64,000 nucleotides of DNA from IMG/VR virus record IMGVR_UViG_3300042691_029157, positions 1-64,000 of that record. One strand, given 5' to 3'. The position numbers and the translations under genes are program-made. Shown piece after piece: positions 1-64,000 of this stretch. The DNA is from a virus. Below the pieces are notes generated by a model that was not told where the DNA came from, ran no database searches, and was given only the letters and a program-made list of their open reading frames with translations. How positions within the stretch are numbered: the stretch's first letter is position 1; the number at the start of each line of letters is the position of its first letter.

Positions 1-395
1 CATTTTCAGGTTGTGATTCAGGGCAAGTAATTGTTTCAAATCAAGCAGTTGACGGGAGTTTAACTCTCGATAAATTCTACTACACTCAATTACAACAATA
101 TAGTAATGGTGTGTTTGGTGGGTGTGCCAAATTAACAACAGGTACAACACCCTCATCATCAATAATTTTTGCCTCAGGTCCTTTTGATGATTGTAATGAA
201 TGTGATAATTCTAGGGACACTATTTCAGCAGGAACAAATTACAGATATTGTCAAATAGTATGTAATGATGAGAATCAAAATGTTGGTGTTAGTGCCAAAA
301 CTGTTAATCATGCTATTTGGACAAATAATGCTAATGTGGATGTAATCCAAATGAACTCCGTAGTCCTAGGTGGATTTAACGGATTAAACTCGTAA
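1..395 (+). CDS. 3' end of a Cys-containing virion-type protein (5' partial)
   Basis: The reading frame is open from base 3 and runs off the left edge, so only the last ~130 residues are seen. It is rich in Gly, Ser, Thr and Asn and has scattered cysteines, including GGCAK and a DDCNEC pattern. That composition resembles the Cys-containing tail and fibre modules encoded at 7890-10244 and 50158-50658, which also carry CxxC-type motifs near module ends. No family is recognised. The gene is followed after 15 bases by the next gene on the same strand. Most likely it is the C-terminal part of a fibre or other virion surface protein; that function is an inference from composition and context only. 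Confidence 0.55.
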   Translation, partial: FSGCDSGQVIVSNQAVDGSLTLDKFYYTQLQQYSNGVFGGCAKLTTGTTPSSSIIFASGPFDDCNECDNSRDTISAGTNYRYCQIVCNDENQNVGVSAKTVNHAIWTNNANVDVIQMNSVVLGGFNGLNS

Positions 396-410
396 AAATA
401 AAATAAAGAT

Positions 411-1694
411 ATGTCAGATTTAAGACCGTTAGGAAGTGAGAAACTTCAAGGAGACGACAAAATTAAGAGAATTATTGAAATAGCTAATTATAAAAATAAT
501 TCTAACGTCAATGAAAATACTTCAGAGTATACTAAATTATTAGCGGATGGTAACACTTACCATATTGTAAGAGAAAAAAATGGTTATATCATTAAATCAA
601 CCGTAAGTGAAAATACGATTGATTATAGAGAACCAATCCAAGAAAGAAAATATTTTAGTTCTTATTCTCAAGCACTTAAAAGATTAAATATCATTGCTAA
701 AGAACTTAATGAAAATTATGGTAATGAAAAAGGTTTATCTTTATTTTCGGAAGATACAAAATATGTATTAAAACAAAAAAAAAATTTTAGTCCATCCGAA
801 AACTTACCTGAGGTAGAGAATGTTCCTGCCCCACCTATGGATAATATGGGTCCTGATGAAACTCCTGTCCCACCTATGGATGATATGGGTTCTGAAGAAA
901 TTCCGACACCACCTATGGATGATATGGGTTCTGAAGAAATCCCTACTCCACCTATGGATGACACGGGTTCTGAAGAAAGTGGTGACACTGAAGACTCAAA
1001 TATCCCTGGTTCTTTTAGAGTAGTACAAAAACTTCTTGGTAAGGCAACTCAAAAAATGAGAGATTTACAAGACGAAGATAAATTGTCTGACAAAGATATC
1101 AAATACGTAATCAATACAATTTTATCAGCAATTGATTTAACCAAATTATCTCAAGACGATAAGGATGATATTATTGCTAAATTTGAAGATGAGGAAATCG
1201 GTGATATGTCAATGGACATGGGTGATGAAATGGATGTTGACGTTACTGACGAAGATATTCCTGAAGTTCCAACAGATTTACCAACAGATAATACTAGTGA
1301 AATGGAAGAAGGTAGTTGGCCAGAGTTAGCATCAAGAATGGCAACAGATGTTGCTGGGACAATGATGAAAAAAAGTATGGGATATAGTCCAAAAGAAAAA
1401 GTACAATCAATTATGGATGGTATGTTTACAGAATCAAAGGTTGATAGTATTTTAACAAAATATTTTAAAGTTGACAAACGAGAAAAGAAATTTATTCAAG
1501 AAAAGGTAAAAGATAAAACTATGAATGAAATTTCTCGTCTTTGTGAAACTGCAATACAAGAGAAAAAAAGTATTATGTTACTTGACGAAAACGATAACGT
1601 TAGATTTGTTGGGAAAACTAATAAAGGTAATTTAGTATTTGAAATGAATAATAAACAAATTAAAGTTACTAAATCTGGTAAAATTAGTGAATAA
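411..1694 (+). CDS. acidic repeat-containing virion/prohead-type protein
   Basis: 427 residues, family not recognised. The N-terminal ~140 residues look folded (mixed alpha/beta). They are followed by four 13-residue Pro/Met/Asp repeats, a very acidic low-complexity stretch around residues 255-300, and a basic C-terminal domain of ~120 residues ending in a short beta-rich segment. Such acidic, repetitive proteins just upstream of terminase and portal are often prohead core or virion proteins, but nothing here proves it. The stop codon overlaps the GTG start of the next gene, indicating translational coupling within one operon. Confidence 0.7.
   Translation: MSDLRPLGSEKLQGDDKIKRIIEIANYKNNSNVNENTSEYTKLLADGNTYHIVREKNGYIIKSTVSENTIDYREPIQERKYFSSYSQALKRLNIIAKELNENYGNEKGLSLFSEDTKYVLKQKKNFSPSENLPEVENVPAPPMDNMGPDETPVPPMDDMGSEEIPTPPMDDMGSEEIPTPPMDDTGSEESGDTEDSNIPGSFRVVQKLLGKATQKMRDLQDEDKLSDKDIKYVINTILSAIDLTKLSQDDKDDIIAKFEDEEIGDMSMDMGDEMDVDVTDEDIPEVPTDLPTDNTSEMEEGSWPELASRMATDVAGTMMKKSMGYSPKEKVQSIMDGMFTESKVDSILTKYFKVDKREKKFIQEKVKDKTMNEISRLCETAIQEKKSIMLLDENDNVRFVGKTNKGNLVFEMNNKQIKVTKSGKISE
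831..986 (+). repeat. four tandem 39-bp in-frame repeats
   Basis: Four consecutive 39-base units begin at 831, 870, 909 and 948, each starting with ccacctatgga. They encode 13-residue units beginning PPMDDMG followed by an acidic pair and Pro/Thr. Units two and three are nearly identical and the outer ones diverge, as expected from slippage or unequal recombination. Copy number may vary between related phages. Confidence 0.9.
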
Positions 1695-2094
1695 TTTAAT
1701 TTTCATAAACCAATTAGGTTCTGACTATAAAGGTAACTTTATGTATGAATTTATTTTTGGTGATGAAAAAAATTGTGAAGGTGAAGATTGGGACTCAAAA
1801 CCCGCAAATGGATACCCAAAACCACCAAAATTGGAACATATAAAAAAAGTCGGTATTTTGAAGAATTCTAAATTAAAAATGGAATTGATTCAAAATTCTG
1901 ATTTTTTTTCTTTTTTTGATGCTGTAGATAAAGTTATTGCTTTAGGTTGGGAAATGGATGATGATTTAGATTTCGATAGAATAACTAGACTAGTCTTTCA
2001 TTTTGGAATGACCCTTAAAGAAGTTGAAGATAAACTTTATGAACGAGACCTAATCCTTGAATTTGAAAAAAATTTAGTTTATGAAAAAGAATAA
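1687..2094 (+). CDS. hypothetical protein
   Basis: About 135 residues from a GTG start at 1687 that overlaps the previous stop by 8 bases. An ATG at 1741 (MYEFIFGDE) is the alternative start, but the upstream residues (NNLIFINQLGSDYKG) look like a real beta strand, so GTG is preferred. The protein is acidic and mixed alpha/beta with no motif I recognise. It overlaps the next gene by 14 bases. Position in the head operon suggests a small virion or assembly protein. Confidence 0.65.
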   Translation: MNNLIFINQLGSDYKGNFMYEFIFGDEKNCEGEDWDSKPANGYPKPPKLEHIKKVGILKNSKLKMELIQNSDFFSFFDAVDKVIALGWEMDDDLDFDRITRLVFHFGMTLKEVEDKLYERDLILEFEKNLVYEKE

Positions 2095-2926
2095 AAATAT
2101 TTTAAAAATTAACGAATCTGATTTAAAAAAGATTGTTAATGTTTTATTACAAGAAGCCACCACTAAAACTCAAACTGTTAAAATAACTGATTATACCGCA
2201 TCTGAAGTTGCAGATATGCAAAAGAAAGGTGAGGGTGTTAATGTATCAAATGGTGAAGTAACACCAACACCTGGTGGTGGAGTAAGAGTACTACAAAAGT
2301 CAGGTAAATCTGAAGCGCCTAAAAACAAAGTAATCAAAGATGGTGAAATGTCAGAGGGTAAAAAGAAAAAGAAATCGAAATATAACCCTTGGGCTATTTG
2401 TACAGCACAACTAGGTAAAGAGTTTAAAACTACTGAAAGAAGTGAGTGGTCAGCAAAACAAAAAAATAAATATGAAAGATGTGTTAAACAAGTTAAACAA
2501 GATGTTAATGAGGGTAAAAATCCTTATATGACAATTCTTGAGTCTAAATTTGAGAACTTGATTAAAAATAACATACAAGGTAGAATCACTAAGAAAAATT
2601 TCGTATCTTTGCTTGAAACAAAATCAAAAGATATGGAAACAACTATTAATTTAATTGGTAAACCTAAGATGAATAAACCAATTGGTCGTATCATTTATGG
2701 TAAGAGTGAAATGTCTGAAACTGAGACAGCTCCAGCTAAACCAAAAGTTAAACCTGGAACTGAAACAAGACCAAAACCATCACATCCTGGAAGAAATCCA
2801 AGACCAGGTGAAGGTCCGGCACCAGCTAAGGCTAAAAAAATTGAAACTAAAGAAGTTTCTAATTCACAAATGCAAAGAAAGAAAGACGAATTTATGTCGG
2901 CAATTAACAAAATTTTAAAGAAATAA
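2081..2926 (+). CDS. tagged prohead-core/internal-protein candidate
   Basis: 281 residues, family not recognised. The first 25 residues form a basic amphipathic tag ending L23-Q24-E25 before Ala26. This fits the [L/I]-x-E cleavage rule of the T4 gp21 protease and resembles T4 capsid-targeting sequences. The middle is Lys-rich with a WAICTAQLGK segment and two cysteines. Residues ~215-255 carry a Pro/Lys stretch (APAKPKVKPGTE ... PAPAKAKK) that is nearly repeated in the scaffold-like protein at 12649. Tag, basic composition and the shared stretch support a protein that enters the prohead; the exact role is unknown. Confidence 0.65.
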   Translation: MKKNKNILKINESDLKKIVNVLLQEATTKTQTVKITDYTASEVADMQKKGEGVNVSNGEVTPTPGGGVRVLQKSGKSEAPKNKVIKDGEMSEGKKKKKSKYNPWAICTAQLGKEFKTTERSEWSAKQKNKYERCVKQVKQDVNEGKNPYMTILESKFENLIKNNIQGRITKKNFVSLLETKSKDMETTINLIGKPKMNKPIGRIIYGKSEMSETETAPAKPKVKPGTETRPKPSHPGRNPRPGEGPAPAKAKKIETKEVSNSQMQRKKDEFMSAINKILKK

Positions 2927-2928
2927 AA

Positions 2929-4245
2929 ATGGCAAAGAGAAATTTAAGAGAGGCACCAATAAGTTATCCTGAAGGGTTTCCTGAAAGGATGGACCCAAGG
3001 ACTGAAAGAAAATTAGGTTCACCTGAAAGTTTATTTGCTAAAAATCCCGCTTTAAAAAGAGGGGTTGCAGATGTCGAAAGAATGTCATCAAAAAGATTTG
3101 AGAACATTGTTAGAAAAGCAAGACAAGCACATGGTAAAGAATCATTAGGTAGTATCGAAGAAATTCGTACTTTGTTTATGTCTATGTATTCTTTAGTTAA
3201 AGAAATTATGAGGTTAGAGTCACCTCATAAAAAATATCTTAAAGATTTGGCATTAAGAGTTGCGGCTGAAAAAACTGGTATTGATAAAGATTGGTTTCAG
3301 TATGAACTATCATTAGGACAAGAAGAAACCGATTTTTCCGCACCAAATTTCCAAATGGGACCAAAAAAAAGAAAGGAACGAAAAAATGTTCCTGATTTTG
3401 AAAAATATGGAGAACAAGCATTTGACCCTGATTTCCCAACAGAGGAAGAGGAATTCCAACAACACGTTCAGATGAGAAATTTGGCAAATGCAATTACCCA
3501 AGGTGAAGCTAAAAAAGGTCATTACTATTTTGAAGACCCATCAATTAAATCTCAGTTAGATAGAAAAAGTCCACAACTTGCATCATTGTACTCAAAATTA
3601 ATGACCATGTTGGATATCTCTTATTTTACTATGGAGGATTTCATTGAAATGGCGACTCAAACAGGACAAGGTGTTGCGGGTAGTGTTAATTTAGAAGATG
3701 CTGACGAAGAAGAAAATGATGAAATGGGTGGAGGAGAACCTGATGAAGATGCTCCTGATACAAAAATCGTAGCACAAGGAATCATTTTCCCAATATTAGT
3801 ACACGAAATTATTAAGGGTATTGAAGAAGCTCCAACAAGAGAACAATTTAGAGAAACTGAACCAGGTTATGCTGGTGAAGTATATGGTCAAACTGATACG
3901 TTTGAGAATGAAATTATGCAAATCCGTATTGGACCTGAAGTTGTGGATGCTTTAAGGAATGTATTACCAATAGAAGCATTGGAAAATTCAAAAGTTAATC
4001 CTTGGTTTAAAAAATTGTTATATTCAAAAAAACCAAAAGAATTCCTCAATTTAATGTCTTTGGTGATTTCCGATGACCCAAAAGATATTAGTAAAGCTAA
4101 ATTGGAAATGAAAGAGATTGTAAGAGATGCTATGGATATGTTACAACAATATGAAGAATACAAACAATCGAAAAATATTAAACCGGGTGACGATGATATC
4201 TCAGGGTTTTTGGATAGTTTAGGTATTGATTTATCTGATGACTAA
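2929..4245 (+). CDS. large virion-type protein upstream of terminase
   Basis: 438 residues starting 2 bases after the previous stop. The N-terminus MAKRNLREAP has a possible [L/I]-x-E site (L6-R7-E8 before Ala9). The rest is mostly helical and acidic, with a Glu/Asp-rich loop around residues 255-285 (DADEEENDEMGGGEPDEDAPD) and a helical C-terminal third. No family is recognised and no catalytic motif is visible. Its place immediately before the terminase gene suggests a packaging-related or prohead protein. The region just after its stop forms the left arm of the hairpin that hides the terminase start. Confidence 0.65.
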   Translation: MAKRNLREAPISYPEGFPERMDPRTERKLGSPESLFAKNPALKRGVADVERMSSKRFENIVRKARQAHGKESLGSIEEIRTLFMSMYSLVKEIMRLESPHKKYLKDLALRVAAEKTGIDKDWFQYELSLGQEETDFSAPNFQMGPKKRKERKNVPDFEKYGEQAFDPDFPTEEEEFQQHVQMRNLANAITQGEAKKGHYYFEDPSIKSQLDRKSPQLASLYSKLMTMLDISYFTMEDFIEMATQTGQGVAGSVNLEDADEEENDEMGGGEPDEDAPDTKIVAQGIIFPILVHEIIKGIEEAPTREQFRETEPGYAGEVYGQTDTFENEIMQIRIGPEVVDALRNVLPIEALENSKVNPWFKKLLYSKKPKEFLNLMSLVISDDPKDISKAKLEMKEIVRDAMDMLQQYEEYKQSKNIKPGDDDISGFLDSLGIDLSDD

Positions 4246-4249
4246 ATTT

Positions 4250-4286
4250 CATTGCCATATCTAGGTATTTATCAGATATGGCAATG
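4250..4286 (+). promoter_or_regulatory. hairpin covering the terminase start codon, with late-promoter-like TATTTAT in its loop
   Basis: A perfect 13-base inverted repeat, CATTGCCATATCT (4250-4262) and AGATATGGCAATG (4274-4286), is separated by 11 bases. The right arm contains the terminase ATG at 4278 and the in-frame ATG at 4284. The loop contains TATTTAT (4266-4272), the element seen upstream of many virion genes here. RNA read through from upstream can fold and bury the start. RNA started from the loop element would lack the left arm. T4 gene e uses this arrangement; function here is inferred. Confidence 0.8.
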
Positions 4287-6035
4287 ACAAAAGAAGAATT
4301 AATAATTGAGTACACAAGGTGTATGAAGGACACTCCATACGCCTTAAAAACTTATCTACAAACTTATGATAATACTGTTTCTCAGTATGTTCCACTAGAA
4401 TTATTTCCTGACCAAATAACACTTGTTGAGGATTATGAAAACTTTAATGAAAATATTGCGTTAAAGTATCGTCAGGCAGGTGTGTCAACAGTAACTGCCG
4501 CATGGGCATCAAAGAAATTAGTATTTGCCAAAAAGAATAAACCTGAAAAGGTTCTTATTATTGCAAACAAATTAGATACTGCCGTTGAGATGGCTAACAA
4601 AGTTCGTGGTTTCACCGAACAATGGCCAAAATGGGTAGGGGTTACATTTTCTGCTGAAAAAAATTCACAAAGACACTTTAAATTAACAAATGGATGTGAG
4701 GTTAAAGCCGTAGCAACATCCACCGATGCCTTACGTGGTTACACACCAACAATATTGGTGTTTGACGAGGCAGCATATATCGAGGCAGATGGTGACTTTT
4801 GGGCAGCTTGTATGGCATCTTTATCAACAGGAGGTAAGGTAATAGTCATTTCAACCCCAAATGGTTATGACCCAATATACTATGAAATTTTTGACCAAGC
4901 ACAAAAAGGGATGAACGATTTTAAAATCTCCCCAATGGTTTGGTATAAGGACCCAAGATATAATAAAGACCTACAATTAGTTAAATGTGATGACATCATT
5001 CATTATTTTTTAAATCGTGAGGAACATTTAAATGATGAAGTAATTGATTTTTCAGACAAAGTTAAAGACTATGTTGAAGTTAATTCTTTAATTGGTCAAG
5101 GTTACAAACCAACCTCATCTTGGTATGAGAAAATGGTTAAAAAACTTAAATACGACAAACGTAAAGTTAATCAGGAATTAGAATGTGCTTTTTTAGGTTC
5201 TGGTGATAACGTATTTGATAGTAGACTTACTGAAGACATTAGAGCCAATATGGTTAGAGAACCACAAGGTAAGATGGTTAGTGGTGGATTATGGATATGG
5301 AAAGACCCACTTGAAGGTCATAGGTATATTATGGGAGTTGACGTAAGTCGTGGCGATAGTGAAGACTATTCTACGTTTCAAATTATTGATTTTGAAACAA
5401 GGGAACAAGTTGCTGAATATATTGGAAAACTTCCACCTGACACTTTGGCGGAACTATGTTATAAATGGGGAACTATGTATTCAGCATTTATTGTTGTTGA
5501 TATTACAGGAGGTATGGGTGTCACTACGTCAAGAAAATTACAAGAATTGGGTTATAAAAATTTATATATTGATGGATTAGATTCGACAAATAGATGGAAA
5601 TATGACCCAAAAATGAATGAAAAAATACCAGGAATTAACTTCAATAATAAACGAGTTCAAATAATTGCGGCATATGAGGAATATTTAAGACACGGGTTTA
5701 AGGTATATTCATCAAGATTGTTAAACGAGATGAATACTTTTGTTTATGTTAATGGAAGACCTGACCACCAAAAAGGACAACACGATGACCTAATTATGTC
5801 AATCGCAATTGCTTGTTACGTTGGTGAAAATTCATTTTCTTCTTTAACCAAAGTTACAGAGCAAGCAAAAACTATGTTAGAGTCTTGGTCAGTTGCCGAG
5901 AATGAAAATGTATCAAAAAGTATAAACCAAAATACATACGTCCCTTCGTATGTTGTTGGAGGACAAAACCACCCTATGGAGTTTTCAAGAGAAGACTACG
6001 CAAAATATGGTTGGTTGTTTGGAAGTAGAAGATGA
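4278..6035 (+). CDS. terminase large subunit (T4 gp17-like)
   Basis: Packaging motor ATPase and nuclease that translocates DNA into proheads and cuts concatemers. The N-terminal ATPase shows a Walker A-type segment RQAGVST (~residues 65-71), Walker B TILVFDEAA (158-166, D163/E164) and a coupling motif STPNG (~192-196). The C-terminal RNase H-like nuclease shows GVDVSRGDSED (D355), VVDITGGMG and HDDLIMS (~502), giving the expected acidic residues. Length of 585 is normal for the family. The start may be ATG 4278 or ATG 4284; a transcript beginning just after TATTTAT would favour 4284. The portal follows after 37 bases, as in T4-like head modules. Confidence 0.95.
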   Translation: MAMTKEELIIEYTRCMKDTPYALKTYLQTYDNTVSQYVPLELFPDQITLVEDYENFNENIALKYRQAGVSTVTAAWASKKLVFAKKNKPEKVLIIANKLDTAVEMANKVRGFTEQWPKWVGVTFSAEKNSQRHFKLTNGCEVKAVATSTDALRGYTPTILVFDEAAYIEADGDFWAACMASLSTGGKVIVISTPNGYDPIYYEIFDQAQKGMNDFKISPMVWYKDPRYNKDLQLVKCDDIIHYFLNREEHLNDEVIDFSDKVKDYVEVNSLIGQGYKPTSSWYEKMVKKLKYDKRKVNQELECAFLGSGDNVFDSRLTEDIRANMVREPQGKMVSGGLWIWKDPLEGHRYIMGVDVSRGDSEDYSTFQIIDFETREQVAEYIGKLPPDTLAELCYKWGTMYSAFIVVDITGGMGVTTSRKLQELGYKNLYIDGLDSTNRWKYDPKMNEKIPGINFNNKRVQIIAAYEEYLRHGFKVYSSRLLNEMNTFVYVNGRPDHQKGQHDDLIMSIAIACYVGENSFSSLTKVTEQAKTMLESWSVAENENVSKSINQNTYVPSYVVGGQNHPMEFSREDYAKYGWLFGSRR

Positions 6036-6037
6036 TG

Positions 6038-6044
6038 TATTTAT
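6038..6044 (+). promoter_or_regulatory. late-promoter-like TATTTAT upstream of the portal gene
   Basis: TATTTATA directly follows the terminase stop codon and lies 28 bases before the portal ATG at 6073. Between them is a six-codon reading frame (6051-6071, MNRVKF) whose stop ends one base before the portal ATG; it may couple translation or be chance. Assigned by similarity in sequence and position to the other TATTTAT elements in this window. Confidence 0.5.
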
Positions 6045-6072
6045 AAAAAAATGAATAGGGTTAAATTTTAAT

Positions 6073-7887
6073 ATGGAAAATAATCAAAAATTAACAGTTT
6101 GGCAAAGATTATCGCAGACATTCGGTCCAAATTCTTTATTAGGTCAAGACTATCCAGTCTACAAATTTGATAAAAAAGAATTACTAAAAACCACGTCAAA
6201 AGGTGAATATGATTTAGCAAAACTACAAGCACAACAAACATTTTATCTCGCTAACCAGTGGGCTAAAATTGAAAATAATTTATATACTCAAGGAGTATAT
6301 TTTGAACCCACTAGATTGGCATCATATTATGATTATGAATCTATGGAATATACTCCTGAAATTTCGGCATCTTTAGACATTTATGCTGAAGAATCCACAA
6401 CCCCTGACCAAAATGGTCATATGTTACAAATATATTCTGAGTCTAAAAGGATTAAATCAGTATTAACTGATTTGTTCAATAATGCATTGGATGTCAATAC
6501 TAACTTACCTATGTGGATAAGAAATGTTTGTAAGTATGGTGATAACTTTGTTTACTTACGATTAGACCCTGAAAAGGGTGTCGTTGGGTGTTCACAACTA
6601 CCTAACATTGAAATCGAAAGGATTGAAAGAGGAATGAAGGGAAAATCTAATTTGGATAATGCTGACGTAGAGACAAATGGTTTAAAGTTTGTTTGGAAAA
6701 ATAAAGAAATGGAATTCAATACTTGGGAAATTGCACATTTTAGATTGTTAGGTGATGATAGAAAACTTCCTTATGGTACATCGATGTTAGAAAAAGCGAG
6801 ACGTATTTGGAAACAATTATTATTGTCTGAAGATGCAATGTTAATTTACAGAACATCTAGAGCACCTGAGAGAAGAGTATTTAAAGTATTTGTGGGTAAT
6901 ATGGATGACAAAGATATTGAACCATATGTACAAAGAGTTGCCAATAAATTTAAAAGGTCTCAAGTTGTTGATAATAAAACGGGTAATGTGGATATGAGGT
7001 TTAATCAAATGGCGGTTGACCAAGATTATTTTATTCCTGTTAGAGACCCAGCGGCACCAAATCCAATTGACACATTACCCGGAGCTACAAACCTATCTGA
7101 GATTGCAGATATTGAATACATCCAAAAGAAACTACTTACTGCACTTCGTGTACCTAAAGCATTTTTAGGGTTTGAGGAAGTGGTTGGGGATGGTAAAAAC
7201 CTTTCATTACTAGATATTCGTTTCGCTAGAACTATCAATAGAATTCAAAAGTGTGTATTGGCAGAATTAAATAAAATTGCAATTATCCATTTGTTCTTAT
7301 TAGGGTTTGAAGATGAACTTAACAATTTTAATTTAATGTTAACCAACCCATCTTCTCAGGCAGACTTGTTAAAAATTGACATTTGGAAAGAAAAAGTTGT
7401 ATTGTATAAAGATGCGGTCACACCAATTGAAGGTATAGCACCGACCTCAGTATCTTGGGCTAAAAAAAATATCCTTGGGTTTTCTGATGAAGAAATTAAA
7501 CTTGATATCCAACAACAACGTGTTGAGAAAGCCGTTGCGGGTGAGTTAGCGGCAACTGCTGAGGTTATAAAACATACAGGATTATTTGATAATATTGACA
7601 AGTTGTATGGGTCAACAAGTGGGACTACTACAACACCTGAAGCTGGAGGTGGTGAAGCTGGAGGAGGCGGAATGCCTAGTGGTGATTTAGGAGGGGGATT
7701 AGGTGAACCAGCGGCAGAACCTACACCTGAACCAGCGGCAGAACCAGCAGGAATTACACCCGAGTCAAAGGAAAAACAATTAAACATCTTACTAGAAACA
7801 ATGGATGATGATTATTTTAATTTTGATAAAAGTAGTGACTCGTTAACTGAAATGGAAAATAAACTAAATAAATTGCTTAAAGATTAA
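6073..7887 (+). CDS. portal protein (T4 gp20-like)
   Basis: Dodecameric vertex protein through which DNA enters and leaves the head. The 604 residues match the gp20 layout: an N-terminal region with ALDIYAEEST-type helix (residues ~95-110), a wing and stem region, and a C-terminal crown. Typical portal segments include RNVCKYGDNFVYLRL, RAPERRVFKVFVGN, DYFIPVRDP and LPGATNLSEIADIEY. A C-terminal extension of ~60 residues is rich in Gly, Ala, Pro and Glu (around residues 525-565) and looks disordered; T4 gp20 has no such tract. Flanked by terminase and the protease-scaffold-capsid cluster. Confidence 0.93.
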   Translation: MENNQKLTVWQRLSQTFGPNSLLGQDYPVYKFDKKELLKTTSKGEYDLAKLQAQQTFYLANQWAKIENNLYTQGVYFEPTRLASYYDYESMEYTPEISASLDIYAEESTTPDQNGHMLQIYSESKRIKSVLTDLFNNALDVNTNLPMWIRNVCKYGDNFVYLRLDPEKGVVGCSQLPNIEIERIERGMKGKSNLDNADVETNGLKFVWKNKEMEFNTWEIAHFRLLGDDRKLPYGTSMLEKARRIWKQLLLSEDAMLIYRTSRAPERRVFKVFVGNMDDKDIEPYVQRVANKFKRSQVVDNKTGNVDMRFNQMAVDQDYFIPVRDPAAPNPIDTLPGATNLSEIADIEYIQKKLLTALRVPKAFLGFEEVVGDGKNLSLLDIRFARTINRIQKCVLAELNKIAIIHLFLLGFEDELNNFNLMLTNPSSQADLLKIDIWKEKVVLYKDAVTPIEGIAPTSVSWAKKNILGFSDEEIKLDIQQQRVEKAVAGELAATAEVIKHTGLFDNIDKLYGSTSGTTTTPEAGGGEAGGGGMPSGDLGGGLGEPAAEPTPEPAAEPAGITPESKEKQLNILLETMDDDYFNFDKSSDSLTEMENKLNKLLKD

Positions 7888-7889
7888 AA

Positions 7890-10244
7890 ATGTCAACTCC
7901 ACTCCCGACGGGAACAATACCCCTAACACCAACACCATCTAGTACCCCATTGATTCAGTTCAAAGGGTTATATGTAAATGACTATGATACAATAATTAAT
8001 AATGGTTCAGAAAAAAATAATTTAAAAATATTCACAGAATATTTTGGTTTTAATGCGTTATATTTTTATGATTTAACACCCATATTAGCTAGTAGTTCAG
8101 GTCGTACAAATGTTAGGGCTTATAACGTTTCTGTTAGAGAATCGGGAGTATTGGAAGTTGGTGGTATTGGGGGTAGTAGTAATACTTTGGTTGGTACTGG
8201 AACAACTGGAAATAATTCACGTTATTTCTTTAATACGGGTTGTACTAGTTCGGCAGAAACTTTTAATGTATTTAATTTAGAGAATGAATTTTGGAATTAT
8301 CCTGATAATGTTGGGACAGTTCCGTTTTTAACATATAGGGATGAAATGTTACAAGTGTCTGCAGTTACATCAGGTACTAATGTTACTTTTGATGCTTATA
8401 TTGGACTGATAAGGGATGAGACTTCGGCTTATACCCCATCACAAATTTCCACGTTTTTAGTTAATAGAACAGATAGGATTTTGTTAACTTGTTACATAAC
8501 AACCAATCAATTTACGGCAACCACAAATTATGGATTAACCACAATTGATGAAGAATTAGAATTATTAGGTTATGCGGCATCAGGGTCAAATAGGAATGTT
8601 GAAATAATAATAATTTATCATGGTGGAACTTCATATATGCACTCATACTTTGAGGAGTTTGGATTTGAACAGGCATATCTAAATTTTAAAAATGCTTACG
8701 ATAATTGGGTGTCTCCCGCAAAAAGTAATATAGAGCTAAAGGGTTATATGATATATGGATACCAACAAGTTAAAGACATTCCTGTATTTGTAACCCCAAC
8801 ACCAACGGTAACTAGCACCAAAACCTTAACACCAACGGTAACTCCGACTAAAACAGTTACTCCAACTAGAACCGCAAGTGCAACACCTACTGTAACTAAG
8901 ACACCTACACCTACACCGACAAAAACAACTACACCAACATTAACCGCAACTCCAACTAGAACCGCAACTCCAACAAGTACCAATAGTTGTTTATGTTATA
9001 ATTTACAAAATACGACAACAACAACAAAAAATGTCACATATACCAATTGTAATAATGTTTTAACAACAATCATAGTACCATCTAATTTTACAAGTAATAA
9101 TTTTTGTGCGAAATCTGTACAAAATATGTCAGGTATTATAATTAATACGGTGGGCTCTTGTTTAAATAATTCTTGTCAACTATATCCGACACCAACACCA
9201 ACGCTAACTAGAACTGTAACCCCGACAAATACATTTGGATTAACACCAACAAATACCTCAACACCATCAAGAACACCTACTTTAACACCTACAAACGTCT
9301 GTATTTGTTATCGTGTGAGGAACAATACCGTAACCACAAAAACTTTTTCTTATTTAGGGTGTAATGGAGGGGCATCTAATACTTTTGTATTACCAAATTC
9401 ATTTAGTAATAATTTCTGTGCTAGACAACTACCAGTAGTTACTACAGGACTCCAAGTATTATATGTCGGGACTTGTGTAAACGGAAATTGTTCACCAGCA
9501 CCAACACCAACACCAACATTGACTAGAACGGCAACTCCAACTAGAACGGCAACTCCAACTAGAACAGCGACCCCAACTAGAACGGCAACCCCAACTTTAA
9601 CGAATACCCCAACTAGAACTACAACACCTGGAATAACCCCAACCTTAACAAATACTCCAACAAGGACAGGAAGTCCAACACCAACTAGAACAAGCACACC
9701 AACACCAACTAGAACAAGTACACCAACACCAACATATAATTGTTTGTGTCATCGTTTACAAAATACAACAACAAGTGCGATAGTAGTAACTTATACCAAT
9801 TGTTCAAATCAAAGCACTAATATTGTAGTTGGTGCCAATACCACAACTTCTAATTTCTGTGCTAGTAGTGTACCAAATGTGTCAGGAATTATAAAACAAA
9901 CTTTAGGGTTATGTGTAAATAATCAATGTGCATTAACACCAACACCCACAGCGACAAGAACAAGTACTCCAACACCAACAAGGACTATAACACCTACACA
10001 ATCTTTTAATCCAGTACCAACCGTGACACCAACAAGTAATTGTTTATGTTTTAAAGTTGTCAACACTGGACAAACTACAGGTGTTATTACATTTACGCAA
10101 TGTAATGGAAATACCAAAAATGAAGTAGTTCCGGCAAATAGCGGAACTCCAAAATATTGTAAAGTTGGTAATATAAGCGGATTAACGGCTAATATGGCAG
10201 TGGCTTTTTACGGGGCTTGTATTGGTGGAGTTTGTCCACAATAA
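7890..10244 (+). CDS. mucin-like surface adhesin with four Cys-rich modules
   Basis: 784 residues. The N-terminal ~290 residues form a folded domain (segments such as FTEYFGFNALYFYDL, NVEIIIIYHGG and ELKGYMIYGYQQV) that could be a TIM-barrel or lectin-like fold; this is a guess. After that come four ~65-residue modules, each with a CLC-type start and further cysteines ending in CxxxxC, joined by linkers made almost wholly of Pro and Thr. Such linkers are typical of exposed, often O-glycosylated stalks. The gene is inserted between portal and core/protease genes, where T4 has none like it. Likely a head fibre or other virion surface protein. Confidence 0.75.
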   Translation: MSTPLPTGTIPLTPTPSSTPLIQFKGLYVNDYDTIINNGSEKNNLKIFTEYFGFNALYFYDLTPILASSSGRTNVRAYNVSVRESGVLEVGGIGGSSNTLVGTGTTGNNSRYFFNTGCTSSAETFNVFNLENEFWNYPDNVGTVPFLTYRDEMLQVSAVTSGTNVTFDAYIGLIRDETSAYTPSQISTFLVNRTDRILLTCYITTNQFTATTNYGLTTIDEELELLGYAASGSNRNVEIIIIYHGGTSYMHSYFEEFGFEQAYLNFKNAYDNWVSPAKSNIELKGYMIYGYQQVKDIPVFVTPTPTVTSTKTLTPTVTPTKTVTPTRTASATPTVTKTPTPTPTKTTTPTLTATPTRTATPTSTNSCLCYNLQNTTTTTKNVTYTNCNNVLTTIIVPSNFTSNNFCAKSVQNMSGIIINTVGSCLNNSCQLYPTPTPTLTRTVTPTNTFGLTPTNTSTPSRTPTLTPTNVCICYRVRNNTVTTKTFSYLGCNGGASNTFVLPNSFSNNFCARQLPVVTTGLQVLYVGTCVNGNCSPAPTPTPTLTRTATPTRTATPTRTATPTRTATPTLTNTPTRTTTPGITPTLTNTPTRTGSPTPTRTSTPTPTRTSTPTPTYNCLCHRLQNTTTSAIVVTYTNCSNQSTNIVVGANTTTSNFCASSVPNVSGIIKQTLGLCVNNQCALTPTPTATRTSTPTPTRTITPTQSFNPVPTVTPTSNCLCFKVVNTGQTTGVITFTQCNGNTKNEVVPANSGTPKYCKVGNISGLTANMAVAFYGACIGGVCPQ
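8786..10241 (+). repeat. alternating PT-linkers and four ~65-residue Cys modules
   Basis: Modules lie at about 8983-9180, 9295-9495, 9736-9936 and 10036-10241. Each begins C-[LI]-C and shows a second Cys after ~20 residues, a third near FCA or YCK, and a final C-x5-C (NNSC, GNC, NQC, GVC). Modules one and three are the most alike. Linkers consist of repeated aca/cca-type Thr-Pro codons, with four near-identical actagaacggcaactcca-type units around 9530-9595. The nucleotide repeats offer sites for recombination between modules and with other fibre genes. Confidence 0.85.
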
Positions 10245-10262
10245 TTTAATCGTAAATTGATA

Positions 10263-10269
10263 TATTTAT
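10263..10269 (+). promoter_or_regulatory. late-promoter-like TATTTAT
   Basis: TATTTATA in the short gap after the adhesin gene, 10 bases before the ATG at 10280. It matches the element before portal, protease, scaffold and fibre genes. Confidence 0.5.
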
Positions 10270-10279
10270 AAATAAAAAA

Positions 10280-10984
10280 ATGAAAATAGGTCTAATAAAA
10301 TCAAAAGTTGAGAAGATTCTAGTTGAATCTATGTCTGATAACACCTTTAAAGACAAGATTAAAACTTTTAAGTCTTTAGTTTTAGAGGATAAAAATATTG
10401 CAAAAGCATTTTATCTTTACGATATTATGGATAGAAAAAGAGGACTAAATCCAAACGATGCAGATTTATTCATTAATGAGTGTATCAGACAATTTGAGAA
10501 ATTAAATTTTAACTCCAAAAAAATTTTACAACTTGAGAGTTGGGTAAAGGAAATTCCCACTGAGTCTAACACATATGAGATTATAGATAATATTTTTAAT
10601 GAGGATTTGGATATTGAGAAAATTTTAGAGGCAAAAAAAACAATAACTAAAAAAATTATTTTAAAGGATAAAAAAACTGACACACCTAGTATACCTTTAA
10701 ATAAAGTTTATGAGATAGCCGAAAACACTACTAAGGAGTATTTGTCAGATTTATCTGAAAATGAACTAAAAACTTTAAATAAGTATTTGACACTAACTGA
10801 ATCTGAAATAGTATCTAAATACGATTTATTATCTGAAATGACTATTGAAAAATTAGACGAATTGGTCTCTATTTCAGACACACCAACTAAAGAAAAAATA
10901 ACTGAGACAATTGAGAGAATTAAAACTGAACCAAAAAATCAGATTAATTTAATGAAATTGCGTCAATTATTTAATAATCTTTAA
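10280..10984 (+). CDS. prohead-core-type helical protein
   Basis: 234 residues, almost entirely helical, Lys/Glu-rich, with no recognised family. The N-terminus (IGLIKSKVEKILVES) resembles the amphipathic tags seen on several proteins here, and L14-V15-E16 would fit the prohead protease. It lies between portal and protease, where T4 encodes the core proteins gp67 and gp68. A core or internal-protein role is therefore reasonable but rests on position and composition. Confidence 0.6.
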   Translation: MKIGLIKSKVEKILVESMSDNTFKDKIKTFKSLVLEDKNIAKAFYLYDIMDRKRGLNPNDADLFINECIRQFEKLNFNSKKILQLESWVKEIPTESNTYEIIDNIFNEDLDIEKILEAKKTITKKIILKDKKTDTPSIPLNKVYEIAENTTKEYLSDLSENELKTLNKYLTLTESEIVSKYDLLSEMTIEKLDELVSISDTPTKEKITETIERIKTEPKNQINLMKLRQLFNNL

Positions 10985-11050
10985 AATTTTTGTTTTTTTT
11001 ATAATTGTTAACTATATTTTGATACAAATAAACAAGTATTAAAATGGTTA

Positions 11051-11503
11051 ATGAAAAAAGGAAAAAGTATTAAACTTACAGGTTATAAGTCATTTAAAGT
11101 AAGTTACGGAACAGTAGATTTTAAAAATCTTAAATCAGTATATCTAAACATTCAATCTTGGGTAGAACCAAAAGATTTCATAGAAAACGCTGAAAAAATA
11201 ATTAATCATCTTACTAGAACAATTAAATTAACAATAGGTGATTTAATTGATAGAAATTTATTTGAATCAAATTTTATATGTGATATGGATTTGAGGTCTA
11301 GTGGGGTGATGTTTGGTAAAAAGTCTTTTATGAATCTAGAATGTGTATTTTACACAACTAAACACTATGATTTTAAATGTTTAGAATTAAAAAATCATAT
11401 GAAAAAGATTACTGATTCAGTTATAAAATATTGTCTAAAAAACAATAAACATTTCAATTTTTCTATTTCTAAAAAAGAGGACTTTGAAGTTATTCGTAAT
11501 TAA
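11051..11503 (+). CDS. hypothetical protein in the prohead cluster
   Basis: 150 residues, basic, mixed alpha/beta, beginning MKKGKSIKLTGYKSFKVSYG. No family is recognised. A 66-base gap precedes it, holding a near match to the host-type promoter (TTTG at 10989-10992, then TATATTTTG at 11013-11021, with one extra T). It precedes the protease gene by 24 bases. A role in head assembly is possible by position only. Confidence 0.6.
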   Translation: MKKGKSIKLTGYKSFKVSYGTVDFKNLKSVYLNIQSWVEPKDFIENAEKIINHLTRTIKLTIGDLIDRNLFESNFICDMDLRSSGVMFGKKSFMNLECVFYTTKHYDFKCLELKNHMKKITDSVIKYCLKNNKHFNFSISKKEDFEVIRN

Positions 11504-11505
11504 TA

Positions 11506-11512
11506 TATTTAT
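11506..11512 (+). promoter_or_regulatory. late-promoter-like TATTTAT upstream of protease
   Basis: TATTTATA sits 15 bases before the protease ATG at 11528, directly after the preceding stop codon. It belongs to the TATTTAT series found before virion genes here. Confidence 0.5.
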
Positions 11513-11527
11513 AATAAAAAATATAAG

Positions 11528-12265
11528 ATGAATAATTTAAAAATATTAGGACCTACTGATTCTGGAAAAGGTATCCTAATTGAATACGACGCAGGATACA
11601 TCAACCCTAGAGAAAATGGAAATGCTGAGATAATAAAAGAAAATAAAAATTTTTTAGATTACTCTAAACCATTTGAGTTTTACGCAGTACTACAGAAATA
11701 TAATACTCCAAATAGAAACGGAAGGGTTTACCCTGAAAAAATTCTTAAAAGAGAAGCTGAGAACTATAAAAAAATGATTGCTAAGGGTGTTTCACTTTCT
11801 GAGTTGAATCACCCTGAATCATCATTAATAGATTTAGATAGAGTTGCACACATCATAACAGATGTGTGGTGGGATGGTAAGATTTTAATGGGTAAATTAA
11901 GATTGTTAACCTCACCAGGTTTTCATGAAAGAGGTATCTGTTCAACTAAAGGAGATTTAGCCGCAAATTATTTAAGACAAGGTGTAACCCTTGGTATTTC
12001 TTCTCGTGGTGTAGGGTCATTAAAAAAGGTCGGAGAACAAAATGAAGTACAAGATGATTTTGAATTAATATGTTTTGACCTAGTATCCTCCCCATCAACA
12101 CCCGGGGCTTATTTATTCTCAAATCCTGAGGATAGAAATAATTTTGAGGAGAATTTAGATGAGGAAAACAAAATGAAAGCATCTAGAACTCTAACAGGTG
12201 GTGAAGATTCTGCAAATAAATCTTTAGATTTAATGAAAAAACTTTCCGCATACCTTGATAGGTAA
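11528..12265 (+). CDS. prohead core protease (T4 gp21-like)
   Basis: Serine protease that degrades the scaffold and trims capsid proteins during head maturation. Diagnostic segments are NTPNRNGRVYPEKIL (~residues 60-73), SELNHPESS (putative catalytic His), IITDVWWDGKILMGKLRLL, and LGISSRGVGSLKK (putative catalytic Ser), followed by QDDFELICFDLVSSPSTPGAYL. Length 245 compares with ~212 for T4 gp21. The T4 enzyme cuts after Glu in [L/I]-x-E; matching sites occur in the capsid protein (after E60) and in the N-terminal tags of several other proteins in this window. The scaffold and capsid genes follow. Confidence 0.93.
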   Translation: MNNLKILGPTDSGKGILIEYDAGYINPRENGNAEIIKENKNFLDYSKPFEFYAVLQKYNTPNRNGRVYPEKILKREAENYKKMIAKGVSLSELNHPESSLIDLDRVAHIITDVWWDGKILMGKLRLLTSPGFHERGICSTKGDLAANYLRQGVTLGISSRGVGSLKKVGEQNEVQDDFELICFDLVSSPSTPGAYLFSNPEDRNNFEENLDEENKMKASRTLTGGEDSANKSLDLMKKLSAYLDR

Positions 12266-12299
12266 TTTTAATTGTCGTATATTTTTAAAAAAATAAATT

Positions 12300-12515
12300 A
12301 TGGAAATGGACGAAAAATATTTTGTGGCAAAAATTCAGTATGATTTGCCAGATGAAAACTCAGGAAAAATTAAAAAGGTAAGAGAAGAAAAACTCGTAAA
12401 GGGTTATAATGTAACAGACGTGGAGGCAAAAGTTACTAAAGCGTATGAATCCTTTAGTTATGATTGGAGAATTACTTCAGTTGCTGAAAGTAAAATCGAT
12501 GAGATTTTCGAATAA
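12300..12515 (+). CDS. DUF4494-like small protein
   Basis: 71 residues. The pattern FVAKIQYDLPDENSG ... KLVKGYNVTDVEAKV ... WRITSVAESKIDEIFE matches my memory of DUF4494, small proteins common in Bacteroidota chromosomes and their phages; their function is unknown to me. The gene lies between protease and scaffold with its own short leader (TATATTTTTAA at 12278-12288) and is closed by a strong terminator. It therefore looks like an insertion in the head cluster that also points to the host phylum. Confidence 0.6.
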   Translation: MEMDEKYFVAKIQYDLPDENSGKIKKVREEKLVKGYNVTDVEAKVTKAYESFSYDWRITSVAESKIDEIFE

Positions 12516-12539
12516 ATTATAATCGTATTTAATGTTTTC

Positions 12540-12570
12540 AAAAGGAGGTTTTTACCTCCTTTTTTTATTT
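12540..12570 (+). terminator. intrinsic terminator
   Basis: A perfect 10-base stem, AAAAGGAGGT (12540-12549) with ACCTCCTTTT (12554-12563), closes a four-T loop and is followed by further T-rich sequence. It ends the transcription unit of the small gene at 12300 and isolates the scaffold-capsid unit downstream. Confidence 0.9.
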
Positions 12571-12577
12571 TATAACA

Positions 12578-12634
12578 TATTTATTATCTAGAATTAATCA
12601 AAAATTAATTTTTTATAAAAAATAACATATTTAT
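12578..12634 (+). promoter_or_regulatory. tandem late-promoter-like elements for the scaffold-capsid unit
   Basis: Two copies of an AACATATTTAT block, with TATTTAT at 12578-12584 and 12628-12634, lie 50 bases apart between the terminator and the scaffold ATG at 12649. They sit at the head of the unit encoding the most abundant virion protein, and the terminator upstream means this unit needs its own promoter. This makes them the best-supported promoters of the class. Confidence 0.65.
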
Positions 12635-12648
12635 AAAGAAAACATAAA

Positions 12649-14232
12649 ATGAGTGATAAAAAATCATTAGTCGAAGAAGCGGTACTCCAAATGAAAAATT
12701 TGGAAGATGTAATCGCTGAGAATGCAAAAGGAATACTTGCTTCAACAATGAAGGAAGAAATCAATGAACTAGTAAAAGAATCCTTAAAGGAACAAGACGA
12801 CGAAGAAATTGATGTTGACACTATGGATGTTGATGATGCTGCAACAATGGATACCGATGAGGTTGATATTGATAATGTAGAGGATACAGATATAGACGAT
12901 ACAGATGTTGATTTGTCAGTTGACGATGAAGAGGAAGTTGTTAAAGATTTAACAAATGCCCCTATGTCAGACGTTATCAAAGCATTCATGGAAATGGGTG
13001 AGGATGATGGTATCATTATTAAAAAAAATAGTGACGATACTATCTCATTATCAGATAATAACACTGATAAAAATTACCTAATCAAAATGGGTGAGTCAGT
13101 TACTAAAAATCCAAAAAACAAACTTAACGAAATGGAATCAAACGAAGAAATGTTCGAATCTGAAGAGTTTACTCCAGAAGAAATGGATGAACTTCTTTCT
13201 GCAATATCTAATGTGTCAGACAATGACAATTTAGATAATAATAATGATGATGACGAATTCGAGTTTGATAACGAATTCCAAGAGTCTTATATTGATGAGA
13301 TTGATGAAATGGATGAGATGGACAACATGGAAATGTCATCTGAAGAAACAATTTACGAAATTACTTTGGACGAAGAAATGGACGAAGAAATGGATGAAGA
13401 AATTGACGAAGAAATAGATGAGGATTACGACGAAGAAAATGAAGAAATGACAAATGAAAGTATTGGATTCAAACCTAAAGGTAAAGGATTCGGTAAACCA
13501 AAGTTTAATTACAAGAAAACTACAGGAGGATTTAAAGAAGATAAAAAACAAGGTTCTCGTGGAGTTGGAATGGGTAAAGGTCCAAAATTTGAGTTTAAGG
13601 AAGGTGAAACTAAAACAGCACCTGCAAAACCAAAAGTTAAACCTGGTACTGAAACTGAAAGAAAACCTGGTAATCCGATGAGAAATCCTAATAAGGAAAA
13701 TGAACCAGCACCAGCAAAAGCGAAAAAAGGTGAACATACTGAAGCTGCTAGAACACTAGGTAATGGTAAGAAATGGGGTAGAAATGGTTTAAACAAACCA
13801 AGAACTGCACCACGTCATTTAGCAACTGAATCAGTTAACACTGAAATTGAAATGTTAAAATCTAAGAATGATGAATATCGTAAAGCTTTGAATTTATTCA
13901 GAGACAAACTTAACGAAGTTGCGGTATTTAATTCTAACTTGGCTTATGCTACTAGATTGTTCACTGAACATACTACTACAAAACAAGAAAAGATTAACAT
14001 TTTGAGACGTTTTGATGGAGCTGAGTCAATTAAAGAATCTAAGACTTTATATAAAACTATAAAGGATGAACTTTCATCGAAAAACGATAGTCAAATTGTT
14101 AAAGAATCAGTTGAAACTAAAATCAATAAGACACCTTCAACAGGTTCCGCAATCAATTTGATTGAATCTAAAACTTATGAGAATCCTCAATTCATGAGAA
14201 TGAAGGATATCATGCAAAAGTTAATAAAATAA
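12649..14232 (+). CDS. prohead scaffold/core protein (T4 gp22 position)
   Basis: 527 residues, with extremely acidic stretches (residues ~45-100 and ~190-265, the latter with repeated DEEM/DEEI units). A basic Gly/Lys section follows, then a stretch APAKPKVKPGTE ... PAPAKAKK shared with the protein at 2081. The C-terminal ~150 residues are helical and coiled-coil-like. N-terminal helices contain LVEE and IAEN sites suited to the prohead protease. Position between protease and major capsid protein matches T4 gp22. Sequence similarity to gp22 itself is not evident, so the assignment is positional. Confidence 0.75.
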   Translation: MSDKKSLVEEAVLQMKNLEDVIAENAKGILASTMKEEINELVKESLKEQDDEEIDVDTMDVDDAATMDTDEVDIDNVEDTDIDDTDVDLSVDDEEEVVKDLTNAPMSDVIKAFMEMGEDDGIIIKKNSDDTISLSDNNTDKNYLIKMGESVTKNPKNKLNEMESNEEMFESEEFTPEEMDELLSAISNVSDNDNLDNNNDDDEFEFDNEFQESYIDEIDEMDEMDNMEMSSEETIYEITLDEEMDEEMDEEIDEEIDEDYDEENEEMTNESIGFKPKGKGFGKPKFNYKKTTGGFKEDKKQGSRGVGMGKGPKFEFKEGETKTAPAKPKVKPGTETERKPGNPMRNPNKENEPAPAKAKKGEHTEAARTLGNGKKWGRNGLNKPRTAPRHLATESVNTEIEMLKSKNDEYRKALNLFRDKLNEVAVFNSNLAYATRLFTEHTTTKQEKINILRRFDGAESIKESKTLYKTIKDELSSKNDSQIVKESVETKINKTPSTGSAINLIESKTYENPQFMRMKDIMQKLIK

Positions 14233-14266
14233 AAATAAACACAAAAATAAAAAACCAAATTAAAAA

Positions 14267-16129
14267 ATGGGAGCATTATTAGAAAGTGGATTAGTTGGTA
14301 ACATCGGTCTTAAGCACTTGAAAGTTATCAAAGAAGACACTATAAACAAATGGGATAAATTAGGATTCCTAGAAGGTCTTAAAGGCCACCTAAAAGAAAA
14401 TGTTGCACAATTGTATGAAAACCAAGCGTCACATTTGATTAACGAAGCGTCTTCTACAGATTCTTCAGGTTCTTTTGAAACTGTCGTATTCCCAATCGTA
14501 AGACGTGTATTCTCTAAGTTGTTGGCTAACGATATCGTATCTGTACAAGCTATGAACTTACCAATTGGTAAATTGTTCTACTTCGTACCACGTATCCAAG
14601 GTTACACTGGAGCAACTGCTACTGCATCAGGTCAACACTATGCACCAGTAGGTTCACCTGGTAACTATCCTGGAAGTCCAGATGCAGGTTACCCACAAAT
14701 GGCTAATGGTACTGCAGGTACTGATTATTACACTAAGAATCTTTATGATTTGTTCTATGAAGGTAACGAACCTAACTTAGACCCAGCTGGTTTATTTGAT
14801 TATTCAAAAGGTCAGTGGACTGCAATCACACAAAACGCAACTTTAGTTGCTTGGGACAATGGTGCTTTGACAACTGGTTCTACAACTACTGCTGCTTACA
14901 CTAACAAAGTTATCAGAAAAGCGTTAATCCAAATGTGTGGTTTCGCAACAAGTGGTGAAGGTAAATTAATCGGTCCTGACGGAAACGAAATGGATACTGA
15001 AACTTTCCTTTCTGATTTAAGAGTTGTTGCTCAATCAAACGTTACTGCTCAATCTGGTTGGACTGCATCATGTTTGACTGGTGTTTCTATTGTTCCTTTC
15101 CGTGCTGTTACTCAACAATATGGTAAAGGTTTAGTACAATATGGTTCTTGGGGTTCTACATCATTCCCAACAACTGGTTCAGGTGGAAAATATTGGGATA
15201 TTTGTTCACAAGATGGTTGTATCTATCTTGAAGTGGATTTACAATGTCCAGTATGTTTAACTTGTACTGGTGACACTTTAGATGGCTACACTGGTATGTC
15301 AGTTAACTGGGCAGCATTTACTGGTGCTGGCCAAGCATTCAAAGTTGTTTATCGTAGATACGAAGAGTTAGAATTTGAAGACAAAATTGGTGAAGTTTCT
15401 TTCGATTTAGAGTCTGTAACAGTTTCTGTAACTGAAAGAAAATTAAGAGCACAATGGTCTCCAGAAATGGCTCAAGACGTGGCTGCGTTCCACAACATCG
15501 ACGCTGAAGCTGAATTAACAGCATTACTTTCTGAGCAAGTTGCTGCTGAAATTGACCGTGAAATCTTACGTGACTTACGTAAAGGTGCAGCTTGGACATT
15601 ACGTTGGGATTACAACGGATGGAAGAGACTAGGTAATAACGCAGTTCCTTACACTCAAAAGGATTGGAACCAAACGTTGATTACAGCTATCAACCAAATC
15701 TCTGCTCAAATCCACAAGTCTACCCTAAGAGGTGGTGCTAACTGGATTGTTGTATCTTCTGAAATCAGTGCGATTTTTGATGACTTGGAATATTTCCACG
15801 TATCAAATGCTGCTCCTGAGCAAGACCAATACAACATGGGTATTGAAAGAGTTGGTACTTTAGCAGGTCGTTACCAAGTATATCGTGACCCATACTTCCC
15901 ACCAAACACAGTTTTGATTGGTCATAAGGGTACATCTTTATTGGATACTGGTTACATCTACGCTCCATACGTACCACTTCAATTAACTCCAACTATGTAT
16001 AACCCATTCAACTTTACTCCTATCAAGGGTATCATGACACGTTACGCTAAGAAAATGGTTAACAACCGTTTCTACGGACGTATCCAAGTTGATGGTGTAC
16101 GTACATTCGACTTGAGAGAGTTAAGATAA
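14267..16129 (+). CDS. major capsid protein (T4 gp23-like)
   Basis: 620 residues. The N-terminal propeptide (KENVAQLYENQASHLINEASS) ends at I58-N59-E60 before Ala61, matching the T4 gp23 maturation site in place and sequence rule. The next segment (PIVRRVFSKLLANDIVSVQAM) matches the gp23 family. C-terminal segments include ELTALLSEQVAAEIDREIL and RYAKKMVNNRFYGRI. It is longer than T4 gp23 (521). Extra material includes a cysteine cluster around residues 310-335 with spacing C-x4-C-x8-C-x2-C-x2-C. Codons end in C more often than in neighbouring genes (tac, aac, ttc), as expected for very high expression. Confidence 0.95.
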   Translation: MGALLESGLVGNIGLKHLKVIKEDTINKWDKLGFLEGLKGHLKENVAQLYENQASHLINEASSTDSSGSFETVVFPIVRRVFSKLLANDIVSVQAMNLPIGKLFYFVPRIQGYTGATATASGQHYAPVGSPGNYPGSPDAGYPQMANGTAGTDYYTKNLYDLFYEGNEPNLDPAGLFDYSKGQWTAITQNATLVAWDNGALTTGSTTTAAYTNKVIRKALIQMCGFATSGEGKLIGPDGNEMDTETFLSDLRVVAQSNVTAQSGWTASCLTGVSIVPFRAVTQQYGKGLVQYGSWGSTSFPTTGSGGKYWDICSQDGCIYLEVDLQCPVCLTCTGDTLDGYTGMSVNWAAFTGAGQAFKVVYRRYEELEFEDKIGEVSFDLESVTVSVTERKLRAQWSPEMAQDVAAFHNIDAEAELTALLSEQVAAEIDREILRDLRKGAAWTLRWDYNGWKRLGNNAVPYTQKDWNQTLITAINQISAQIHKSTLRGGANWIVVSSEISAIFDDLEYFHVSNAAPEQDQYNMGIERVGTLAGRYQVYRDPYFPPNTVLIGHKGTSLLDTGYIYAPYVPLQLTPTMYNPFNFTPIKGIMTRYAKKMVNNRFYGRIQVDGVRTFDLRELR

Positions 16130-16146
16130 TCTTAATCTTCAATGAT

Positions 16147-16176
16147 AAAAAAGGTCAGATTAATCTGACCTTTTTT
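16147..16176. terminator. bidirectional intrinsic terminator after the capsid gene
   Basis: The palindrome GGTCAGATTAATCTGACC (16153-16170) is flanked by six A on the left and seven T on the right, so both strands read as a GC-containing hairpin followed by a U tract. It separates the capsid unit (+) from the CAP-protein unit (-) that ends at 16180. Confidence 0.92.
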
Positions 16177-16179
16177 TAT

Positions 16180-16800
16180 TTAATACCCTACAATCATTAC
16201 ATTATAATATTCCTTAGTGTCCTTATTATAATGGTTATAAAAACCATAGTAAACGTAGTTTAAATTCAACAAACAATTCCTATGAAGTGGGGATAACCAA
16301 TAGTAATCCATAACATCTCTAACGTAGTCTAAATTTATTGATTTATAGCTAGGAAATTCAAGCAAACTATGTTGTCGGTACATACAGACCTCACCAACTC
16401 TTTTTAACGTCGTTATACCAAGGTATTGAGCTCTTAATCCAACATCCTCACCATATTTGGAATTATAATGACCTGTTGTATGATTATAATAGTTATAATC
16501 ACATTGTAATTTTGCTAATTCATCTAAAATTTTCAAATGTGTTAGAGGTGGACAATTATATTCTCGTCTAAATTCATTTAAACATTTTTCAATGTTGTAA
16601 TTAATTGAATCTAGTCTTAGATAATCAATGTTTAGATTACGTAAATACCTATTTTCAGACGTAACGGGATATTTGTTTGTTGTGATGTACCCATTACTAC
16701 ACTCAAGGTATCTTATATTTGATTTATACATATAACAATCATTTTGTGAGTATAGGGTTAGACCTAACAACAAAAATAGAATAAACAAACTATTTTTCAT
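16180..16800 (-). CDS. secreted CAP-domain (SCP-like) protein
   Basis: 206 residues with a clear signal peptide (MKNSLFILFLLLGLTLYSQ). The mature part follows the CAP superfamily pattern: an N-terminal helix CLNEFRREYNCPPL, LDELAKLQCDYNYYNH, a GHY-x5-GED region, GEVCMYRQH, WLSPLHRNCLLN and a terminal strand YYNVMIVGY. The His and Glu residues of the usual metal-binding set appear present. Several cysteines may form disulfides. It is encoded with 16790-17023 against the head genes and has a host-type promoter, so it is probably accessory cargo acting outside the cytoplasm during infection. Target unknown. Confidence 0.7.
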   Translation of the reverse strand: MKNSLFILFLLLGLTLYSQNDCYMYKSNIRYLECSNGYITTNKYPVTSENRYLRNLNIDYLRLDSINYNIEKCLNEFRREYNCPPLTHLKILDELAKLQCDYNYYNHTTGHYNSKYGEDVGLRAQYLGITTLKRVGEVCMYRQHSLLEFPSYKSINLDYVRDVMDYYWLSPLHRNCLLNLNYVYYGFYNHYNKDTKEYYNVMIVGY

Positions 16801-17023
16801 CTTTTTGAACTATTAAACGTAAACATTTTGAAAGTACTTCAATTTCCTGCATTGAGAAAATTTGTTTTTGAAACCCTAGATGTACTGATTGAATCAAACA
16901 ATACACTGCCTGGTCTTTTTGCATGGACGCAACAAATCTATCTAAGTCATCAAGACTATAGTAATTAATCGTTCCAAATAACGAACCTAATGGTTGTTTT
17001 TCTGTTTCTTCTGTCTGTTCCAT
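16790..17023 (-). CDS. hypothetical small protein
   Basis: 77 residues, acidic N-terminus then helical (SLDDLDRFVASMQKDQAVYCL), family not recognised. It overlaps the CAP-protein gene by 11 bases and is the first gene of this two-gene unit. A complete host-type promoter lies 18 bases upstream of its ATG, so the pair may be expressed early. Confidence 0.65.
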   Translation of the reverse strand: MEQTEETEKQPLGSLFGTINYYSLDDLDRFVASMQKDQAVYCLIQSVHLGFQKQIFSMQEIEVLSKCLRLIVQKDEK

Positions 17024-17032
17024 AAAATCAAA

Positions 17033-17039
17033 TATTTAT
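17033..17039 (+). promoter_or_regulatory. late-promoter-like TATTTAT within an inverted repeat
   Basis: TATTTATA is 20 bases before the ATG at 17060. It lies in the 26-base loop of a perfect 8-base repeat, CATAAAAT (17021-17028) and ATTTTATG (17055-17062), whose right arm contains the ATG at 17060. The left arm is also the start region of the divergent gene, so the symmetry may simply reflect two similar leaders. Confidence 0.4.
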
Positions 17040-17040
17040 A

Positions 17041-17071
17041 CAAATATAGGGTAAATTTTATGAATTACAAA
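17041..17071 (-). promoter_or_regulatory. Bacteroidota-type promoter for the CAP unit
   Basis: On the minus strand, TTTG (17071-17068) is followed after exactly 19 bases by TATATTTG (17048-17041), the -33/-7 arrangement of Bacteroidota housekeeping promoters. The start codon at 17023 lies 17 bases downstream of the -7 element. The promoter overlaps the beginning of the divergent gene at 17060. Confidence 0.75.
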
Positions 17072-18019
17072 AAAAATAAAATAAATGAGGCAACTTCCAC
17101 AAATACATCGGTAGGAAAATACCAAGCTCCGTTACAACCAGGAACAAGAATGTTTGATAAGGATAGTTTAACCCCATTTACTGAACCTGTATCTAAGTAT
17201 AATAATGCTTTATTAGCTTATGATAGTTACGATGGTAAAATGGATGAGCCAAGAAAAGTCGCTAATAAATTAGAAAAAAAGACAAGAAAAATATCTTTAA
17301 ATAGTAAAAAACATCCTGAACAAAATGATGAAGATGGAGGTATTTTGAATAATGATTACAATCTAAAAGAAAATATGGATAGTTTAAAAAAGAAAATAAA
17401 AGATTTTTTACGTGAAGCAACAGATTCTTGGGTCTCATCAGGACCTTATACAGGACCGATAGAGTTAGGGTTAAAAAAATGGAGAAAACAAGAGCTAGGT
17501 CCTTTTAGTGAGTTTTCAAAACACCCGGTTAATACGACAAAAAAACAAAAAAAATTAAAAAACAACACAAAAAAGGTTGTTGGTGTGTGGGAAAAACATC
17601 CTGAAAGTGGATATAAATTACCCACACATGATGTACATACAATTAAAGAGGATTTAGCCGTTTGGTTCGGTACTAAGAAAAAACCAAAAGGTAGTAAACA
17701 ACCAAAGGGTCCTTGGGTTAATATCTGTAAAAGAGATAAAAATGGTAAACATCCTCCTTGTGGGAGACCTGAGGCATCAGATAAAGCATATCCTAAATGT
17801 CGTGCAGCAGGGGTGGCTGGAAAAATGTCAGATAGTCAAAAAAAATCAGCTTGTGCTCAGAAGAGAAAAGCTGAAAAATCAAACCCAAAGACAGGTACAG
17901 GAAATAAACCTAAAATGGTATCGTATAAACCAAAGAAGAAAAAAACTAACGAAGAAATTTTGTTTACAAGATTAGTTGAGAGTATTAAAAATCACTTGAA
18001 AAAAATTACTTATTCGTAA
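17060..18019 (+). CDS. tagged basic protein with DUF5872-like domain
   Basis: Start placed at ATG 17060; an in-frame ATG at 16994 would run through the promoter region and encode an implausible Phe/Cys-rich leader. About 319 residues. The N-terminus MNYKKNKINEAT has an [L/I]-x-E site (I8-N9-E10 before Ala11), and a second one, FLRE before Ala, follows a helix. Residues ~210-300 (WVNICKRDKNGKHPPCGR ... YPKCRA ... KKSACAQKRKAE) resemble DUF5872, a Cys/Lys-rich domain seen in phages and large viruses; the assignment is from memory. Strong positive charge and tag suggest a DNA-associated protein packaged in the head. Confidence 0.7.
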   Translation: MNYKKNKINEATSTNTSVGKYQAPLQPGTRMFDKDSLTPFTEPVSKYNNALLAYDSYDGKMDEPRKVANKLEKKTRKISLNSKKHPEQNDEDGGILNNDYNLKENMDSLKKKIKDFLREATDSWVSSGPYTGPIELGLKKWRKQELGPFSEFSKHPVNTTKKQKKLKNNTKKVVGVWEKHPESGYKLPTHDVHTIKEDLAVWFGTKKKPKGSKQPKGPWVNICKRDKNGKHPPCGRPEASDKAYPKCRAAGVAGKMSDSQKKSACAQKRKAEKSNPKTGTGNKPKMVSYKPKKKKTNEEILFTRLVESIKNHLKKITYS

Positions 18020-18419
18020 TTTCTAGTTTATTATATACAGAAGATAACGACTCTTTAATTTGTTTTATCATTTCTAAATCAAACTCTTGTCCTCTTTTTT
18101 CGAGATGATAATCAAAATTATTTGTTAAAATTCTTGAACTTTTACCTGATAATTTGACTTCATATGAGTATGAATGATTAGTCACAGATAGTACATCATT
18201 ATTAATAACCATATAAATCCCCAACCTTACATTTTTAATGTAGTATTTGTAACTTTGTGGGGTATATATAAGTTCAGAATCAGGTAATGAAATTAGAGTC
18301 TTTGCCACTGAAACACACATTGATGTGTATTTTTTTTCTTCCAAATAATGTTCTGGTTGTGTCATCAAATTACGTAATTGAATACGTAATTTAACGTATA
18401 GTTTTTTAAAATTGTTCAT
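18006..18419 (-). CDS. hypothetical protein
   Basis: 137 residues, basic N-terminal helix then beta-rich segments (YYIKNVRLGIYMVINND, SYEVKLSGKSSRIL), family not recognised. Its end overlaps the convergent gene at 17060-18019 by 14 bases. A host-type promoter (TTG-N20-TATCTTTG) lies just upstream, so it is likely expressed separately from the long minus-strand block. Confidence 0.65.
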   Translation of the reverse strand: MNNFKKLYVKLRIQLRNLMTQPEHYLEEKKYTSMCVSVAKTLISLPDSELIYTPQSYKYYIKNVRLGIYMVINNDVLSVTNHSYSYEVKLSGKSSRILTNNFDYHLEKRGQEFDLEMIKQIKESLSSVYNKLEITNK

Positions 18420-18439
18420 ATCATTTATGATTAATACGA

Positions 18440-18470
18440 CAAAGATATGACAAAAATTCTATACTAACAA
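18440..18470 (-). promoter_or_regulatory. Bacteroidota-type promoter
   Basis: Minus-strand TATCTTTG (18447-18440) fits the TAnnTTTG -7 consensus, and TTG (18470-18468) lies 20 bases upstream. The start codon of the 137-residue gene is at 18419, 20 bases below the -7 element. Confidence 0.6.
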
Positions 18471-18922
18471 TATGGTGACGAACATTTTTTCTTTCCGTCT
18501 AATCCTGGTTTGGTACCTTTACACACTTGAACTGCGTAACCATTAGCGTAAGCACTAGGATATACTTTAAATTTTGATTTTGCGGCGGCTTTACCTCTAG
18601 CACAAAGTTTAGTACCTGATTTTTTACGTCCTTCCATCATTGTTTCGGGTTCCATCGGATACCTAACCTCATCTTGCATCTTATGAGTACTTTTAGTTTC
18701 ATTCATTAAGAAATCAAAAACTTGGTCCATATTGTTCTTAGCTTCCGCAATGTGGTCTTGAGCCCAATCGTGTCCATTTTTAAGAATCCCCTCAACTTGG
18801 TTTTGGTCTAAATCTAACAATAAATCGCATTGTCTTCTCATTTGTTCTAAATTACTGAAAAACATATATCTTTCAGTTTCTTCTCTTAGTAATCTAGTTA
18901 TTTTGTGTTCTATATTTCTCAT
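18464..18922 (-). CDS. tagged small protein with Cys/Lys C-terminal domain
   Basis: 152 residues. The N-terminus RNIEHKITRLLREE looks like the tags described for other proteins here (L12-R13-E14 site). The C-terminal part (KLCARGKAAAKSKFKVYPSAYANGYAVQVCKG) is a motif I recall from many phage proteins of unknown function, often small and basic. The last residues contain CSSPYC. It overlaps the next gene by 4 bases. Probably packaged or DNA-associated, by tag and charge; not proven. Confidence 0.65.
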   Translation of the reverse strand: MRNIEHKITRLLREETERYMFFSNLEQMRRQCDLLLDLDQNQVEGILKNGHDWAQDHIAEAKNNMDQVFDFLMNETKSTHKMQDEVRYPMEPETMMEGRKKSGTKLCARGKAAAKSKFKVYPSAYANGYAVQVCKGTKPGLDGKKKCSSPYC

Positions 18923-19530
18923 AACATTTCATTAAAATTTCCTTTTAAATCGTCACAGACCTGTTCAAAAAATCTTCTAACTTCTTTTTCACTACCCTTA
19001 AATACTTCAAATAAAAGTTCATCATCATCCGTTTCAAAACTACAAGTGTCATAGTTCCCCTCAATATCACAATAAACATTCCCAAAAAAACTATAATCAC
19101 CAACAATTAGCTCACCTTCATGTATTAAACCATCGTCCTCATCATATGATGAACGATACCTAAATTGCATACCATTTAAATCACTTTGTGGGTTTTCATA
19201 ATCCCAAACACCAACATAATCTTGACCTCCATCGTCTTCGTCAGTAATTGGTGAGTTGTCCTCATAGAATGAAAGTTCAATTTCGGATAAAGATTTTAAC
19301 CCCCCCTTAGCTATTTTTTTATTAATTAAAAATATTATGTTATCTTTATCAAACATATCATTTGAAAATGAATCAATCATTGTTTGTTCGATTTCGGTTA
19401 ATCCTTTATAACCAACATCACCTATTTTTTCTAAAATGTCATTAATGAAATTAGGAGTATCTATTCCTTCATTTATGACATTTTTAATAATCTTTATTAA
19501 TTGACTTTCAGTTAGTCTTATCTTTCTCAT
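18919..19530 (-). CDS. tagged acidic hypothetical protein
   Basis: 203 residues. The first 21 residues (MRKIRLTESQLIKIIKNVI then N-E) are the clearest example of the amphipathic tag ending I19-N20-E21 before Gly22, a fit to the prohead protease rule. The rest is very acidic with beta-rich segments (MQFRYRSSY, ELIVGDYSFFGNVYCDIEG) and no recognised family. It overlaps both neighbours by 4 bases, so it is co-translated within the minus-strand block. Confidence 0.65.
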   Translation of the reverse strand: MRKIRLTESQLIKIIKNVINEGIDTPNFINDILEKIGDVGYKGLTEIEQTMIDSFSNDMFDKDNIIFLINKKIAKGGLKSLSEIELSFYEDNSPITDEDDGGQDYVGVWDYENPQSDLNGMQFRYRSSYDEDDGLIHEGELIVGDYSFFGNVYCDIEGNYDTCSFETDDDELLFEVFKGSEKEVRRFFEQVCDDLKGNFNEML

Positions 19531-21089
19531 TTTTTGTTTACTATTTGGAATTTAATCTGTTTTTTATAAGTATCTATTTGACCACTAGATTCTACTTTAA
19601 TATCAATGTAATATTCATTTGGTATTTTATCTCTAGTGTCAAATATAAAATAATACTCATTTGGGGTCCTATTAATTGTTGTCCAATCTTGTACCTGAAC
19701 CTCAGTGGTACCTTCTCTAACATATATTCGATAACTTGCGTCAACGTAAGGTAAAAGTGTATTAGTAGTATAAGCTTTTTTAATTACAACACCCACCTTC
19801 CTAATATCAGTATTTAATATTTTCTCATCTTGTTTAATTCCGTAAAAATCAAATCCATAGATTTGTGGGTCAACTGACAATGAGCCTATCTTGAATTTTT
19901 TATTAAATGGTTGTAAAATAAATTCATTTTCAATGCCAGGTAGTTTTATACCATTATAGTATACATTTGACCATTTATCGGTAAATGTACAAGGTGTAAA
20001 ATAACCAACAAATTCGGGAAGAGATACTTCATAAACACCTAAAGTCCTCTGACAAGAAGGTAAATCTGTCATTCCTGTAAGTGGGTCACCATTTGAGTCA
20101 AATATAGAAACAGTTGGTGCGGTGTCTAAATTCTGCATTTTACCACCAATATTAACATAAAGGTATAATTTATTATTTTGAAACTCAACAAAGAGATTTC
20201 TATCATCTTGGATTATATCATCATATGTTGTTAATAAAAATGGTTCATAGAATGTTTGAGTATGTCTTGAGAAAAAAGAAACCGAATAATTAGATGTTAG
20301 TCCCGTAATGTTCTCAAAGTCAGGTAAGAACGCAATTCCCCATCCCGTGACACCAGTTATTTGACCAGTTAATATTCCATTAATTTCATCTGTCATATCA
20401 AAATTGATGTCCTCATTACCAAATTCAAAATGTTGTTTTGCAATTATTGTAAGACCTGAATAGTTAGTTGTCCCTGAGTTTTTGTTATCATATATACCAG
20501 GAGTTCCCCAAAATTCTAATGTCGTTCCTTGGTACCAATTTGAAGGTCTATCAGATACTTGTTTATCTTGTTCTGGGTCAGTTAAGTTAATATAACCATT
20601 GTCCTTAATCAATGTTTTATTAGTATTATAATAGTCATACCCAACACCCTCATCCCAATATTGTGGAAATCCATCATTGGTTTTTGGTATTCTAAACAGA
20701 ACTAAATCAAATGATGTTGCACGTAACCTATCATCAGAATTATATGTGTTGATTAATGAATCATCAAATTTTATAGTATTGGTCATCATTAATACGTGTT
20801 TCATATTTGGTACACAAAATGGTGACGTGGTAGTTGTAGTGGTAATAGTTGAATTAGTTGTGGTCGTAGTTACCACATTACAACAATTATTTCCTAAAGT
20901 CCCATTATTGTACTTCTCATATAGAGTATTTAAATCTAAATCAAAAATTAATCTAGAAAAACCAGGACTAGAGACCGTACCATTTGACGACCCAAAAAAT
21001 AAATCAACAACAGGATTTTGACCTGTGTTGATTAAAGAATTATAAATTATTGTATTATTCTTTGAAAAATATGACCTGTGAATTGACAT
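19527..21089 (-). CDS. virion structural protein with Thr-rich linker
   Basis: 520 residues. An N-terminal ~70-residue region (RSYFSKNNTIIYNSL ... SRLIFDLDLNTLYEKY) is separated by a Thr-rich linker (residues ~74-90) from a large beta-rich body. The tail includes an immunoglobulin-like last ~110 residues (VGVVIKKAYTTNTLLPYVDA ... EYYIDIKVESSG). No enzyme motif is visible. It directly follows the OB-fold baseplate-type gene and has its own hairpin-controlled start, so a baseplate, neck or tail-fibre-attachment role is likely. The start ATG at 21089 lies in the right arm of a 15-bp hairpin. Confidence 0.7.
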   Translation of the reverse strand: MSIHRSYFSKNNTIIYNSLINTGQNPVVDLFFGSSNGTVSSPGFSRLIFDLDLNTLYEKYNNGTLGNNCCNVVTTTTTNSTITTTTTTSPFCVPNMKHVLMMTNTIKFDDSLINTYNSDDRLRATSFDLVLFRIPKTNDGFPQYWDEGVGYDYYNTNKTLIKDNGYINLTDPEQDKQVSDRPSNWYQGTTLEFWGTPGIYDNKNSGTTNYSGLTIIAKQHFEFGNEDINFDMTDEINGILTGQITGVTGWGIAFLPDFENITGLTSNYSVSFFSRHTQTFYEPFLLTTYDDIIQDDRNLFVEFQNNKLYLYVNIGGKMQNLDTAPTVSIFDSNGDPLTGMTDLPSCQRTLGVYEVSLPEFVGYFTPCTFTDKWSNVYYNGIKLPGIENEFILQPFNKKFKIGSLSVDPQIYGFDFYGIKQDEKILNTDIRKVGVVIKKAYTTNTLLPYVDASYRIYVREGTTEVQVQDWTTINRTPNEYYFIFDTRDKIPNEYYIDIKVESSGQIDTYKKQIKFQIVNKK

Positions 21090-21115
21090 TTATCTTTTTT
21101 AGATAAATATCAATT
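21081..21115 (-). promoter_or_regulatory. 15-bp hairpin covering a start codon, TATTTAT in the upstream arm
   Basis: On the minus strand the arms AATTGATATTTATCT (21115-21101) and AGATAAATGTCAATT (21095-21081) pair over 15 bases around a five-A loop. The only departure from perfect symmetry becomes a U-G wobble in this strand's RNA, and would be a C-A mismatch on the other. The right arm holds the ATG (21089-21087). The left arm holds TATTTAT (21109-21103) and overlaps the stop of the upstream gene. A transcript started from TATTTAT would lack the left arm. Confidence 0.75.
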
Positions 21116-22654
21116 AATTCGGATATTTTGATTTAGAATATTATTAGGTGCATTTTGTAATTCTGTAAGTATCTGTGCCGATGTTGTACCGTCCGATGCA
21201 GTCGGTACTGGTGGGACTCCGTGGAAAGGATGTACGTGAGCAATCATAAATTTAACCATTAAATCTAGTAATTTCATTAATTGTTCACCCCTAACCATTG
21301 GTTCAGTTTTTGGATATACCTCAGACATTATTTGTTGTTGAGATAATCCATAAATTGAATTAGATAAATCAATTACACCTTTGTCACTTATAGATGAATT
21401 GTGAGATAATAAGAATAACTTATTTGCACCCTGTACACCAAAGGTATTTCTATTAGCGTTACTAGTATTAATTTTAGATGTAGATGGCGTTGATTTTGTC
21501 GGTGGTCCTTCCTGTTCAGGATTAGCTTGTAATCCAAATCCTGATAAAATACTTGCAGGTGAAATTCTTATTCTAGGATATACTAAATTTAAATTAGCAA
21601 ATTGTGGTGTGGTTGGGTCATCAAACCATTTATAAGTTAATGGATTAGCTCTAAATGCAAATGGAAACTGATTAGTAATAGTTCCTTTAGGACTATCAGG
21701 TAAATTCCATGTCCCGTCTTTGAAACCTTTTAATAATTTATTTGTAATTTTTACAACATCATTTTTTGTTTTATTATAAAAAGTATAAGTCTTAAAAAGT
21801 TTTGCATTTGAACCTAATGGGGTATTTTCATTAAAATTAGATGTTGTAAAAATATCTTTAGGTGCTAACTCATATATTGTTAAATTAAATATAAAACTAT
21901 CAAATTGGTTTTCTAAATTAAGAACATTCCACTCAATTAAATAACGAATAAGTTGTTCATCCTCAGAAACATTATTAAATGAAAAACTATCAGGTGGATT
22001 TATAGTTGTTGAAAAATCTGATAATTGTATAAATGCTCTTTTATCATAGGGAAGAGGTTTTGTGTTAGATTTTAAAGTTTCACATTTTCCAGAACGTAAC
22101 ATAATTGAGGAGTGACCCGATTCAATATCATCACGAATAATTAAATCAGATGTACTCCTACCTAGAATTGCCGTGTCATTAGGTTCTGGGAACACCCCAA
22201 AGGACTCAGGAGCTGTTTTATTTGAGGTGTCTTTTAATGCGGGACCTGATTTATTTTGTGAACCTTGTCCGGTATTACCAACTGCACTTTCGTATACGTC
22301 CCTACCAATATTTGTTATTTGTGAAGGGGGTGGTTGGATATAATATTGGTCTTGGTAATTAACATCCTTGTTCATATATATAATGTTAATGTACTCACCT
22401 TCCTTGGGTCGTGTACCCAATTCAATCGGTAATAATGAGTTAAAAACAAAAGGGTCTTTTTCCTTATCCCACCAATATTCTTTAGCGAGGTCAGTTTTAG
22501 TTTCATTCAAATATATTATTTGATTAGCACCAACGATATCTAAAAAATTTTTAGTTTTATCTTTAGCTCTAATTCTACCTAAAAATAACGGGTCTTGGTT
22601 ACTAATGACCTCACCAGGAAAAATTATTTTACTATCTTTAAGTTTATCTACCAT
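21110..22654 (-). CDS. baseplate hub/spike-type protein with OB-fold start
   Basis: 514 residues. The N-terminal segment FPGEVISNQDPLFLGRIRAKD is the pattern of the OB-fold domain that begins T4 gp5-like baseplate hub and spike proteins. Later segments such as NDTAILGRSTSDLIIRDD look like repeated beta strands. The C-terminal ~60 residues include LMKLLDLMVKFMIAHVHPFHGVPP, a His-containing helix. No lysozyme domain is evident, unlike T4 gp5. Neighbours on both sides are large structural genes, supporting a baseplate module. Confidence 0.65.
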   Translation of the reverse strand: MVDKLKDSKIIFPGEVISNQDPLFLGRIRAKDKTKNFLDIVGANQIIYLNETKTDLAKEYWWDKEKDPFVFNSLLPIELGTRPKEGEYINIIYMNKDVNYQDQYYIQPPPSQITNIGRDVYESAVGNTGQGSQNKSGPALKDTSNKTAPESFGVFPEPNDTAILGRSTSDLIIRDDIESGHSSIMLRSGKCETLKSNTKPLPYDKRAFIQLSDFSTTINPPDSFSFNNVSEDEQLIRYLIEWNVLNLENQFDSFIFNLTIYELAPKDIFTTSNFNENTPLGSNAKLFKTYTFYNKTKNDVVKITNKLLKGFKDGTWNLPDSPKGTITNQFPFAFRANPLTYKWFDDPTTPQFANLNLVYPRIRISPASILSGFGLQANPEQEGPPTKSTPSTSKINTSNANRNTFGVQGANKLFLLSHNSSISDKGVIDLSNSIYGLSQQQIMSEVYPKTEPMVRGEQLMKLLDLMVKFMIAHVHPFHGVPPVPTASDGTTSAQILTELQNAPNNILNQNIRIN

Positions 22655-22856
22655 TTATTCGTTTTTCGTATTCTGTTAATATTTTGTTATAAACGGATTC
22701 TATCCCATCTAAATGTTTTGTAAGATGTATGATATTACTCTTAGTTTGTTCAAAATCCTGTTTTAAAAAATCCATAGACTCAATAAGTTCTTTATTTGTT
22801 CTTTCTGAACAATTTTGAGAAACTTCTAATATTTTTTTTCTAATATCTGATGACAT
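22644..22856 (-). CDS. small coiled-coil protein
   Basis: 70 residues, helical with heptad-like spacing (SMDFLKQDFEQTKSNIIHLTKHLDGI). It overlaps the baseplate-type gene by 11 bases and follows the 646-residue structural gene after 2 bases. A small assembly factor or chaperone for the baseplate is possible; no family is recognised. Confidence 0.6.
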   Translation of the reverse strand: MSSDIRKKILEVSQNCSERTNKELIESMDFLKQDFEQTKSNIIHLTKHLDGIESVYNKILTEYEKRINGR

Positions 22857-22858
22857 AA

Positions 22859-24799
22859 CTATTGTATTAATCCGTCAGCTTGGTCAGGTTGTGTTACCAT
22901 TACTGGTAATACTGTTAATGCTGGTAATGCGGTTGTGGTTTTAGAGTTTTGGGCCGATTCTTTTTCTTGACCTTGTAATTGTGAAAACATTGAAATTATA
23001 CCTAAATTTGGTGACCCGTCGGGCATTGGTCCTGTAGGTATTCCTAGTTTCTGCATCTCCTCAATAGTATTTATAAATGAACGTATCCCTGAAGTACCAC
23101 TCCTTAGTTGAGCACCAAACGCTAATGGGAATGGTAATTGGTTTCCTACTAAATTACCAGCTAATCTCAGTAATGCTAATATTTCATCAATTAAAGATTT
23201 ACAACTTCTATAATCTTTAATTAAAGACACAACAATCTCAATTACCTCAACTAGTTGGGAAATAATTAAATATGCCTTTTGAACTCTTTCATCTTGAATG
23301 TCAGAGATTATTGAAGCGATAAGTTTTCTTATTTCTTTTTTAAGGACTTTAAATAACTCTTCTAAAAATATTGCACCTAATTTAGACATAAAATTGATAA
23401 TAAATTTTTTAAATTTCTTTAAAAAATCCTCAATGTCAACAGCTTCTAGTTGTTGTTGAAGTGCCTTAATCATTATCATAATTGGTAATAATACCTTTGG
23501 TGATAATATTGCAGTACATAACGCTTTTGGTAACTCTTTGATAAAAGATAAATCTAAACTTAATTTAAAATCTAGATAGGGTATTGTTAATAGATTTTTC
23601 CATTTATCAGCAATAACGTCGGTTAAATTATTAGCAATCTCAATTTGGTCTTCTAAATTATCCGCATCAAATAATAAATCAAGTTGTGAATTAATTAATT
23701 CAGTATCTACAGGAAGTTTAACATTTTCACAACTCTCAAACTCAATTACCCCTTGACTAATATTACTTAATTTGGTTTCAATATTACGGAGGTCTATATC
23801 TGTGAATTGAAAAAATGACTCGTCAATTGCGTCAGTTTCAGATACTTTTGATGTACCAGCAATGTCAATTTCATTTGTATTATCAAAACACAAACCTAAA
23901 ATTCTTTGTAATATAATCTCAAATTTACTTTTTAATTCTACCTGTTTTGTCCCTATATTAGCGGATATTGAAAAAGAATTCATAATTAAATCCATCACTA
24001 ATTGGTAAACTGACGCCACGTCAAAAATTTTAATTGACTTGTAGTAGTCAACAATAAAATCCCCAACTTTGTTTTGTACCTGACCATTTAAGGATAAACG
24101 ATTTTTCAACGTTACTTTATAAAAGTCACCAAAGTTTCCTTGGTCATCAACAGTTACGTATTCAATATCAAACAACTCTTTACCTGAAAAACCAATGTAA
24201 CCAGGAAAGGGTACATTTTCTTGATTTAATATTTGATTAAGAAGTTTATTCATGGCAAATGGAGCTTGTCCATTTTGAGGCTGTGCTTTTTCATAACAAA
24301 ATCTACCGGGTGGCTCATCTGGTGATAAAAAAAGAATGTTTAATAAATCAATGGAAGGGACTTTAATATATAAAACTTGAGGCTGAAATTCTTGTTGTTG
24401 GGAACACCCAACTGCATTAATTGCTTCCTGTAATAAAATCTCAGGGATTCGTTTATAAGTTGCAATAATAACCTTGTTAAATATACCCTTCAAAGCATTA
24501 ACAGTACTTGAACTATTTCCGGTATTAAGTGAAATTAATTGTAATAGTTGGTCAAGTTGTGTAGTTGCCTGTTGTTGGAATTGTTTTGCCTTATCTTTAG
24601 CAGAAGCTATCGTGGACTCTGCTTGTGATGTTAGACCTTGAGCTTTTGACGATATACCCTGAGCTTTATCCTTTGCTGCTGCTTCAAAGTTACTACCTTT
24701 TTCTTTGAGTTCCTTGATTCCAGCTGAAACTTCTTTATAGGTTTTGAATCCATCAATTTTACCTGCGGCACTATCAAATTTATCTGAAGGTAATGGCAT
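22859..24799 (-). CDS. large virion protein, probably baseplate or tail
   Basis: 646 residues. The N-terminus is helical and Ala/Lys/Gln-rich (residues ~35-85), then a mixed region (LYIKVPSIDLLNILFLSPDEPPG, FGDFYKVTLKNRLSLNGQV). Long hydrophobic helices follow (residues ~415-575), and a Pro/Gly-rich C-terminus closes it. The hydrophobic helices could be buried coiled coils or membrane-active segments. No family is recognised. It lies between the OB-fold baseplate-type gene and the gene at 24799, and overlaps the latter by one base, so a baseplate or tail-lysis role is plausible. Confidence 0.6.
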   Translation of the reverse strand: MPLPSDKFDSAAGKIDGFKTYKEVSAGIKELKEKGSNFEAAAKDKAQGISSKAQGLTSQAESTIASAKDKAKQFQQQATTQLDQLLQLISLNTGNSSSTVNALKGIFNKVIIATYKRIPEILLQEAINAVGCSQQQEFQPQVLYIKVPSIDLLNILFLSPDEPPGRFCYEKAQPQNGQAPFAMNKLLNQILNQENVPFPGYIGFSGKELFDIEYVTVDDQGNFGDFYKVTLKNRLSLNGQVQNKVGDFIVDYYKSIKIFDVASVYQLVMDLIMNSFSISANIGTKQVELKSKFEIILQRILGLCFDNTNEIDIAGTSKVSETDAIDESFFQFTDIDLRNIETKLSNISQGVIEFESCENVKLPVDTELINSQLDLLFDADNLEDQIEIANNLTDVIADKWKNLLTIPYLDFKLSLDLSFIKELPKALCTAILSPKVLLPIMIMIKALQQQLEAVDIEDFLKKFKKFIINFMSKLGAIFLEELFKVLKKEIRKLIASIISDIQDERVQKAYLIISQLVEVIEIVVSLIKDYRSCKSLIDEILALLRLAGNLVGNQLPFPLAFGAQLRSGTSGIRSFINTIEEMQKLGIPTGPMPDGSPNLGIISMFSQLQGQEKESAQNSKTTTALPALTVLPVMVTQPDQADGLIQ

Positions 24800-25164
24800 T
24801 ACTTATTTAATTTATAGTTTTTATCATCCTCAATTTCTCTATCGATTAGAGAACTTATAAGACCTTCATCTAAATCGTTCAATGTAAGTTCTATCTCACT
24901 ATTTTGTGTTTTTTCCCACATTGTTGATTGTAATTTAGATAATTGTAATTTTTTTTCAACACAATCATTAACAATTTTTTGTTGTTTTTCAATTACAGGT
25001 CCAATAACTGTCATATCTTCAGGTTCCTTCATCATTGACAGCATTTTATTTTGAATCCTGATTGCGGTATTTCTTTGTTCAACTAATTCGTTATAAATCT
25101 CCTGCATCAATGATAACATCGATTCTTTGGTTAGATTAATCTCTTTTTTCTTTGGTCTACTCAT
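24799..25164 (-). CDS. helical hypothetical protein
   Basis: 121 residues with a basic start (MSRPKKKEINL) and then long helices (MLSLMQEIYNELVEQRNTAI). It resembles small coiled-coil assembly proteins. It shares one base with the following structural gene and has TATTTAT 4 bases upstream of its ATG. No family is recognised. Confidence 0.6.
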   Translation of the reverse strand: MSRPKKKEINLTKESMLSLMQEIYNELVEQRNTAIRIQNKMLSMMKEPEDMTVIGPVIEKQQKIVNDCVEKKLQLSKLQSTMWEKTQNSEIELTLNDLDEGLISSLIDREIEDDKNYKLNK

Positions 25165-25168
25165 ATTT

Positions 25169-25175
25169 ATAAATA
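25169..25175 (-). promoter_or_regulatory. late-promoter-like TATTTAT upstream of the baseplate-type genes
   Basis: Minus-strand TATTTATA at 25175-25169, 4 bases before the ATG at 25164. It forms the right arm of an AT-only inverted repeat (TTTATAAATA / TATTTATAAA) in the gap between the sigma-factor gene and the baseplate-type genes. If active, it would give a leaderless or near-leaderless RNA. Confidence 0.4.
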
Positions 25176-25184
25176 TATTTTTTT

Positions 25185-25940
25185 TTATTTATAAACTTCG
25201 TTAACTATACCTACGTAAAGTTTTTTAAATTTTTTCAGAGATATTCTAATTTCCTTAGTAGATAAGTTGGTCATTTCCCTTAAAGATAATAAAATTACAT
25301 TTTTATTAAATTTATTATTATCCGCGGATGAAAAAATTAAATTATGATTCTCAAACAAATCAACTAGGGCGTCACCTAATTTGATTTCGTTCTCAGTTAA
25401 TGGTTCTGTTTCTATATATTCGCGGAGTTGAGTTACAAATTTTAATAATAATACGTCAGTTTCAATTTCTTCCTCATCAATCCTATATGAAAAACTATTA
25501 CTTTCTTCTAAATCGGAAGAAATGTCCTCATAAGATATTTTCCTATTCATCTCCTTCTGGTCTTTAATAATTTGACCCATAAGGTAATTTTTACATATAG
25601 TACCAAAGTAAGAGTAAGCTTTCTTATTTTCAGAAGGTCTAAACTTATCAATTTTTGTCATCAAAAAAGAATGGGTATCTGCGTGAATTTCGACAAAATC
25701 CATGTCTTTTCGGTATAGTTTATATCTTCTTATAATTGAAGATATCATCTTATCTAACGGAGCTCTTAAAAACTGATTGTATATTTGATTTCTTTCAATT
25801 ACACAATCAGTTAATAAAAACATCCTTACTGCAGATTCCTCTCTAACATCAAAGTAATTATCTGACTTAACTTTTTTTACTTTTTTATCGTTATCTGCCT
25901 TTTGATTACCGCTAACTAAAGTTGTTGCGGATTGTGTCAT
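25185..25940 (-). CDS. late-transcription sigma factor (T4 gp55-like)
   Basis: 251 residues. The core segment FRPSENKKAYSYFGTICKNY followed by LMGQIIKDQKEMNRK (~residues 102-136) follows the gp55/sigma region-2 pattern seen in T4-like phages (FDPxKxxNAxAYFTxI ... IxKEKK). A Lys-rich N-terminus and a helical C-terminal part (LLSLREMTNLSTKEIRISLK) that resembles a region-4-like helix-turn-helix complete it. In T4, gp55 directs host RNA polymerase to TATAAATA late promoters. Here it could recognise the TATTTAT elements. It shares one base with the next gene. A generic RNA polymerase sigma factor is the alternative. Confidence 0.65.
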   Translation of the reverse strand: MTQSATTLVSGNQKADNDKKVKKVKSDNYFDVREESAVRMFLLTDCVIERNQIYNQFLRAPLDKMISSIIRRYKLYRKDMDFVEIHADTHSFLMTKIDKFRPSENKKAYSYFGTICKNYLMGQIIKDQKEMNRKISYEDISSDLEESNSFSYRIDEEEIETDVLLLKFVTQLREYIETEPLTENEIKLGDALVDLFENHNLIFSSADNNKFNKNVILLSLREMTNLSTKEIRISLKKFKKLYVGIVNEVYK

Positions 25941-26788
25941 TAATTAACCTGTTCATAATTTATAGCTCTCTCCTCTGTGAAGAAGTACTCTTGTTTTGCA
26001 GTTTGAATCCAAAATCTAACTTCATTTTCTGAAAGTTTTTCTGTACCAAACTTATGTTGCCAAAAAATTGAACCTTCTCTCATATTAGCGTGTTTGTAAC
26101 CTATTCTAGGGATAGTCATAATTTTCACAGAATTATGTGTATATCTTAAAAACATTTCATAAATAAATGTTAATTTAATGTTACTTTTAACACCACCAAA
26201 TTTTTCAAACAAAGACTTTTTAAAGACCATACCTGAACTTTGGAAGTTTTGATATTGTTGTAAGGTATCATTTGTTAAAATTCCAATTTCTTGTGAGAAA
26301 TTTGCTGCAAATGTTGCTTCGTTTGTAAATCCAGCAAACACACCTTTATCGTCAATATCCACAACAATTGGTAAGAAAATATCCACATCGGTGTAAATTT
26401 CAGAATATTTTTTAGCGTTTTTGAACCAAATGGATGAATATTCATCATCGAATTCTAGAATTGAAATCCACTTAGTTTCCGCTTTATTAACACCATAATT
26501 AACTTGTTCGGCAAAATTAGGTTCATTTACCCATTCCAATAATCGTACATTTAAATTTAAAAAGTCATAAGACTTTAAAAATTCAACAAGGGGTGTTTCA
26601 TCGGTATGAACTATAATTAATTCACTACAAGAAACTAATTGATTTCTTACAGATTTAATCGCAGCATCAAATAATTCATCAAATCTTTTAGCTGATATAG
26701 TTTTAATTGGTAATACTACCGTTAAATCCATTTGACCCTCAACCTTAATGTATTCGGCATCAATTTTTACTTCTTCATTGTTTTCCAT
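25940..26788 (-). CDS. family 2-type glycosyltransferase
   Basis: 282 residues of GT-A type: an N-terminal strand DLTVVLPIKTISAKRFDEL, then AIKSVRNQ, LIIVHTDE, a nucleotide-binding region and the acidic motif ILEFDDEYS (~residues 120-128), which stands where the DxD metal site is expected. C-terminal segments SGMVFKKSLFEKFGG and RIGYKHANMREG are typical for the acceptor half. It probably transfers a sugar from a nucleotide donor to a phage or host acceptor; the acceptor is unknown. It sits next to the GT-B enzyme at 26790, one base away. Confidence 0.75.
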   Translation of the reverse strand: MENNEEVKIDAEYIKVEGQMDLTVVLPIKTISAKRFDELFDAAIKSVRNQLVSCSELIIVHTDETPLVEFLKSYDFLNLNVRLLEWVNEPNFAEQVNYGVNKAETKWISILEFDDEYSSIWFKNAKKYSEIYTDVDIFLPIVVDIDDKGVFAGFTNEATFAANFSQEIGILTNDTLQQYQNFQSSGMVFKKSLFEKFGGVKSNIKLTFIYEMFLRYTHNSVKIMTIPRIGYKHANMREGSIFWQHKFGTEKLSENEVRFWIQTAKQEYFFTEERAINYEQVN

Positions 26789-26789
26789 A

Positions 26790-27854
26790 TTATTCTTGTT
26801 CTTGTGTTTTCATTTTATCTAATTGTGACTTAAATCCTGAAATTCGGTTAACAAAGTATTCACTAAATGTAGCTATTACTTGTGTATTGAAACTTTCTTC
26901 AGTTGGTAGTGAGTTAATTGTCTCGTCCATTTTTTCATAAATCTCAGGACTAATATTATCCTCCAACCAATTTTGTAACAAATCAGCGATATAGTCAATT
27001 ATCAAGTTTTCGTTAGTAATCCAAATACCATTATTTTCATTCATCCAAGTAGGTACTAAATTAGGTGTTTTCCCTAAGCACAATACGTTAGATTTCATAG
27101 ACTCTAATGGGAATGTACCATAACCACTTGTCTCATCTACCCAAACTGAAAGAAATGATTCTCTCAAGTATTCTGAAAATGTTTGTTCAGAAACGCCTCT
27201 TAAATCTCTAAACGTCACCCAACGATATTGTGGGAATTTCAAATAAAAAGATTTAATAATGTTCATCGTCTTTCTTTGGTCACGGGTGTGAACTGCAATA
27301 ATCGGATTTGGCGGTGTTGTATTTTTAGTGAAAGTATTAGAAATGTAAGGTTCAATTATATCGAATGAAACATTTCTCATCACACTACTAATATACTCTT
27401 TTTGAAACTCACTAGTTGTGATACACTTGTAAAATCCGTATTGTGGCCAACTCATACCAGGTTTCAATGTCTCTAACATATGGTCGTATGCCTGACATAG
27501 AACTATTTTAGCACAAGGTAATTTAACGACTTGTTCCATAACAAATGCATAAATCTCTGGGATAATGATGAAGTCCTCAGGTGCAACCTCCAAGTTCTTT
27601 GATTCGATAGATTTATGAGGTAGTGACATATATTCCTCACCTAACCACTCACCAACACCAATATAGTCATTTTTTTCATGAAGAATAATGATGTTAAACC
27701 CTCCGTTTTTAAGAGCCATACCCATTTGATACATGTACCTTACTGAGGCTTTAGGGTTACCTTTGGTATCTTGTACCATCAAATAGATTCTCGATGTTTT
27801 TTCTTCGAGATTTTTAATAGATTCTTCTAATTTTTTTAATTGTAATTCGTCCAT
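26790..27854 (-). CDS. GT-B type glycosyltransferase
   Basis: 354 residues with a coiled N-terminal helix, then two Rossmann-like halves: RIYLMVQDTKGNPKASVRYMY ... FNIIILHEKND in the first, and PIIAVHTRDQRKTMNIIKSF ... VWVDETSGYGTFPLESMKSN in the second. The ETSGYGTFPLE-M segment corresponds to the sugar-nucleotide phosphate-binding E-x7-E region of GT4 enzymes. Acceptor unknown. It belongs to the minus-strand glycosylation block. Confidence 0.7.
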   Translation of the reverse strand: MDELQLKKLEESIKNLEEKTSRIYLMVQDTKGNPKASVRYMYQMGMALKNGGFNIIILHEKNDYIGVGEWLGEEYMSLPHKSIESKNLEVAPEDFIIIPEIYAFVMEQVVKLPCAKIVLCQAYDHMLETLKPGMSWPQYGFYKCITTSEFQKEYISSVMRNVSFDIIEPYISNTFTKNTTPPNPIIAVHTRDQRKTMNIIKSFYLKFPQYRWVTFRDLRGVSEQTFSEYLRESFLSVWVDETSGYGTFPLESMKSNVLCLGKTPNLVPTWMNENNGIWITNENLIIDYIADLLQNWLEDNISPEIYEKMDETINSLPTEESFNTQVIATFSEYFVNRISGFKSQLDKMKTQEQE

Positions 27855-27855
27855 T

Positions 27856-28119
27856 TTAGTATTTATTTATTATTTTTTTATTTAAAAGGGTGTTAAATGC
27901 TAATTTAAAAGGTATTGATATCCCTTCAGCCCTAGGTCCTAGTTTCTCATCGACTTCCTCCTGCGAATCCATAACGACCTCAACCATTAATTTAATCATT
28001 TCGTATTTTACGATATTGATGTGATTTTCACCGGAATAAGATTCTATTTTAGGCATTTGAACACAGGCGTCCAAAACATCTAAGTCGAAGTAATAATTTT
28101 CATTTAAAATTTTAATCAT
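27856..28119 (-). CDS. hypothetical small protein
   Basis: 87 residues, acidic, predicted mainly helical (VKYEMIKLMVEVVMDSQEEVDEK), family not recognised. It overlaps the gene upstream by 8 bases and is followed after one base by the GT-B gene, so it is co-translated with the glycosylation block. Confidence 0.6.
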   Translation of the reverse strand: MIKILNENYYFDLDVLDACVQMPKIESYSGENHINIVKYEMIKLMVEVVMDSQEEVDEKLGPRAEGISIPFKLAFNTLLNKKIINKY

Positions 28120-28717
28120 TTAATTCTTTAATTTTAAGTTTATCTAAAAAATCCTTTAAAGTGTCAATAGATTCGCCAAATTCAATATGTTCATTGTATG
28201 GTGTATTGAATTTAATAACTCTTTTATCTTTAGGATAGTTTAATAATAAGTCAGGATTTGCAGTAAGTAAAATGTCTATTCTATCCCACATCGAATTTAT
28301 TGTGGAATTTGAATAAAATTTAACTTCTTCAGTTAAACATCCAAATTTTGACAAGAAGAATAATGTTGCTGGTTTCGACTTCCCAATCTCATCCGATATA
28401 ATTACGACATCATTTTTGTTACGTAATTCTAAATAAATGCTATTAAAGTCATTGAATGTGAAAGTCTCGGTTGAACCCGCGTGTCCAAATATTTCCATTG
28501 AGTTTTCTTCATATAAAAATGAAAAGAATTCCTCATCATCTTTAAATTTAAAATGCTCTTTTAAATTTAAACTAGTTACTGGTAAATTCATACCATAGTC
28601 AAAATCAGGGGTTTCATCAAACCCTTCCCACTTATCAATAAAGTATTTTTGATAAACTTGTTCTAATTTAGAAATGGTGTCTCTTAGTACACCATTAACC
28701 TCTATTCCTATTCTCAT
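28112..28717 (-). CDS. HAD-like protein with altered catalytic motif
   Basis: 201 residues with the HAD phosphatase/nucleotidase layout. N-terminal MRIGIEVNGVLRDT stands where DxDGxL(R)DT is expected, then comes a cap region, VVIISDEIGKSKPATLFFL (motif II and the motif III Lys), and a C-terminal D region. Both catalytic aspartates of motif I are replaced (E6 and N8), so ordinary phosphotransfer chemistry is doubtful. It could be a regulatory or sugar-phosphate-binding relative. It overlaps both neighbours. Confidence 0.6.
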   Translation of the reverse strand: MRIGIEVNGVLRDTISKLEQVYQKYFIDKWEGFDETPDFDYGMNLPVTSLNLKEHFKFKDDEEFFSFLYEENSMEIFGHAGSTETFTFNDFNSIYLELRNKNDVVIISDEIGKSKPATLFFLSKFGCLTEEVKFYSNSTINSMWDRIDILLTANPDLLLNYPKDKRVIKFNTPYNEHIEFGESIDTLKDFLDKLKIKELND

Positions 28718-29370
28718 TATCTTAGTAAAGTATAATATGGATTATGATGACTATAAGAATTCATATCATTATACATGAAATGAAAATTGTTTTCATCTAA
28801 AAAAAACAATAAATAATTATAAATCGGGTGTATGTTTATACAATCCCAAGAGTTTTTTTTGAGATGTAAGTGCATTGCTTTAGTAAATGACTCTAAAAAT
28901 TTCTTAGGTATTATAAAAAAATTGTCACATATATACCTACGTTCAGTCCACCACTTACCTTCTCTAAATAAAAAATTGATTTTATTTAAGTCGACATTAT
29001 TATTAACAGGAACGTTATACTTAATATCAAATCTACTACAAACAATAAAATCAACATCCTCAAATTCCCACAATAGTAATGATTGTAAAAATGTTTTTAT
29101 TTGACTAGAATTTTCAACATTTAAAAGTAATAAGTCTTTAGGTTTAAAAAAATCTAACAATTCATCTATTGTAGGGTTATACCAACGAGCCGACTCATTT
29201 AAGTTATTATTGTGTGTTGAGTATTGTTTATAAGTTGTTAATTTAATAATTTTATTATTAGAGTTGTCCCAACAATCGATAACTTGTTTTTTAAAAGCCT
29301 CTTTTTCAATCCTCCAATCTCTTTTATCCTTTTCGTAACTTATACCTACAAAATTAAACCCAATCTTCAT
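28717..29370 (-). CDS. glycosyltransferase-like protein
   Basis: 217 residues, starting MKIGFNFVGISYEKDKRDW. The segment VDFIVCSRFDIKYN (~residues 128-141) resembles the acidic metal-binding turn of GT-A transferases, and WWTERRYICDNFFIIPKKFL resembles the acceptor-loop region of small phage and capsule transferases. It overlaps the PhoH gene by 4 bases. Assignment is from local patterns and neighbourhood; exact family unknown. Confidence 0.45.
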   Translation of the reverse strand: MKIGFNFVGISYEKDKRDWRIEKEAFKKQVIDCWDNSNNKIIKLTTYKQYSTHNNNLNESARWYNPTIDELLDFFKPKDLLLLNVENSSQIKTFLQSLLLWEFEDVDFIVCSRFDIKYNVPVNNNVDLNKINFLFREGKWWTERRYICDNFFIIPKKFLESFTKAMHLHLKKNSWDCINIHPIYNYLLFFLDENNFHFMYNDMNSYSHHNPYYTLLR

Positions 29371-30104
29371 GTGTCGTATTTTTTTAATATTTTAGAAATT
29401 AAAGGATTTCTAACAACGTCTTCATCTCCAAATTTGTGAACCCCAATGTCAGGAACATCACTAAATTTTTCAATTGCGTCAAATAATCCTGAGTGTCTTT
29501 TATCTTTATATCTGTCAGTTTGTTCAATATCTCCAGATATAAAAAATTTACTATTAAACCCAATTCTTGTCAATAGAAGTTTCATTTGACTTGGAGATGA
29601 GTTTTGAGCCTCTTCAAATATCAATATTGAGTTGTCAATATTCATACCTCTCATATACGCTAAAGCAAATACTTCAATAACTTCAATTTGTTTCAGTTTT
29701 TCTCTAGCTTCTTTTCCGATAATTTTGTTAAGTAAGTAATAAGATGGGAAGATATACGGGTCTAATTTTTCTTCCAAGTTACCAGGTAATGAACCTAACT
29801 TCTCCTCGGCTTCAACCGCAGGTCTAACAATAATAATCTTTTCAAATGAATTATCACTGTCGTGGATTAAGTCAACTGCTGCCTTCATTGCAATGTAGCT
29901 TTTACCAACACCTGCAGGACCTGAACAAATTGTAATTTGGTTATTATATAATTTATCATAATATTCCTTTTGACTATCAGTAAGGAATTTATTTTTACTT
30001 CTCTTAATAATTGACCTAATTTGGTCTTTCTTAGAGAGTTTTGAAGTACTTTCAGATATCATAAGTGGTGATTCTTTAGTAGGTGTTGTTTTTTTTCTTG
30101 TCAT
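29367..30104 (-). CDS. phoH: PhoH-like ATPase
   Basis: 245 residues. Walker A GPAGVGKSY, the PhoH-specific IVRPAVEAEEKLGSLPG-type segment, Walker B SILIFEEAQN and the sensor region FISGDIEQTD are all present. PhoH-family proteins are RNA/DNA-binding ATPases frequent in T4-like phages; their precise role in infection is not settled. The gene is within the glycosylation block and overlaps the next gene by 4 bases (ATGA). Confidence 0.92.
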   Translation of the reverse strand: MTRKKTTPTKESPLMISESTSKLSKKDQIRSIIKRSKNKFLTDSQKEYYDKLYNNQITICSGPAGVGKSYIAMKAAVDLIHDSDNSFEKIIIVRPAVEAEEKLGSLPGNLEEKLDPYIFPSYYLLNKIIGKEAREKLKQIEVIEVFALAYMRGMNIDNSILIFEEAQNSSPSQMKLLLTRIGFNSKFFISGDIEQTDRYKDKRHSGLFDAIEKFSDVPDIGVHKFGDEDVVRNPLISKILKKYDT

Positions 30105-30112
30105 TTTTTGTA

Positions 30113-30730
30113 TTAAAATTTTTTAATAACTAATATATTATTGTCGTTATATACATTCAGGGAATTTTCTAATTTTTTCAATTCAAATTTACAATCAGGG
30201 TATTTTTTTTCTAAAAGTGGTATTTCTTTTTCAAATAACTCAATTGTATTTGGTTTTAAATCTTCACATATATAAACACCATCATTTGTTAATTTATGAA
30301 GTGAATTTTCTAAAAAAATTAAATTAGCATCAAATTCGTGTAAACCATCCTCAATAATAATATCAAATGATAAGTTATTAAGTATCTCACTTTCCCACAT
30401 ATTTTTTATTTCTAATGGATTTTTTTGGTCGCAATAAAACGTAATTATTCTATCCTCATTAAATAATATTCTTTTATCAACATCCGCCCCATAAACCATT
30501 GAGTTTGTAAAAAATTCTTTCCACCCCCTCAAAGAAGCTCCAGGTTTTCCAGAACTACCCATATTAGATGGAATATCTGTGTTATTTGTACCTAAACCTA
30601 GCTCAAAAATATTCATTTTTTTATCTTTGATGTCTTTAAATAATTCATAATAAAAAATAGTGTAGTTATGCACCCCATGTCCTTTATCACTACCATGTCT
30701 AGTCATTATTTCACATAATTCTGTTTTCAT
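30113..30730 (-). CDS. SAM-dependent methyltransferase (sugar/O-methyltransferase type)
   Basis: 205 residues. The start ELCEIMTRHGSDKGHGVHNYT, then NIFELGLGTNN (motif I), a ligand strand VYGADVDKRIL and IIIEDGLHEFDANL with EDG-H, fit class I enzymes related to macrocin O-methyltransferase and cephalosporin hydroxylase families. There is no NPPY-type motif, so DNA methylation is unlikely. A similar domain forms the C-terminus of the fusion at 51959-54388 (VEIGVLDGNSLKVW, DDGSH). Probably methylates a sugar. Confidence 0.7.
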   Translation of the reverse strand: MKTELCEIMTRHGSDKGHGVHNYTIFYYELFKDIKDKKMNIFELGLGTNNTDIPSNMGSSGKPGASLRGWKEFFTNSMVYGADVDKRILFNEDRIITFYCDQKNPLEIKNMWESEILNNLSFDIIIEDGLHEFDANLIFLENSLHKLTNDGVYICEDLKPNTIELFEKEIPLLEKKYPDCKFELKKLENSLNVYNDNNILVIKKF

Positions 30731-30740
30731 AATTTTATCT

Positions 30741-31388
30741 TTATAATTTTATTTTTAAATAAGAATTTCTCCAATTACAATTTGGGACTACCTGTTCTAA
30801 AATAGTATGTTTTTTAAGAATAAGATTTTTCATTTCAGATATTGTGTCATAATCATCAAATATAACATTAATTTCATCTGATGAAGTAAGATTCTTACAC
30901 ATTTCAAATTCTTTTGTTACAAAATCTAATTTGTGTGTCCCATCAATATGAAATAAGTCAAATTTTTCTTGGAGATTGGGGAGTACGTCTAAACTACTTC
31001 CTTTTATAAAATTTATATTTGTATTAAATTTTTTTTCTAATAATTTAATGGCAGGTAAACTAAAGGTATCATCAATGTCAATAGACGTAATCCTTAGTCT
31101 AGGATTAGATATCAGCATTATTAATAGTGAATGTCCCATGTAAGTACCTATTTCACATACACTATTAATATTTTTGACTTTTTCATAAAGTAGAACTTGT
31201 TTTTGAAACATTTTATCACAATACTCGTATTTTGTACCGTCAAACAAGTAACTACCAGTACCAAAACTAAATTTATTGTTACATACACTTAGTATTTCTT
31301 TAAAGACATCTTCAAAATTAAGTAGATTTTTAATGAACTCATCCTCGATTATTGTCTGAGGGTTTATATTTGATAATAAGTTTTTCAT
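30741..31388 (-). CDS. SAM-dependent methyltransferase (Methyltransf_24 type)
   Basis: 215 residues. VCEIGTYMGHSLLIML is motif I, ITSIDIDDTF carries the acidic ligand for SAM ribose, and FDLFHIDGTHKLDFVTKEFE is the D-G-x-H region of this family. The end NVIFDDYDT gives a further acidic motif. It overlaps the next gene by 4 bases. Likely acts on a sugar or small acceptor made by adjacent transferases. Confidence 0.7.
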   Translation of the reverse strand: MKNLLSNINPQTIIEDEFIKNLLNFEDVFKEILSVCNNKFSFGTGSYLFDGTKYEYCDKMFQKQVLLYEKVKNINSVCEIGTYMGHSLLIMLISNPRLRITSIDIDDTFSLPAIKLLEKKFNTNINFIKGSSLDVLPNLQEKFDLFHIDGTHKLDFVTKEFEMCKNLTSSDEINVIFDDYDTISEMKNLILKKHTILEQVVPNCNWRNSYLKIKL

Positions 31389-32077
31389 ATATATATTCTT
31401 GGTTGATTAAAATTAAAATTTACATATTCACTCCCAATGTTGAAGTTTTTTATATTTTTACTAATACTTAGATTTGTTAATATACTTTGGTCATGTCTAT
31501 GTTCTTTAAAATTTGTAAGATTTGGAAATCCTAAAGTATTTGGACTATCGTCAACTATTTGTTTGTTTTGCATAAATTCAAACCATTCTGATAGGAGATT
31601 AATACATAAATCATTTTTTTTAAACGCCATTAATCCGGCCTCTAATTGTATCGCATTATGATATTTTTCACTATCACAATTCATACTAATGAAACAATCT
31701 CTTTTAGTCCACTCTCCATTTTTGTAACCACGATTTGTAAGTAAAATATCTTCAGTTATAAAATGTGTTTGTAAAAACTCAAAAAAAGGTAGTTTGGGTA
31801 AATCAGTAGAGTCTATGTACACCAAAATCTCATTATTAGATAATTTAAAAATTTCATTTAAAATAATAAATGGTTTCCAAATCCAATAACCATAGCCACG
31901 TATTTCGTTAAAAAAAAGTTTGTGTTTTTGTTTAAAATCCTCAGGTAAATCTTTATCAGAAAGATTTATTTGATTACTAATACCTAATTTATTAAGATGT
32001 TCCGAAAGAATAGTCTGCGAATTCAAAAAATTACCTTTTGCAAACGTAATTACTTTTATATCATCAAATTTAATCAT
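31385..32077 (-). CDS. glycosyltransferase-like protein
   Basis: 230 residues. The pattern RGYGYWIWKPFIIL, then VYIDSTD (acidic turn, ~residues 86-92), QLEAGLMAFKKND and EHRHDQSILTNL is shared with capsule and LPS-type GT-A enzymes: substrate helix, DxD-like motif, acceptor helix and late DQ motif. Overlaps of 4 bases on both sides place it in the operon. Sugar and acceptor unknown. Confidence 0.6.
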   Translation of the reverse strand: MIKFDDIKVITFAKGNFLNSQTILSEHLNKLGISNQINLSDKDLPEDFKQKHKLFFNEIRGYGYWIWKPFIILNEIFKLSNNEILVYIDSTDLPKLPFFEFLQTHFITEDILLTNRGYKNGEWTKRDCFISMNCDSEKYHNAIQLEAGLMAFKKNDLCINLLSEWFEFMQNKQIVDDSPNTLGFPNLTNFKEHRHDQSILTNLSISKNIKNFNIGSEYVNFNFNQPRIYI

Positions 32078-32814
32078 AATAATTTTTTGTAATTTGTGTT
32101 AAATTTTTCTTGACTAATACCTTGTGTTTTATGACTATCGAATTGAAAATGTTTTAAAACATAAGGAAGAATTTTAAATTCGATGTTGTTAACTAAATAG
32201 AAAAAACTTATTGACCTTTCAATTTGGTGTCCTGCCATCTCTAAATCTTTTATGTCCTCAACTAGGGGCTCAACCCACAACATATAATTTTCAAAATTAA
32301 TTTTACTAAATGTATGGTTGGATGTTATAGAACAATTGAAATTTTTATCTAAATTATCTACAAGTTTGTAAATATCCGTATCGTATTTTTCTTTAATTGA
32401 GAGGATTATTTCCTCACTCCATTTTTTAACTCTTATGTATGATGAATTATTAATTGATAATGGTATATACCCAACCAACCCTGATTCTAATACTTCTGAC
32501 TGAGATTCATTAAAATTTTCTAAAATATTTACGTCATACTCAAATAAATTTAAGTAGTCATATTCTTTATATAATTCATTTTTCCATATGGCATACCACC
32601 CAGTATACGAAGTAAGTTTAGGATATTCCTCAATATTATATACGAGGTTTTTACAAATCACAACATTACTAATATTTTCAATTTTTGAAGTGTCTTTATT
32701 ACCAACAAATACAAATGTAAGATTTTCAAAGACTTGAAATTTTTCACAATTAATAAAGTCTAGGACAATTTCTTGGTCGTGTACAAAAATAAAAGTACCT
32801 ATTTTTTTACTCAT
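32074..32814 (-). CDS. glycosyltransferase-like protein
   Basis: 246 residues. TFIFVHDQEIVLDF at the start, SYTGWYAIWKNELYKEYDYL, then LNLFEYDVNILENF (acidic turn ~residues 91-95) and a late AGHQIERSISFFYLVN helix. The layout resembles the preceding protein and other small GT-A enzymes of viruses. No precise family can be named. It is separated from the large transferase upstream by a 45-base gap. Confidence 0.5.
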   Translation of the reverse strand: MSKKIGTFIFVHDQEIVLDFINCEKFQVFENLTFVFVGNKDTSKIENISNVVICKNLVYNIEEYPKLTSYTGWYAIWKNELYKEYDYLNLFEYDVNILENFNESQSEVLESGLVGYIPLSINNSSYIRVKKWSEEIILSIKEKYDTDIYKLVDNLDKNFNCSITSNHTFSKINFENYMLWVEPLVEDIKDLEMAGHQIERSISFFYLVNNIEFKILPYVLKHFQFDSHKTQGISQEKFNTNYKKLL

Positions 32815-32859
32815 ATTTTAAAATATATGTTTATTAAATTTTTTGTATATAAAAAATTA

Positions 32860-34371
32860 TTATTGTAAGACTAAAATGTCATTTTGTAATAATTTTAAAT
32901 TCTCATTTATTTTTTTATTTAATAAAAATGTGTCTTTCTTTTCTAAATCCTCCCTCTTACCCTCAACTTTCTTAGACATTGATTCATAATGATAAGCTAC
33001 CGCAGTACCTTCAAAAATATTTGTCAAACCTATCATTTTACATTTTAGATTCAAATCTACATCCTCAAAGTGATACAAATAGTTCTCATCAAAACCACCT
33101 AATAAATCAAATGTTTTCTTTTTAATCATCATCAAAGCCGCAGTATTACCCAAACAATTCTTTTTTCCAGTTGTACTACGGTAGTAACTGCCAAAAAATT
33201 CATGCGTTGGGATGAACAGGTTCATATCCTTTCTGTGGTAAATAATCATTGAATTATGTTGTAACGTATTGTCCTCAAAATATAATCTACATCCAACAGT
33301 TCCAGTTTTAGTATTAGTTCTAAAAACCTCAGACATTTTGTAAATAACATCGTTCATTATCTTTATATCGTTATTACAAAATAACAGATATGTATACTCA
33401 TTACTAATGTTATCTTTAACTATCGTGTTATTTGTTTTTGAGTACTGATACCAATCGTATTTAATTAATGTTATATTATTTTTATTGTTAATGTAGGATT
33501 CAATTTCGTCTAACTCTTTTGGTGTTGACCCTGTGTCACCAATAAAAATGTGAAAATTATCTGAGTGACAATGTTCATAAAAAGAGTCTAAACATTGAAA
33601 TAGCATGCTAGTTAATCCTTTTGTCGGTATGATTATTGCAACTTTATCATTTGTTTTAATTTTTTTTGGTGTGGTTTTTTCACAAACAAACTCATTTGGT
33701 TTTAAATCTTGTGGTAAATGAACTCCGTATTTCTTTAAAAATATTAATTTAGTTACATGAAAATCATCACCTACCATACCCACGGATTCATGGGTAATAT
33801 CAAAAGATGTTGTTACACCTATTTTAACATTATCTAAATAGTTAGGTAGACAAAAAGCATGGTCGTAAAAATGAAAACCTGGAATACTTTCATCAAAAAG
33901 ATGTTTAATTTTATTCCTATTGAAAGATATAAATAAACCATCAATTGTTACAACGGGCATTAAAAATTCAAATTTATTTGAGTACTTACTTAACCATTTT
34001 TTTTGTCCCTTTGGTTCGTGATATACCTGACCAACCATCGTTTGATTCATTTTTTCCCAGTACACACCTGAACTTGGAAAATAACAAGACCCAGCTTTAC
34101 CTATAATCCCAAATTCAGGATTTTTAGAAAAGTCTTTTAGAAGTTTTTTACCCCAACCACTTTCAAGTTTAATATCATTATGACAACAAACAATAATGTC
34201 ATATTTGGCTTCAGAAATTCCTTTATTATATACAATTGATAAAGGAAATTCGTTATGGTTTACGTATTCTAGTATCTGAACATTTTTTAGTCCAACACTC
34301 TTTATTAGATGAGATTTAAACTTGGAATTGTAGTTCTCATCCTTATGAGTTGAGTAAATTATTGTTATCAT
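32860..34371 (-). CDS. double-domain family 2 glycosyltransferase
   Basis: 503 residues with two GT2-like domains. Domain one (~1-235): ITIIYSTHKDENYN, YNKGISEAKYDIIVCCHNDIKL (acidic HND motif), TIDGLFISFNRNKI, FYDHAFCL. Domain two (~245-500): KVAIIIPTKGLTSML, IGDTGSTPKELDEI, YLLFCNNDIKIM, ALMMIKKKTFDLLGGFDENY and FEDVDLNLK. Domain two carries the complete ED-type GT2 pattern; domain one is more diverged. Two active sites could add sugars alternately or in sequence. The next gene ends 2 bases upstream. Confidence 0.8.
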   Translation of the reverse strand: MITIIYSTHKDENYNSKFKSHLIKSVGLKNVQILEYVNHNEFPLSIVYNKGISEAKYDIIVCCHNDIKLESGWGKKLLKDFSKNPEFGIIGKAGSCYFPSSGVYWEKMNQTMVGQVYHEPKGQKKWLSKYSNKFEFLMPVVTIDGLFISFNRNKIKHLFDESIPGFHFYDHAFCLPNYLDNVKIGVTTSFDITHESVGMVGDDFHVTKLIFLKKYGVHLPQDLKPNEFVCEKTTPKKIKTNDKVAIIIPTKGLTSMLFQCLDSFYEHCHSDNFHIFIGDTGSTPKELDEIESYINNKNNITLIKYDWYQYSKTNNTIVKDNISNEYTYLLFCNNDIKIMNDVIYKMSEVFRTNTKTGTVGCRLYFEDNTLQHNSMIIYHRKDMNLFIPTHEFFGSYYRSTTGKKNCLGNTAALMMIKKKTFDLLGGFDENYLYHFEDVDLNLKCKMIGLTNIFEGTAVAYHYESMSKKVEGKREDLEKKDTFLLNKKINENLKLLQNDILVLQ

Positions 34372-34373
34372 AT

Positions 34374-35027
34374 TTATAGTTTTTCAAAATATCCGCCGAT
34401 GTCAAATTTAGTTTTCATATTAATCGACCCTTCTTGGTTTGGTTTGAATTTATTTGGGTCAACTAATCTAAAATCAACTGAAACTCTAGTGAAATCACTA
34501 TCGTTTTTTTGATTCCCATGATTTAAGTTTGCACCATCAAAAACTAAAATTTCCCCATAATTTACATTATATGGTCTAAAATCACCTTTATCTTCCTCAG
34601 ACTCAAACCATACACAATTTAGGTCATTAGTGTCTACAAACGGCATCCAAAAATTAAGTTCATCACTGCCATGATTATATGTTTTATCTTTATGCCATTC
34701 ACCAACACCTAAATTACCATCACCTAATTGAACTCTAAATGTTGGGATTTGTTGGTATACTATTGAAGAATACCCATATCTTTCTTTTAGTTCTGTGACT
34801 AGTTCTAGATAAACAGGTTTAAATTTAGATTCAAACTTTTCGTAATACTTTTTATGCCATTTAGTTGATTGGTCTTTTTCACGAACTAATAAATCATACT
34901 TCTCGATTTTATGAAGTTCGGATAAATCAAATTCAGAATTGTTAATTTCTAATATTTCTTTTACAATTTCTTTGAAAGGATACTTTTTTGTATCATAAAA
35001 AATTTTATAGGGTTGTTTTAAATACAT
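34374..35027 (-). CDS. 2OG-Fe(II) dioxygenase (StrG/phytanoyl-CoA hydroxylase-like)
   Basis: 217 residues. The double-stranded beta-helix motif is complete: H112-x-D114 in EWHKDKTYNHG, distal H170 in ANLNHGN and R181 in FTRVSVDFRLV for 2-oxoglutarate. Spacing and the ELNFWMPFVDTND segment recall StrG of streptomycin biosynthesis and related phage enzymes. It hydroxylates an unknown substrate; within this block a sugar, lipid or protein side chain is possible. Confidence 0.75.
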   Translation of the reverse strand: MYLKQPYKIFYDTKKYPFKEIVKEILEINNSEFDLSELHKIEKYDLLVREKDQSTKWHKKYYEKFESKFKPVYLELVTELKERYGYSSIVYQQIPTFRVQLGDGNLGVGEWHKDKTYNHGSDELNFWMPFVDTNDLNCVWFESEEDKGDFRPYNVNYGEILVFDGANLNHGNQKNDSDFTRVSVDFRLVDPNKFKPNQEGSINMKTKFDIGGYFEKL

Positions 35028-35045
35028 GACTAATATTTTATATTT

Positions 35046-35636
35046 TTATTTTAAACCTGTACTACCAAAACCATTATCGTTTCTATCTTTCCCTTTAATT
35101 TCATCAACTTCCTCCAACTCAACCCACTTACCATTCATACAATTAACATATACCGCTTGAGCGATTTTCATCCCTCTCTCAATTTCAACAGCTTCAGACG
35201 AACAATTAAATAGGATAATCTTAACTTCACCTGTGTAACCACAATCAACAGTTCCTGGTGAATTTAAAACCATTATACCTTTATTGATGGCCAACCCACT
35301 TTTACTTCTAATTTGAAGTTCGGTTCCATCAGGTAGGTCAAATGACAAACCTGTGGGAACTAAAGCTCTTCCTAATGGTGGAATTATCAGAGATTCGGTA
35401 GAGTATAAATCAAATCCTGAGTCCGTAGGATATACATAAGAAGGATGAGTAGCATACGGACTTAGTACTTTATACTCTAATATTTTTTTTGGGGTGAATC
35501 CACTAACATCAAATTTGTCTTGGATATTACTGATTCTATCTGAAAATGAATCTAAAATCTTTTTATAATTACCGTCGTCACCATCCTTCTCAAAAAGAAA
35601 CTTATAATCATTAATGTTAAAATTTTTTTCACTCAT
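35046..35636 (-). CDS. dut: dUTP diphosphatase
   Basis: Trimeric dUTPase that removes dUTP and supplies dUMP. All five motifs are present in order: DSGFDLYS, RSKSGLA, GTVDCGYTGEVKI, a fourth around RGMKIAQAVY, and RNDNGFGSTG. At 196 residues it is ~45 longer than usual because of an N-terminal helical extension of unknown use. The phage polymerase is encoded elsewhere in the window (57592). Confidence 0.95.
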   Translation of the reverse strand: MSEKNFNINDYKFLFEKDGDDGNYKKILDSFSDRISNIQDKFDVSGFTPKKILEYKVLSPYATHPSYVYPTDSGFDLYSTESLIIPPLGRALVPTGLSFDLPDGTELQIRSKSGLAINKGIMVLNSPGTVDCGYTGEVKIILFNCSSEAVEIERGMKIAQAVYVNCMNGKWVELEEVDEIKGKDRNDNGFGSTGLK

Positions 35637-35637
35637 A

Positions 35638-36336
35638 TTATAGACTTTTAATTTTTTTTATTACTTCAACTAAACACTCAACATCTTTTTCACAATACTC
35701 TTTTATTTGGTCGTATTTCTCATCAAACCAGTAAGTTTTGTGAATTGAGTCCCCTGTTACTTCCATAGTTTTAGATGATGGTACACCCATACTAACACAC
35801 ATTAATTCTAAGGAAGAAATCGCTCCAAACTGACCATACTGCCAAAATTCCTTAGTATCAATCGCTTTAATCTCCCAAGGTTTTGTGTCGTGTGTCGGTA
35901 ACATCTGTGATGGACGTATTCCGTTGATAATCATACGTTTTGCTAACATTGGGATATCAAAGTTCTTTAGATTATGTCCACAAAGTATAAAATTTAATTT
36001 ATTAACCTTATCTAATAGACTATTAACTTCTTTAAGTAACACCTTCTCATCTGAATTAAAAAAAGTTTGTTTTCTTAACTCTCCTTTTGGGTCAACAAAC
36101 GCTACTGAAACACAAATTATTTTTGCAAACTCTGGAACTAAAGCTGAACGTTTATTAAACATTTCACCTAAGTCTAAATGAGAGTCTTCCACAAATCGTT
36201 TTTGAAACCAATCATAGTAGTTTTTATATTGGAAACAAAGCTCAGGGTAATCAACACAGAATTGTTCATATGTACTAGTGATTCCCACAGTTTCAATATC
36301 AATAAATAAGATGTGGTCTAAAGGTGTGTTTATCAT
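35638..36336 (-). CDS. DnaQ-like 3'-5' exonuclease (PolB-type exonuclease fold)
   Basis: 232 residues. Exo I FIDIETVGIT, Exo II CGHNLKNFDIPML and Exo III YCEKDVECLVEVI give the DEDDy set of acidic residues and a Tyr, as in stand-alone relatives of the family B polymerase proofreading domain. The polymerase here has its own exonuclease domain, so this is a separate nuclease, perhaps for repair or RNA/DNA end processing. It overlaps the upstream glycosyltransferase by 4 bases. Confidence 0.85.
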   Translation of the reverse strand: MINTPLDHILFIDIETVGITSTYEQFCVDYPELCFQYKNYYDWFQKRFVEDSHLDLGEMFNKRSALVPEFAKIICVSVAFVDPKGELRKQTFFNSDEKVLLKEVNSLLDKVNKLNFILCGHNLKNFDIPMLAKRMIINGIRPSQMLPTHDTKPWEIKAIDTKEFWQYGQFGAISSLELMCVSMGVPSSKTMEVTGDSIHKTYWFDEKYDQIKEYCEKDVECLVEVIKKIKSL

Positions 36337-37553
36337 TTTACTAAAGATTTATAAAATTCACTTCTAAATTTAGTTGTTGTATCAATATGGTAAGTATCTT
36401 TAACTGTTTCATACAAAGATTCTCCCAAATCGGTAACCAAGTTTGGATTATCGATTAATTTTTTAATGTATTTTGACCAGTCTGAATGGTTCTTATTCTC
36501 ATCAACTAAAAAAGCATTAGCACCCGATACAAAATTACCTTTATCTAAACAATGTTTCAAATCGATTGTGTACGGACCCACATTTGACGCAATCAATGCT
36601 TTTTTATGAAATCCCGCCTCAATAACCTTTAATTGTGATTTAACTCTATTAAAGATATGATTTTTAATTGGTGCCAACGAAACATCAAATCTTTTATAGT
36701 TAGCGGCGTATGCATTAACAGGTCTAGTCCAAACTCTAACGTATTGTTGATTGTCCATATTGGGATATGGTTCTTCCTTAAATTTCATTAGAAAATTTAC
36801 ATAATTTGTGTCTAGTCCATGATAATTGTCAGTCATTATTTTTTCATACTGATACCAAACAGTCTCATGAGGTTTAATTGGACGTTGTGTTTGTTGTCCA
36901 TTATCACGATTAATTTCTGTGACTGTACCCCTAGTGTCAAATCCTGCCAAATATGTTTGAAACTTGTTTCTATCTGAACGTAATTTATTAAATGTACCAT
37001 CTAACAACATTAAATCATGTAGATGTGAAGAACCTCCTAACCAACCAATACGTAATAAATCACTTTCAGTTTTTTCATATTGAAATTGTGGTTCACTAGG
37101 GTCTATAGAATTTGGTATAACAACAACATTTTTGTTAATTTTTCTAATTTCATTAGCAAACATTTCAGTTGTAGTTATCACATAGTCAGCAACTTTTAGA
37201 TTATTAACTATTTTTTCATTCATTTTGTTTTGTAAAATCAAAGAATGAAGTGGATGTTCTTTAGTTGGTAACCAATAATCATCTAAATCCATAACCATTA
37301 TAATACCTAAACTTTTAAGCATTTTAATTAGATTGACCGCTTGGTCAAAATCGTGACCAATACTACGATGGAAATGTACTATCTGATACTTTTTCCAAAA
37401 ATTGATATCCGCAAAATTAAAATCGTAAACAATATCAACATGAAAATCTTCAGGATAAAGTCGTTGTAATGCGATGTGAGGGTCTACAGAGCGGAATTTA
37501 CCTACTCCTGTTTTGTCTGATGGGGCTACTAAAACATTAATCTTTTCTGTCAT
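36333..37553 (-). CDS. GT4-type glycosyltransferase
   Basis: 406 residues, GT-B fold: INVLVAPSDKTGVGKFRSV (Gly-rich acceptor loop), VHFHRSIGHDFDQ, MVMDLDDYW, VIPNSIDPSEP, LRIGWLGGSSHLHDL at the start of the C-terminal half, and KSQLKVIEAGFHKKALIASN, which matches the E-x7-E-type donor site region. A 51-base non-coding gap separates it from the upstream gene, with no promoter I can assign. Confidence 0.8.
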   Translation of the reverse strand: MTEKINVLVAPSDKTGVGKFRSVDPHIALQRLYPEDFHVDIVYDFNFADINFWKKYQIVHFHRSIGHDFDQAVNLIKMLKSLGIIMVMDLDDYWLPTKEHPLHSLILQNKMNEKIVNNLKVADYVITTTEMFANEIRKINKNVVVIPNSIDPSEPQFQYEKTESDLLRIGWLGGSSHLHDLMLLDGTFNKLRSDRNKFQTYLAGFDTRGTVTEINRDNGQQTQRPIKPHETVWYQYEKIMTDNYHGLDTNYVNFLMKFKEEPYPNMDNQQYVRVWTRPVNAYAANYKRFDVSLAPIKNHIFNRVKSQLKVIEAGFHKKALIASNVGPYTIDLKHCLDKGNFVSGANAFLVDENKNHSDWSKYIKKLIDNPNLVTDLGESLYETVKDTYHIDTTTKFRSEFYKSLVK

Positions 37554-37604
37554 TTTTACTTTTTTTAGAAGTATAACAACAGAAAGTCAGACTATCAATA
37601 CAGA

Positions 37605-38177
37605 TTATTGTTTTCTGATTTTTTTAATTTTTGTAACTCTACCCTCAAAAATATGTTCCCCGACTTTGAAGGAGATTGTTTCATTAGCTTTTTGACTGGA
37701 CTCGGCAATCACACCATTCTCTCTTAAAACTTCCTCAACAACCTCACGTAACATTTCTCTTAAATTACTAGGACTAGTAGATTCTGATACCACTTTTTTT
37801 TGTTCAGGTCGTTGTGTACCCATTAATTTTGAAGCTTTCTCAACCAACTCTTCACTAATAACTGACCCACCATACATTGATGTGGGTGCTTCAATAGGAT
37901 TCTCAATCATTAATCGTTTAATTTCATCAGGTAATTTTGAATTAACAATTCTATCTTTTGTAGCCACTTGTGGCATTTTTGATACTTGAGACTCCTGTAT
38001 AAATTCTTGTGGGATATTATAGTTACCACTAACTGGTTGAAATGACTCTAATTGAGGTGCATTTATTGTCCTTGTGGTGTCCAATGAAGATTCACTCACA
38101 TTACCTCTTTTTATTGAATCTGATTTCTGCATAATTGCTTTAGAAATCATTAGTTTTTCCATTAAATCTTTACTCAT
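37605..38177 (-). CDS. virion-type hypothetical protein
   Basis: 190 residues. An N-terminal helix is followed by a long disordered-looking section rich in Ser, Gln and Pro, then a helical segment (LREMLREVVEEVLRENG, ~residues 138-154). A small C-terminal beta domain (ETISFKVGEHIFEGRVTKIKKI) closes it. The LRE and LRENG motifs resemble the tag sequences of other proteins here. Family unknown; follows the WYL-like gene in a cluster of small virion-type genes. Confidence 0.6.
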   Translation of the reverse strand: MSKDLMEKLMISKAIMQKSDSIKRGNVSESSLDTTRTINAPQLESFQPVSGNYNIPQEFIQESQVSKMPQVATKDRIVNSKLPDEIKRLMIENPIEAPTSMYGGSVISEELVEKASKLMGTQRPEQKKVVSESTSPSNLREMLREVVEEVLRENGVIAESSQKANETISFKVGEHIFEGRVTKIKKIRKQ

Positions 38178-38178
38178 A

Positions 38179-38592
38179 TTAAGCTAAATTTTGTTCCCCG
38201 GGATTATTGTCGAATTTTGCTATAATAATAATATCTTCTAAACTTTTGTCACCATTAAAATTAAAATTAGGTTTAGGTTCATCAAAAGTTTCACCCGTTT
38301 CCTTAAAAGTTATTATTTTATTAAGTTTGAATAGCCTCCAACCTGGCATAGGTCTTGTACCTAAAAACCCTCTATGTGAGGCTCCTTCAGAATCCCATGC
38401 TCGAACTACTAAATTTTTCTTACCCTTAGTTCTACCTATACAGACAGGTTCTATTTCCCTTAAACCCTTACCACCTGGTTCATCACCATCATAATAAATG
38501 ATTATTTTTTTTCTATTTTTAACCGCACTAATAACCTGGTCTAAGGCAACTTCCTCGACAATTAAAGATTTTAATGTGTCAGTTAATTTCAT
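38179..38592 (-). CDS. tagged WYL-like domain protein
   Basis: 137 residues. After an N-terminal tag-like helix (MKLTDTLKSLIVEE), residues ~17-95 (AVKNRKKIIIYYDG ... REIEPVCIGRTKGKKNLVVRAWDSEG ... GWRLFKLNKI) follow the WYL domain pattern: basic start, I-x-Y-Y strand, R-x-I-x-P, then W-R-x-F/Y-x-L-x-K-I. In bacteria WYL domains sense nucleic-acid or small ligands within transcription regulators; here it stands alone with a possible prohead-targeting tag. TAATG overlap with the upstream gene. Confidence 0.65.
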   Translation of the reverse strand: MKLTDTLKSLIVEEVALDQVISAVKNRKKIIIYYDGDEPGGKGLREIEPVCIGRTKGKKNLVVRAWDSEGASHRGFLGTRPMPGWRLFKLNKIITFKETGETFDEPKPNFNFNGDKSLEDIIIIAKFDNNPGEQNLA

Positions 38593-38891
38593 TATAGAGT
38601 TGGTGTGGTATATGGGTTATTTGGTTTGTATTCATTAATAACTATTTCTGAATTTCTTTCTGTGATGTCGGTAATTGTACCTGCGGCCTGATTGTAAACA
38701 TCTAAGAAGAAACCAGTACCTCTACCCATATTGTCACCATCTGCCAACGCATCAGGATTGGTACTTGAATATTCATTTGCCTGTGGTTTTAATGTGTTCA
38801 CAGTGATTAGAGCGGTTCTTTGAGATGCTCCAATTTGACCCAATTCATTTAGTGGTTGGGTATAGTCTTGTGGTATAATTGGTTGTGGCAT
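38592..38891 (-). CDS. hypothetical small virion-type protein
   Basis: 99 residues, Pro/Asn/Thr-rich, little regular structure apparent (MPQPIIPQDYTQPLNEL; NEYKPNNPYTTPTL at the end). No family recognised. Its stop and the next start share a base. Probably a small structural or decoration protein by company only. Confidence 0.6.
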   Translation of the reverse strand: MPQPIIPQDYTQPLNELGQIGASQRTALITVNTLKPQANEYSSTNPDALADGDNMGRGTGFFLDVYNQAAGTITDITERNSEIVINEYKPNNPYTTPTL

Positions 38892-38895
38892 AATT

Positions 38896-39366
38896 TTAAA
38901 TTTTTGACATTATTTCATTTATCCTTTTTAGGCTTTCTGTTAAATCAATATTATATTTGGCTAAAGAATTTCCATGTGATTGTGAAGGTCGATTGTCGTT
39001 TTTCAAATCCACATTAAATTCTGAGTTTTTAGTTTTATCGGGAAGATATTCTTTTCTCATTTGAGTACTAGTTAGTACACCATTTCTCATCTGTTTTAAT
39101 ATACCATCTACCCATTCTTTCATTTTATCACCACCATTTAACTCATATTCTTTCGCATCTTTTGGTCCGTTATAATTATCAAACCAATTTTTAATTCTTT
39201 TTAGTTGTTGGTAGGATGCTTTACCTTTGTTTAAAAGACCTCGATTTCTAGTAATACCTTCTTGATTATTGTTTGAAGTTTGGGAATGTTTGGTCAATGC
39301 AGATTTAAGGACGTTTTTAACATCATTAGGTAAATCGACCATATTTCCGTATAACTTACTATTCAC
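38896..39366 (-). CDS. hypothetical protein with C-terminal tag-like helix
   Basis: 156 residues, basic. The middle contains ASYQQLKRIKNWFDNYNG, and the extreme C-terminus DLTESLKRINEIMSKI resembles the N-terminal tags of other proteins but lies at the wrong end for cleavage-directed packaging. Overlaps the next gene upstream by 8 bases. Family unknown. Confidence 0.6.
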   Translation of the reverse strand: MNSKLYGNMVDLPNDVKNVLKSALTKHSQTSNNNQEGITRNRGLLNKGKASYQQLKRIKNWFDNYNGPKDAKEYELNGGDKMKEWVDGILKQMRNGVLTSTQMRKEYLPDKTKNSEFNVDLKNDNRPSQSHGNSLAKYNIDLTESLKRINEIMSKI

Positions 39367-40219
39367 TTTTAAACATTTTAATTAATTCATTAACACTTAA
39401 ACCATTTTTCTCGGCCATATTTTTCAAAGCTAGCACGTTTTTCTTTAATATATTTTTGATAGGTGACTCCCTTTCAGTCACTTCATAATCCTTAGTTTTT
39501 GAATTCATTAAAATATCCTCAATCATTTTGACGGCGTTTTCTTCTAATGTTTTTTCTGCTAAAGTCATCCTGTCAATGAACCCTTTTTGATTTCTAATCC
39601 TTTTCGGTGCCTTTTTAGTTTTTTCACCGCTAGGGTCCTTACCAAATTGTTTTGTTCTCTCCATCGCTTCAATTGGGTCCATCTCCAAATCATTAACAAA
39701 ATAGTTAAAAGTTTCAGGTCCATCCATTTCTTTAGTTTCCTCATAACCAAAAGCGTCAGAAAAATCAGTTTCATTAACTATGTTACCTTTTTTAGATTCG
39801 TTTTCTCCATAATATCTTCTATAACCTCTAGTAACTGGGTTGTTTGTCATTCTATTAAGAATGGTTTGGTCCATAGTACGGTTTGGTGATAAGGTATGGT
39901 TAATATTTGGTATTCTAGAAGATTTCATAGCTCCTGTCTCATCAACAAATTCTGAAATTTCACCATCATCTTTTTTAGTTACAGATTTGGTTAAAACCTT
40001 CTTTAATTCAGGAATAGTTTTTATTTTCTTATCCTTTATAATCTTCATTACAATCTTTCTAACTTTATCCATATCCTTTAAATCAAAATCAAATCTTTCG
40101 TCTTTTTTTCTCGATTCAGATAAAGTATTTGATATTGAATAGTATAATGAACCACTATCCTTCCTAGTTTTTAGGAAAAAATAGTAAGGGTTTTGAAAAT
40201 ATTCTTTATTTAACTCCAT
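39359..40219 (-). CDS. virion-type hypothetical protein (first gene of minus block)
   Basis: 286 residues, strongly charged and helical. An N-terminal ~100 residues (YFFLKTRKDSGSLYYSI ...), a less ordered centre (NPVTRGYRRYYGENESKKG) and a helical C-terminus (VLALKNMAEKNGLSVNELIKMF). No family recognised. It is the first gene of the 22-kb minus-strand block and has a TATTTAT element 21 bases upstream, divergent from that of the giant fibre gene. Confidence 0.6.
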   Translation of the reverse strand: MELNKEYFQNPYYFFLKTRKDSGSLYYSISNTLSESRKKDERFDFDLKDMDKVRKIVMKIIKDKKIKTIPELKKVLTKSVTKKDDGEISEFVDETGAMKSSRIPNINHTLSPNRTMDQTILNRMTNNPVTRGYRRYYGENESKKGNIVNETDFSDAFGYEETKEMDGPETFNYFVNDLEMDPIEAMERTKQFGKDPSGEKTKKAPKRIRNQKGFIDRMTLAEKTLEENAVKMIEDILMNSKTKDYEVTERESPIKNILKKNVLALKNMAEKNGLSVNELIKMFKSE

Positions 40220-40240
40220 TTTGATAGTTTGTTTTTACTA

Positions 40241-40267
40241 ATAAATACTTCAATCCAAAGTATTTAT
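40241..40267. promoter_or_regulatory. divergent pair of late-promoter-like TATTTAT elements
   Basis: ATAAATACT (40241-40249) and AGTATTTAT (40259-40267) form a perfect 9-base inverted repeat 9 bases apart. Read outward, each strand shows TATTTAT directed toward its own gene: minus toward the ATG at 40219, plus toward the ATG at 40278. This is the only gap between the two main divergent blocks, so it should hold promoters for both. A regulator binding the palindrome is an alternative reading. Confidence 0.6.
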
Positions 40268-40277
40268 CATAAGAATT

Positions 40278-43200
40278 ATGGCGTACCAAAATATCAACCA
40301 ATATAATTTCCCAAAATGGTATTTGTTAAACAAATCTGAAATAATGGATTTCTGTTTAACGTCAGATGAAAGGGACTATAAAGAAGAAGTTATTTTCTCA
40401 CCTTATATTATAGGTAATGAGGACGGGAACGTCTTACCAATTAAGATTGATTTAAATAATCCCGACAATTCGGAATTATACGTTTTAGAATATAACACAT
40501 ATAATCCGTTTAATATTTTAGTTTCGTCAAACTACTATAATCCAGATAATCTAGATTTGTCTTGTTATTCAGGGTTTACAAGTTTATGTGACATAGGTCT
40601 TACAGGTATTGATAATGGTCTTGTAAAAGAAATGACTGGTGAGACAGCATTCATAACCCAAGGGATTAACGATTTTACAAAATTCGATAGGTTATCTTTT
40701 GACAGAAGAACTAAATTTTTCCAAGTAACAGGATATACCCAACCACCAAATATTAGATTTTCAGGTATTGAAAAAAATGACAACTATTCGATTGTTTCCA
40801 AACAAACTGATGTAGGGGTTTACCATGAATTATACGGAGGATTTTATCAAGGGTTCTATAAGTTATATGGGTACGATTATGAAACGTTACCTGAAAGACC
40901 AAATCACGGATGGAGTGCTGAATTATTATTAAGACCTAGAATATGGGATGATTATTTTGTACCTACTGGCGATACAACTTTAAATGACGTTTACCCTGAA
41001 AATTCAGGTATGTTCTTCTATATGGGAGCAAGGGCTGAGAATAAATTTTATCATTATGCTTCAGGTTCACCATCAGGATTTTCAGCTTATACTCGTGTTA
41101 CTGAAAAATTAGATTGTTTAAGTACTTGTGGATGTTCAGATACAGGTAATACTTTTTCACATTGTGGTCCAGTATACCCACCATTAAGATATGTGACTGA
41201 AACTACACCATGTAGTTCGGTAGAAATAACTGCACCTGAACTTAACCCAAGTGGAGACTCATGTTCAAACAATTTTGTGGTTAAATTTAGTGGTGACCCG
41301 GGTAATCCAAAAATATGTGTTAGGGTTTTAAGGTTAACCGATGAATGTGCCGTAGATGCATGTACAGGAACAAAAACTTATACATCAGGTTGTACGGTCC
41401 AAGAGTATTGTACACCAAAAGGAATACATTATTTTTGTGAAAATACTGACTATATTAAATTTGAACATTGGGTACAAGTCGATGTTGTATTTGAGAGATA
41501 TCGTGCAATGGACGAATGTCATTTGTATTGGTATGGCGGATTAGGGGACATTACTAATTTTGTTTATACCGCATCCACTTACAATCAATCTGTCACATTA
41601 ATTCAACCACCATATACTCACTATTATACCACAACATACACATCAACAACTACAACATATAATGTAACAACAATTGAAACTCCGTATGGTAGAGAGGTTG
41701 TTGAATTAAATGATAAGTGGTTAAAAGAAAAAGATTATAGATTAGGTAGATTAAAAATCTACGTAAATGGACGTAAATTTCACACATTTGAAAATTTTGA
41801 AGAGGTCATACCTAGAGCTTTGAACGTTGAGAGGGAAAAACAAATAGGGGTTCCGTTTAACATATCTTGGGGTGGTGGTACACAAGGACTGAGAGAAAAT
41901 TTAACATTTATTGAATGTCCAATTTCAGGTGATGTTACCACGACTACAACAATAGATTACTCAACAACGACAACAACATCATCGTATTTAGGTTATCAAT
42001 ACCAACAAGACCCTGAATTATTCCCTGATTCAGTTTTAAGTGGAACTACATTATCAGGACTATCGACAAATATAGTATTAGAAAAATACTTTGCAGGTAC
42101 GTTTGATGGGGGTATATCACAATTTAATTACTATGTAAAACCTTTAACGTCTGACGAAGTTAAACATAATTTTAAATTAAATAAGGGTAGGTATAATTTG
42201 TTTGATTGGGATTGTCCCGATTGTGAGGTTATTGTCCCTGAGTGTGATTTGTCAGCAATAGTTTATGAAATTACAACCACAACCACCACGATACCTGTAA
42301 CTACAACAACAACTACGATACCTGTAACTACAACAACAACTACAATTATACCTTGCGATGTAAACTATGAACTTTATAATATACCATTAGATGCTGAGGT
42401 AATATTAATTGCTAATCTATATCCAGGTTCAATTGAAGCAGTGTATTCTCTACAATTAAGTAACACTTTAGATTTTGATTTGTCGGTTACATTCACACAT
42501 ATTTTAGGGACTATTAGTGGAGATAGTATAAATATTGAATCAGGTGTTGTGGTACCAAAAGGTTTATTAAGTGGTGAAACTATTGTAATACGTCAAGAGG
42601 ATTATAATATATTGAATGATACGTCAGAATTTGTTGATGTTAAATGGTCACCATATTGGGTTGATTTAGTAATCTCACTATCTTCGGAAACAATCTTTAA
42701 TCTTAACCCTTGTAATCAATATCTTCTAACTGAAAACGATGATTTTATTATTGCAGAAAATGGTAGTTATATAATCACAGAATTAGACCTTTGTTTACCA
42801 ACACCTACACCCACACTTACATCTAGTCAAACACCAACACCTACACTCACATCCACACCAACACCAACACCTACACCCACATCTACTCCAACATTAACAC
42901 CGACACTCACCCAGTCCTCAACACCTACATCCACACCAACACCAACACAGACTATGACACCAACAACTTCAGTAGTACCATTAGTACCCCTAACGTTGTA
43001 CATCCAACCATTAAGTGGTGGTTTATCAATAATATTTGATGGTGTAACTTATACTGAACAAACTGAAGTTAGTGTTGAAAAGAATGTCTCATATAATATA
43101 CAGGCAGTACCATCACCAGGTTATATGTTTACAGGGTGGAATGTGTATGGTGCATCTTTTTTATCAAATGAACAATCAACAACAGTATCAGTATTTTTAG

Positions 43201-44150
43201 ATTCTGGAGCTAATTTAGCCCCATCGTATGTAGTCGACCCAAATTATGATGCGTTAGAAGACCAATTAACAACAAGTTTAGTAAGTTATCAAAATGCAAC
43301 AGATAATGATTGGGTAATTATTACGCAACAAGAATATAATGATATTTTTGGTAATGTTGATGGTGTGGTTAAAATTGGTAATACTGACGAACAAGTAAAC
43401 ACAAGAGCAGTTGCAACTGGATATGATACTACGACTTTTGGAACAATCGACGCTAGTACCCCTCTCACGATACCTACAGGTTATTACGTTGTAGGATTTG
43501 TTGCAGAGTCTTGGAATCAAAATGGTCAAGTCCAACTTGGATATACGACGACATATCACACTGGTACTCCGACTTATATGGGAAATTCACCAAATGTAAT
43601 TGGTGGTATGACTATGTTCTACGTTAGAAAAAGACCTAGCGGTGTTGAAGCGGCGCCAGCATCTACTAACTTATACCCAGTTTTAAACTTCTTGTCACCA
43701 GCTTACCCGAATGCGGTTCCTGACACCTTTGGGTGGGCAACAACAAACAATGGGGCTTCTTGGTTTGAAACGGTATCATCATCACAGACCGCAAAAATAC
43801 AGGTTTTACTGACAAACGTTAAATCTTGGCCATCAGCACCACCAAGTTCACCAACTCCAACACCATCCCCAACACCAACACTAACTTTAACACCAAATTG
43901 TCAACGTAATATTGTGATTCCAACCTTATGGAATGGCGGTACAACTATTAATACAAATCAACTTGTACTAACACAAACTTCAGAAACTTTACAAATACAA
44001 GTAAATGATACTATAACAGATAATAATGGGTCAACTAGTTTTGTAGGAATTGTTTCATCGGATGGCACATATACTTATGTATTTACAGGTGCAGGTGGTG
44101 GGGTTGCGTTTGATTGTCAATTCCCATTAACATTCACAGGACCTTGTTAA
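40278..44150 (+). CDS. giant modular tail-fibre/adhesin
   Basis: 1290 residues. Residues ~1-620 form a beta-rich body with a Cys-rich patch (~295-395) and a laminin/concanavalin-like segment (LKIYVNGRKFHTFENFEEV). Thr-rich linkers follow (~660-690), then a ~120-residue module (42354-42711) that recurs in the 439-residue protein at 48825. After a Pro/Thr linker (~842-900) come an InlB/Flg_new-like repeat (GYMFTGW) and a ~200-residue globular domain (~985-1185). A short PT linker and a final Cys-bounded beta domain end it. Multi-domain layout with mucin-like linkers fits an exposed host-recognition fibre. It heads the plus-strand fibre block. Confidence 0.8.
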   Translation: MAYQNINQYNFPKWYLLNKSEIMDFCLTSDERDYKEEVIFSPYIIGNEDGNVLPIKIDLNNPDNSELYVLEYNTYNPFNILVSSNYYNPDNLDLSCYSGFTSLCDIGLTGIDNGLVKEMTGETAFITQGINDFTKFDRLSFDRRTKFFQVTGYTQPPNIRFSGIEKNDNYSIVSKQTDVGVYHELYGGFYQGFYKLYGYDYETLPERPNHGWSAELLLRPRIWDDYFVPTGDTTLNDVYPENSGMFFYMGARAENKFYHYASGSPSGFSAYTRVTEKLDCLSTCGCSDTGNTFSHCGPVYPPLRYVTETTPCSSVEITAPELNPSGDSCSNNFVVKFSGDPGNPKICVRVLRLTDECAVDACTGTKTYTSGCTVQEYCTPKGIHYFCENTDYIKFEHWVQVDVVFERYRAMDECHLYWYGGLGDITNFVYTASTYNQSVTLIQPPYTHYYTTTYTSTTTTYNVTTIETPYGREVVELNDKWLKEKDYRLGRLKIYVNGRKFHTFENFEEVIPRALNVEREKQIGVPFNISWGGGTQGLRENLTFIECPISGDVTTTTTIDYSTTTTTSSYLGYQYQQDPELFPDSVLSGTTLSGLSTNIVLEKYFAGTFDGGISQFNYYVKPLTSDEVKHNFKLNKGRYNLFDWDCPDCEVIVPECDLSAIVYEITTTTTTIPVTTTTTTIPVTTTTTTIIPCDVNYELYNIPLDAEVILIANLYPGSIEAVYSLQLSNTLDFDLSVTFTHILGTISGDSINIESGVVVPKGLLSGETIVIRQEDYNILNDTSEFVDVKWSPYWVDLVISLSSETIFNLNPCNQYLLTENDDFIIAENGSYIITELDLCLPTPTPTLTSSQTPTPTLTSTPTPTPTPTSTPTLTPTLTQSSTPTSTPTPTQTMTPTTSVVPLVPLTLYIQPLSGGLSIIFDGVTYTEQTEVSVEKNVSYNIQAVPSPGYMFTGWNVYGASFLSNEQSTTVSVFLDSGANLAPSYVVDPNYDALEDQLTTSLVSYQNATDNDWVIITQQEYNDIFGNVDGVVKIGNTDEQVNTRAVATGYDTTTFGTIDASTPLTIPTGYYVVGFVAESWNQNGQVQLGYTTTYHTGTPTYMGNSPNVIGGMTMFYVRKRPSGVEAAPASTNLYPVLNFLSPAYPNAVPDTFGWATTNNGASWFETVSSSQTAKIQVLLTNVKSWPSAPPSSPTPTPSPTPTLTLTPNCQRNIVIPTLWNGGTTINTNQLVLTQTSETLQIQVNDTITDNNGSTSFVGIVSSDGTYTYVFTGAGGGVAFDCQFPLTFTGPC

Positions 44151-44166
44151 ATGAAAAAAATAAAAG

Positions 44167-44173
44167 TATTTAT
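44167..44173 (+). promoter_or_regulatory. late-promoter-like TATTTAT
   Basis: AGTATTTATA in the 37-base gap before the Asn-rich fibre gene, 14 bases before its ATG at 44188. Same class as the elements upstream of portal, protease and scaffold. Confidence 0.5.
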
Positions 44174-44187
44174 AGATAAAATTAAAA

Positions 44188-46389
44188 ATGGCTAATATAA
44201 AAATTTCGCAATTACCAGAATTTACAGGGTCAACAGATAATACTTGGCTTATATTAAATAATTCAGCTCAAACTGAAACATATAAAATAACAAAAGAAAG
44301 TTTATTTTCTGGTATAACAACTTACACTGAAATCACTTATAATGAGTTGTATTCTTTATACACCGGAGGGACGTTAACACCTGGTCAATTTTACTTAATG
44401 ACAGATTTCCAAACTTGTTATGACCAACCAAACTACGATAATCTTCGTAGTCCTATATTTTCGGATAACTATATGACAGGTGACACCGAACCAATTTTAT
44501 TATTAGCAACTTCAATAACAGGATTCTCACCGACAGTACACTCAACACTACACCCTAAAGATAAAATAACATACGACATTTCTTGGAACATAACTGAAAT
44601 TAGCAATAGTCCCGCGAAAGGTAGAATCACTGAAAGAATTGATAATTTTAGTAATAGAACTGATTATGACCACAGAAATATATTATTTAAAAGGTATATT
44701 GGATATTCGTATTATGAATCTGAACCACTTAGTGGACTCGTTGGAATAAGTGGTATAACAGGGAACACAGGAGTATTATACGGTAATACAGGAACAACAT
44801 TTAGTTCAAATTTTTCAACAGGTTCGTTTGTTGCGATAGGTAATCTAAACCCTCGAATTTTTGAAGTCATATTAGTTAATAGTAATTCTTTGGCAACTAT
44901 TTCAGGTGTTACAATAAATGAGACTAGTAATTCATCATATTACACGGCCTATGATGATGGTGTTATGAGTTACTATCAACCTAATATAAGGGTGAATGAG
45001 GTTTTCGAATATACTACATTTAATGAGACAACCGCAGTTAACAATTATATTGGTAACCACTCAAATATATATATTGAGCTTGGCTCAGGAGATTTTCTTT
45101 TAGCAAACAACGTTTTTATTAGTGGTTCATTCACAAACAACACAATAGGAAATAGGTCATATAATAACACATTTAATGACGATTGTGACAATAATCAAAT
45201 AGGTGATAGTTTTTATAACAACTCAACAAATGATGATTTTGATGGAAACATCATCGGGGAAAACTTCAATAATAATTATATAACTGCGAATTTTAATAAT
45301 AACAGAATTGGTAGTGATTTTAACTATAATGTCTTAATTGGTGGTTCTTTTTATAGAAACAATATTGGGAATAACTTTGAAGATAACACTTGGACTAATG
45401 GAGATTTTCAAAATAATGAAATAGGTAACCAATTTGCAAATAATAAAATCTATAATGACTTTTATAATAACGACATCGGCAATGGTTATAACAACAATAA
45501 AAGCTATTCAAACTATTATCGTAATTTGATTGGTAATGGTTATAATAATAATACTGTATATAACCAATTTTATGAAAATAATATCGGTCAAGTTTTTGGG
45601 GGTAATACGATTGGTATTAGTACAAATATAGGGTCATACAATTTTGTAGGGAATAGTATTGGAAGTGATTGTGCAACTAATACAATTAGATATAACTTCC
45701 AAAGTAACAATATTTTAAATGATTTTTATAATAATAATATATATTCAAACATATATAAAAACTCAATATTAAATGGGTTTGAAGGTAACACAATCGGAGA
45801 TTCAGACAATTTAAATCTTACCTTTGAAAACAATCAAATTATGAATGAATTCAAGGGTAATAACATTCAGGGGGATTTTTGGAGTAATCATATTAAAACA
45901 AATTTTAAAGCAAACCAAACATTTGCCGAATTTGGTTATAATAATGTTGGTTATAGTTTCTTCGTGAATAATATGAGTGGACAAACAATCAGTAACAATA
46001 TCGGAGATTATTTTGAATTTAATAATTGTTATGGTTCATTTTCATATAACACAATAGGTACTAATTTTTATAGTAACGAAGTTCTAGATGGTTTTGGTTT
46101 TGGCGGAGGTTCATATAGAGGAAATGTGATTGGTAATAATTTCTATGATAATAACATCGGAGAATATTTTTATGATAATACTATTGGAGATAATTTTACT
46201 AATAACATTGTTGTAGATTATTTCCAAATGAATAGAATATGTAATAGTGTAATATCTATTGATTTTTCAGAATCAACTCACGTCTACGGATTTTATAATT
46301 GCGAAATCTTTACAAGGGCAGGTGGCGGACAAAGATTATCATACTACGACTCAAATGATGTCCTAAATATAACAAACATAACAGAATAA
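44188..46389 (+). CDS. Asn-rich beta-helix tail fibre
   Basis: 733 residues. The start MANIKISQLPEFTGSTDNTW is the common N-terminal fibre-attachment pattern (xIKISxLPxxT). Residues ~290-690 consist of degenerate ~10-12-residue repeats of the type N-N-x-I-G-x-x-F-x-N-N, in which Ile/Phe alternate with Asn/Gly. This is the spacing of a parallel beta-helix coil with Asn ladders. The last ~40 residues (EIFTRAGGGQRLSYYDSNDVL) may be the trimer cap. Probably a rigid receptor-binding or depolymerase-type spike without visible catalytic residues. Confidence 0.75.
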   Translation: MANIKISQLPEFTGSTDNTWLILNNSAQTETYKITKESLFSGITTYTEITYNELYSLYTGGTLTPGQFYLMTDFQTCYDQPNYDNLRSPIFSDNYMTGDTEPILLLATSITGFSPTVHSTLHPKDKITYDISWNITEISNSPAKGRITERIDNFSNRTDYDHRNILFKRYIGYSYYESEPLSGLVGISGITGNTGVLYGNTGTTFSSNFSTGSFVAIGNLNPRIFEVILVNSNSLATISGVTINETSNSSYYTAYDDGVMSYYQPNIRVNEVFEYTTFNETTAVNNYIGNHSNIYIELGSGDFLLANNVFISGSFTNNTIGNRSYNNTFNDDCDNNQIGDSFYNNSTNDDFDGNIIGENFNNNYITANFNNNRIGSDFNYNVLIGGSFYRNNIGNNFEDNTWTNGDFQNNEIGNQFANNKIYNDFYNNDIGNGYNNNKSYSNYYRNLIGNGYNNNTVYNQFYENNIGQVFGGNTIGISTNIGSYNFVGNSIGSDCATNTIRYNFQSNNILNDFYNNNIYSNIYKNSILNGFEGNTIGDSDNLNLTFENNQIMNEFKGNNIQGDFWSNHIKTNFKANQTFAEFGYNNVGYSFFVNNMSGQTISNNIGDYFEFNNCYGSFSYNTIGTNFYSNEVLDGFGFGGGSYRGNVIGNNFYDNNIGEYFYDNTIGDNFTNNIVVDYFQMNRICNSVISIDFSESTHVYGFYNCEIFTRAGGGQRLSYYDSNDVLNITNITE

Positions 46390-46391
46390 AA

Positions 46392-47042
46392 ATGGCAACA
46401 AAATACATAATAGATAATTTATCAGGTCAGACTATAGTTGGTGACCTTACAATTAATGGTAATATAACTGTAACAGGGATTACAAATAATAGAACTTATA
46501 GAGCATTACTAACTCAAACACCTATTTTAGTTGCAAATGACACAAGTCAGTTATATGGAAAATTTATCATAGGTGAAACTTATACAATTACAGACTATGT
46601 TTCAAATGACGATTTTAGTAATATTGCCTATGTTCAAAGTGGTGTAATAAATCAAACTGGATGTGTATTTATTGCCACGGGGGAGACCCCAAGTTATTGG
46701 GGAGATTACTCAGAAATTACTTCGTCAGGTAATCTTTGTGTTTCAGTGTTAGAAAATAGTTTGGGATTTGAAATTAATTGGGGGAAGGTTTCTCCTGGAA
46801 GCTACTATACTGGGGGGACTAACCCAATATCTGTAGACACATTCCCAAGAAATAATACAATTGTAAACACACAATCAAAATATATAGAATCTATTGACGA
46901 ATTTATAATTTCTTTTGTTTCATTAGGGAATATTAATAATCCTGATAGTTTTATTGTGTTAAGTAATAAAGGAGTGACTGATTTAACTAATGCTTTAGAT
47001 TCATTATTTTACACACCAATTGAAATAATCATAAAGGACTAA
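46392..47042 (+). CDS. tail-fibre-associated structural protein
   Basis: 216 residues. The N-terminus IDNLSGQTIVGDLTINGNITVTGI is the beta-prism-like repeat found at the start of many phage fibres (LxGxTxIxGDLTINGNIxVTG). The following domain (YRALLTQTPILVANDTSQL ... GCVFIATGETPSYWGDYSEI ... GKVSPGSYYTGG) is a compact module common in Bacteroidota phage fibres as far as I recall. Two bases after the Asn-rich fibre gene, so probably part of the same fibre. Confidence 0.65.
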   Translation: MATKYIIDNLSGQTIVGDLTINGNITVTGITNNRTYRALLTQTPILVANDTSQLYGKFIIGETYTITDYVSNDDFSNIAYVQSGVINQTGCVFIATGETPSYWGDYSEITSSGNLCVSVLENSLGFEINWGKVSPGSYYTGGTNPISVDTFPRNNTIVNTQSKYIESIDEFIISFVSLGNINNPDSFIVLSNKGVTDLTNALDSLFYTPIEIIIKD

Positions 47043-47071
47043 TAATTAATTTAAAACAATTAAATAATATT

Positions 47072-47320
47072 ATGAGAATTAACATTTTAACAGACAACGA
47101 TAAGGTAGAACAAGTTAGAGAAGCTTGGATAAATAAAAATGTAATGAAAATACCTTGTTCACCAACAGGAGAAGAACCCGCGACTCATTGGTATTGTACA
47201 ATGGCTGGGTCTGAAGAACAAATGATGAAGATTTACAATAAAAAAAATTTATCTATAATGGAGTTAGAAATTGGACCAAAAGAATTTCTTAACAAATGGG
47301 GATTGAAAATCATAAGGTGA
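47072..47320 (+). CDS. hypothetical small protein
   Basis: 82 residues with a single compact fold (MRINILTDNDKVEQVREAW ... CTMAGSEEQMMKIYNKKNL). HWYCTM contains a possible active-site-like Cys, but no family is recognised. It overlaps the oxygenase gene by 25 bases, so the two are probably translated together and may cooperate. Confidence 0.6.
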   Translation: MRINILTDNDKVEQVREAWINKNVMKIPCSPTGEEPATHWYCTMAGSEEQMMKIYNKKNLSIMELEIGPKEFLNKWGLKIIR

Positions 47321-47925
47321 TACGAAATTTTATAACTAAAGAAGAAGTTATAAAAATTTTAGAATGGGTAAATTCATTAGAATCGGATAAAGGTAATCCA
47401 AATCACCACTTATCTGAAATCACAAAAGATTTAAATGGTAAATCTACTATTATAGATATTTCAAATAATAGTTACACAAACTATATCACAAACTTTCAGT
47501 CTGTCAGTCAGGTTTTAAAAATTAAAGTTCCTGATTTTATTGAGTCCATTATTGGCAGATTATCTGAAACTTTAGAAATCCCAGCAGACAATATATTTTT
47601 ACAAGTTGTTGATATGGACTCAGGTGGTAAGATAACCCCCCATTATGATGCATCAATAGACGGATATATTAATTATAAATGTAATATTAGTGTCTTATCC
47701 GAAGACTATCAAATTTTCATCGGAGAAGACGTACTTAATATATCTGAAACCGATTTATATTGTTTTGAAGCATCTCTTTACAAACATTGGACTAATGAAT
47801 TTAAATCACGAAGAGTGTTTTTAAGTTTTGGGTTTATCCTCCCCTACAAAACCCTAGGTAGAAATGAAAATGACCCAAGAATTAGATTAAGTCAAAGAAT
47901 ATATAAGTATTTCCAAAGGGTATAA
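47296..47925 (+). CDS. 2OG-Fe(II) oxygenase, prolyl-hydroxylase-like
   Basis: 209 residues. The double-stranded beta-helix signature is present: H116-x-D118 (KITPHYDASIDG), distal H164 (SLYKHWTNEF) and R172/R173 for the 2-oxoglutarate carboxylate (SRRVFLSFGF). The size and the N-terminal helix region (NFITKEEVIKILEWVNS) fit small prolyl-4-hydroxylase-like enzymes. Located immediately before the papain-like, PT-rich and Cys-rich fibre genes and a GT60-like transferase, it may hydroxylate Pro in mucin-like linkers. The substrate is inferred. Confidence 0.75.
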   Translation: MGIENHKVIRNFITKEEVIKILEWVNSLESDKGNPNHHLSEITKDLNGKSTIIDISNNSYTNYITNFQSVSQVLKIKVPDFIESIIGRLSETLEIPADNIFLQVVDMDSGGKITPHYDASIDGYINYKCNISVLSEDYQIFIGEDVLNISETDLYCFEASLYKHWTNEFKSRRVFLSFGFILPYKTLGRNENDPRIRLSQRIYKYFQRV

Positions 47926-47939
47926 ATCATTTATTTGGA

Positions 47940-47946
47940 TATTTAT
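47940..47946 (+). promoter_or_regulatory. late-promoter-like TATTTAT with weak start-codon hairpin
   Basis: TATTTATT ends 6 bases before the ATG at 47953, so a T4-like start site would give an almost leaderless RNA. A short repeat, CATTTA (47928-47933) and TAAATG (47950-47955), places the element in its loop and the ATG in its right arm. With only 6 A/T-rich pairs this could be chance. Confidence 0.4.
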
Positions 47947-47952
47947 TTTTAA

Positions 47953-48822
47953 ATGCCGTCAGTAGTAATTTTAAAAAGTGATAATTTTTCAGGTGATGTT
48001 GCTAATATCACATTCTACCCATTAACGGGTGGTAGTATTGATATTGGTTCACAAATAATCCCCTATGTTTATGTTACGGATTACTACGAAGGAACATATA
48101 ACCTTAATTTTACAGCTCAAAGTCAAAGTTGTGAGGTTTTTGTTTCACCATCAGGACTTACAGAGTTAGTGTTTGGTTTAGGTAGGGGAATATCAATTGA
48201 TAATAGAGATAAGAATTACTTAATTAAAGATAAAATAACAATTAATAAGAGTCCAATCATATCTAGGTACTGGGAACAAAATGAATGGTGGGGAAACCAA
48301 GGAATTACACCACAATGTGTTGGATATTCTTGGGCACATTGGATTGAGGATGGTCCCGTAAAACACGGAGGTACTCCACCTATTGTACACCCAACATTAA
48401 TTTATAAGGAGTCTCAAAAGATTGACGAGTGGCCTGGAGAAAATTATGATGGTACATCTGTTAGGGCTGGTGCCAAGTATTTACAACAAACAAACCGAAT
48501 TAAAAACTACTATTGGGCATTTGACATTAACACACTAATTAACACCGTATTAAATGTTGGGCCCGTAGTTGCTGGGACATATTGGTATAGAAATATGTTT
48601 TATCCTGATAGAAATGGTAATATTCGTATTGGAGGACCTATTGTTGGTGGACACGCCTATGTTATTAATGGAATTGATACTAGAAAAAGACTATTTAGAA
48701 TAAAGAATAGTTGGGGAAGGGGATGGGGATTACAAGGTAATGCCTATATCTCATTTACAGATATGGAGAGATTAATAAAAATGAATGGTGAAATTTGTTT
48801 GGCCACAGAAAATAATTTTTAA
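47953..48822 (+). CDS. papain-like cysteine protease on a virion-attachment module
   Basis: 289 residues. Residues 1-~65 form a module (SGDVANITFYPLTGGSIDIGS) that also begins the genes at 48825 and 50158. Residues ~100-285 are a C1A-type peptidase: oxyanion Gln116 (WGNQGITPQ), Cys122 (QCVGYSWAHW), His234 (GGHAYVINGID) and Asn252 (KNSWGRGWG). No secretion signal or long inhibitory propeptide is seen. The shared module suggests attachment to the fibre, so the protease would act on host surface proteins or on neighbouring fibre subunits. Catalytic residues are all intact. Confidence 0.85.
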   Translation: MPSVVILKSDNFSGDVANITFYPLTGGSIDIGSQIIPYVYVTDYYEGTYNLNFTAQSQSCEVFVSPSGLTELVFGLGRGISIDNRDKNYLIKDKITINKSPIISRYWEQNEWWGNQGITPQCVGYSWAHWIEDGPVKHGGTPPIVHPTLIYKESQKIDEWPGENYDGTSVRAGAKYLQQTNRIKNYYWAFDINTLINTVLNVGPVVAGTYWYRNMFYPDRNGNIRIGGPIVGGHAYVINGIDTRKRLFRIKNSWGRGWGLQGNAYISFTDMERLIKMNGEICLATENNF

Positions 48823-48824
48823 CT

Positions 48825-50144
48825 ATGTCACAATACGTTGAATTTTTCGATACAAACTATAGTGGACAAACTGCACAAGTTACGTTTGAGTCTTTAAACG
48901 GGTCTGTTTATGATTTGGGTGAACAAGTAGTCCCCTTTACCTTTTATGGTGACGATATTGAACCTAATTTATCGGTTTATGGTAAATATACTTTTTACTA
49001 TATTAGATTTTATAAAACCTGTATTATTAATGTCTTACCATCAACAACTACAACAACCACTTTTATTCCTGTAACAACCACAACTACTTTTGAACCAATT
49101 ACTACAACTACCACAACAATACTTAATATTTGCGATATAAGTTATGACTTAAATTTTGTACCTCAGAATACTGAAGTAATCTTTACCTCAACTATTAGCC
49201 CTGGGTCTGTAAATGCCGAATATACCCTAGTAACAACTGAACCACTAGATTTTGATTTATCAGTATCATTCCAACATGTGTTAGGCACATTATCTGGTGA
49301 TAGTCTAATTATTAGTTCGGGAGTTACAATACAAGCTGGCGATTTATCAGGAAGTACACTTATTGTAGTCGATTACGATTATTATAATTTAAATGATACT
49401 TCAGAATTTACAAATTTACAATTCTCACCTCAGAATATTGAGATAGGTTTTAATTTTACTGCCGACACCATCTTTACCCCACCACCGACACCTACACTAA
49501 CTTTAACAAATTCCTCAACTCCAACCAATACACCTACTTTGACTCAGACATTAACTGAGACCCCCACACTAACCCCAACTAGTACACCTACTAATACTCC
49601 AACAAATACCCCTACTTTAACTGAAACCCCAACTAGTACACCTACTAACACACCAACATTAACGGAGACGCCAACAAACACACCTACTTTAACTGAAACT
49701 CCAACTAGTACACCAACTTTAACACCTACCAATACGCCTACCTTAACAGAAACTCCAACTTTGACACCATCATCAACATTACCTGAATTAACTCCTACAC
49801 CTACGGCAACAATGGAAACATTACCACCCACAGATAATTTTAATTGGTCATTTGACGACGCTGGAGGTTCCGAGTTAAATACTTATAGAATATTAAAAAA
49901 TGGGTTAGAAGTTGTTAATACGAATGTTAGTCGTAGTGGTTCATTTATGGTTACGGATAAAGATGTGGTTAGAATTATAGTAAATATGGTCACAGGTGAA
50001 AGTGTCACGTCACAATTAGACGAGGATGGAATATTGATATACGATGAAACCGCTAGTAGGTCCCCTCAAGTTTTGGATAGTGGGAATATAACAATAAGAG
50101 ATGGGTCTAATTATATTGCAACAGGTGTAATAATTAGTAAATAA
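48825..50144 (+). CDS. mucin-like fibre protein sharing modules with neighbours
   Basis: 439 residues. N-terminal ~65 residues are a diverged copy of the attachment module of the two flanking genes (SGQTAQVTFESLNGSVYDLGE). Thr-rich linkers (~70-100) follow, then a ~115-residue module (49131-49480) closely related to that at 42354-42711 in the giant adhesin. Next come a ~110-residue PT-rich linker (49483-49830) and a C-terminal ~105-residue beta domain. The long Pro/Thr tract is a strong candidate for O-glycosylation. Confidence 0.8.
   Translation: MSQYVEFFDTNYSGQTAQVTFESLNGSVYDLGEQVVPFTFYGDDIEPNLSVYGKYTFYYIRFYKTCIINVLPSTTTTTTFIPVTTTTTFEPITTTTTTILNICDISYDLNFVPQNTEVIFTSTISPGSVNAEYTLVTTEPLDFDLSVSFQHVLGTLSGDSLIISSGVTIQAGDLSGSTLIVVDYDYYNLNDTSEFTNLQFSPQNIEIGFNFTADTIFTPPPTPTLTLTNSSTPTNTPTLTQTLTETPTLTPTSTPTNTPTNTPTLTETPTSTPTNTPTLTETPTNTPTLTETPTSTPTLTPTNTPTLTETPTLTPSSTLPELTPTPTATMETLPPTDNFNWSFDDAGGSELNTYRILKNGLEVVNTNVSRSGSFMVTDKDVVRIIVNMVTGESVTSQLDEDGILIYDETASRSPQVLDSGNITIRDGSNYIATGVIISK
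49483..49830 (+). repeat. Pro/Thr-rich tandem low-complexity tract
   Basis: About 115 codons of Thr/Pro-rich sequence built from repeated cca-act-agt-aca-cct-type and tta-act-gaa-act-type units, giving peptides such as PTNTPTLTETPTSTP. Both DNA and protein repeats match the linkers in 8786-10035 and 42795-42980, so homologous exchange between these genes is possible. Confidence 0.85.
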
Positions 50145-50157
50145 TTTATAAAGTAAA

Positions 50158-50658
50158 ATGGGAACAGTTATAACATTAAAGAGTCAAATTTTTTCAGGAG
50201 ATGTTGCAAACATTACATTTTATCCTTTAAGTGGTGGTTCTATTGATTTAGGTTCGCATATAATTCCTTACACATTTGACGTTGAAAATTACGAAGGAAC
50301 CTACGATTTGTACTTTATAAACCAAGGTCAAAATTGTCAATTAATTATACCTGAAACAACCACAACAACAACGGAGCCACCAACATTCAACTATTTTACC
50401 GTAGCAAAGAGTTGTGAGGTCTGTGACCCACAATTGTGTGAAAATTTCTTAAATAATAGTAGTGGAGGGTATTACTTTAATTTTATAACTTACCAAGAAA
50501 TAACCCCACCAATGATACTTACAATAGATGGTTGTTGTATGTATATAGAATCAGTTTTAAATCAAAATTTACCAGGTTATTCCACATTCTTAGTGACTGA
50601 AAATCAGTATCAAATTGTGAGTGGAACAATTTCAGAAGAATGTCCAAAATGTCTTTAA
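50158..50658 (+). CDS. Cys-rich fibre-tip protein on attachment module
   Basis: 166 residues. Residues 1-~62 are the attachment module (SGDVANITFYPLSGGSIDLGS), nearly identical in pattern to the protease gene. A short Thr-rich linker (TTTTTEPP) leads to a ~95-residue domain with a SCEVCDPQLC start and an ECPKCL end, plus GCCMYIES in the middle. Cysteine spacing suggests disulfides or metal binding. Function unknown; likely an alternative C-terminal tip on the same virion anchor. Confidence 0.75.
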   Translation: MGTVITLKSQIFSGDVANITFYPLSGGSIDLGSHIIPYTFDVENYEGTYDLYFINQGQNCQLIIPETTTTTTEPPTFNYFTVAKSCEVCDPQLCENFLNNSSGGYYFNFITYQEITPPMILTIDGCCMYIESVLNQNLPGYSTFLVTENQYQIVSGTISEECPKCL

Positions 50659-50702
50659 TTTTAACAATTAGTTTTTAATTTTATTCATAAAAGAATAATT
50701 TT

Positions 50703-51953
50703 ATGAAAATTTTTATCCAAATTGCGTCTTATAGAGACCCACAATTAATCCCAACCATAGAGTCAGCCATTGAAAATGCAAAAAATCCAAAAAATTTAAG
50801 ATTTGGTATTGCTAGACAATTCAACCCAAATGATGGATTTGATGACCTTACAAAATATAAAAAAGATAAACGTTTTAGAATTATTGATATCCCTTATAAC
50901 GAATCACAAGGTGCTTGTTGGGCTAGAAATCTTATACAACAAGTCTATAAGAATGAAGAATATACTCTTCAGGTTGATTCTCATATGAGATTTGATAAGG
51001 ACTGGGACGAGACCTTAATTGGAATGATTACACAACTCCAAGAGAAAGGACATAAGAAACCTTTATTAACGGGTTATGTATCGTCTTTTGACCCTGATAA
51101 TGACCCTGCCGCAAGAATTAAAGAGCCTTGGAGAATGGCTTTTGATAGATTTATTCCTGAAGGTGCGGTTTTCTTTTTACCCGAGACAATCCCTGGATGG
51201 AAAAAAATGACCGAGCCAATCCCTGCGAGATTTTATTCCGCACATTTTTGTTTTACAGTAGGACAGTTCTCAAAAGAAGTTCAACACGACCCTGAATACT
51301 ATTTTCACGGAGAAGAAATTTCAATTGCGGCAAGAGCATATACACACGGATATGATTTATTTCACCCTCATAAAGTTGTTATTTGGCATGAGTATACCCG
51401 TAAAGGTAGAACAAAACAATGGGACGACGATAAAAAGTGGGTAGAAAGAAATAACAAGTGCCATTTAAAAAATCGTAAATTATTCTCGATGGATGGTGAA
51501 AAATATAATCCTGAAGAATTTGGTGTTTTTGGTTTTGGTACTGAAAGAACTTTAAGAGACTATGAAAAATATGCAGGATTACATTTTGGTAAACGAGCTG
51601 TTCAACAATGGACACTAGATAAAAAATATCCACCAAATCCAAATACGTTTAGTACTGAACAGGAATGGGAAGATAGTTTTGCAAGAATTTTCAAACATTG
51701 TATTGATTTAGGGTTTTCACAGGTACCTGAAAAAGATTATGAATTTTGGGTTGTTGCTTTCCACGATGAAAAAGATAATACTTTATACAGAAAAGACGCA
51801 GACATTAATGAAATTAATAACCTAATGCGTGACCCTGACGGGTATTGTAAATTGTGGAGAGACTTCCAAACTGCAGAACAACCAAAATATTGGGTTGTTT
51901 GGCCTTACTCTAAATCTAAAGGATGGTGTAACCGAATCACTGGGAATTTATAA
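50703..51953 (+). CDS. GlcNAc-transferase of the Skp1/GT60 type
   Basis: 416 residues. The start MKIFIQIASYRDPQLIPTIE, then AKNPKNLRFGIARQ, SQGACWARNLIQQ, YTLQVDSHMRFDKDWD (acidic VDSH motif, ~residues 96-99), FYSAHFCFTVGQF, PEYYFHGEEISIAARAYTHG and WHEYTRKGR match the family that includes Dictyostelium Skp1 GlcNAc-transferase (PF11397 as I recall). Bacterial members are mostly uncharacterised. In Dictyostelium the acceptor is hydroxyproline. Position right after the PT-rich fibre genes and a 2OG oxygenase suggests fibre glycosylation. Confidence 0.8.
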   Translation: MKIFIQIASYRDPQLIPTIESAIENAKNPKNLRFGIARQFNPNDGFDDLTKYKKDKRFRIIDIPYNESQGACWARNLIQQVYKNEEYTLQVDSHMRFDKDWDETLIGMITQLQEKGHKKPLLTGYVSSFDPDNDPAARIKEPWRMAFDRFIPEGAVFFLPETIPGWKKMTEPIPARFYSAHFCFTVGQFSKEVQHDPEYYFHGEEISIAARAYTHGYDLFHPHKVVIWHEYTRKGRTKQWDDDKKWVERNNKCHLKNRKLFSMDGEKYNPEEFGVFGFGTERTLRDYEKYAGLHFGKRAVQQWTLDKKYPPNPNTFSTEQEWEDSFARIFKHCIDLGFSQVPEKDYEFWVVAFHDEKDNTLYRKDADINEINNLMRDPDGYCKLWRDFQTAEQPKYWVVWPYSKSKGWCNRITGNL

Positions 51954-51958
51954 TTTTT

Positions 51959-54388
51959 ATGAAAATAGTTTTTTTAGCATTTACTAGTAAAAAATATGAT
52001 GGTAATCATATTAAAATATCTGACGCTTCATTAACAAGAAAAATGTCTTGTTTAGAGACATGGGTACCTAAAGTTGAGTCATTAGGTCACAAAGTTATTT
52101 TTTTTGATGGAGGTAATGATAAACTTACATACAACCCAGTAGACAAGATATTACATTGTGTTTCACCTGAGACTTACGACCATAATCCACCAATCCAAGG
52201 GCAGACTAAATCATTTATGTTTGAAAGATTAAAAGAAGCAATAGGATGGGTGTTGAAAAATGAGGAATTTGATTATATTTTTAGAATTGACGATGGGTCT
52301 TATGTGAATCATTATGTTTTAGATAATGTTTTAGAAGAATTAGGTAATGCTGATGTATTACGTAATAATTCAGGTGGTGGTGCTGGTCTATTCTTATCAA
52401 AAAGAGTATGTAGTGGGTTAGTGAATCATGAAAATTTAACAAACCAAACTATAGAAGATAAAGCTTTGTTTGAATTCATTAACAATGGAGATTTTGTTGT
52501 TAAAACGACAAATTTACTTTGTACTCAATATATTCTAGGTGAAAAATTTTTTACTATTCATTATACGAATGGTAAAAGACAATATTTTGTTGAGGATGTA
52601 TTGGACTACTATTACCAAAATATTCCGATGAAGCGAAAAGTAATTATTGACTCGGATGTTAATTTTTGGAATCACACCCCTGTAAAAACTTGGTATGGTG
52701 ATGGGGAATATACCGCTATGTGGTACGCCTACAATAAAGATAAATACAATTGGGAGTTCTATGGAAGACAAGTGAGGAGTAGTTATGATTTCAGAGGATT
52801 TTGTCCTTTTGGGAAAAACTCTATTCACACATTAGTTATTCCAAATGTTGACATTTTTAAAAACACTAACCCCAAATTAATTGATGAGTACATTAATTCA
52901 GTTCAGGAAGGTGGTAGGTTAATTGTCCAATTTGACGGGGAGGTTCAAAATAATTTTAATAATTTAAATTTAGAAACTACCGAAGTCGATGGGATAGACC
53001 TTAACGAAATAAGTGAGATGTTTGATTTTAAAGGTAAAAAATGGTTAGTCTTAGATAAAACCCCTAAAAAACAAAGTACGACAATATGTGCAGACACCAA
53101 TTTAAAAATTGGTGTTTGTCAATTTTATACTGATAACGTATTATATGGTAGGTATACTGAAGCTATTAATGAGAAATATTGTGAAGAAAATCATTATTAT
53201 TATTTTGTAGAAAAAAATACTGAAAAAATAAGAACTAAACTAGAGGGACGTGCCGCAACTTGGTATAAACCTAAACTAGTTTTAGAAATGTTAGAAAAAA
53301 ATCCTAATTTAGATTATGTTTTATTTTTAGATATTGATGCGATTTTCTGTAACAATTATCGACGTATTGAGGAATTTATTCATGGTAATTTTGAGGTATT
53401 GATGACCGAAGATTTTGGACCCTCAATCGTTAATGCTGGAGTATTCTTAGTTAAAAATTCAGATTTTGTTAAAAAATTTATGCGTGATTGGTGGGATGTT
53501 TGTGAAGAATATCCACATTATAAAAACGCACTTTGGCATGACCAAACCTGTTTAAAATATGTACGCGAAAGATTAGACGATAGAACTAAATTTAAAATCA
53601 TCCCTAATGGTGATTTAAATTCTAGAGATTACAATGAGAATAAATTTATATTCCATGCATTCTCATATGGTAATACCCCATACAGAACTATCGACGTTAT
53701 TTATCGAAATAAATTCAATATAAAAATAGATACATCAAAATTTATGTTAACACAATTAGCGGAAATTTATCCCACGGATAAACACCACGAACATGACTAC
53801 TTTAGTAAGATTTATGAAAAAACTTTTTCACCAATAAAAGACCAAATTAAAAAATTTGTAGAGATTGGTGTTTTAGACGGGAATTCATTAAAAGTTTGGT
53901 CCGATTACTTTGTTAATTCTGAAATTTTGGGTTTAGATAATAACCCAGAATCAATTAGACAATTTAATAACTTTGAAAGGATTAGTATAAAACTTTTGGA
54001 CCAGTCTAAAAAAGAAGAACTAATAAAGTTTTCAGAAGAAAATACTGACATTGATGTAATACTAGATGACGGGAGTCATAGGATGTACGACCAACAAATA
54101 ACTTTAGCAACTTTATTTAAATCAATTAAAAGTGGAGGTATATTTGTGATGGAAGATTTACATACTAGTATTGAAGCCCTGATGCCTGAAAAAGCTTGGT
54201 GTAATTGGGGAGACCCTAAAAAAACTACGACCTTACAAATGTTAGAAGAGTTTCAAAAAACAGGTAGAATTTTTTCTGATTATTTAACAGAATCTGAAAC
54301 AAAATATCTAGAAGAAAATATAAAAAGTTGTGAAATAGTTAAAGTAAGGCCTAATTGGAGTATTACTGCAATAATTGTTAAAAAATAA
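51959..54388 (+). CDS. three-domain glycosyltransferase/glycosyltransferase/methyltransferase fusion
   Basis: 809 residues. Domain one (~1-270) is GT-A-like with YIFRIDDGSYVNH (~residues 100-112). A linker region (~285-370) follows. Domain two (~375-600) resembles the GT34 (GMA12/MNN10) group: KIGVCQFYTDN, RAATWYKPKLVLEML, VLFLDIDAIF (D458-x-D460), VNAGVFLVKNSDF and LWHDQTCL. Domain three (~600-809) is a class I methyltransferase: VEIGVLDGNSLKVW (634-647) and VILDDGSH (D703-H707). One polypeptide may add two sugars and cap one by methylation. It starts 5 bases after the GT60-like gene. Confidence 0.8.
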   Translation: MKIVFLAFTSKKYDGNHIKISDASLTRKMSCLETWVPKVESLGHKVIFFDGGNDKLTYNPVDKILHCVSPETYDHNPPIQGQTKSFMFERLKEAIGWVLKNEEFDYIFRIDDGSYVNHYVLDNVLEELGNADVLRNNSGGGAGLFLSKRVCSGLVNHENLTNQTIEDKALFEFINNGDFVVKTTNLLCTQYILGEKFFTIHYTNGKRQYFVEDVLDYYYQNIPMKRKVIIDSDVNFWNHTPVKTWYGDGEYTAMWYAYNKDKYNWEFYGRQVRSSYDFRGFCPFGKNSIHTLVIPNVDIFKNTNPKLIDEYINSVQEGGRLIVQFDGEVQNNFNNLNLETTEVDGIDLNEISEMFDFKGKKWLVLDKTPKKQSTTICADTNLKIGVCQFYTDNVLYGRYTEAINEKYCEENHYYYFVEKNTEKIRTKLEGRAATWYKPKLVLEMLEKNPNLDYVLFLDIDAIFCNNYRRIEEFIHGNFEVLMTEDFGPSIVNAGVFLVKNSDFVKKFMRDWWDVCEEYPHYKNALWHDQTCLKYVRERLDDRTKFKIIPNGDLNSRDYNENKFIFHAFSYGNTPYRTIDVIYRNKFNIKIDTSKFMLTQLAEIYPTDKHHEHDYFSKIYEKTFSPIKDQIKKFVEIGVLDGNSLKVWSDYFVNSEILGLDNNPESIRQFNNFERISIKLLDQSKKEELIKFSEENTDIDVILDDGSHRMYDQQITLATLFKSIKSGGIFVMEDLHTSIEALMPEKAWCNWGDPKKTTTLQMLEEFQKTGRIFSDYLTESETKYLEENIKSCEIVKVRPNWSITAIIVKK

Positions 54389-54392
54389 AAAA

Positions 54393-55415
54393 ATGATAGA
54401 CAACTCTAAAATTTTTGTTGTTGCTCATTGTTACATGGTTAATGATTGGCAACTCAAACTTGAGGAGCAATTAAGAAAATTAGAATTGTTTGGGTTATAT
54501 GAGAAAGCTGACGATATTTTCATATATTTAACGGACGAAAAAAAAGAATACTCTAATATTGTTGAAACTCTTAAAATTAAATATGAAAAAATAAATTTTA
54601 TTCATGGGTTCAAAAATTATGGAGAAGGTGTATTAGCACTTAATCAAGTGTATGAACTATCTTTTAAATATGAGGACGCCAAAATTCTTTATTTCCACAC
54701 TAAAGGAGTATTTAATAAGTTCAAAAATTTTGTAAACTTTGAAATTGATGAACTTAAAATTGAATCAGAAAATTCTTGGGTTGAGATGCTTGAATATTTT
54801 TTAATTGAAAAATGGAAAATATGTCTTGAAAAATTAAACACTTACAACATTGTTGGTGTACATTGTCACAATTTTTGGTATTGGGGAAATTTTTGGTGGG
54901 TAAATGCATACTATATTAGAAATAACATCCCTTTTATGAATTTTTGGGGAGGTTCTAGGTGGCAGTGTGAAGCATGGTTAATGGAGTCTAATAAATTTAA
55001 AAACGACACAAAATACTATGAATTTTTTCATTTTTGTTATGACTCACACTACTCAATAATACCAAAATATTTTTACGATGGAACTGATTTATCAAACTTA
55101 AAAATTGAGTTGGTTAGTTCTGAATATGGATATTTTAATGAACAACGGGATGAAGGACGCAGTCTTCATAGCCAAGAAAAAATTACAATAGATGTTACAA
55201 ACATTGTAGAGGAACAACTTAAAAAAAATAATTATAAAAAATTAAACTTATCAAATAACGGATTTGTTGATTATGACCAGTTCTTTAAAACAGATATTGC
55301 AAAAGAACTACCAAAAAAATGGAGAACTTATTTTAAAACAAATATTGACCCAGAAAAAACTTATGTTGTATCGTCTTTTGAGGGTTTTTATTTAAATTTA
55401 GGAAATACAAAATAA
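54393..55415 (+). CDS. glycosyltransferase-like protein (YFHTKG family)
   Basis: 340 residues from ATG 54393; an in-frame TTG at 54375 lies inside the upstream gene and is rejected. Segments FVVAHCYMVNDWQLKLEE, ILYFHTKGVFNKFKN, NIVGVHCHNFWYWGNFWWVNA and FMNFWGGSRWQCEAWLM belong to a group of bacterial and viral sugar transferases of rhamnan-synthesis type in my memory. The C-terminal ~80 residues are extra. No metal-site DxD is obvious, and the donor and acceptor are unknown. Confidence 0.6.
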   Translation: MIDNSKIFVVAHCYMVNDWQLKLEEQLRKLELFGLYEKADDIFIYLTDEKKEYSNIVETLKIKYEKINFIHGFKNYGEGVLALNQVYELSFKYEDAKILYFHTKGVFNKFKNFVNFEIDELKIESENSWVEMLEYFLIEKWKICLEKLNTYNIVGVHCHNFWYWGNFWWVNAYYIRNNIPFMNFWGGSRWQCEAWLMESNKFKNDTKYYEFFHFCYDSHYSIIPKYFYDGTDLSNLKIELVSSEYGYFNEQRDEGRSLHSQEKITIDVTNIVEEQLKKNNYKKLNLSNNGFVDYDQFFKTDIAKELPKKWRTYFKTNIDPEKTYVVSSFEGFYLNLGNTK

Positions 55416-55422
55416 TTTAATT

Positions 55423-57099
55423 ATGAATAGTAAAGTTACAATTGTCACCGGATTGTGGGACTTAGGTAGGGAAAACTTAAATGGATGGGCACAACGTAGT
55501 TTTGATACGTATAAACAAAAATTTTTTGAATTACTAGAAACTGATGCAAATCTATGTATTTGGATTCCAAGGTCACTAGAGTCTGAGGTTTGGAAAATAC
55601 GTAAGAGACATAACACCGTTGTTTATTTCAAAGAGCTAGAGGATTTTAAAACGTGGTTTCCATTTTTTAATGAATTACAAAAAATTAGAACAAATCCTGA
55701 ATGGTTTAATTTTGCAGGGTGGTTAAAAGATTCCCCACAAGCGGGATTAGAATTTTACAATCCTATGATGATGTGTAAAATGTTTATGGTTAATGATACG
55801 GCTATACTTAATCCATTTAGAAGTGAATATTTTTATTGGATTGATGGTGGGATAACGTCAACTGTTAATCCTGGTTATTTTACAACAGATAAAGTTTTTG
55901 ATAGGTTACCAGAATATACACAATTTGTAGATAAATTTACTTTTATCAGTTATCCATACACTGCAAATGATGAAATTCACGGATTTGAAAGAAAAAAAAT
56001 GGCTCAATATTGTAATACTACTTTTGTTGAGTATGTGTGTCGAGGTGGTTTTTTTGGGGGTAGTAAAGAACAAGTACATGAAATAAACAATTATTATTAT
56101 AATGTACTTTATAGAACAATAAATGAAGGTCTTATGGGTGCGGACGAGTGTTTATTCACCATCCTTGCCCACAATTACCCAAATCAAATACATCGTTATG
56201 AAATTACTGGTAATGGATTAGTTTGGCCATTTTTTGAAAACTTAAAAACTTTTGACCCTAAAACACAAGTTAAGACTGATTTAAATATTAAAAAATGTTC
56301 CTTATATGTTTTAACATTTAATAGTCCAAACCAATTTAAAACATTAATTAAATCTATGGAGGTCTACGACGAGGACTTCCTAAAACTTCCAAAAAAATAT
56401 TTGATTAATAATTCAACAAACTCTGAAACTTATATGGAATATGATAATCTATGTAAGGAATATGGTTTTACTCATTATAAACCCCATACAAATTTAGGAA
56501 TATGTGGTGGTAGACAATATATTGCGGAACATTTTGATGAGAGTGATTCCGATTTTATGATGTTTTTTGAGGATGATATGTTTTTCTATTCAGGTCCCGA
56601 TGTAAATTGTAAGAATGGGTTTGTTAGAAAAATAGATAGACTTTATACAAAAAGTCTTTTGATAACCAAAGAAAATAGTTTTGATTTTCTTAAATTGAAT
56701 TTCACGGAATTCTTCGGAGACAATTCAACACAATGGAGTTGGTATAACGTACCTCAGAATGTTAGACAAAAATATTTTCCTGAGAATGATAAGTTACCAC
56801 AACAAGGATTAGACCCTAACGCCCCCAAAACAAAATATGATAAAATAATGTCATATAAAGGTGTTCCATATGCAACAGGGGAAGTTTATTATTGTAATTG
56901 GCCACAGGTTATGACCAAAGAAGGTAGTCGTAAAGTATTTTTAAATACTAAATGGGCTCACCCTCACGAACAAACTTGGATGTCTCACGTTTACCAAATG
57001 ACCAAAGAAAATTTGATTAATGCTGGAATTTTATTAGCAACACCTACTGAACACAATAGATTTGACCACTATGACAAAGAATTAAGAAAAGAATCTTAA
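55423..57099 (+). CDS. HtrL/YibB-like plus GT2-like two-domain protein
   Basis: 558 residues. Residues ~1-285 (VTIVTGLWDLGRENLNG ... YNPMMMCKMFMVND ... YFYWIDGGITS ... FGGSKEQVHEINNYYYNVL ... GADECLFTILAHNYP) follow the HtrL/YibB family, putative transferases. Residues ~298-558 are GT2-like: CSLYVLTFNSPNQFKTLIKSM, YLINNSTNSETY, NLGICGGRQYIAEHFDE and the acidic motif FFEDDMFFY (E383-D385). It is the last glycosylation gene of the plus block. Confidence 0.7.
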   Translation: MNSKVTIVTGLWDLGRENLNGWAQRSFDTYKQKFFELLETDANLCIWIPRSLESEVWKIRKRHNTVVYFKELEDFKTWFPFFNELQKIRTNPEWFNFAGWLKDSPQAGLEFYNPMMMCKMFMVNDTAILNPFRSEYFYWIDGGITSTVNPGYFTTDKVFDRLPEYTQFVDKFTFISYPYTANDEIHGFERKKMAQYCNTTFVEYVCRGGFFGGSKEQVHEINNYYYNVLYRTINEGLMGADECLFTILAHNYPNQIHRYEITGNGLVWPFFENLKTFDPKTQVKTDLNIKKCSLYVLTFNSPNQFKTLIKSMEVYDEDFLKLPKKYLINNSTNSETYMEYDNLCKEYGFTHYKPHTNLGICGGRQYIAEHFDESDSDFMMFFEDDMFFYSGPDVNCKNGFVRKIDRLYTKSLLITKENSFDFLKLNFTEFFGDNSTQWSWYNVPQNVRQKYFPENDKLPQQGLDPNAPKTKYDKIMSYKGVPYATGEVYYCNWPQVMTKEGSRKVFLNTKWAHPHEQTWMSHVYQMTKENLINAGILLATPTEHNRFDHYDKELRKES

Positions 57100-57112
57100 T
57101 TGAATATCGTAG

Positions 57113-57119
57113 TATTTAT
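57113..57119 (+). promoter_or_regulatory. TATTTAT element just before a virion-type gene
   Basis: AGTATTTATT ends 4 bases before the ATG at 57124 and overlaps no coding sequence of the upstream gene, which stops at 57099. The distance would give a leaderless RNA, so either such RNAs are used or this copy is inactive. Confidence 0.35.
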
Positions 57120-57123
57120 TGTT

Positions 57124-57504
57124 ATGGAATTTTATATTAAAAAGGGTGCGACTCTTCCATTACTTAAAATGCAAGTAGTTAAGGATGGAAGAAGTGACTA
57201 TCATAATTTTATGGATTTAATTGAGACATCAACTATTCTATTTTCTATGGTTGATACTGAAACAGGTATTCCTAAATTCCTATCCAAACAAGGAGGATTT
57301 GTATCTAAAAATTTCTTAAATGAAACAACCCCAACAGAGTTTTATATCTATTATAAATTCTCTGAAAAGGATACAAATAAACCTGGAAGGTATGAAGGTC
57401 AATTTTTATTGAGAAATGAACAAGGTAACCTAATAGTCCCAATACGAGAAAAACTATATATTAACGTACAAGATAGTTTTATTTCCGACAAAGCTTGTTG
57501 TTAA
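57124..57504 (+). CDS. small virion-type protein
   Basis: 126 residues from ATG 57124; an in-frame TTG at 57100 directly after the previous stop is a weaker choice. Beta-rich with FYIKKGATLPLLKMQVVKDGRSDYHNF, FSMVDTETGIPKF and YKFSEKDTNKPGRYEGQFLL. This resembles the small beta-sandwich N-domains (BppU-type) used for baseplate and receptor-binding assemblies; the match is by pattern only. It ends in CC. It closes the plus-strand fibre block, before the polymerase promoter. Confidence 0.6.
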   Translation: MEFYIKKGATLPLLKMQVVKDGRSDYHNFMDLIETSTILFSMVDTETGIPKFLSKQGGFVSKNFLNETTPTEFYIYYKFSEKDTNKPGRYEGQFLLRNEQGNLIVPIREKLYINVQDSFISDKACC

Positions 57505-57535
57505 TTTGATAAATTAATATTTTTGTTTATATTTG
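57505..57535 (+). promoter_or_regulatory. Bacteroidota-type promoter for DNA polymerase
   Basis: TTTG (57505-57508) is followed after exactly 19 bases by TATATTTG (57528-57535), a full match to the -33/-7 promoter of Bacteroidota sigma factors. Transcription would begin near 57542, ~50 bases before the polymerase ATG at 57592. Confidence 0.8.
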
Positions 57536-57548
57536 CATGTAAGGTAAA

Positions 57549-57568
57549 TTCCGACCTATAATTCGGAA
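57549..57568 (+). promoter_or_regulatory. 5' leader hairpin of the polymerase mRNA
   Basis: TTCCGA (57549-57554) and TCGGAA (57563-57568) form a 6-bp stem around the loop CCTATAAT in the predicted 50-base leader. The ATG is 23 bases downstream. T4-type polymerases bind a leader hairpin in their own mRNA to repress translation; this could be an analogue, but the stem does not overlap the start codon. Confidence 0.5.
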
Positions 57569-57591
57569 GCAAATAGACCAAATTTTAATTT

Positions 57592-60387
57592 ATGATAACA
57601 AATGAAGAAATTGAGAATTTCCTACAAGGAAATGACGATGAAAAGTACATCATCGGAGTAGAATACGATTACGTCAAAGATTGTATTTGGAAAATAATTG
57701 AAGACCCAATTCATGGAAAACTTATTAAAAAAGATACATTCATCCCATTTGCCTGGGTGGGTGATTTACGTGGACTAAACTTTTATCAATCATCAAAGGC
57801 GTTGCAAAAAGAAGCAATGACAAAACATAAAATTGTCATTGAAAAATTACGAACTGATGGTAATGATAGACTAGAGAGAGGATTAACTTTTATGGTTAAA
57901 TCATTAAACGGATATCGTTCACTAATCCAATTTTTTAGAGAGGGGGGTGTTGACCCTTGGGGTGAAAAAACTAAAAGTTTAGTTTTGATTTTACCACCTG
58001 TTGAACAATTCTTAGTCACAAAAGAGAAACGATTGTTTAAGGGGTTTGACGATTACAATAGTATCACGAGGTTTGTATTTGACTTAGAGACGACCGCATT
58101 AGAACCAAAGGATGGTCGTATTTTTATGATAGGGATGAAAACCAATAAAGGTTTTAGTCAGGTAATTGAGTGCTCAACTGAAGAACAGGAAAGAGAAGGT
58201 ATTATCAAATTTTTCAACACAATAGATGAACTCAAACCAAGTATTATCGCATCTTACAACGGATTCAACTTTGACTGGTTTTGGATATTTGAAAGAGCCA
58301 AAGCGTTAAAGTTGGATATTAAGAAAATAGCAAAAACCCTCAATCCAATGAACCCAATCAAACAATCTGAAAGTATGTTGAAGTTGGCAAACGAGGTCGA
58401 AAGGTTTAACCAAACTTCAATGTGGGGTTATAATGTTGTGGATACATTACATGCTGTTAGACGAGCTCAAGCAATTAACTCATCTATTAAATCAGCAGGT
58501 TTGAAGTATATCACTCAATATATTAAAGCTGAGGCACCTGACCGTGTATACATTGACCATACAGATATCGGTCCGTTCTACGCGAAGAAAGAAGCGTTTT
58601 GGTTGAACATCCAAAATGGTAAATATAAGAAAGTGGGGATTGACCCCACAATTGACGAAGCGTGTTCAAAACATTCAAACGTATATATTAAAACAACAGG
58701 TGATGATTTGGTTGAGAGATATCTTGACGATGACTTGGAAGAAACTCTGACAGTTGACGAAGAATTCAATCAGGGTTCATTCCTACTTGCGTCTTTGGTT
58801 CCAACAACATATGAAAGGGTCTCAACTATGGGAACCGCTACGTTATGGGAAATTCAAATGAGAGCATGGTCTTATAAACATAAGTTAGCAATCCCTGCTA
58901 AGAATGAAAAGACAGAATTTGTTGGAGGGTTGTCACGACTACTAAAGGTTGGTTTTTCAACCGATGTATTGAAACTTGACTTCTCGTCACTTTATCCTTC
59001 CATTCAGTTGGTTCATGACGTATTCCCAACCTGCGATATTACAGGTGCGATGAAAGGAATGTTAAATTACTTCCGTAACACCCGTATCAAGTATAAAAAC
59101 TTAGCTAAGGAATATCAGGATATTGACAAAAAACAAGCAACATCTTATGACCGCAAACAATTACCGATTAAGATTTTCATTAACTCAATGTTTGGAGCGT
59201 TATCCGCACCACAAGTATACCACTGGGGTGATATGTATATGGGTGAACAGATTACTTGTACAGGACGACAATACTTACGTCAGATGTTACGTTTCTTTAT
59301 GAAACGAGGTTATACTCCTCTTGTATGTGATACGGATGGTATGAACTTCTCGTTACCTGAAGGTGGTGTGGACGATAGAGTGTATATCGGTAAGGGTAAC
59401 AATTGGTTAGTTAAAGAAGGTAAGGAATATAAAGGTTATGATGCGGATGTTGCCGAGTTTAACGATATGTTTATGAAAGGTGCTATGGGTCTTGATTGTG
59501 ATGGGACTTGGAAATCCTGTATGAACATTGCTCGTAAGAACTACGCAACAATGGAACACAACGGAAAGATTAAACTTACAGGTAATTCCATCAAAAGTAA
59601 GAAACTACCTTTATATATTGAAGATTTCTTGGACAAAGGAATTAAAATGTTGTTAGAAGGTAATGGTCAAGATTTTGTTGAGTGGTATTATGAATACTTG
59701 GAAAATATTTATAATAAACAAATTCCACTTATGAAAATCGCACAAAGAGCAAAGGTTAAGTTGTCTATGGATGATTATCGTAAACGTTCAAAAGAAAAGA
59801 CTAAAGCTGGTAATGAGATGTCTAGAATGGCACATATGGAATTGGCTATAAGAGATAAAATTGCCGTTAGTTTGGGTGAGGTTATTCTTTATGTTAATAA
59901 TGGTGTTAAGGCTTCTCATGGGGATGTTCAGAAAGTAAATAAACCAAAAAAAGGTTGGTCAGATGAAACCAAAGAACAATACCTAAAAGAATTTGGTAAA
60001 ATACTCGATGATAGTATTGATTCAATCATTCAGCTTAATTGTTATCGTTTGAATCCAACAGAAGTAGAAAATAATCCAAGTTTATTAGGTGAATACAATG
60101 TACCAAGAGCTATAGTAACGTTTAACAAACGTATTGAACCATTGTTGATTGTATTTGGTGAAGAAGTTAGAAATAACTTAATTGTTGATGACCCAAGTAA
60201 AAGAGGTATCTTTACAAAGGAACAATGTAAATTAATAAATGGGGTTCCATTTGAACCCGAAGACCAAGATAGTATTGATGATTTATTAACAATAACCGAA
60301 CAAGAAAAAATATATTGGGAAAAACGAGGAATTGACCCTGAATATATCTATGAGTTAGCTGAAGAAGGGTGGGAAGAAATGGTCTAA
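57592..60387 (+). CDS. family B DNA polymerase (T4 gp43-like)
   Basis: 931 residues. Proofreading exonuclease motifs are FDLETTALEPKDG (D164, E166), NGFNFDWFW (D228) and a later ExoIII-type acid. Polymerase motif A is KLDFSSLYPSI (D463), motif B is QLPIKIFINSMFGALSAP (~residues 525-542), and motif C is VCDTDGMNF (D580, D582), with Gly in place of the usual Ser. The length is close to T4 gp43 (898). It replicates the phage genome. Expressed from a host-type promoter, consistent with early synthesis. The stop overlaps the convergent small gene by 4 bases. Confidence 0.95.
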   Translation: MITNEEIENFLQGNDDEKYIIGVEYDYVKDCIWKIIEDPIHGKLIKKDTFIPFAWVGDLRGLNFYQSSKALQKEAMTKHKIVIEKLRTDGNDRLERGLTFMVKSLNGYRSLIQFFREGGVDPWGEKTKSLVLILPPVEQFLVTKEKRLFKGFDDYNSITRFVFDLETTALEPKDGRIFMIGMKTNKGFSQVIECSTEEQEREGIIKFFNTIDELKPSIIASYNGFNFDWFWIFERAKALKLDIKKIAKTLNPMNPIKQSESMLKLANEVERFNQTSMWGYNVVDTLHAVRRAQAINSSIKSAGLKYITQYIKAEAPDRVYIDHTDIGPFYAKKEAFWLNIQNGKYKKVGIDPTIDEACSKHSNVYIKTTGDDLVERYLDDDLEETLTVDEEFNQGSFLLASLVPTTYERVSTMGTATLWEIQMRAWSYKHKLAIPAKNEKTEFVGGLSRLLKVGFSTDVLKLDFSSLYPSIQLVHDVFPTCDITGAMKGMLNYFRNTRIKYKNLAKEYQDIDKKQATSYDRKQLPIKIFINSMFGALSAPQVYHWGDMYMGEQITCTGRQYLRQMLRFFMKRGYTPLVCDTDGMNFSLPEGGVDDRVYIGKGNNWLVKEGKEYKGYDADVAEFNDMFMKGAMGLDCDGTWKSCMNIARKNYATMEHNGKIKLTGNSIKSKKLPLYIEDFLDKGIKMLLEGNGQDFVEWYYEYLENIYNKQIPLMKIAQRAKVKLSMDDYRKRSKEKTKAGNEMSRMAHMELAIRDKIAVSLGEVILYVNNGVKASHGDVQKVNKPKKGWSDETKEQYLKEFGKILDDSIDSIIQLNCYRLNPTEVENNPSLLGEYNVPRAIVTFNKRIEPLLIVFGEEVRNNLIVDDPSKRGIFTKEQCKLINGVPFEPEDQDSIDDLLTITEQEKIYWEKRGIDPEYIYELAEEGWEEMV

Positions 60388-60719
60388 GACTGTTTCAACC
60401 CATCTGATGATAGGATATACCAGTTACCAATTGCAAATATTAACTCAACACTAGCACCATTTTCTAACTCCATTTCATCAAAAATCTCATCTATTTTACC
60501 GAAATCTGGAAGTAATAAAACTTTTGTCAGACACTTAATTGTGACTCTGTCGTTTTTAAGTGAATTTAATTTTATTTTTGTGAATGGTGTATTTTTAACA
60601 ATTACCACACTTTCACCATTACAAACATAATACGTTTCTGATACTAAGGTAACCTCAGAACCAGTAATAATTTGACCATTAATAACCCGGTCAACAGGTC
60701 TTGTCTTAATAATTGACAT
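60384..60719 (-). CDS. small beta-rich hypothetical protein
   Basis: 111 residues, nearly all beta strand by pattern (VTLVSETYYVCNGESVVIVK, ASVELIFAIGNWYILSSDGLK). The end IFAIGNWYILSSDG resembles the terminal motif of small decoration or fibre-tip modules. Follows the neck gene by 3 bases on the minus strand and overlaps the polymerase end by 4. Probably a virion protein. Confidence 0.6.
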   Translation of the reverse strand: MSIIKTRPVDRVINGQIITGSEVTLVSETYYVCNGESVVIVKNTPFTKIKLNSLKNDRVTIKCLTKVLLLPDFGKIDEIFDEMELENGASVELIFAIGNWYILSSDGLKQS

Positions 60720-60722
60720 ACA

Positions 60723-61844
60723 TTAAATTACATAAATCTGACGAGGTGCTGCTCTGAATTTAAGAGACTTGTTAAGATTTTCGGCAATTTGTGCTTCTCT
60801 CTCCATAACCTTTTCAGGCTTTAATCTAGTAAGTCTTCCATCAGTTCCAATCAACTCATCAATAAGTTTAGTTTTTTCATCTTTAGCCTCAGTCGCTAAT
60901 GATGTATAATCTAAAGTTAATTCAGAATCTGGAGTTTTCAAGTTTCCACTGTATTTTCCTCGTACTCTTGCTAAAGTTTCTTTACAATATGCAACAAACC
61001 ATCTTCTAACCCATTGTCTTGATGGGTTATTTAAATCGTCCCATGTAAGTTCTTCATATGGGACATCATTAGGTGTTCTAATAATATCGGGATTAGCTTT
61101 TAAACATGAATTTTTATCTGCGGGACCCACATCGTAATACCAATACCAAACTCTACCACTTACGAAGTTAGAACTACCAAAGTCAAACTTACCACCAGGA
61201 GTATTCATTAAATGTATTGCTTTTTTACCATCAGGTAATGCAGTAACACGATAAGTCATTTCAGAAGCAATGATACGTCTTTGGATATTAATCTCTTGCA
61301 TCCTTAATAGCATGTCAAAAGCTGGCATTAAGAAATATGAACCACTATAACCTAATTGTGCATATCCTCCTGGTCCACCAATACCAGGTCCACCCATACT
61401 ACCAAAAGACCAAGGGTCAAATAAAATATTTGTCAGTGTTGATGGTGTGAACCAAAGTAACTCATTAAGTTCACGACCAGCAGGAATTTCATAAATTTGT
61501 TGGTTCTTTTTTAATTCTATAAAATCTTTCTTTAGAACCCAATCACCACCAGTTTGTAACCCAACAATTTTTGAATACGCATAAGTGTATCTTGTTTCAT
61601 AATCTAAAGTTCTAGTTACAAAAGCTCTAGACAAAGATTGTTCATCCAAGTTTAAATTATACAATGATGACCATTGTGATTCAGTTAACCAATCTTGTAT
61701 ATATTGTGAATAATCATCAATAGAAAATTCTAACAGAGTGTCCATCTGTTCATCTTCCAATTCAATACCTCTTAAAGGTGCACCAAGTAAGTGTCTTACT
61801 TTTGTAAATAACTTGTTTCTTTCGGGTTGTGATATTTTAGACAT
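60723..61844 (-). CDS. neck protein (T4 gp13-like)
   Basis: 373 residues. The N-terminal HLLGAPLRGIELEDEQMDTLLEFSIDDY and the C-terminal RRWFVAYCKETLARVRGKY ... LDYTSLATEAKDEKTKLIDEL follow the layout of gp13 neck proteins of T4-like phages (LGxPxxxIxVxDEQ ... FxKxYxxALxKxxWGxxL ... L..EA..E...L...). A Gly-rich loop (~residues 152-170) is extra. In T4, gp13 closes the filled head together with gp14. The start codon lies in a hairpin containing TATTTAT. Confidence 0.65.
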   Translation of the reverse strand: MSKISQPERNKLFTKVRHLLGAPLRGIELEDEQMDTLLEFSIDDYSQYIQDWLTESQWSSLYNLNLDEQSLSRAFVTRTLDYETRYTYAYSKIVGLQTGGDWVLKKDFIELKKNQQIYEIPAGRELNELLWFTPSTLTNILFDPWSFGSMGGPGIGGPGGYAQLGYSGSYFLMPAFDMLLRMQEINIQRRIIASEMTYRVTALPDGKKAIHLMNTPGGKFDFGSSNFVSGRVWYWYYDVGPADKNSCLKANPDIIRTPNDVPYEELTWDDLNNPSRQWVRRWFVAYCKETLARVRGKYSGNLKTPDSELTLDYTSLATEAKDEKTKLIDELIGTDGRLTRLKPEKVMEREAQIAENLNKSLKFRAAPRQIYVI

Positions 61845-61873
61845 CGGCTTTTATTTTATAAATATTAGCCGAT
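61843..61873 (-). promoter_or_regulatory. hairpin covering the neck gene start, with TATTTAT in its loop
   Basis: Minus-strand arms ATCGGCT (61873-61867) and AGCCGAT (61849-61843) form a GC-containing perfect 7-bp stem with a 17-base loop. The right arm includes the A and T of the ATG at 61844-61842. TATTTATA (61864-61858) lies in the loop, 13 bases before the ATG. Same layout as the terminase and 21089 hairpins. Confidence 0.65.
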
Positions 61874-61880
61874 TTATTAA

Positions 61881-63518
61881 TTACACAAGATACATTCTAC
61901 AATTAACTTTTTCAATAGGATTTTTAGCCGATAAACTATCCATATGTGAAGTATTAGGGAATATAAATGTTCTATGTGCAAACTTAACACCTTCGTTCTT
62001 AAATATTTGTAAGACTCCGTTGTCCTTATCAACGAACATATACAAGTCAACGGAATGGTCCTTAACTGAAGAGGCACCTAAAACATGTATTTCAGAGTTT
62101 TCTTCTTTTAGAGCTCTAAATGGTTTAATTTGTACGGTTTTTTCACCTTCATCCGTGTTTAATATACAATCAATCCCACCAATCATATCTTTAGTCAACC
62201 CTAAACCTGATTCTAGTTTAGCACAACCCTCTCCATAATTCTCAATTAAAATTTGTAAAGCAACTTTTTCGTTTTGGTCACCTTCACAACTAGAGAATTT
62301 AAGAGCATTCCCAATTTTTTTATTAATTTCAGTACTTGGGTTAAAGATATATCCTCTTAGTGAATCAATAATTGACAAAAATCTTTTCACCTCTGAAGTG
62401 GTCTTTTCGTAATTATCTCTATCAAAGTCCAAAAGAGGTTGGTCAGTGAGACGGAGATAATCATTTATGAATTTATAAATAACACATAGTGCTGTATATG
62501 ATGATGTCAAATTATTAAGTAATGACCTGACTTTAATACCATTCTGTACTCTATAGACTCCTGGTTTATGAAGAGGACTAGGTTTTTCCCATCTTTCTGG
62601 GAAGTGATTTTTTAAAATTTCTTGAATACCATTTGACATCATCGACCTCCAAGTCTCTTGTCTTTTTGACCTTTGGTCTTTTTCTAGATTAGTATCAAAT
62701 ATAATTTTTGAAATCACGTTAGTCTCACCACCATTACAATATTGTGGGGTAATACTTAATACGATATCTTCTTCTTGTTCTAACAATGTCCGAGTTATGA
62801 CAGATTCATTAAGTTTAGTTTCCATTTTCATTTTATATAATTCTTCAACAAATTCCCAATTTACAACTGACCAAAAGTTTTTAATATAGTCATCTTTTTG
62901 ATTTCTATATTTCAAATAATATGCGTGTTCCCACAAATCTAATCCTAAAATTGGATACCCTTTGTCTTCAGCATCATTCATTAGTGGATTGTCCTGATTT
63001 GGTGTAGTAACGACCTTTAATTTATTTTTATCGGTAACAATTAACCAAACCCAGCCTGACCCAAAATTTTCCTTTGCAATTTGGTTAAATTTTTTCTTAA
63101 AAGAAGAAATATCACCAAAATCTTTGTTAATTTTTGCTAAAACCAATTTTTTAGGTTTTTGTGGTTTTGGTGATAACATCTTCCAAAATAATGCGTGATT
63201 GTATGCACCACCTGCATTATTTCTAACGTCCTTACTAAATTTACTAATGGATTTAACAATCTGTTCCAAATCCATATCACCAAATTTTTTCTTACTTAAC
63301 GCAGCATTTAATTTATCTACGTATCCTTTGTAATGTTTGTTATAGTGAACATTCATTGTTTCTGAATCAATGAATGATTTTAAGGCTGAGTAGGAGTAGG
63401 GTAATTTTTCAATCCCAATTTTTTTCATTTCGGTCAACAAGAAATCTTTATTCTTGGTTAACTCGATTTCATTGATTTGAGATTCAATCAAATCAATTTT
63501 TTCTTCTATCTTTTTCAT
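61881..63518 (-). CDS. Mn/Fe superoxide dismutase fused to a nuclease-like domain
   Basis: 545 residues. Residues ~35-228 are a complete Fe/Mn SOD: H58, H108 (NHALFW), D194 and H198 (DLWEHAYY) as metal ligands, gateway Y66, GSGWVWL. Gly-Gly before NH and the NQDNPLM Gln (Q175) favour the Mn type. Residues ~233-250 (ETKLNESVITRTLLEQE) resemble the tags of other proteins. The remaining ~295 residues contain AKLESG ... GGIDCIL ... TVQIKPF, a possible PD-(D/E)xK-like set (E, D, Q-x-K), family unnamed. An internal ATG (METKLNES) could also yield the second part alone. A host-type -7 box precedes the gene. Confidence 0.85.
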   Translation of the reverse strand: MKKIEEKIDLIESQINEIELTKNKDFLLTEMKKIGIEKLPYSYSALKSFIDSETMNVHYNKHYKGYVDKLNAALSKKKFGDMDLEQIVKSISKFSKDVRNNAGGAYNHALFWKMLSPKPQKPKKLVLAKINKDFGDISSFKKKFNQIAKENFGSGWVWLIVTDKNKLKVVTTPNQDNPLMNDAEDKGYPILGLDLWEHAYYLKYRNQKDDYIKNFWSVVNWEFVEELYKMKMETKLNESVITRTLLEQEEDIVLSITPQYCNGGETNVISKIIFDTNLEKDQRSKRQETWRSMMSNGIQEILKNHFPERWEKPSPLHKPGVYRVQNGIKVRSLLNNLTSSYTALCVIYKFINDYLRLTDQPLLDFDRDNYEKTTSEVKRFLSIIDSLRGYIFNPSTEINKKIGNALKFSSCEGDQNEKVALQILIENYGEGCAKLESGLGLTKDMIGGIDCILNTDEGEKTVQIKPFRALKEENSEIHVLGASSVKDHSVDLYMFVDKDNGVLQIFKNEGVKFAHRTFIFPNTSHMDSLSAKNPIEKVNCRMYLV

Positions 63519-63525
63519 AAAGGCA

Positions 63526-63533
63526 CAAATATA
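63526..63533 (-). promoter_or_regulatory. host-type -7 element upstream of the SOD fusion
   Basis: Minus-strand TATATTTG at 63533-63526, 7 bases before the ATG at 63518. No convincing TTTG lies 19-20 bases upstream (GTTA at that place), so this is a half match. It lies in the 33-base gap after the helicase gene. Confidence 0.45.
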
Positions 63534-63551
63534 CGATAAATAATCTAAACT

Positions 63552-64000
63552 TTAACTTTTTTCATTAGAATTTATTTGATTCATAATTTCAAACACCATA
63601 TCCGTCTTATCAATATTGTCACCCATAACAGTTTCAAAGATATTTTTTTTACGATTTAGAATATCATAAATAATACCTTCAATTGTGTTTTCAAAGATTG
63701 GATAATAAACTGAAACACAATTTTTCTGACCATATCTATAAGCTCTATCTTCCGCTTGTGAGTGGTCAGATGGTACGAATGATAAATCATTCATAATTAC
63801 AGCCTCAGCTGCAGTTAATGTTAAACCAACACCTGCGGCTTTAATATTACCACAAAATACCATCACTTTGTCATTCTCTTGGAAGTCATCGACGGCCTTT
63901 TGTCTAGCTGGTTTTGTCGTTGTTCCATCTAGATAGACCGCTTTTTTTCCAAAATGTTCATAAATTTTCTTTAACGGCTCTGTAAAATTACTAAAGATTA
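63552..64000 (-). CDS. SNF2-type DNA helicase, C-terminal end (partial)
   Basis: The frame is open from the right edge of the window, so only the last ~149 residues are visible. They form the end of the second RecA-like domain: YLDGTTTKPARQKAVDDFQ, VMVFCGNIKAAGVGLTLT (motif V), FVPSDHSQAEDRAYRYGQ (motif VI with the arginine finger region) and IYDIL. This is characteristic of SNF2 family translocases with Q-x-x-x-R-x-x-R-x-G-Q. Phages use such helicases in replication or recombination. The GTG at 63866 is not a start; the gene begins outside the window. Confidence 0.9.
   Translation of the reverse strand, partial: IFSNFTEPLKKIYEHFGKKAVYLDGTTTKPARQKAVDDFQENDKVMVFCGNIKAAGVGLTLTAAEAVIMNDLSFVPSDHSQAEDRAYRYGQKNCVSVYYPIFENTIEGIIYDILNRKKNIFETVMGDNIDKTDMVFEIMNQINSNEKS

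What the first reader, a model, noticed from the sequence alone, without database searches (positions are those of the whole stretch)
47296..55415. Candidate hydroxyproline-linked glycosylation system for mucin-like fibres
Within 8 kb lie a prolyl-hydroxylase-like 2OG oxygenase (47296), proteins with long Pro/Thr linkers (48825; also 40278 and 7890), a Skp1-GlcNAc-transferase-like enzyme (50703), a transferase-transferase-methyltransferase fusion (51959) and another transferase (54393). In Dictyostelium, Skp1 proline is hydroxylated by a 2OG enzyme, capped by a GT60 GlcNAc-transferase and extended by further transferases. The same set of parts next to its likely substrates suggests a phage-encoded pathway that glycosylates its own fibres, perhaps to vary host range or resist proteases. 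I know of no described phage example.
Basis: partly seen in the sequence, partly recalled or inferred. Interest (0 to 1): 0.8.

Follow-up and report, generated by a model that had tools for sequence, protein, structure and literature searches.

The report
Phage mucin-type protein sugar-coating cassette
A large tailed phage carries a gene for an enzyme that looks like the starter of animal and protist mucin glycosylation, beside long threonine-proline proteins that look like its targets; the neighbouring oxygenase that prompted the hydroxyproline idea probably belongs to something else.

Summary
50703 is a strong GT60/PF11397 enzyme (E 1.6e-72); its predicted fold is closest to polypeptide GalNAc-transferases, the mucin-initiating enzymes. 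In relatives a large Thr-Pro-rich gene often lies just upstream (18 of 37 loci, 5.9 expected), and variable sugar-modifying genes plus a YibB-like gene follow. The isolated phages with GT60 (XacN1; RAS14 and CM1, which look like one phage) encode many such tracts, against one of nine without GT60. XacN1 is reported to have at least two glycoproteins.

The hydroxyproline link fails: 47296 has a 2OG-oxygenase fold, but its family is in 2 of 50 GT60 records, and 10 of 50 oxygenase records have neither GT60 nor tracts. GT60 includes enzymes modifying Thr directly.

Best reading: phage-encoded mucin-type O-glycosylation of Thr, oxygenase not required. Against it: in records chosen without regard to GT60, tracts also occur in 20 of 21 where GT60 was not found. 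No glycan site or virion location is shown.

The parts
50703..51953 (+). GT60 / PF11397 enzyme, 416 aa: proposed UDP-GlcNAc (or similar):polypeptide transferase that starts the glycan on Thr
   Evidence: PF11397 E 1.6e-72; D92-S-H94 and H202-G-E-E invariant in 33 aligned sequences; AlphaFold2 pLDDT 92.5; VIA rows 1-29 all polypeptide GalNAc-transferases, Z 22.6-19.7, then 18.2 and below
51959..54388 (+). Elongation enzyme candidate: GT34-like domain (about residues 400-540) plus C-terminal methyltransferase; N-terminal third unassigned
   Evidence: PF05637 E 4.8e-13, Methyltransf_31/24; phrog_21658
54375..55415 (+). Cassette protein of unknown family; transferase by appearance only
   Evidence: No Pfam, PHROG or NCBIfam match above a cut-off
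55423..57099 (+). YibB-like protein, 558 aa: conserved neighbour, usually towards the far end of the GT60 cassette
   Evidence: PF09612 E 2.6e-16 over residues 4-258; in 34 of 42 GT60 clusters, 29 of them downstream on the same strand; XacN1 homologue 42.3% identical over 100%
48825..50144 (+). Mucin-like acceptor candidate: N-terminal domain, T-runs, then a 97-residue T-x-T-x tract
   Evidence: shuffle control
50158..50658 (+). Short protein with a similar N-terminal stretch and a T6 run; minor acceptor candidate
40278..44150 (+). Large 1290-aa protein with T-runs and T-P tracts; acceptor candidate, presumed structural
   Evidence: no match of its first 680 residues in the phages collection
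7890..10244 (+). Protein next to the portal gene: Cys-containing repeats separated by T-P-T-x tracts; acceptor candidate
   Evidence: no match of its N-terminal part in the phages collection
47296..47925 (+). 2OG-Fe(II) oxygenase-fold protein; judged a separate module
   Evidence: HxD...H...R invariant; fold; co-occurrence
47072..47317 (+). 82-codon ORF overlapping the oxygenase start; its regular partner, function unknown
   Evidence: Homologues in 80 loci (83 loci hold the oxygenase); in 33 of 33 oxygenase loci of a set found by another gene; only weak PDB hits, best E 0.016

Best explanation
The genes from 48825 to 57099 form a phage-encoded mucin-type O-glycosylation cassette. The GT60 enzyme (50703) adds one sugar, probably alpha-GlcNAc, to threonines in the T-x-T-x and T-run tracts of the phage's own proteins (48825, 40278, 7890). 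The 51959 protein and the other cassette genes then extend and methylate the glycan; which genes do this varies from phage to phage, while GT60 and the YibB-like gene mostly stay. The oxygenase at 47296 is not part of the obligatory path. Shown: gene family, predicted fold, adjacency to tract genes, cassette content, separability from the oxygenase. Inferred: acceptor residue, sugar, order of steps, presence in the virion, purpose (a dense sugar brush that stiffens fibres, shields them or varies their surface).
For: PF11397 match. The AlphaFold2 model's nearest folds are polypeptide GalNAc-transferases, Z 22.6-19.7 for rows 1-29, above other GTs at 18.2 and below (Foldseek rows 1-37 agree). 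A mucin-like gene on the same strand lies one or two genes upstream of GT60 in 18 of 37 loci, 5.9 expected, maximum 13 in 5000 shuffles. Loci with GT60 but no oxygenase have a mucin-like ORF in 49 of 59, oxygenase loci without GT60 in 26 of 68. Cassette representatives (60, four from this window) match FkbM methyltransferase, GT34, GT10 fucosyltransferase, PLOD-type GT, UDP-galactopyranose mutase, carbamoyltransferase, sulfotransferase and sugar epimerase/dehydratase families. Isolated phages: tracts in 3 of 3 records with GT60 and 1 of 9 without (GT60 status); CM1 and RAS14 were identical over the 5,389 bases compared, so this is about two phages. XacN1 has GT60 (48.8% identity), YibB-like and carbamoyltransferase genes, 12 tract ORFs in the two stretches read, and at least two glycoproteins detected by proteomic analysis (PMC5852040 section 10). 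The T. cruzi enzyme acts on the Thr peptide KPPTTTTTTTTKPP (PMC3769586 passages).
Against: In 50 records chosen without regard to GT60, tracts occur in 27 of 29 with GT60 and 20 of 21 where it was not found, so presence alone does not tie them; with a stricter cut of over 12 matches it is 27 of 29 and 16 of 21, p 0.12. Large records with many tracts and no PF11397 exist (G134, G094, G116), and two GT60 records have no tract match (G099, G119). Seven of 42 GT60 clusters have no tract in the locus. In XacN1 the nearest tract gene I found is about 26 kb from GT60. No tract protein is shown to be in a virion, and I could not see which XacN1 proteins are glycosylated. Bacterial GT60 loci have tract ORFs in only 13 of 80, so the family need not act on such tracts. 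Counts are not corrected for relatedness.
Confidence: 0.68

Rival explanations
1. One reading: the 47296 oxygenase hydroxylates prolines in the tracts and the GT60 enzyme caps hydroxyproline, as on Dictyostelium Skp1.
For: 2OG fold with PHD2 and algal P4H among near matches; the two genes lie 2.8 kb apart here; 24 of 50 oxygenase records carry GT60, and in the sample chosen without regard to GT60 7 of 8 oxygenase records do; a dual-function P4H/GlcNAc-transferase is known in a plant pathogen (reference title in PMC8724618).
Against: Oxygenase in 2 of 50 GT60 records, PF13640 in 0 of 50 (an insensitive test). 42 of 50 records of the other sample lack the oxygenase while 47 have tracts. Pro fills only 40-53% of the non-Thr positions. 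The oxygenase's regular partner is the 82-codon gene.
Confidence: 0.08
2. The GT60 cassette modifies other targets, such as folded virion proteins or the host surface, and the tracts are plain flexible linkers.
For: Tracts near-universal in the sample chosen without regard to GT60, whether or not GT60 was found; bacterial GT60 loci rarely hold tracts; glycans at the C-termini of capsid and tail tube subunits are reported for mycobacteriophages (stated in a passage of PMC12619734).
Against: Adjacency to tract genes above chance; polypeptide-transferase fold; co-occurrence in isolated phages.
Confidence: 0.19
3. The oxygenase and transferases hypermodify the phage DNA (methylcytosine oxidised then glycosylated).
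For: AlkB-type folds among the best matches; a C5-cytosine methylase is encoded elsewhere in this record; viral GTs are known to hypermodify DNA (reference title in PMC12619734).
Against: PF00145 in 3 of 50 oxygenase records; none of the 20 families listed for 49 family members is Tet/JBP; GT60 has a polypeptide-transferase fold and adjoins tract genes.
Confidence: 0.04

Closest known systems
Trypanosoma cruzi / Dictyostelium polypeptide alpha-GlcNAc-transferases (TcOGNT-2, DdGnt2; CAZy GT60)
   Same: Same enzyme family; Thr-rich mucin acceptors, including the peptide KPPTTTTTTTTKPP, resembling the T-runs here (PMC3769586 passages)
   Different: Those are eukaryotic enzymes (DdGnt2 in the Golgi); here the gene is in a phage, beside its own candidate acceptors and a variable cassette
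Dictyostelium/Toxoplasma Skp1 hydroxyproline pathway (PhyA, Gnt1, PgtA)
   Same: Gnt1 is GT60 too (PMC6939170 passage)
   Different: Depends on a prolyl hydroxylase; 48 of 50 GT60 phage records lacked the oxygenase family
Animal polypeptide GalNAc-transferases (GT27)
   Same: Nearest solved folds
   Different: 11-17% identity in rows 1-29; no Pfam lectin domain matched in the phage protein, whereas almost all metazoan enzymes carry one (PMC8724618 passage)
Xanthomonas phage XacN1 (ORF334, ORF333, ORF330)
   Same: GT60, carbamoyltransferase and YibB-like genes in one neighbourhood, many tract ORFs, reported glycoproteins
   Different: Authors proposed phage GTs make its glycoproteins but, in the sections and passages I read, did not link them to tracts or to the mucin-initiating family
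Mycobacteriophage virion glycosylation
   Same: Virion proteins carry glycans (as stated in a passage of PMC12619734; the original paper was not seen)
   Different: Capsid and tail-tube C-termini; no mucin-like tracts mentioned in that passage

Membership tests
GT60 / PF11397 | Profile match above the curated cut-off | tested here: met
   245.3 bits against a cut-off of 21
GT60 / PF11397 | Conserved DxH metal-site-like motif (role recalled, not from a call) | tested here: met
   D92, H94 invariant in 33 sequences
Polypeptide HexNAc-transferases | Fold nearest to GT27 enzymes | tested here: met
   Rows 1-29 Z 22.6-19.7, next 18.2
Polypeptide HexNAc-transferases | Transfers sugar to Thr/Ser of a polypeptide | not testable with these tools
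   Needs an enzyme assay
Mucin-type glycoproteins | Long Thr/Ser/Pro-rich tracts | tested here: met
Mucin-type glycoproteins | Dense O-glycans on the tracts | not testable with these tools
   Needs mass spectrometry
Skp1-type hydroxyproline pathway | A prolyl hydroxylase accompanies the GT60 enzyme | tested here: not met
   An oxygenase is present here, but the family is in 2 of 50 GT60 records; PF13640 in 0 of 50 (which also misses this oxygenase); a more diverged hydroxylase is not excluded
2OG-Fe(II) oxygenases | Double-stranded beta-helix fold with HxD...H and a distal Arg | tested here: met
Prolyl 4-hydroxylases | Nearer to P4Hs than to other 2OG oxygenases | tested here: inconclusive
   ALKBH6 Z 13.9, ALKBH3 13.9, viral collagen prolyl hydroxylase 13.6, ALKBH7 13.6: tied; profile hit to 2jig only E 1.7
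TET/JBP DNA hypermodification | C5-cytosine methylase accompanies the oxygenase | tested here: not met
   3 of 50 oxygenase records; many are fragments

The most novel reading that the evidence does not exclude
A widespread group of large uncultivated phages wears a phage-encoded mucin coat: a constant mucin-type initiating enzyme and a swappable set of glycan-finishing genes decorate very long Thr-Pro tracts, so that the phage can change its surface sugars by swapping cassette genes while keeping the same protein scaffold, much as bacteria swap O-antigen genes.
Probability: 0.5. Interest if true: 0.87.

Novelty: new variant of a known kind. Interest (0 to 1): 0.72.

Why it matters
Mucin-type O-glycosylation is best known from eukaryotes (general knowledge). 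If phages encode it whole, they offer a simple bacterial-cell system for making mucin-like glycoproteins, explain the giant Thr-Pro proteins of uncultivated phages, and give a way for virions to vary or shield their surface. It is directly testable on XacN1 virion spectra that the authors say are deposited.

Tried and rejected
Hydroxyproline pathway: rejected as the general mechanism. DNA hypermodification: judged unlikely. Presence/absence of tracts as proof of linkage: a difference within oxygenase records (24 of 24 with GT60, 16 of 26 without; p 0.0007; over 12 matches 19 of 24 and 12 of 26, p 0.02; not corrected for relatedness) vanished in the sample chosen without regard to GT60 (27 of 29 and 20 of 21, p 1.0), so I rest on adjacency, fold, cassette content and isolated phages instead. 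The tract pattern is noisy at low counts: the backward control pattern also gives matches in many records, and in calibration it had 6 misses and 5 false calls in 142 loci. The N-rich repeat protein at 44188 as oxygenase substrate: it occurs without the oxygenase in 35 of 68 loci, some cut short by contig ends; not pursued. Identity of 54393 and of the small partner gene: no useful match. Homologues in the phages collection of 47296, 48825 and the N-terminal parts of 40278 and 7890: none found. NCBIfam gave only YibB, below its cut-off. Literature: the listings of ten searches showed no paper tying phage GT60 or Thr-Pro tracts to mucin-type glycosylation; the library lacks many subscription papers.

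Full report
What was checked. The window lies in an IMG/VR virus record of 105,735 bases with T4-type portal, terminase and family-B polymerase genes and sheath, baseplate and gp32-like genes, so it is a T4-like tailed phage. No tRNA gene was found in the window.

The transferase. 50703 is a full PF11397/GT60 protein. Its family aligns with invariant DSH and HGEE motifs. The AlphaFold2 model is confident (pLDDT 92.5), and Foldseek's first 37 rows are polypeptide GalNAc-transferases. The second aligner puts polypeptide GalNAc-transferases in rows 1-29 at Z 22.6-19.7 (rmsd 3.4-3.9 over 262-280 residues, except row 29 at 7.0), then a bacterial GT at 18.2 and polysaccharide and other GTs at 17.7 and below. 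GT60 in the literature holds both Skp1 hydroxyproline Gnt1 and the T. cruzi and Dictyostelium enzymes that put alpha-GlcNAc on mucin threonines (passages of PMC3769586, PMC6939170, PMC8724618).

The acceptor candidates. 48825 has T5-T6 runs and a 97-residue T-x-T-x tract; 40278 and 7890 have similar tracts. Shuffling the residues of 48825 gave a mucin-like segment in 2 of 500 trials and no alternating tract over 19 residues. In the tracts of the loci examined the alternating position is Thr or Ser by the search rule (Thr 82-95%), while the other is Pro in only 40-53% and otherwise N, V, I, S, Q, K and more. This fits Thr as acceptor, but the rule itself demands Thr/Ser, so it is suggestive only.

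Neighbourhood. 59 GT60 loci were found in IMG/VR. Together with oxygenase loci that hold GT60 and the window, and leaving out the isolated phages and the near-identical records of this virus, 68 loci fell into 42 clusters at 95% identity. Mucin-like ORFs are 68 of 747 genes there, yet one on the same strand lies one or two genes upstream of GT60 in 18 of 37 testable loci, 5.9 expected, at most 13 in 5000 shuffles; downstream there are 2, 5.9 expected. The largest seen has 2026 mucin-like residues of 2574 (L102). 35 of 42 clusters have such residues in the locus. A YibB-like gene is in 34 of 42, 29 downstream and 5 upstream. Genes downstream of GT60 vary: 60 cluster representatives, four from this window, gave FkbM methyltransferase (6), other methyltransferases, GT34 (2), PLOD-type GT (2), GT10 fucosyltransferase (2), and one each of UDP-galactopyranose mutase, carbamoyltransferase, sulfotransferase, epimerase, GDP-mannose dehydratase and DegT; 25 of 48 matched families were listed, among them HSP70 and MreB, which are not sugar enzymes.

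Isolated phages. Of 50,697 phage records three match the GT60 protein: XacN1, CM1 and RAS14. All three also hold the YibB-like gene and carry dense T-x-T-x tracts (284, 148 and 148 overlapping pattern matches). CM1 and RAS14 are identical over the 5,389 bases compared, so this is about two phages. Of nine phages without a GT60 match (RaK2, CBB, GAP32, 121Q, T4, Atu_ph07 and three Synechococcus phages, chosen by me), eight have no tract match and Atu_ph07 has three. Translation showed tracts in 12 XacN1 ORFs and 6 RAS14 ORFs in the stretches read; XacN1's nearest is about 26 kb from GT60, and RAS14 has one about 9 kb away. The XacN1 authors report at least two glycoproteins by proteomic analysis and suggest the phage glycosyltransferases make them (PMC5852040 section 10). 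The supplementary figure was not available to me, so I do not know which proteins.

The oxygenase. No library gave it a useful match, but 50 of 50 distinct relatives keep the HxD...H...R residues, and the model (pLDDT 84.8) has the 2OG-oxygenase fold, equally close to AlkB-type and prolyl-hydroxylase structures and to other viral 2OG proteins. It is in 2 of 50 GT60 records, one of them another record of this virus (50 of the 62 GT60 records then known were given). GT60 is in 24 of 50 oxygenase records (50 of 80 loci given). Ten oxygenase records, up to 270,865 bases and several of them near-identical, have neither GT60 nor tract matches. In 50 records picked by polymerase or portal gene, GT60 is in 29, the oxygenase in 8 (7 of them with GT60, three of these close relatives) and tracts in 47. 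These were all 39 polymerase records of 40 kb or more and 11 of 18 such portal records, likely duplicates dropped. In 68 loci found by the 44188 gene, every one of 33 oxygenase loci holds the 82-codon gene, and GT60 occurs with (17) and without (19) the oxygenase. The oxygenase is therefore best seen as a separable two-gene module that adjoins the cassette here.

Results against the reading. Tracts are nearly universal in the sample chosen without regard to GT60, whether GT60 was found (27 of 29) or not (20 of 21), so they may have other roles or other initiators; many records are fragments. Bacterial GT60 loci seldom hold tracts (13 of 80). Seven of 42 GT60 clusters have none in the locus. 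No acceptor, sugar or virion location is shown.

Verdict. Phage-encoded mucin-type O-glycosylation initiated by GT60 on Thr is the best reading (0.68); the hydroxyproline version is unlikely (0.08). Phage virion glycosylation as such is known; a mucin-initiating enzyme with its tract proteins and a variable glycan cassette in phages did not appear in the listings of my ten literature searches.

Noticed in passing
window 47953-48822: Papain-like cysteine protease (phrog_16701 E 2.5e-57) with an N-terminal stretch resembling those of 48825 and 50158; XacN1 also has a papain-family protease (ORF382) two genes from its tract protein ORF384. Could process or release tract proteins.
   Followed up: partly
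window 44188-46389: Protein of NNxIG-type Asn-rich repeats, a common neighbour of the oxygenase (26 of 35 clusters) but also found without it.
   Followed up: partly
window 61881-63518, - strand: Iron/manganese superoxide dismutase domains in a 545-aa phage protein (PF02777 E 6.3e-40).
   Followed up: no
L464:8603-9586 (about 91.6-92.6 kb of the record): C5-cytosine DNA methylase in this phage, found in only 3 of 50 oxygenase records.
   Followed up: partly
window 7890-10244: Cys-containing repeats alternate with T-P-T-x tracts, a layout reminiscent of mucins, directly after the portal gene.
   Followed up: no
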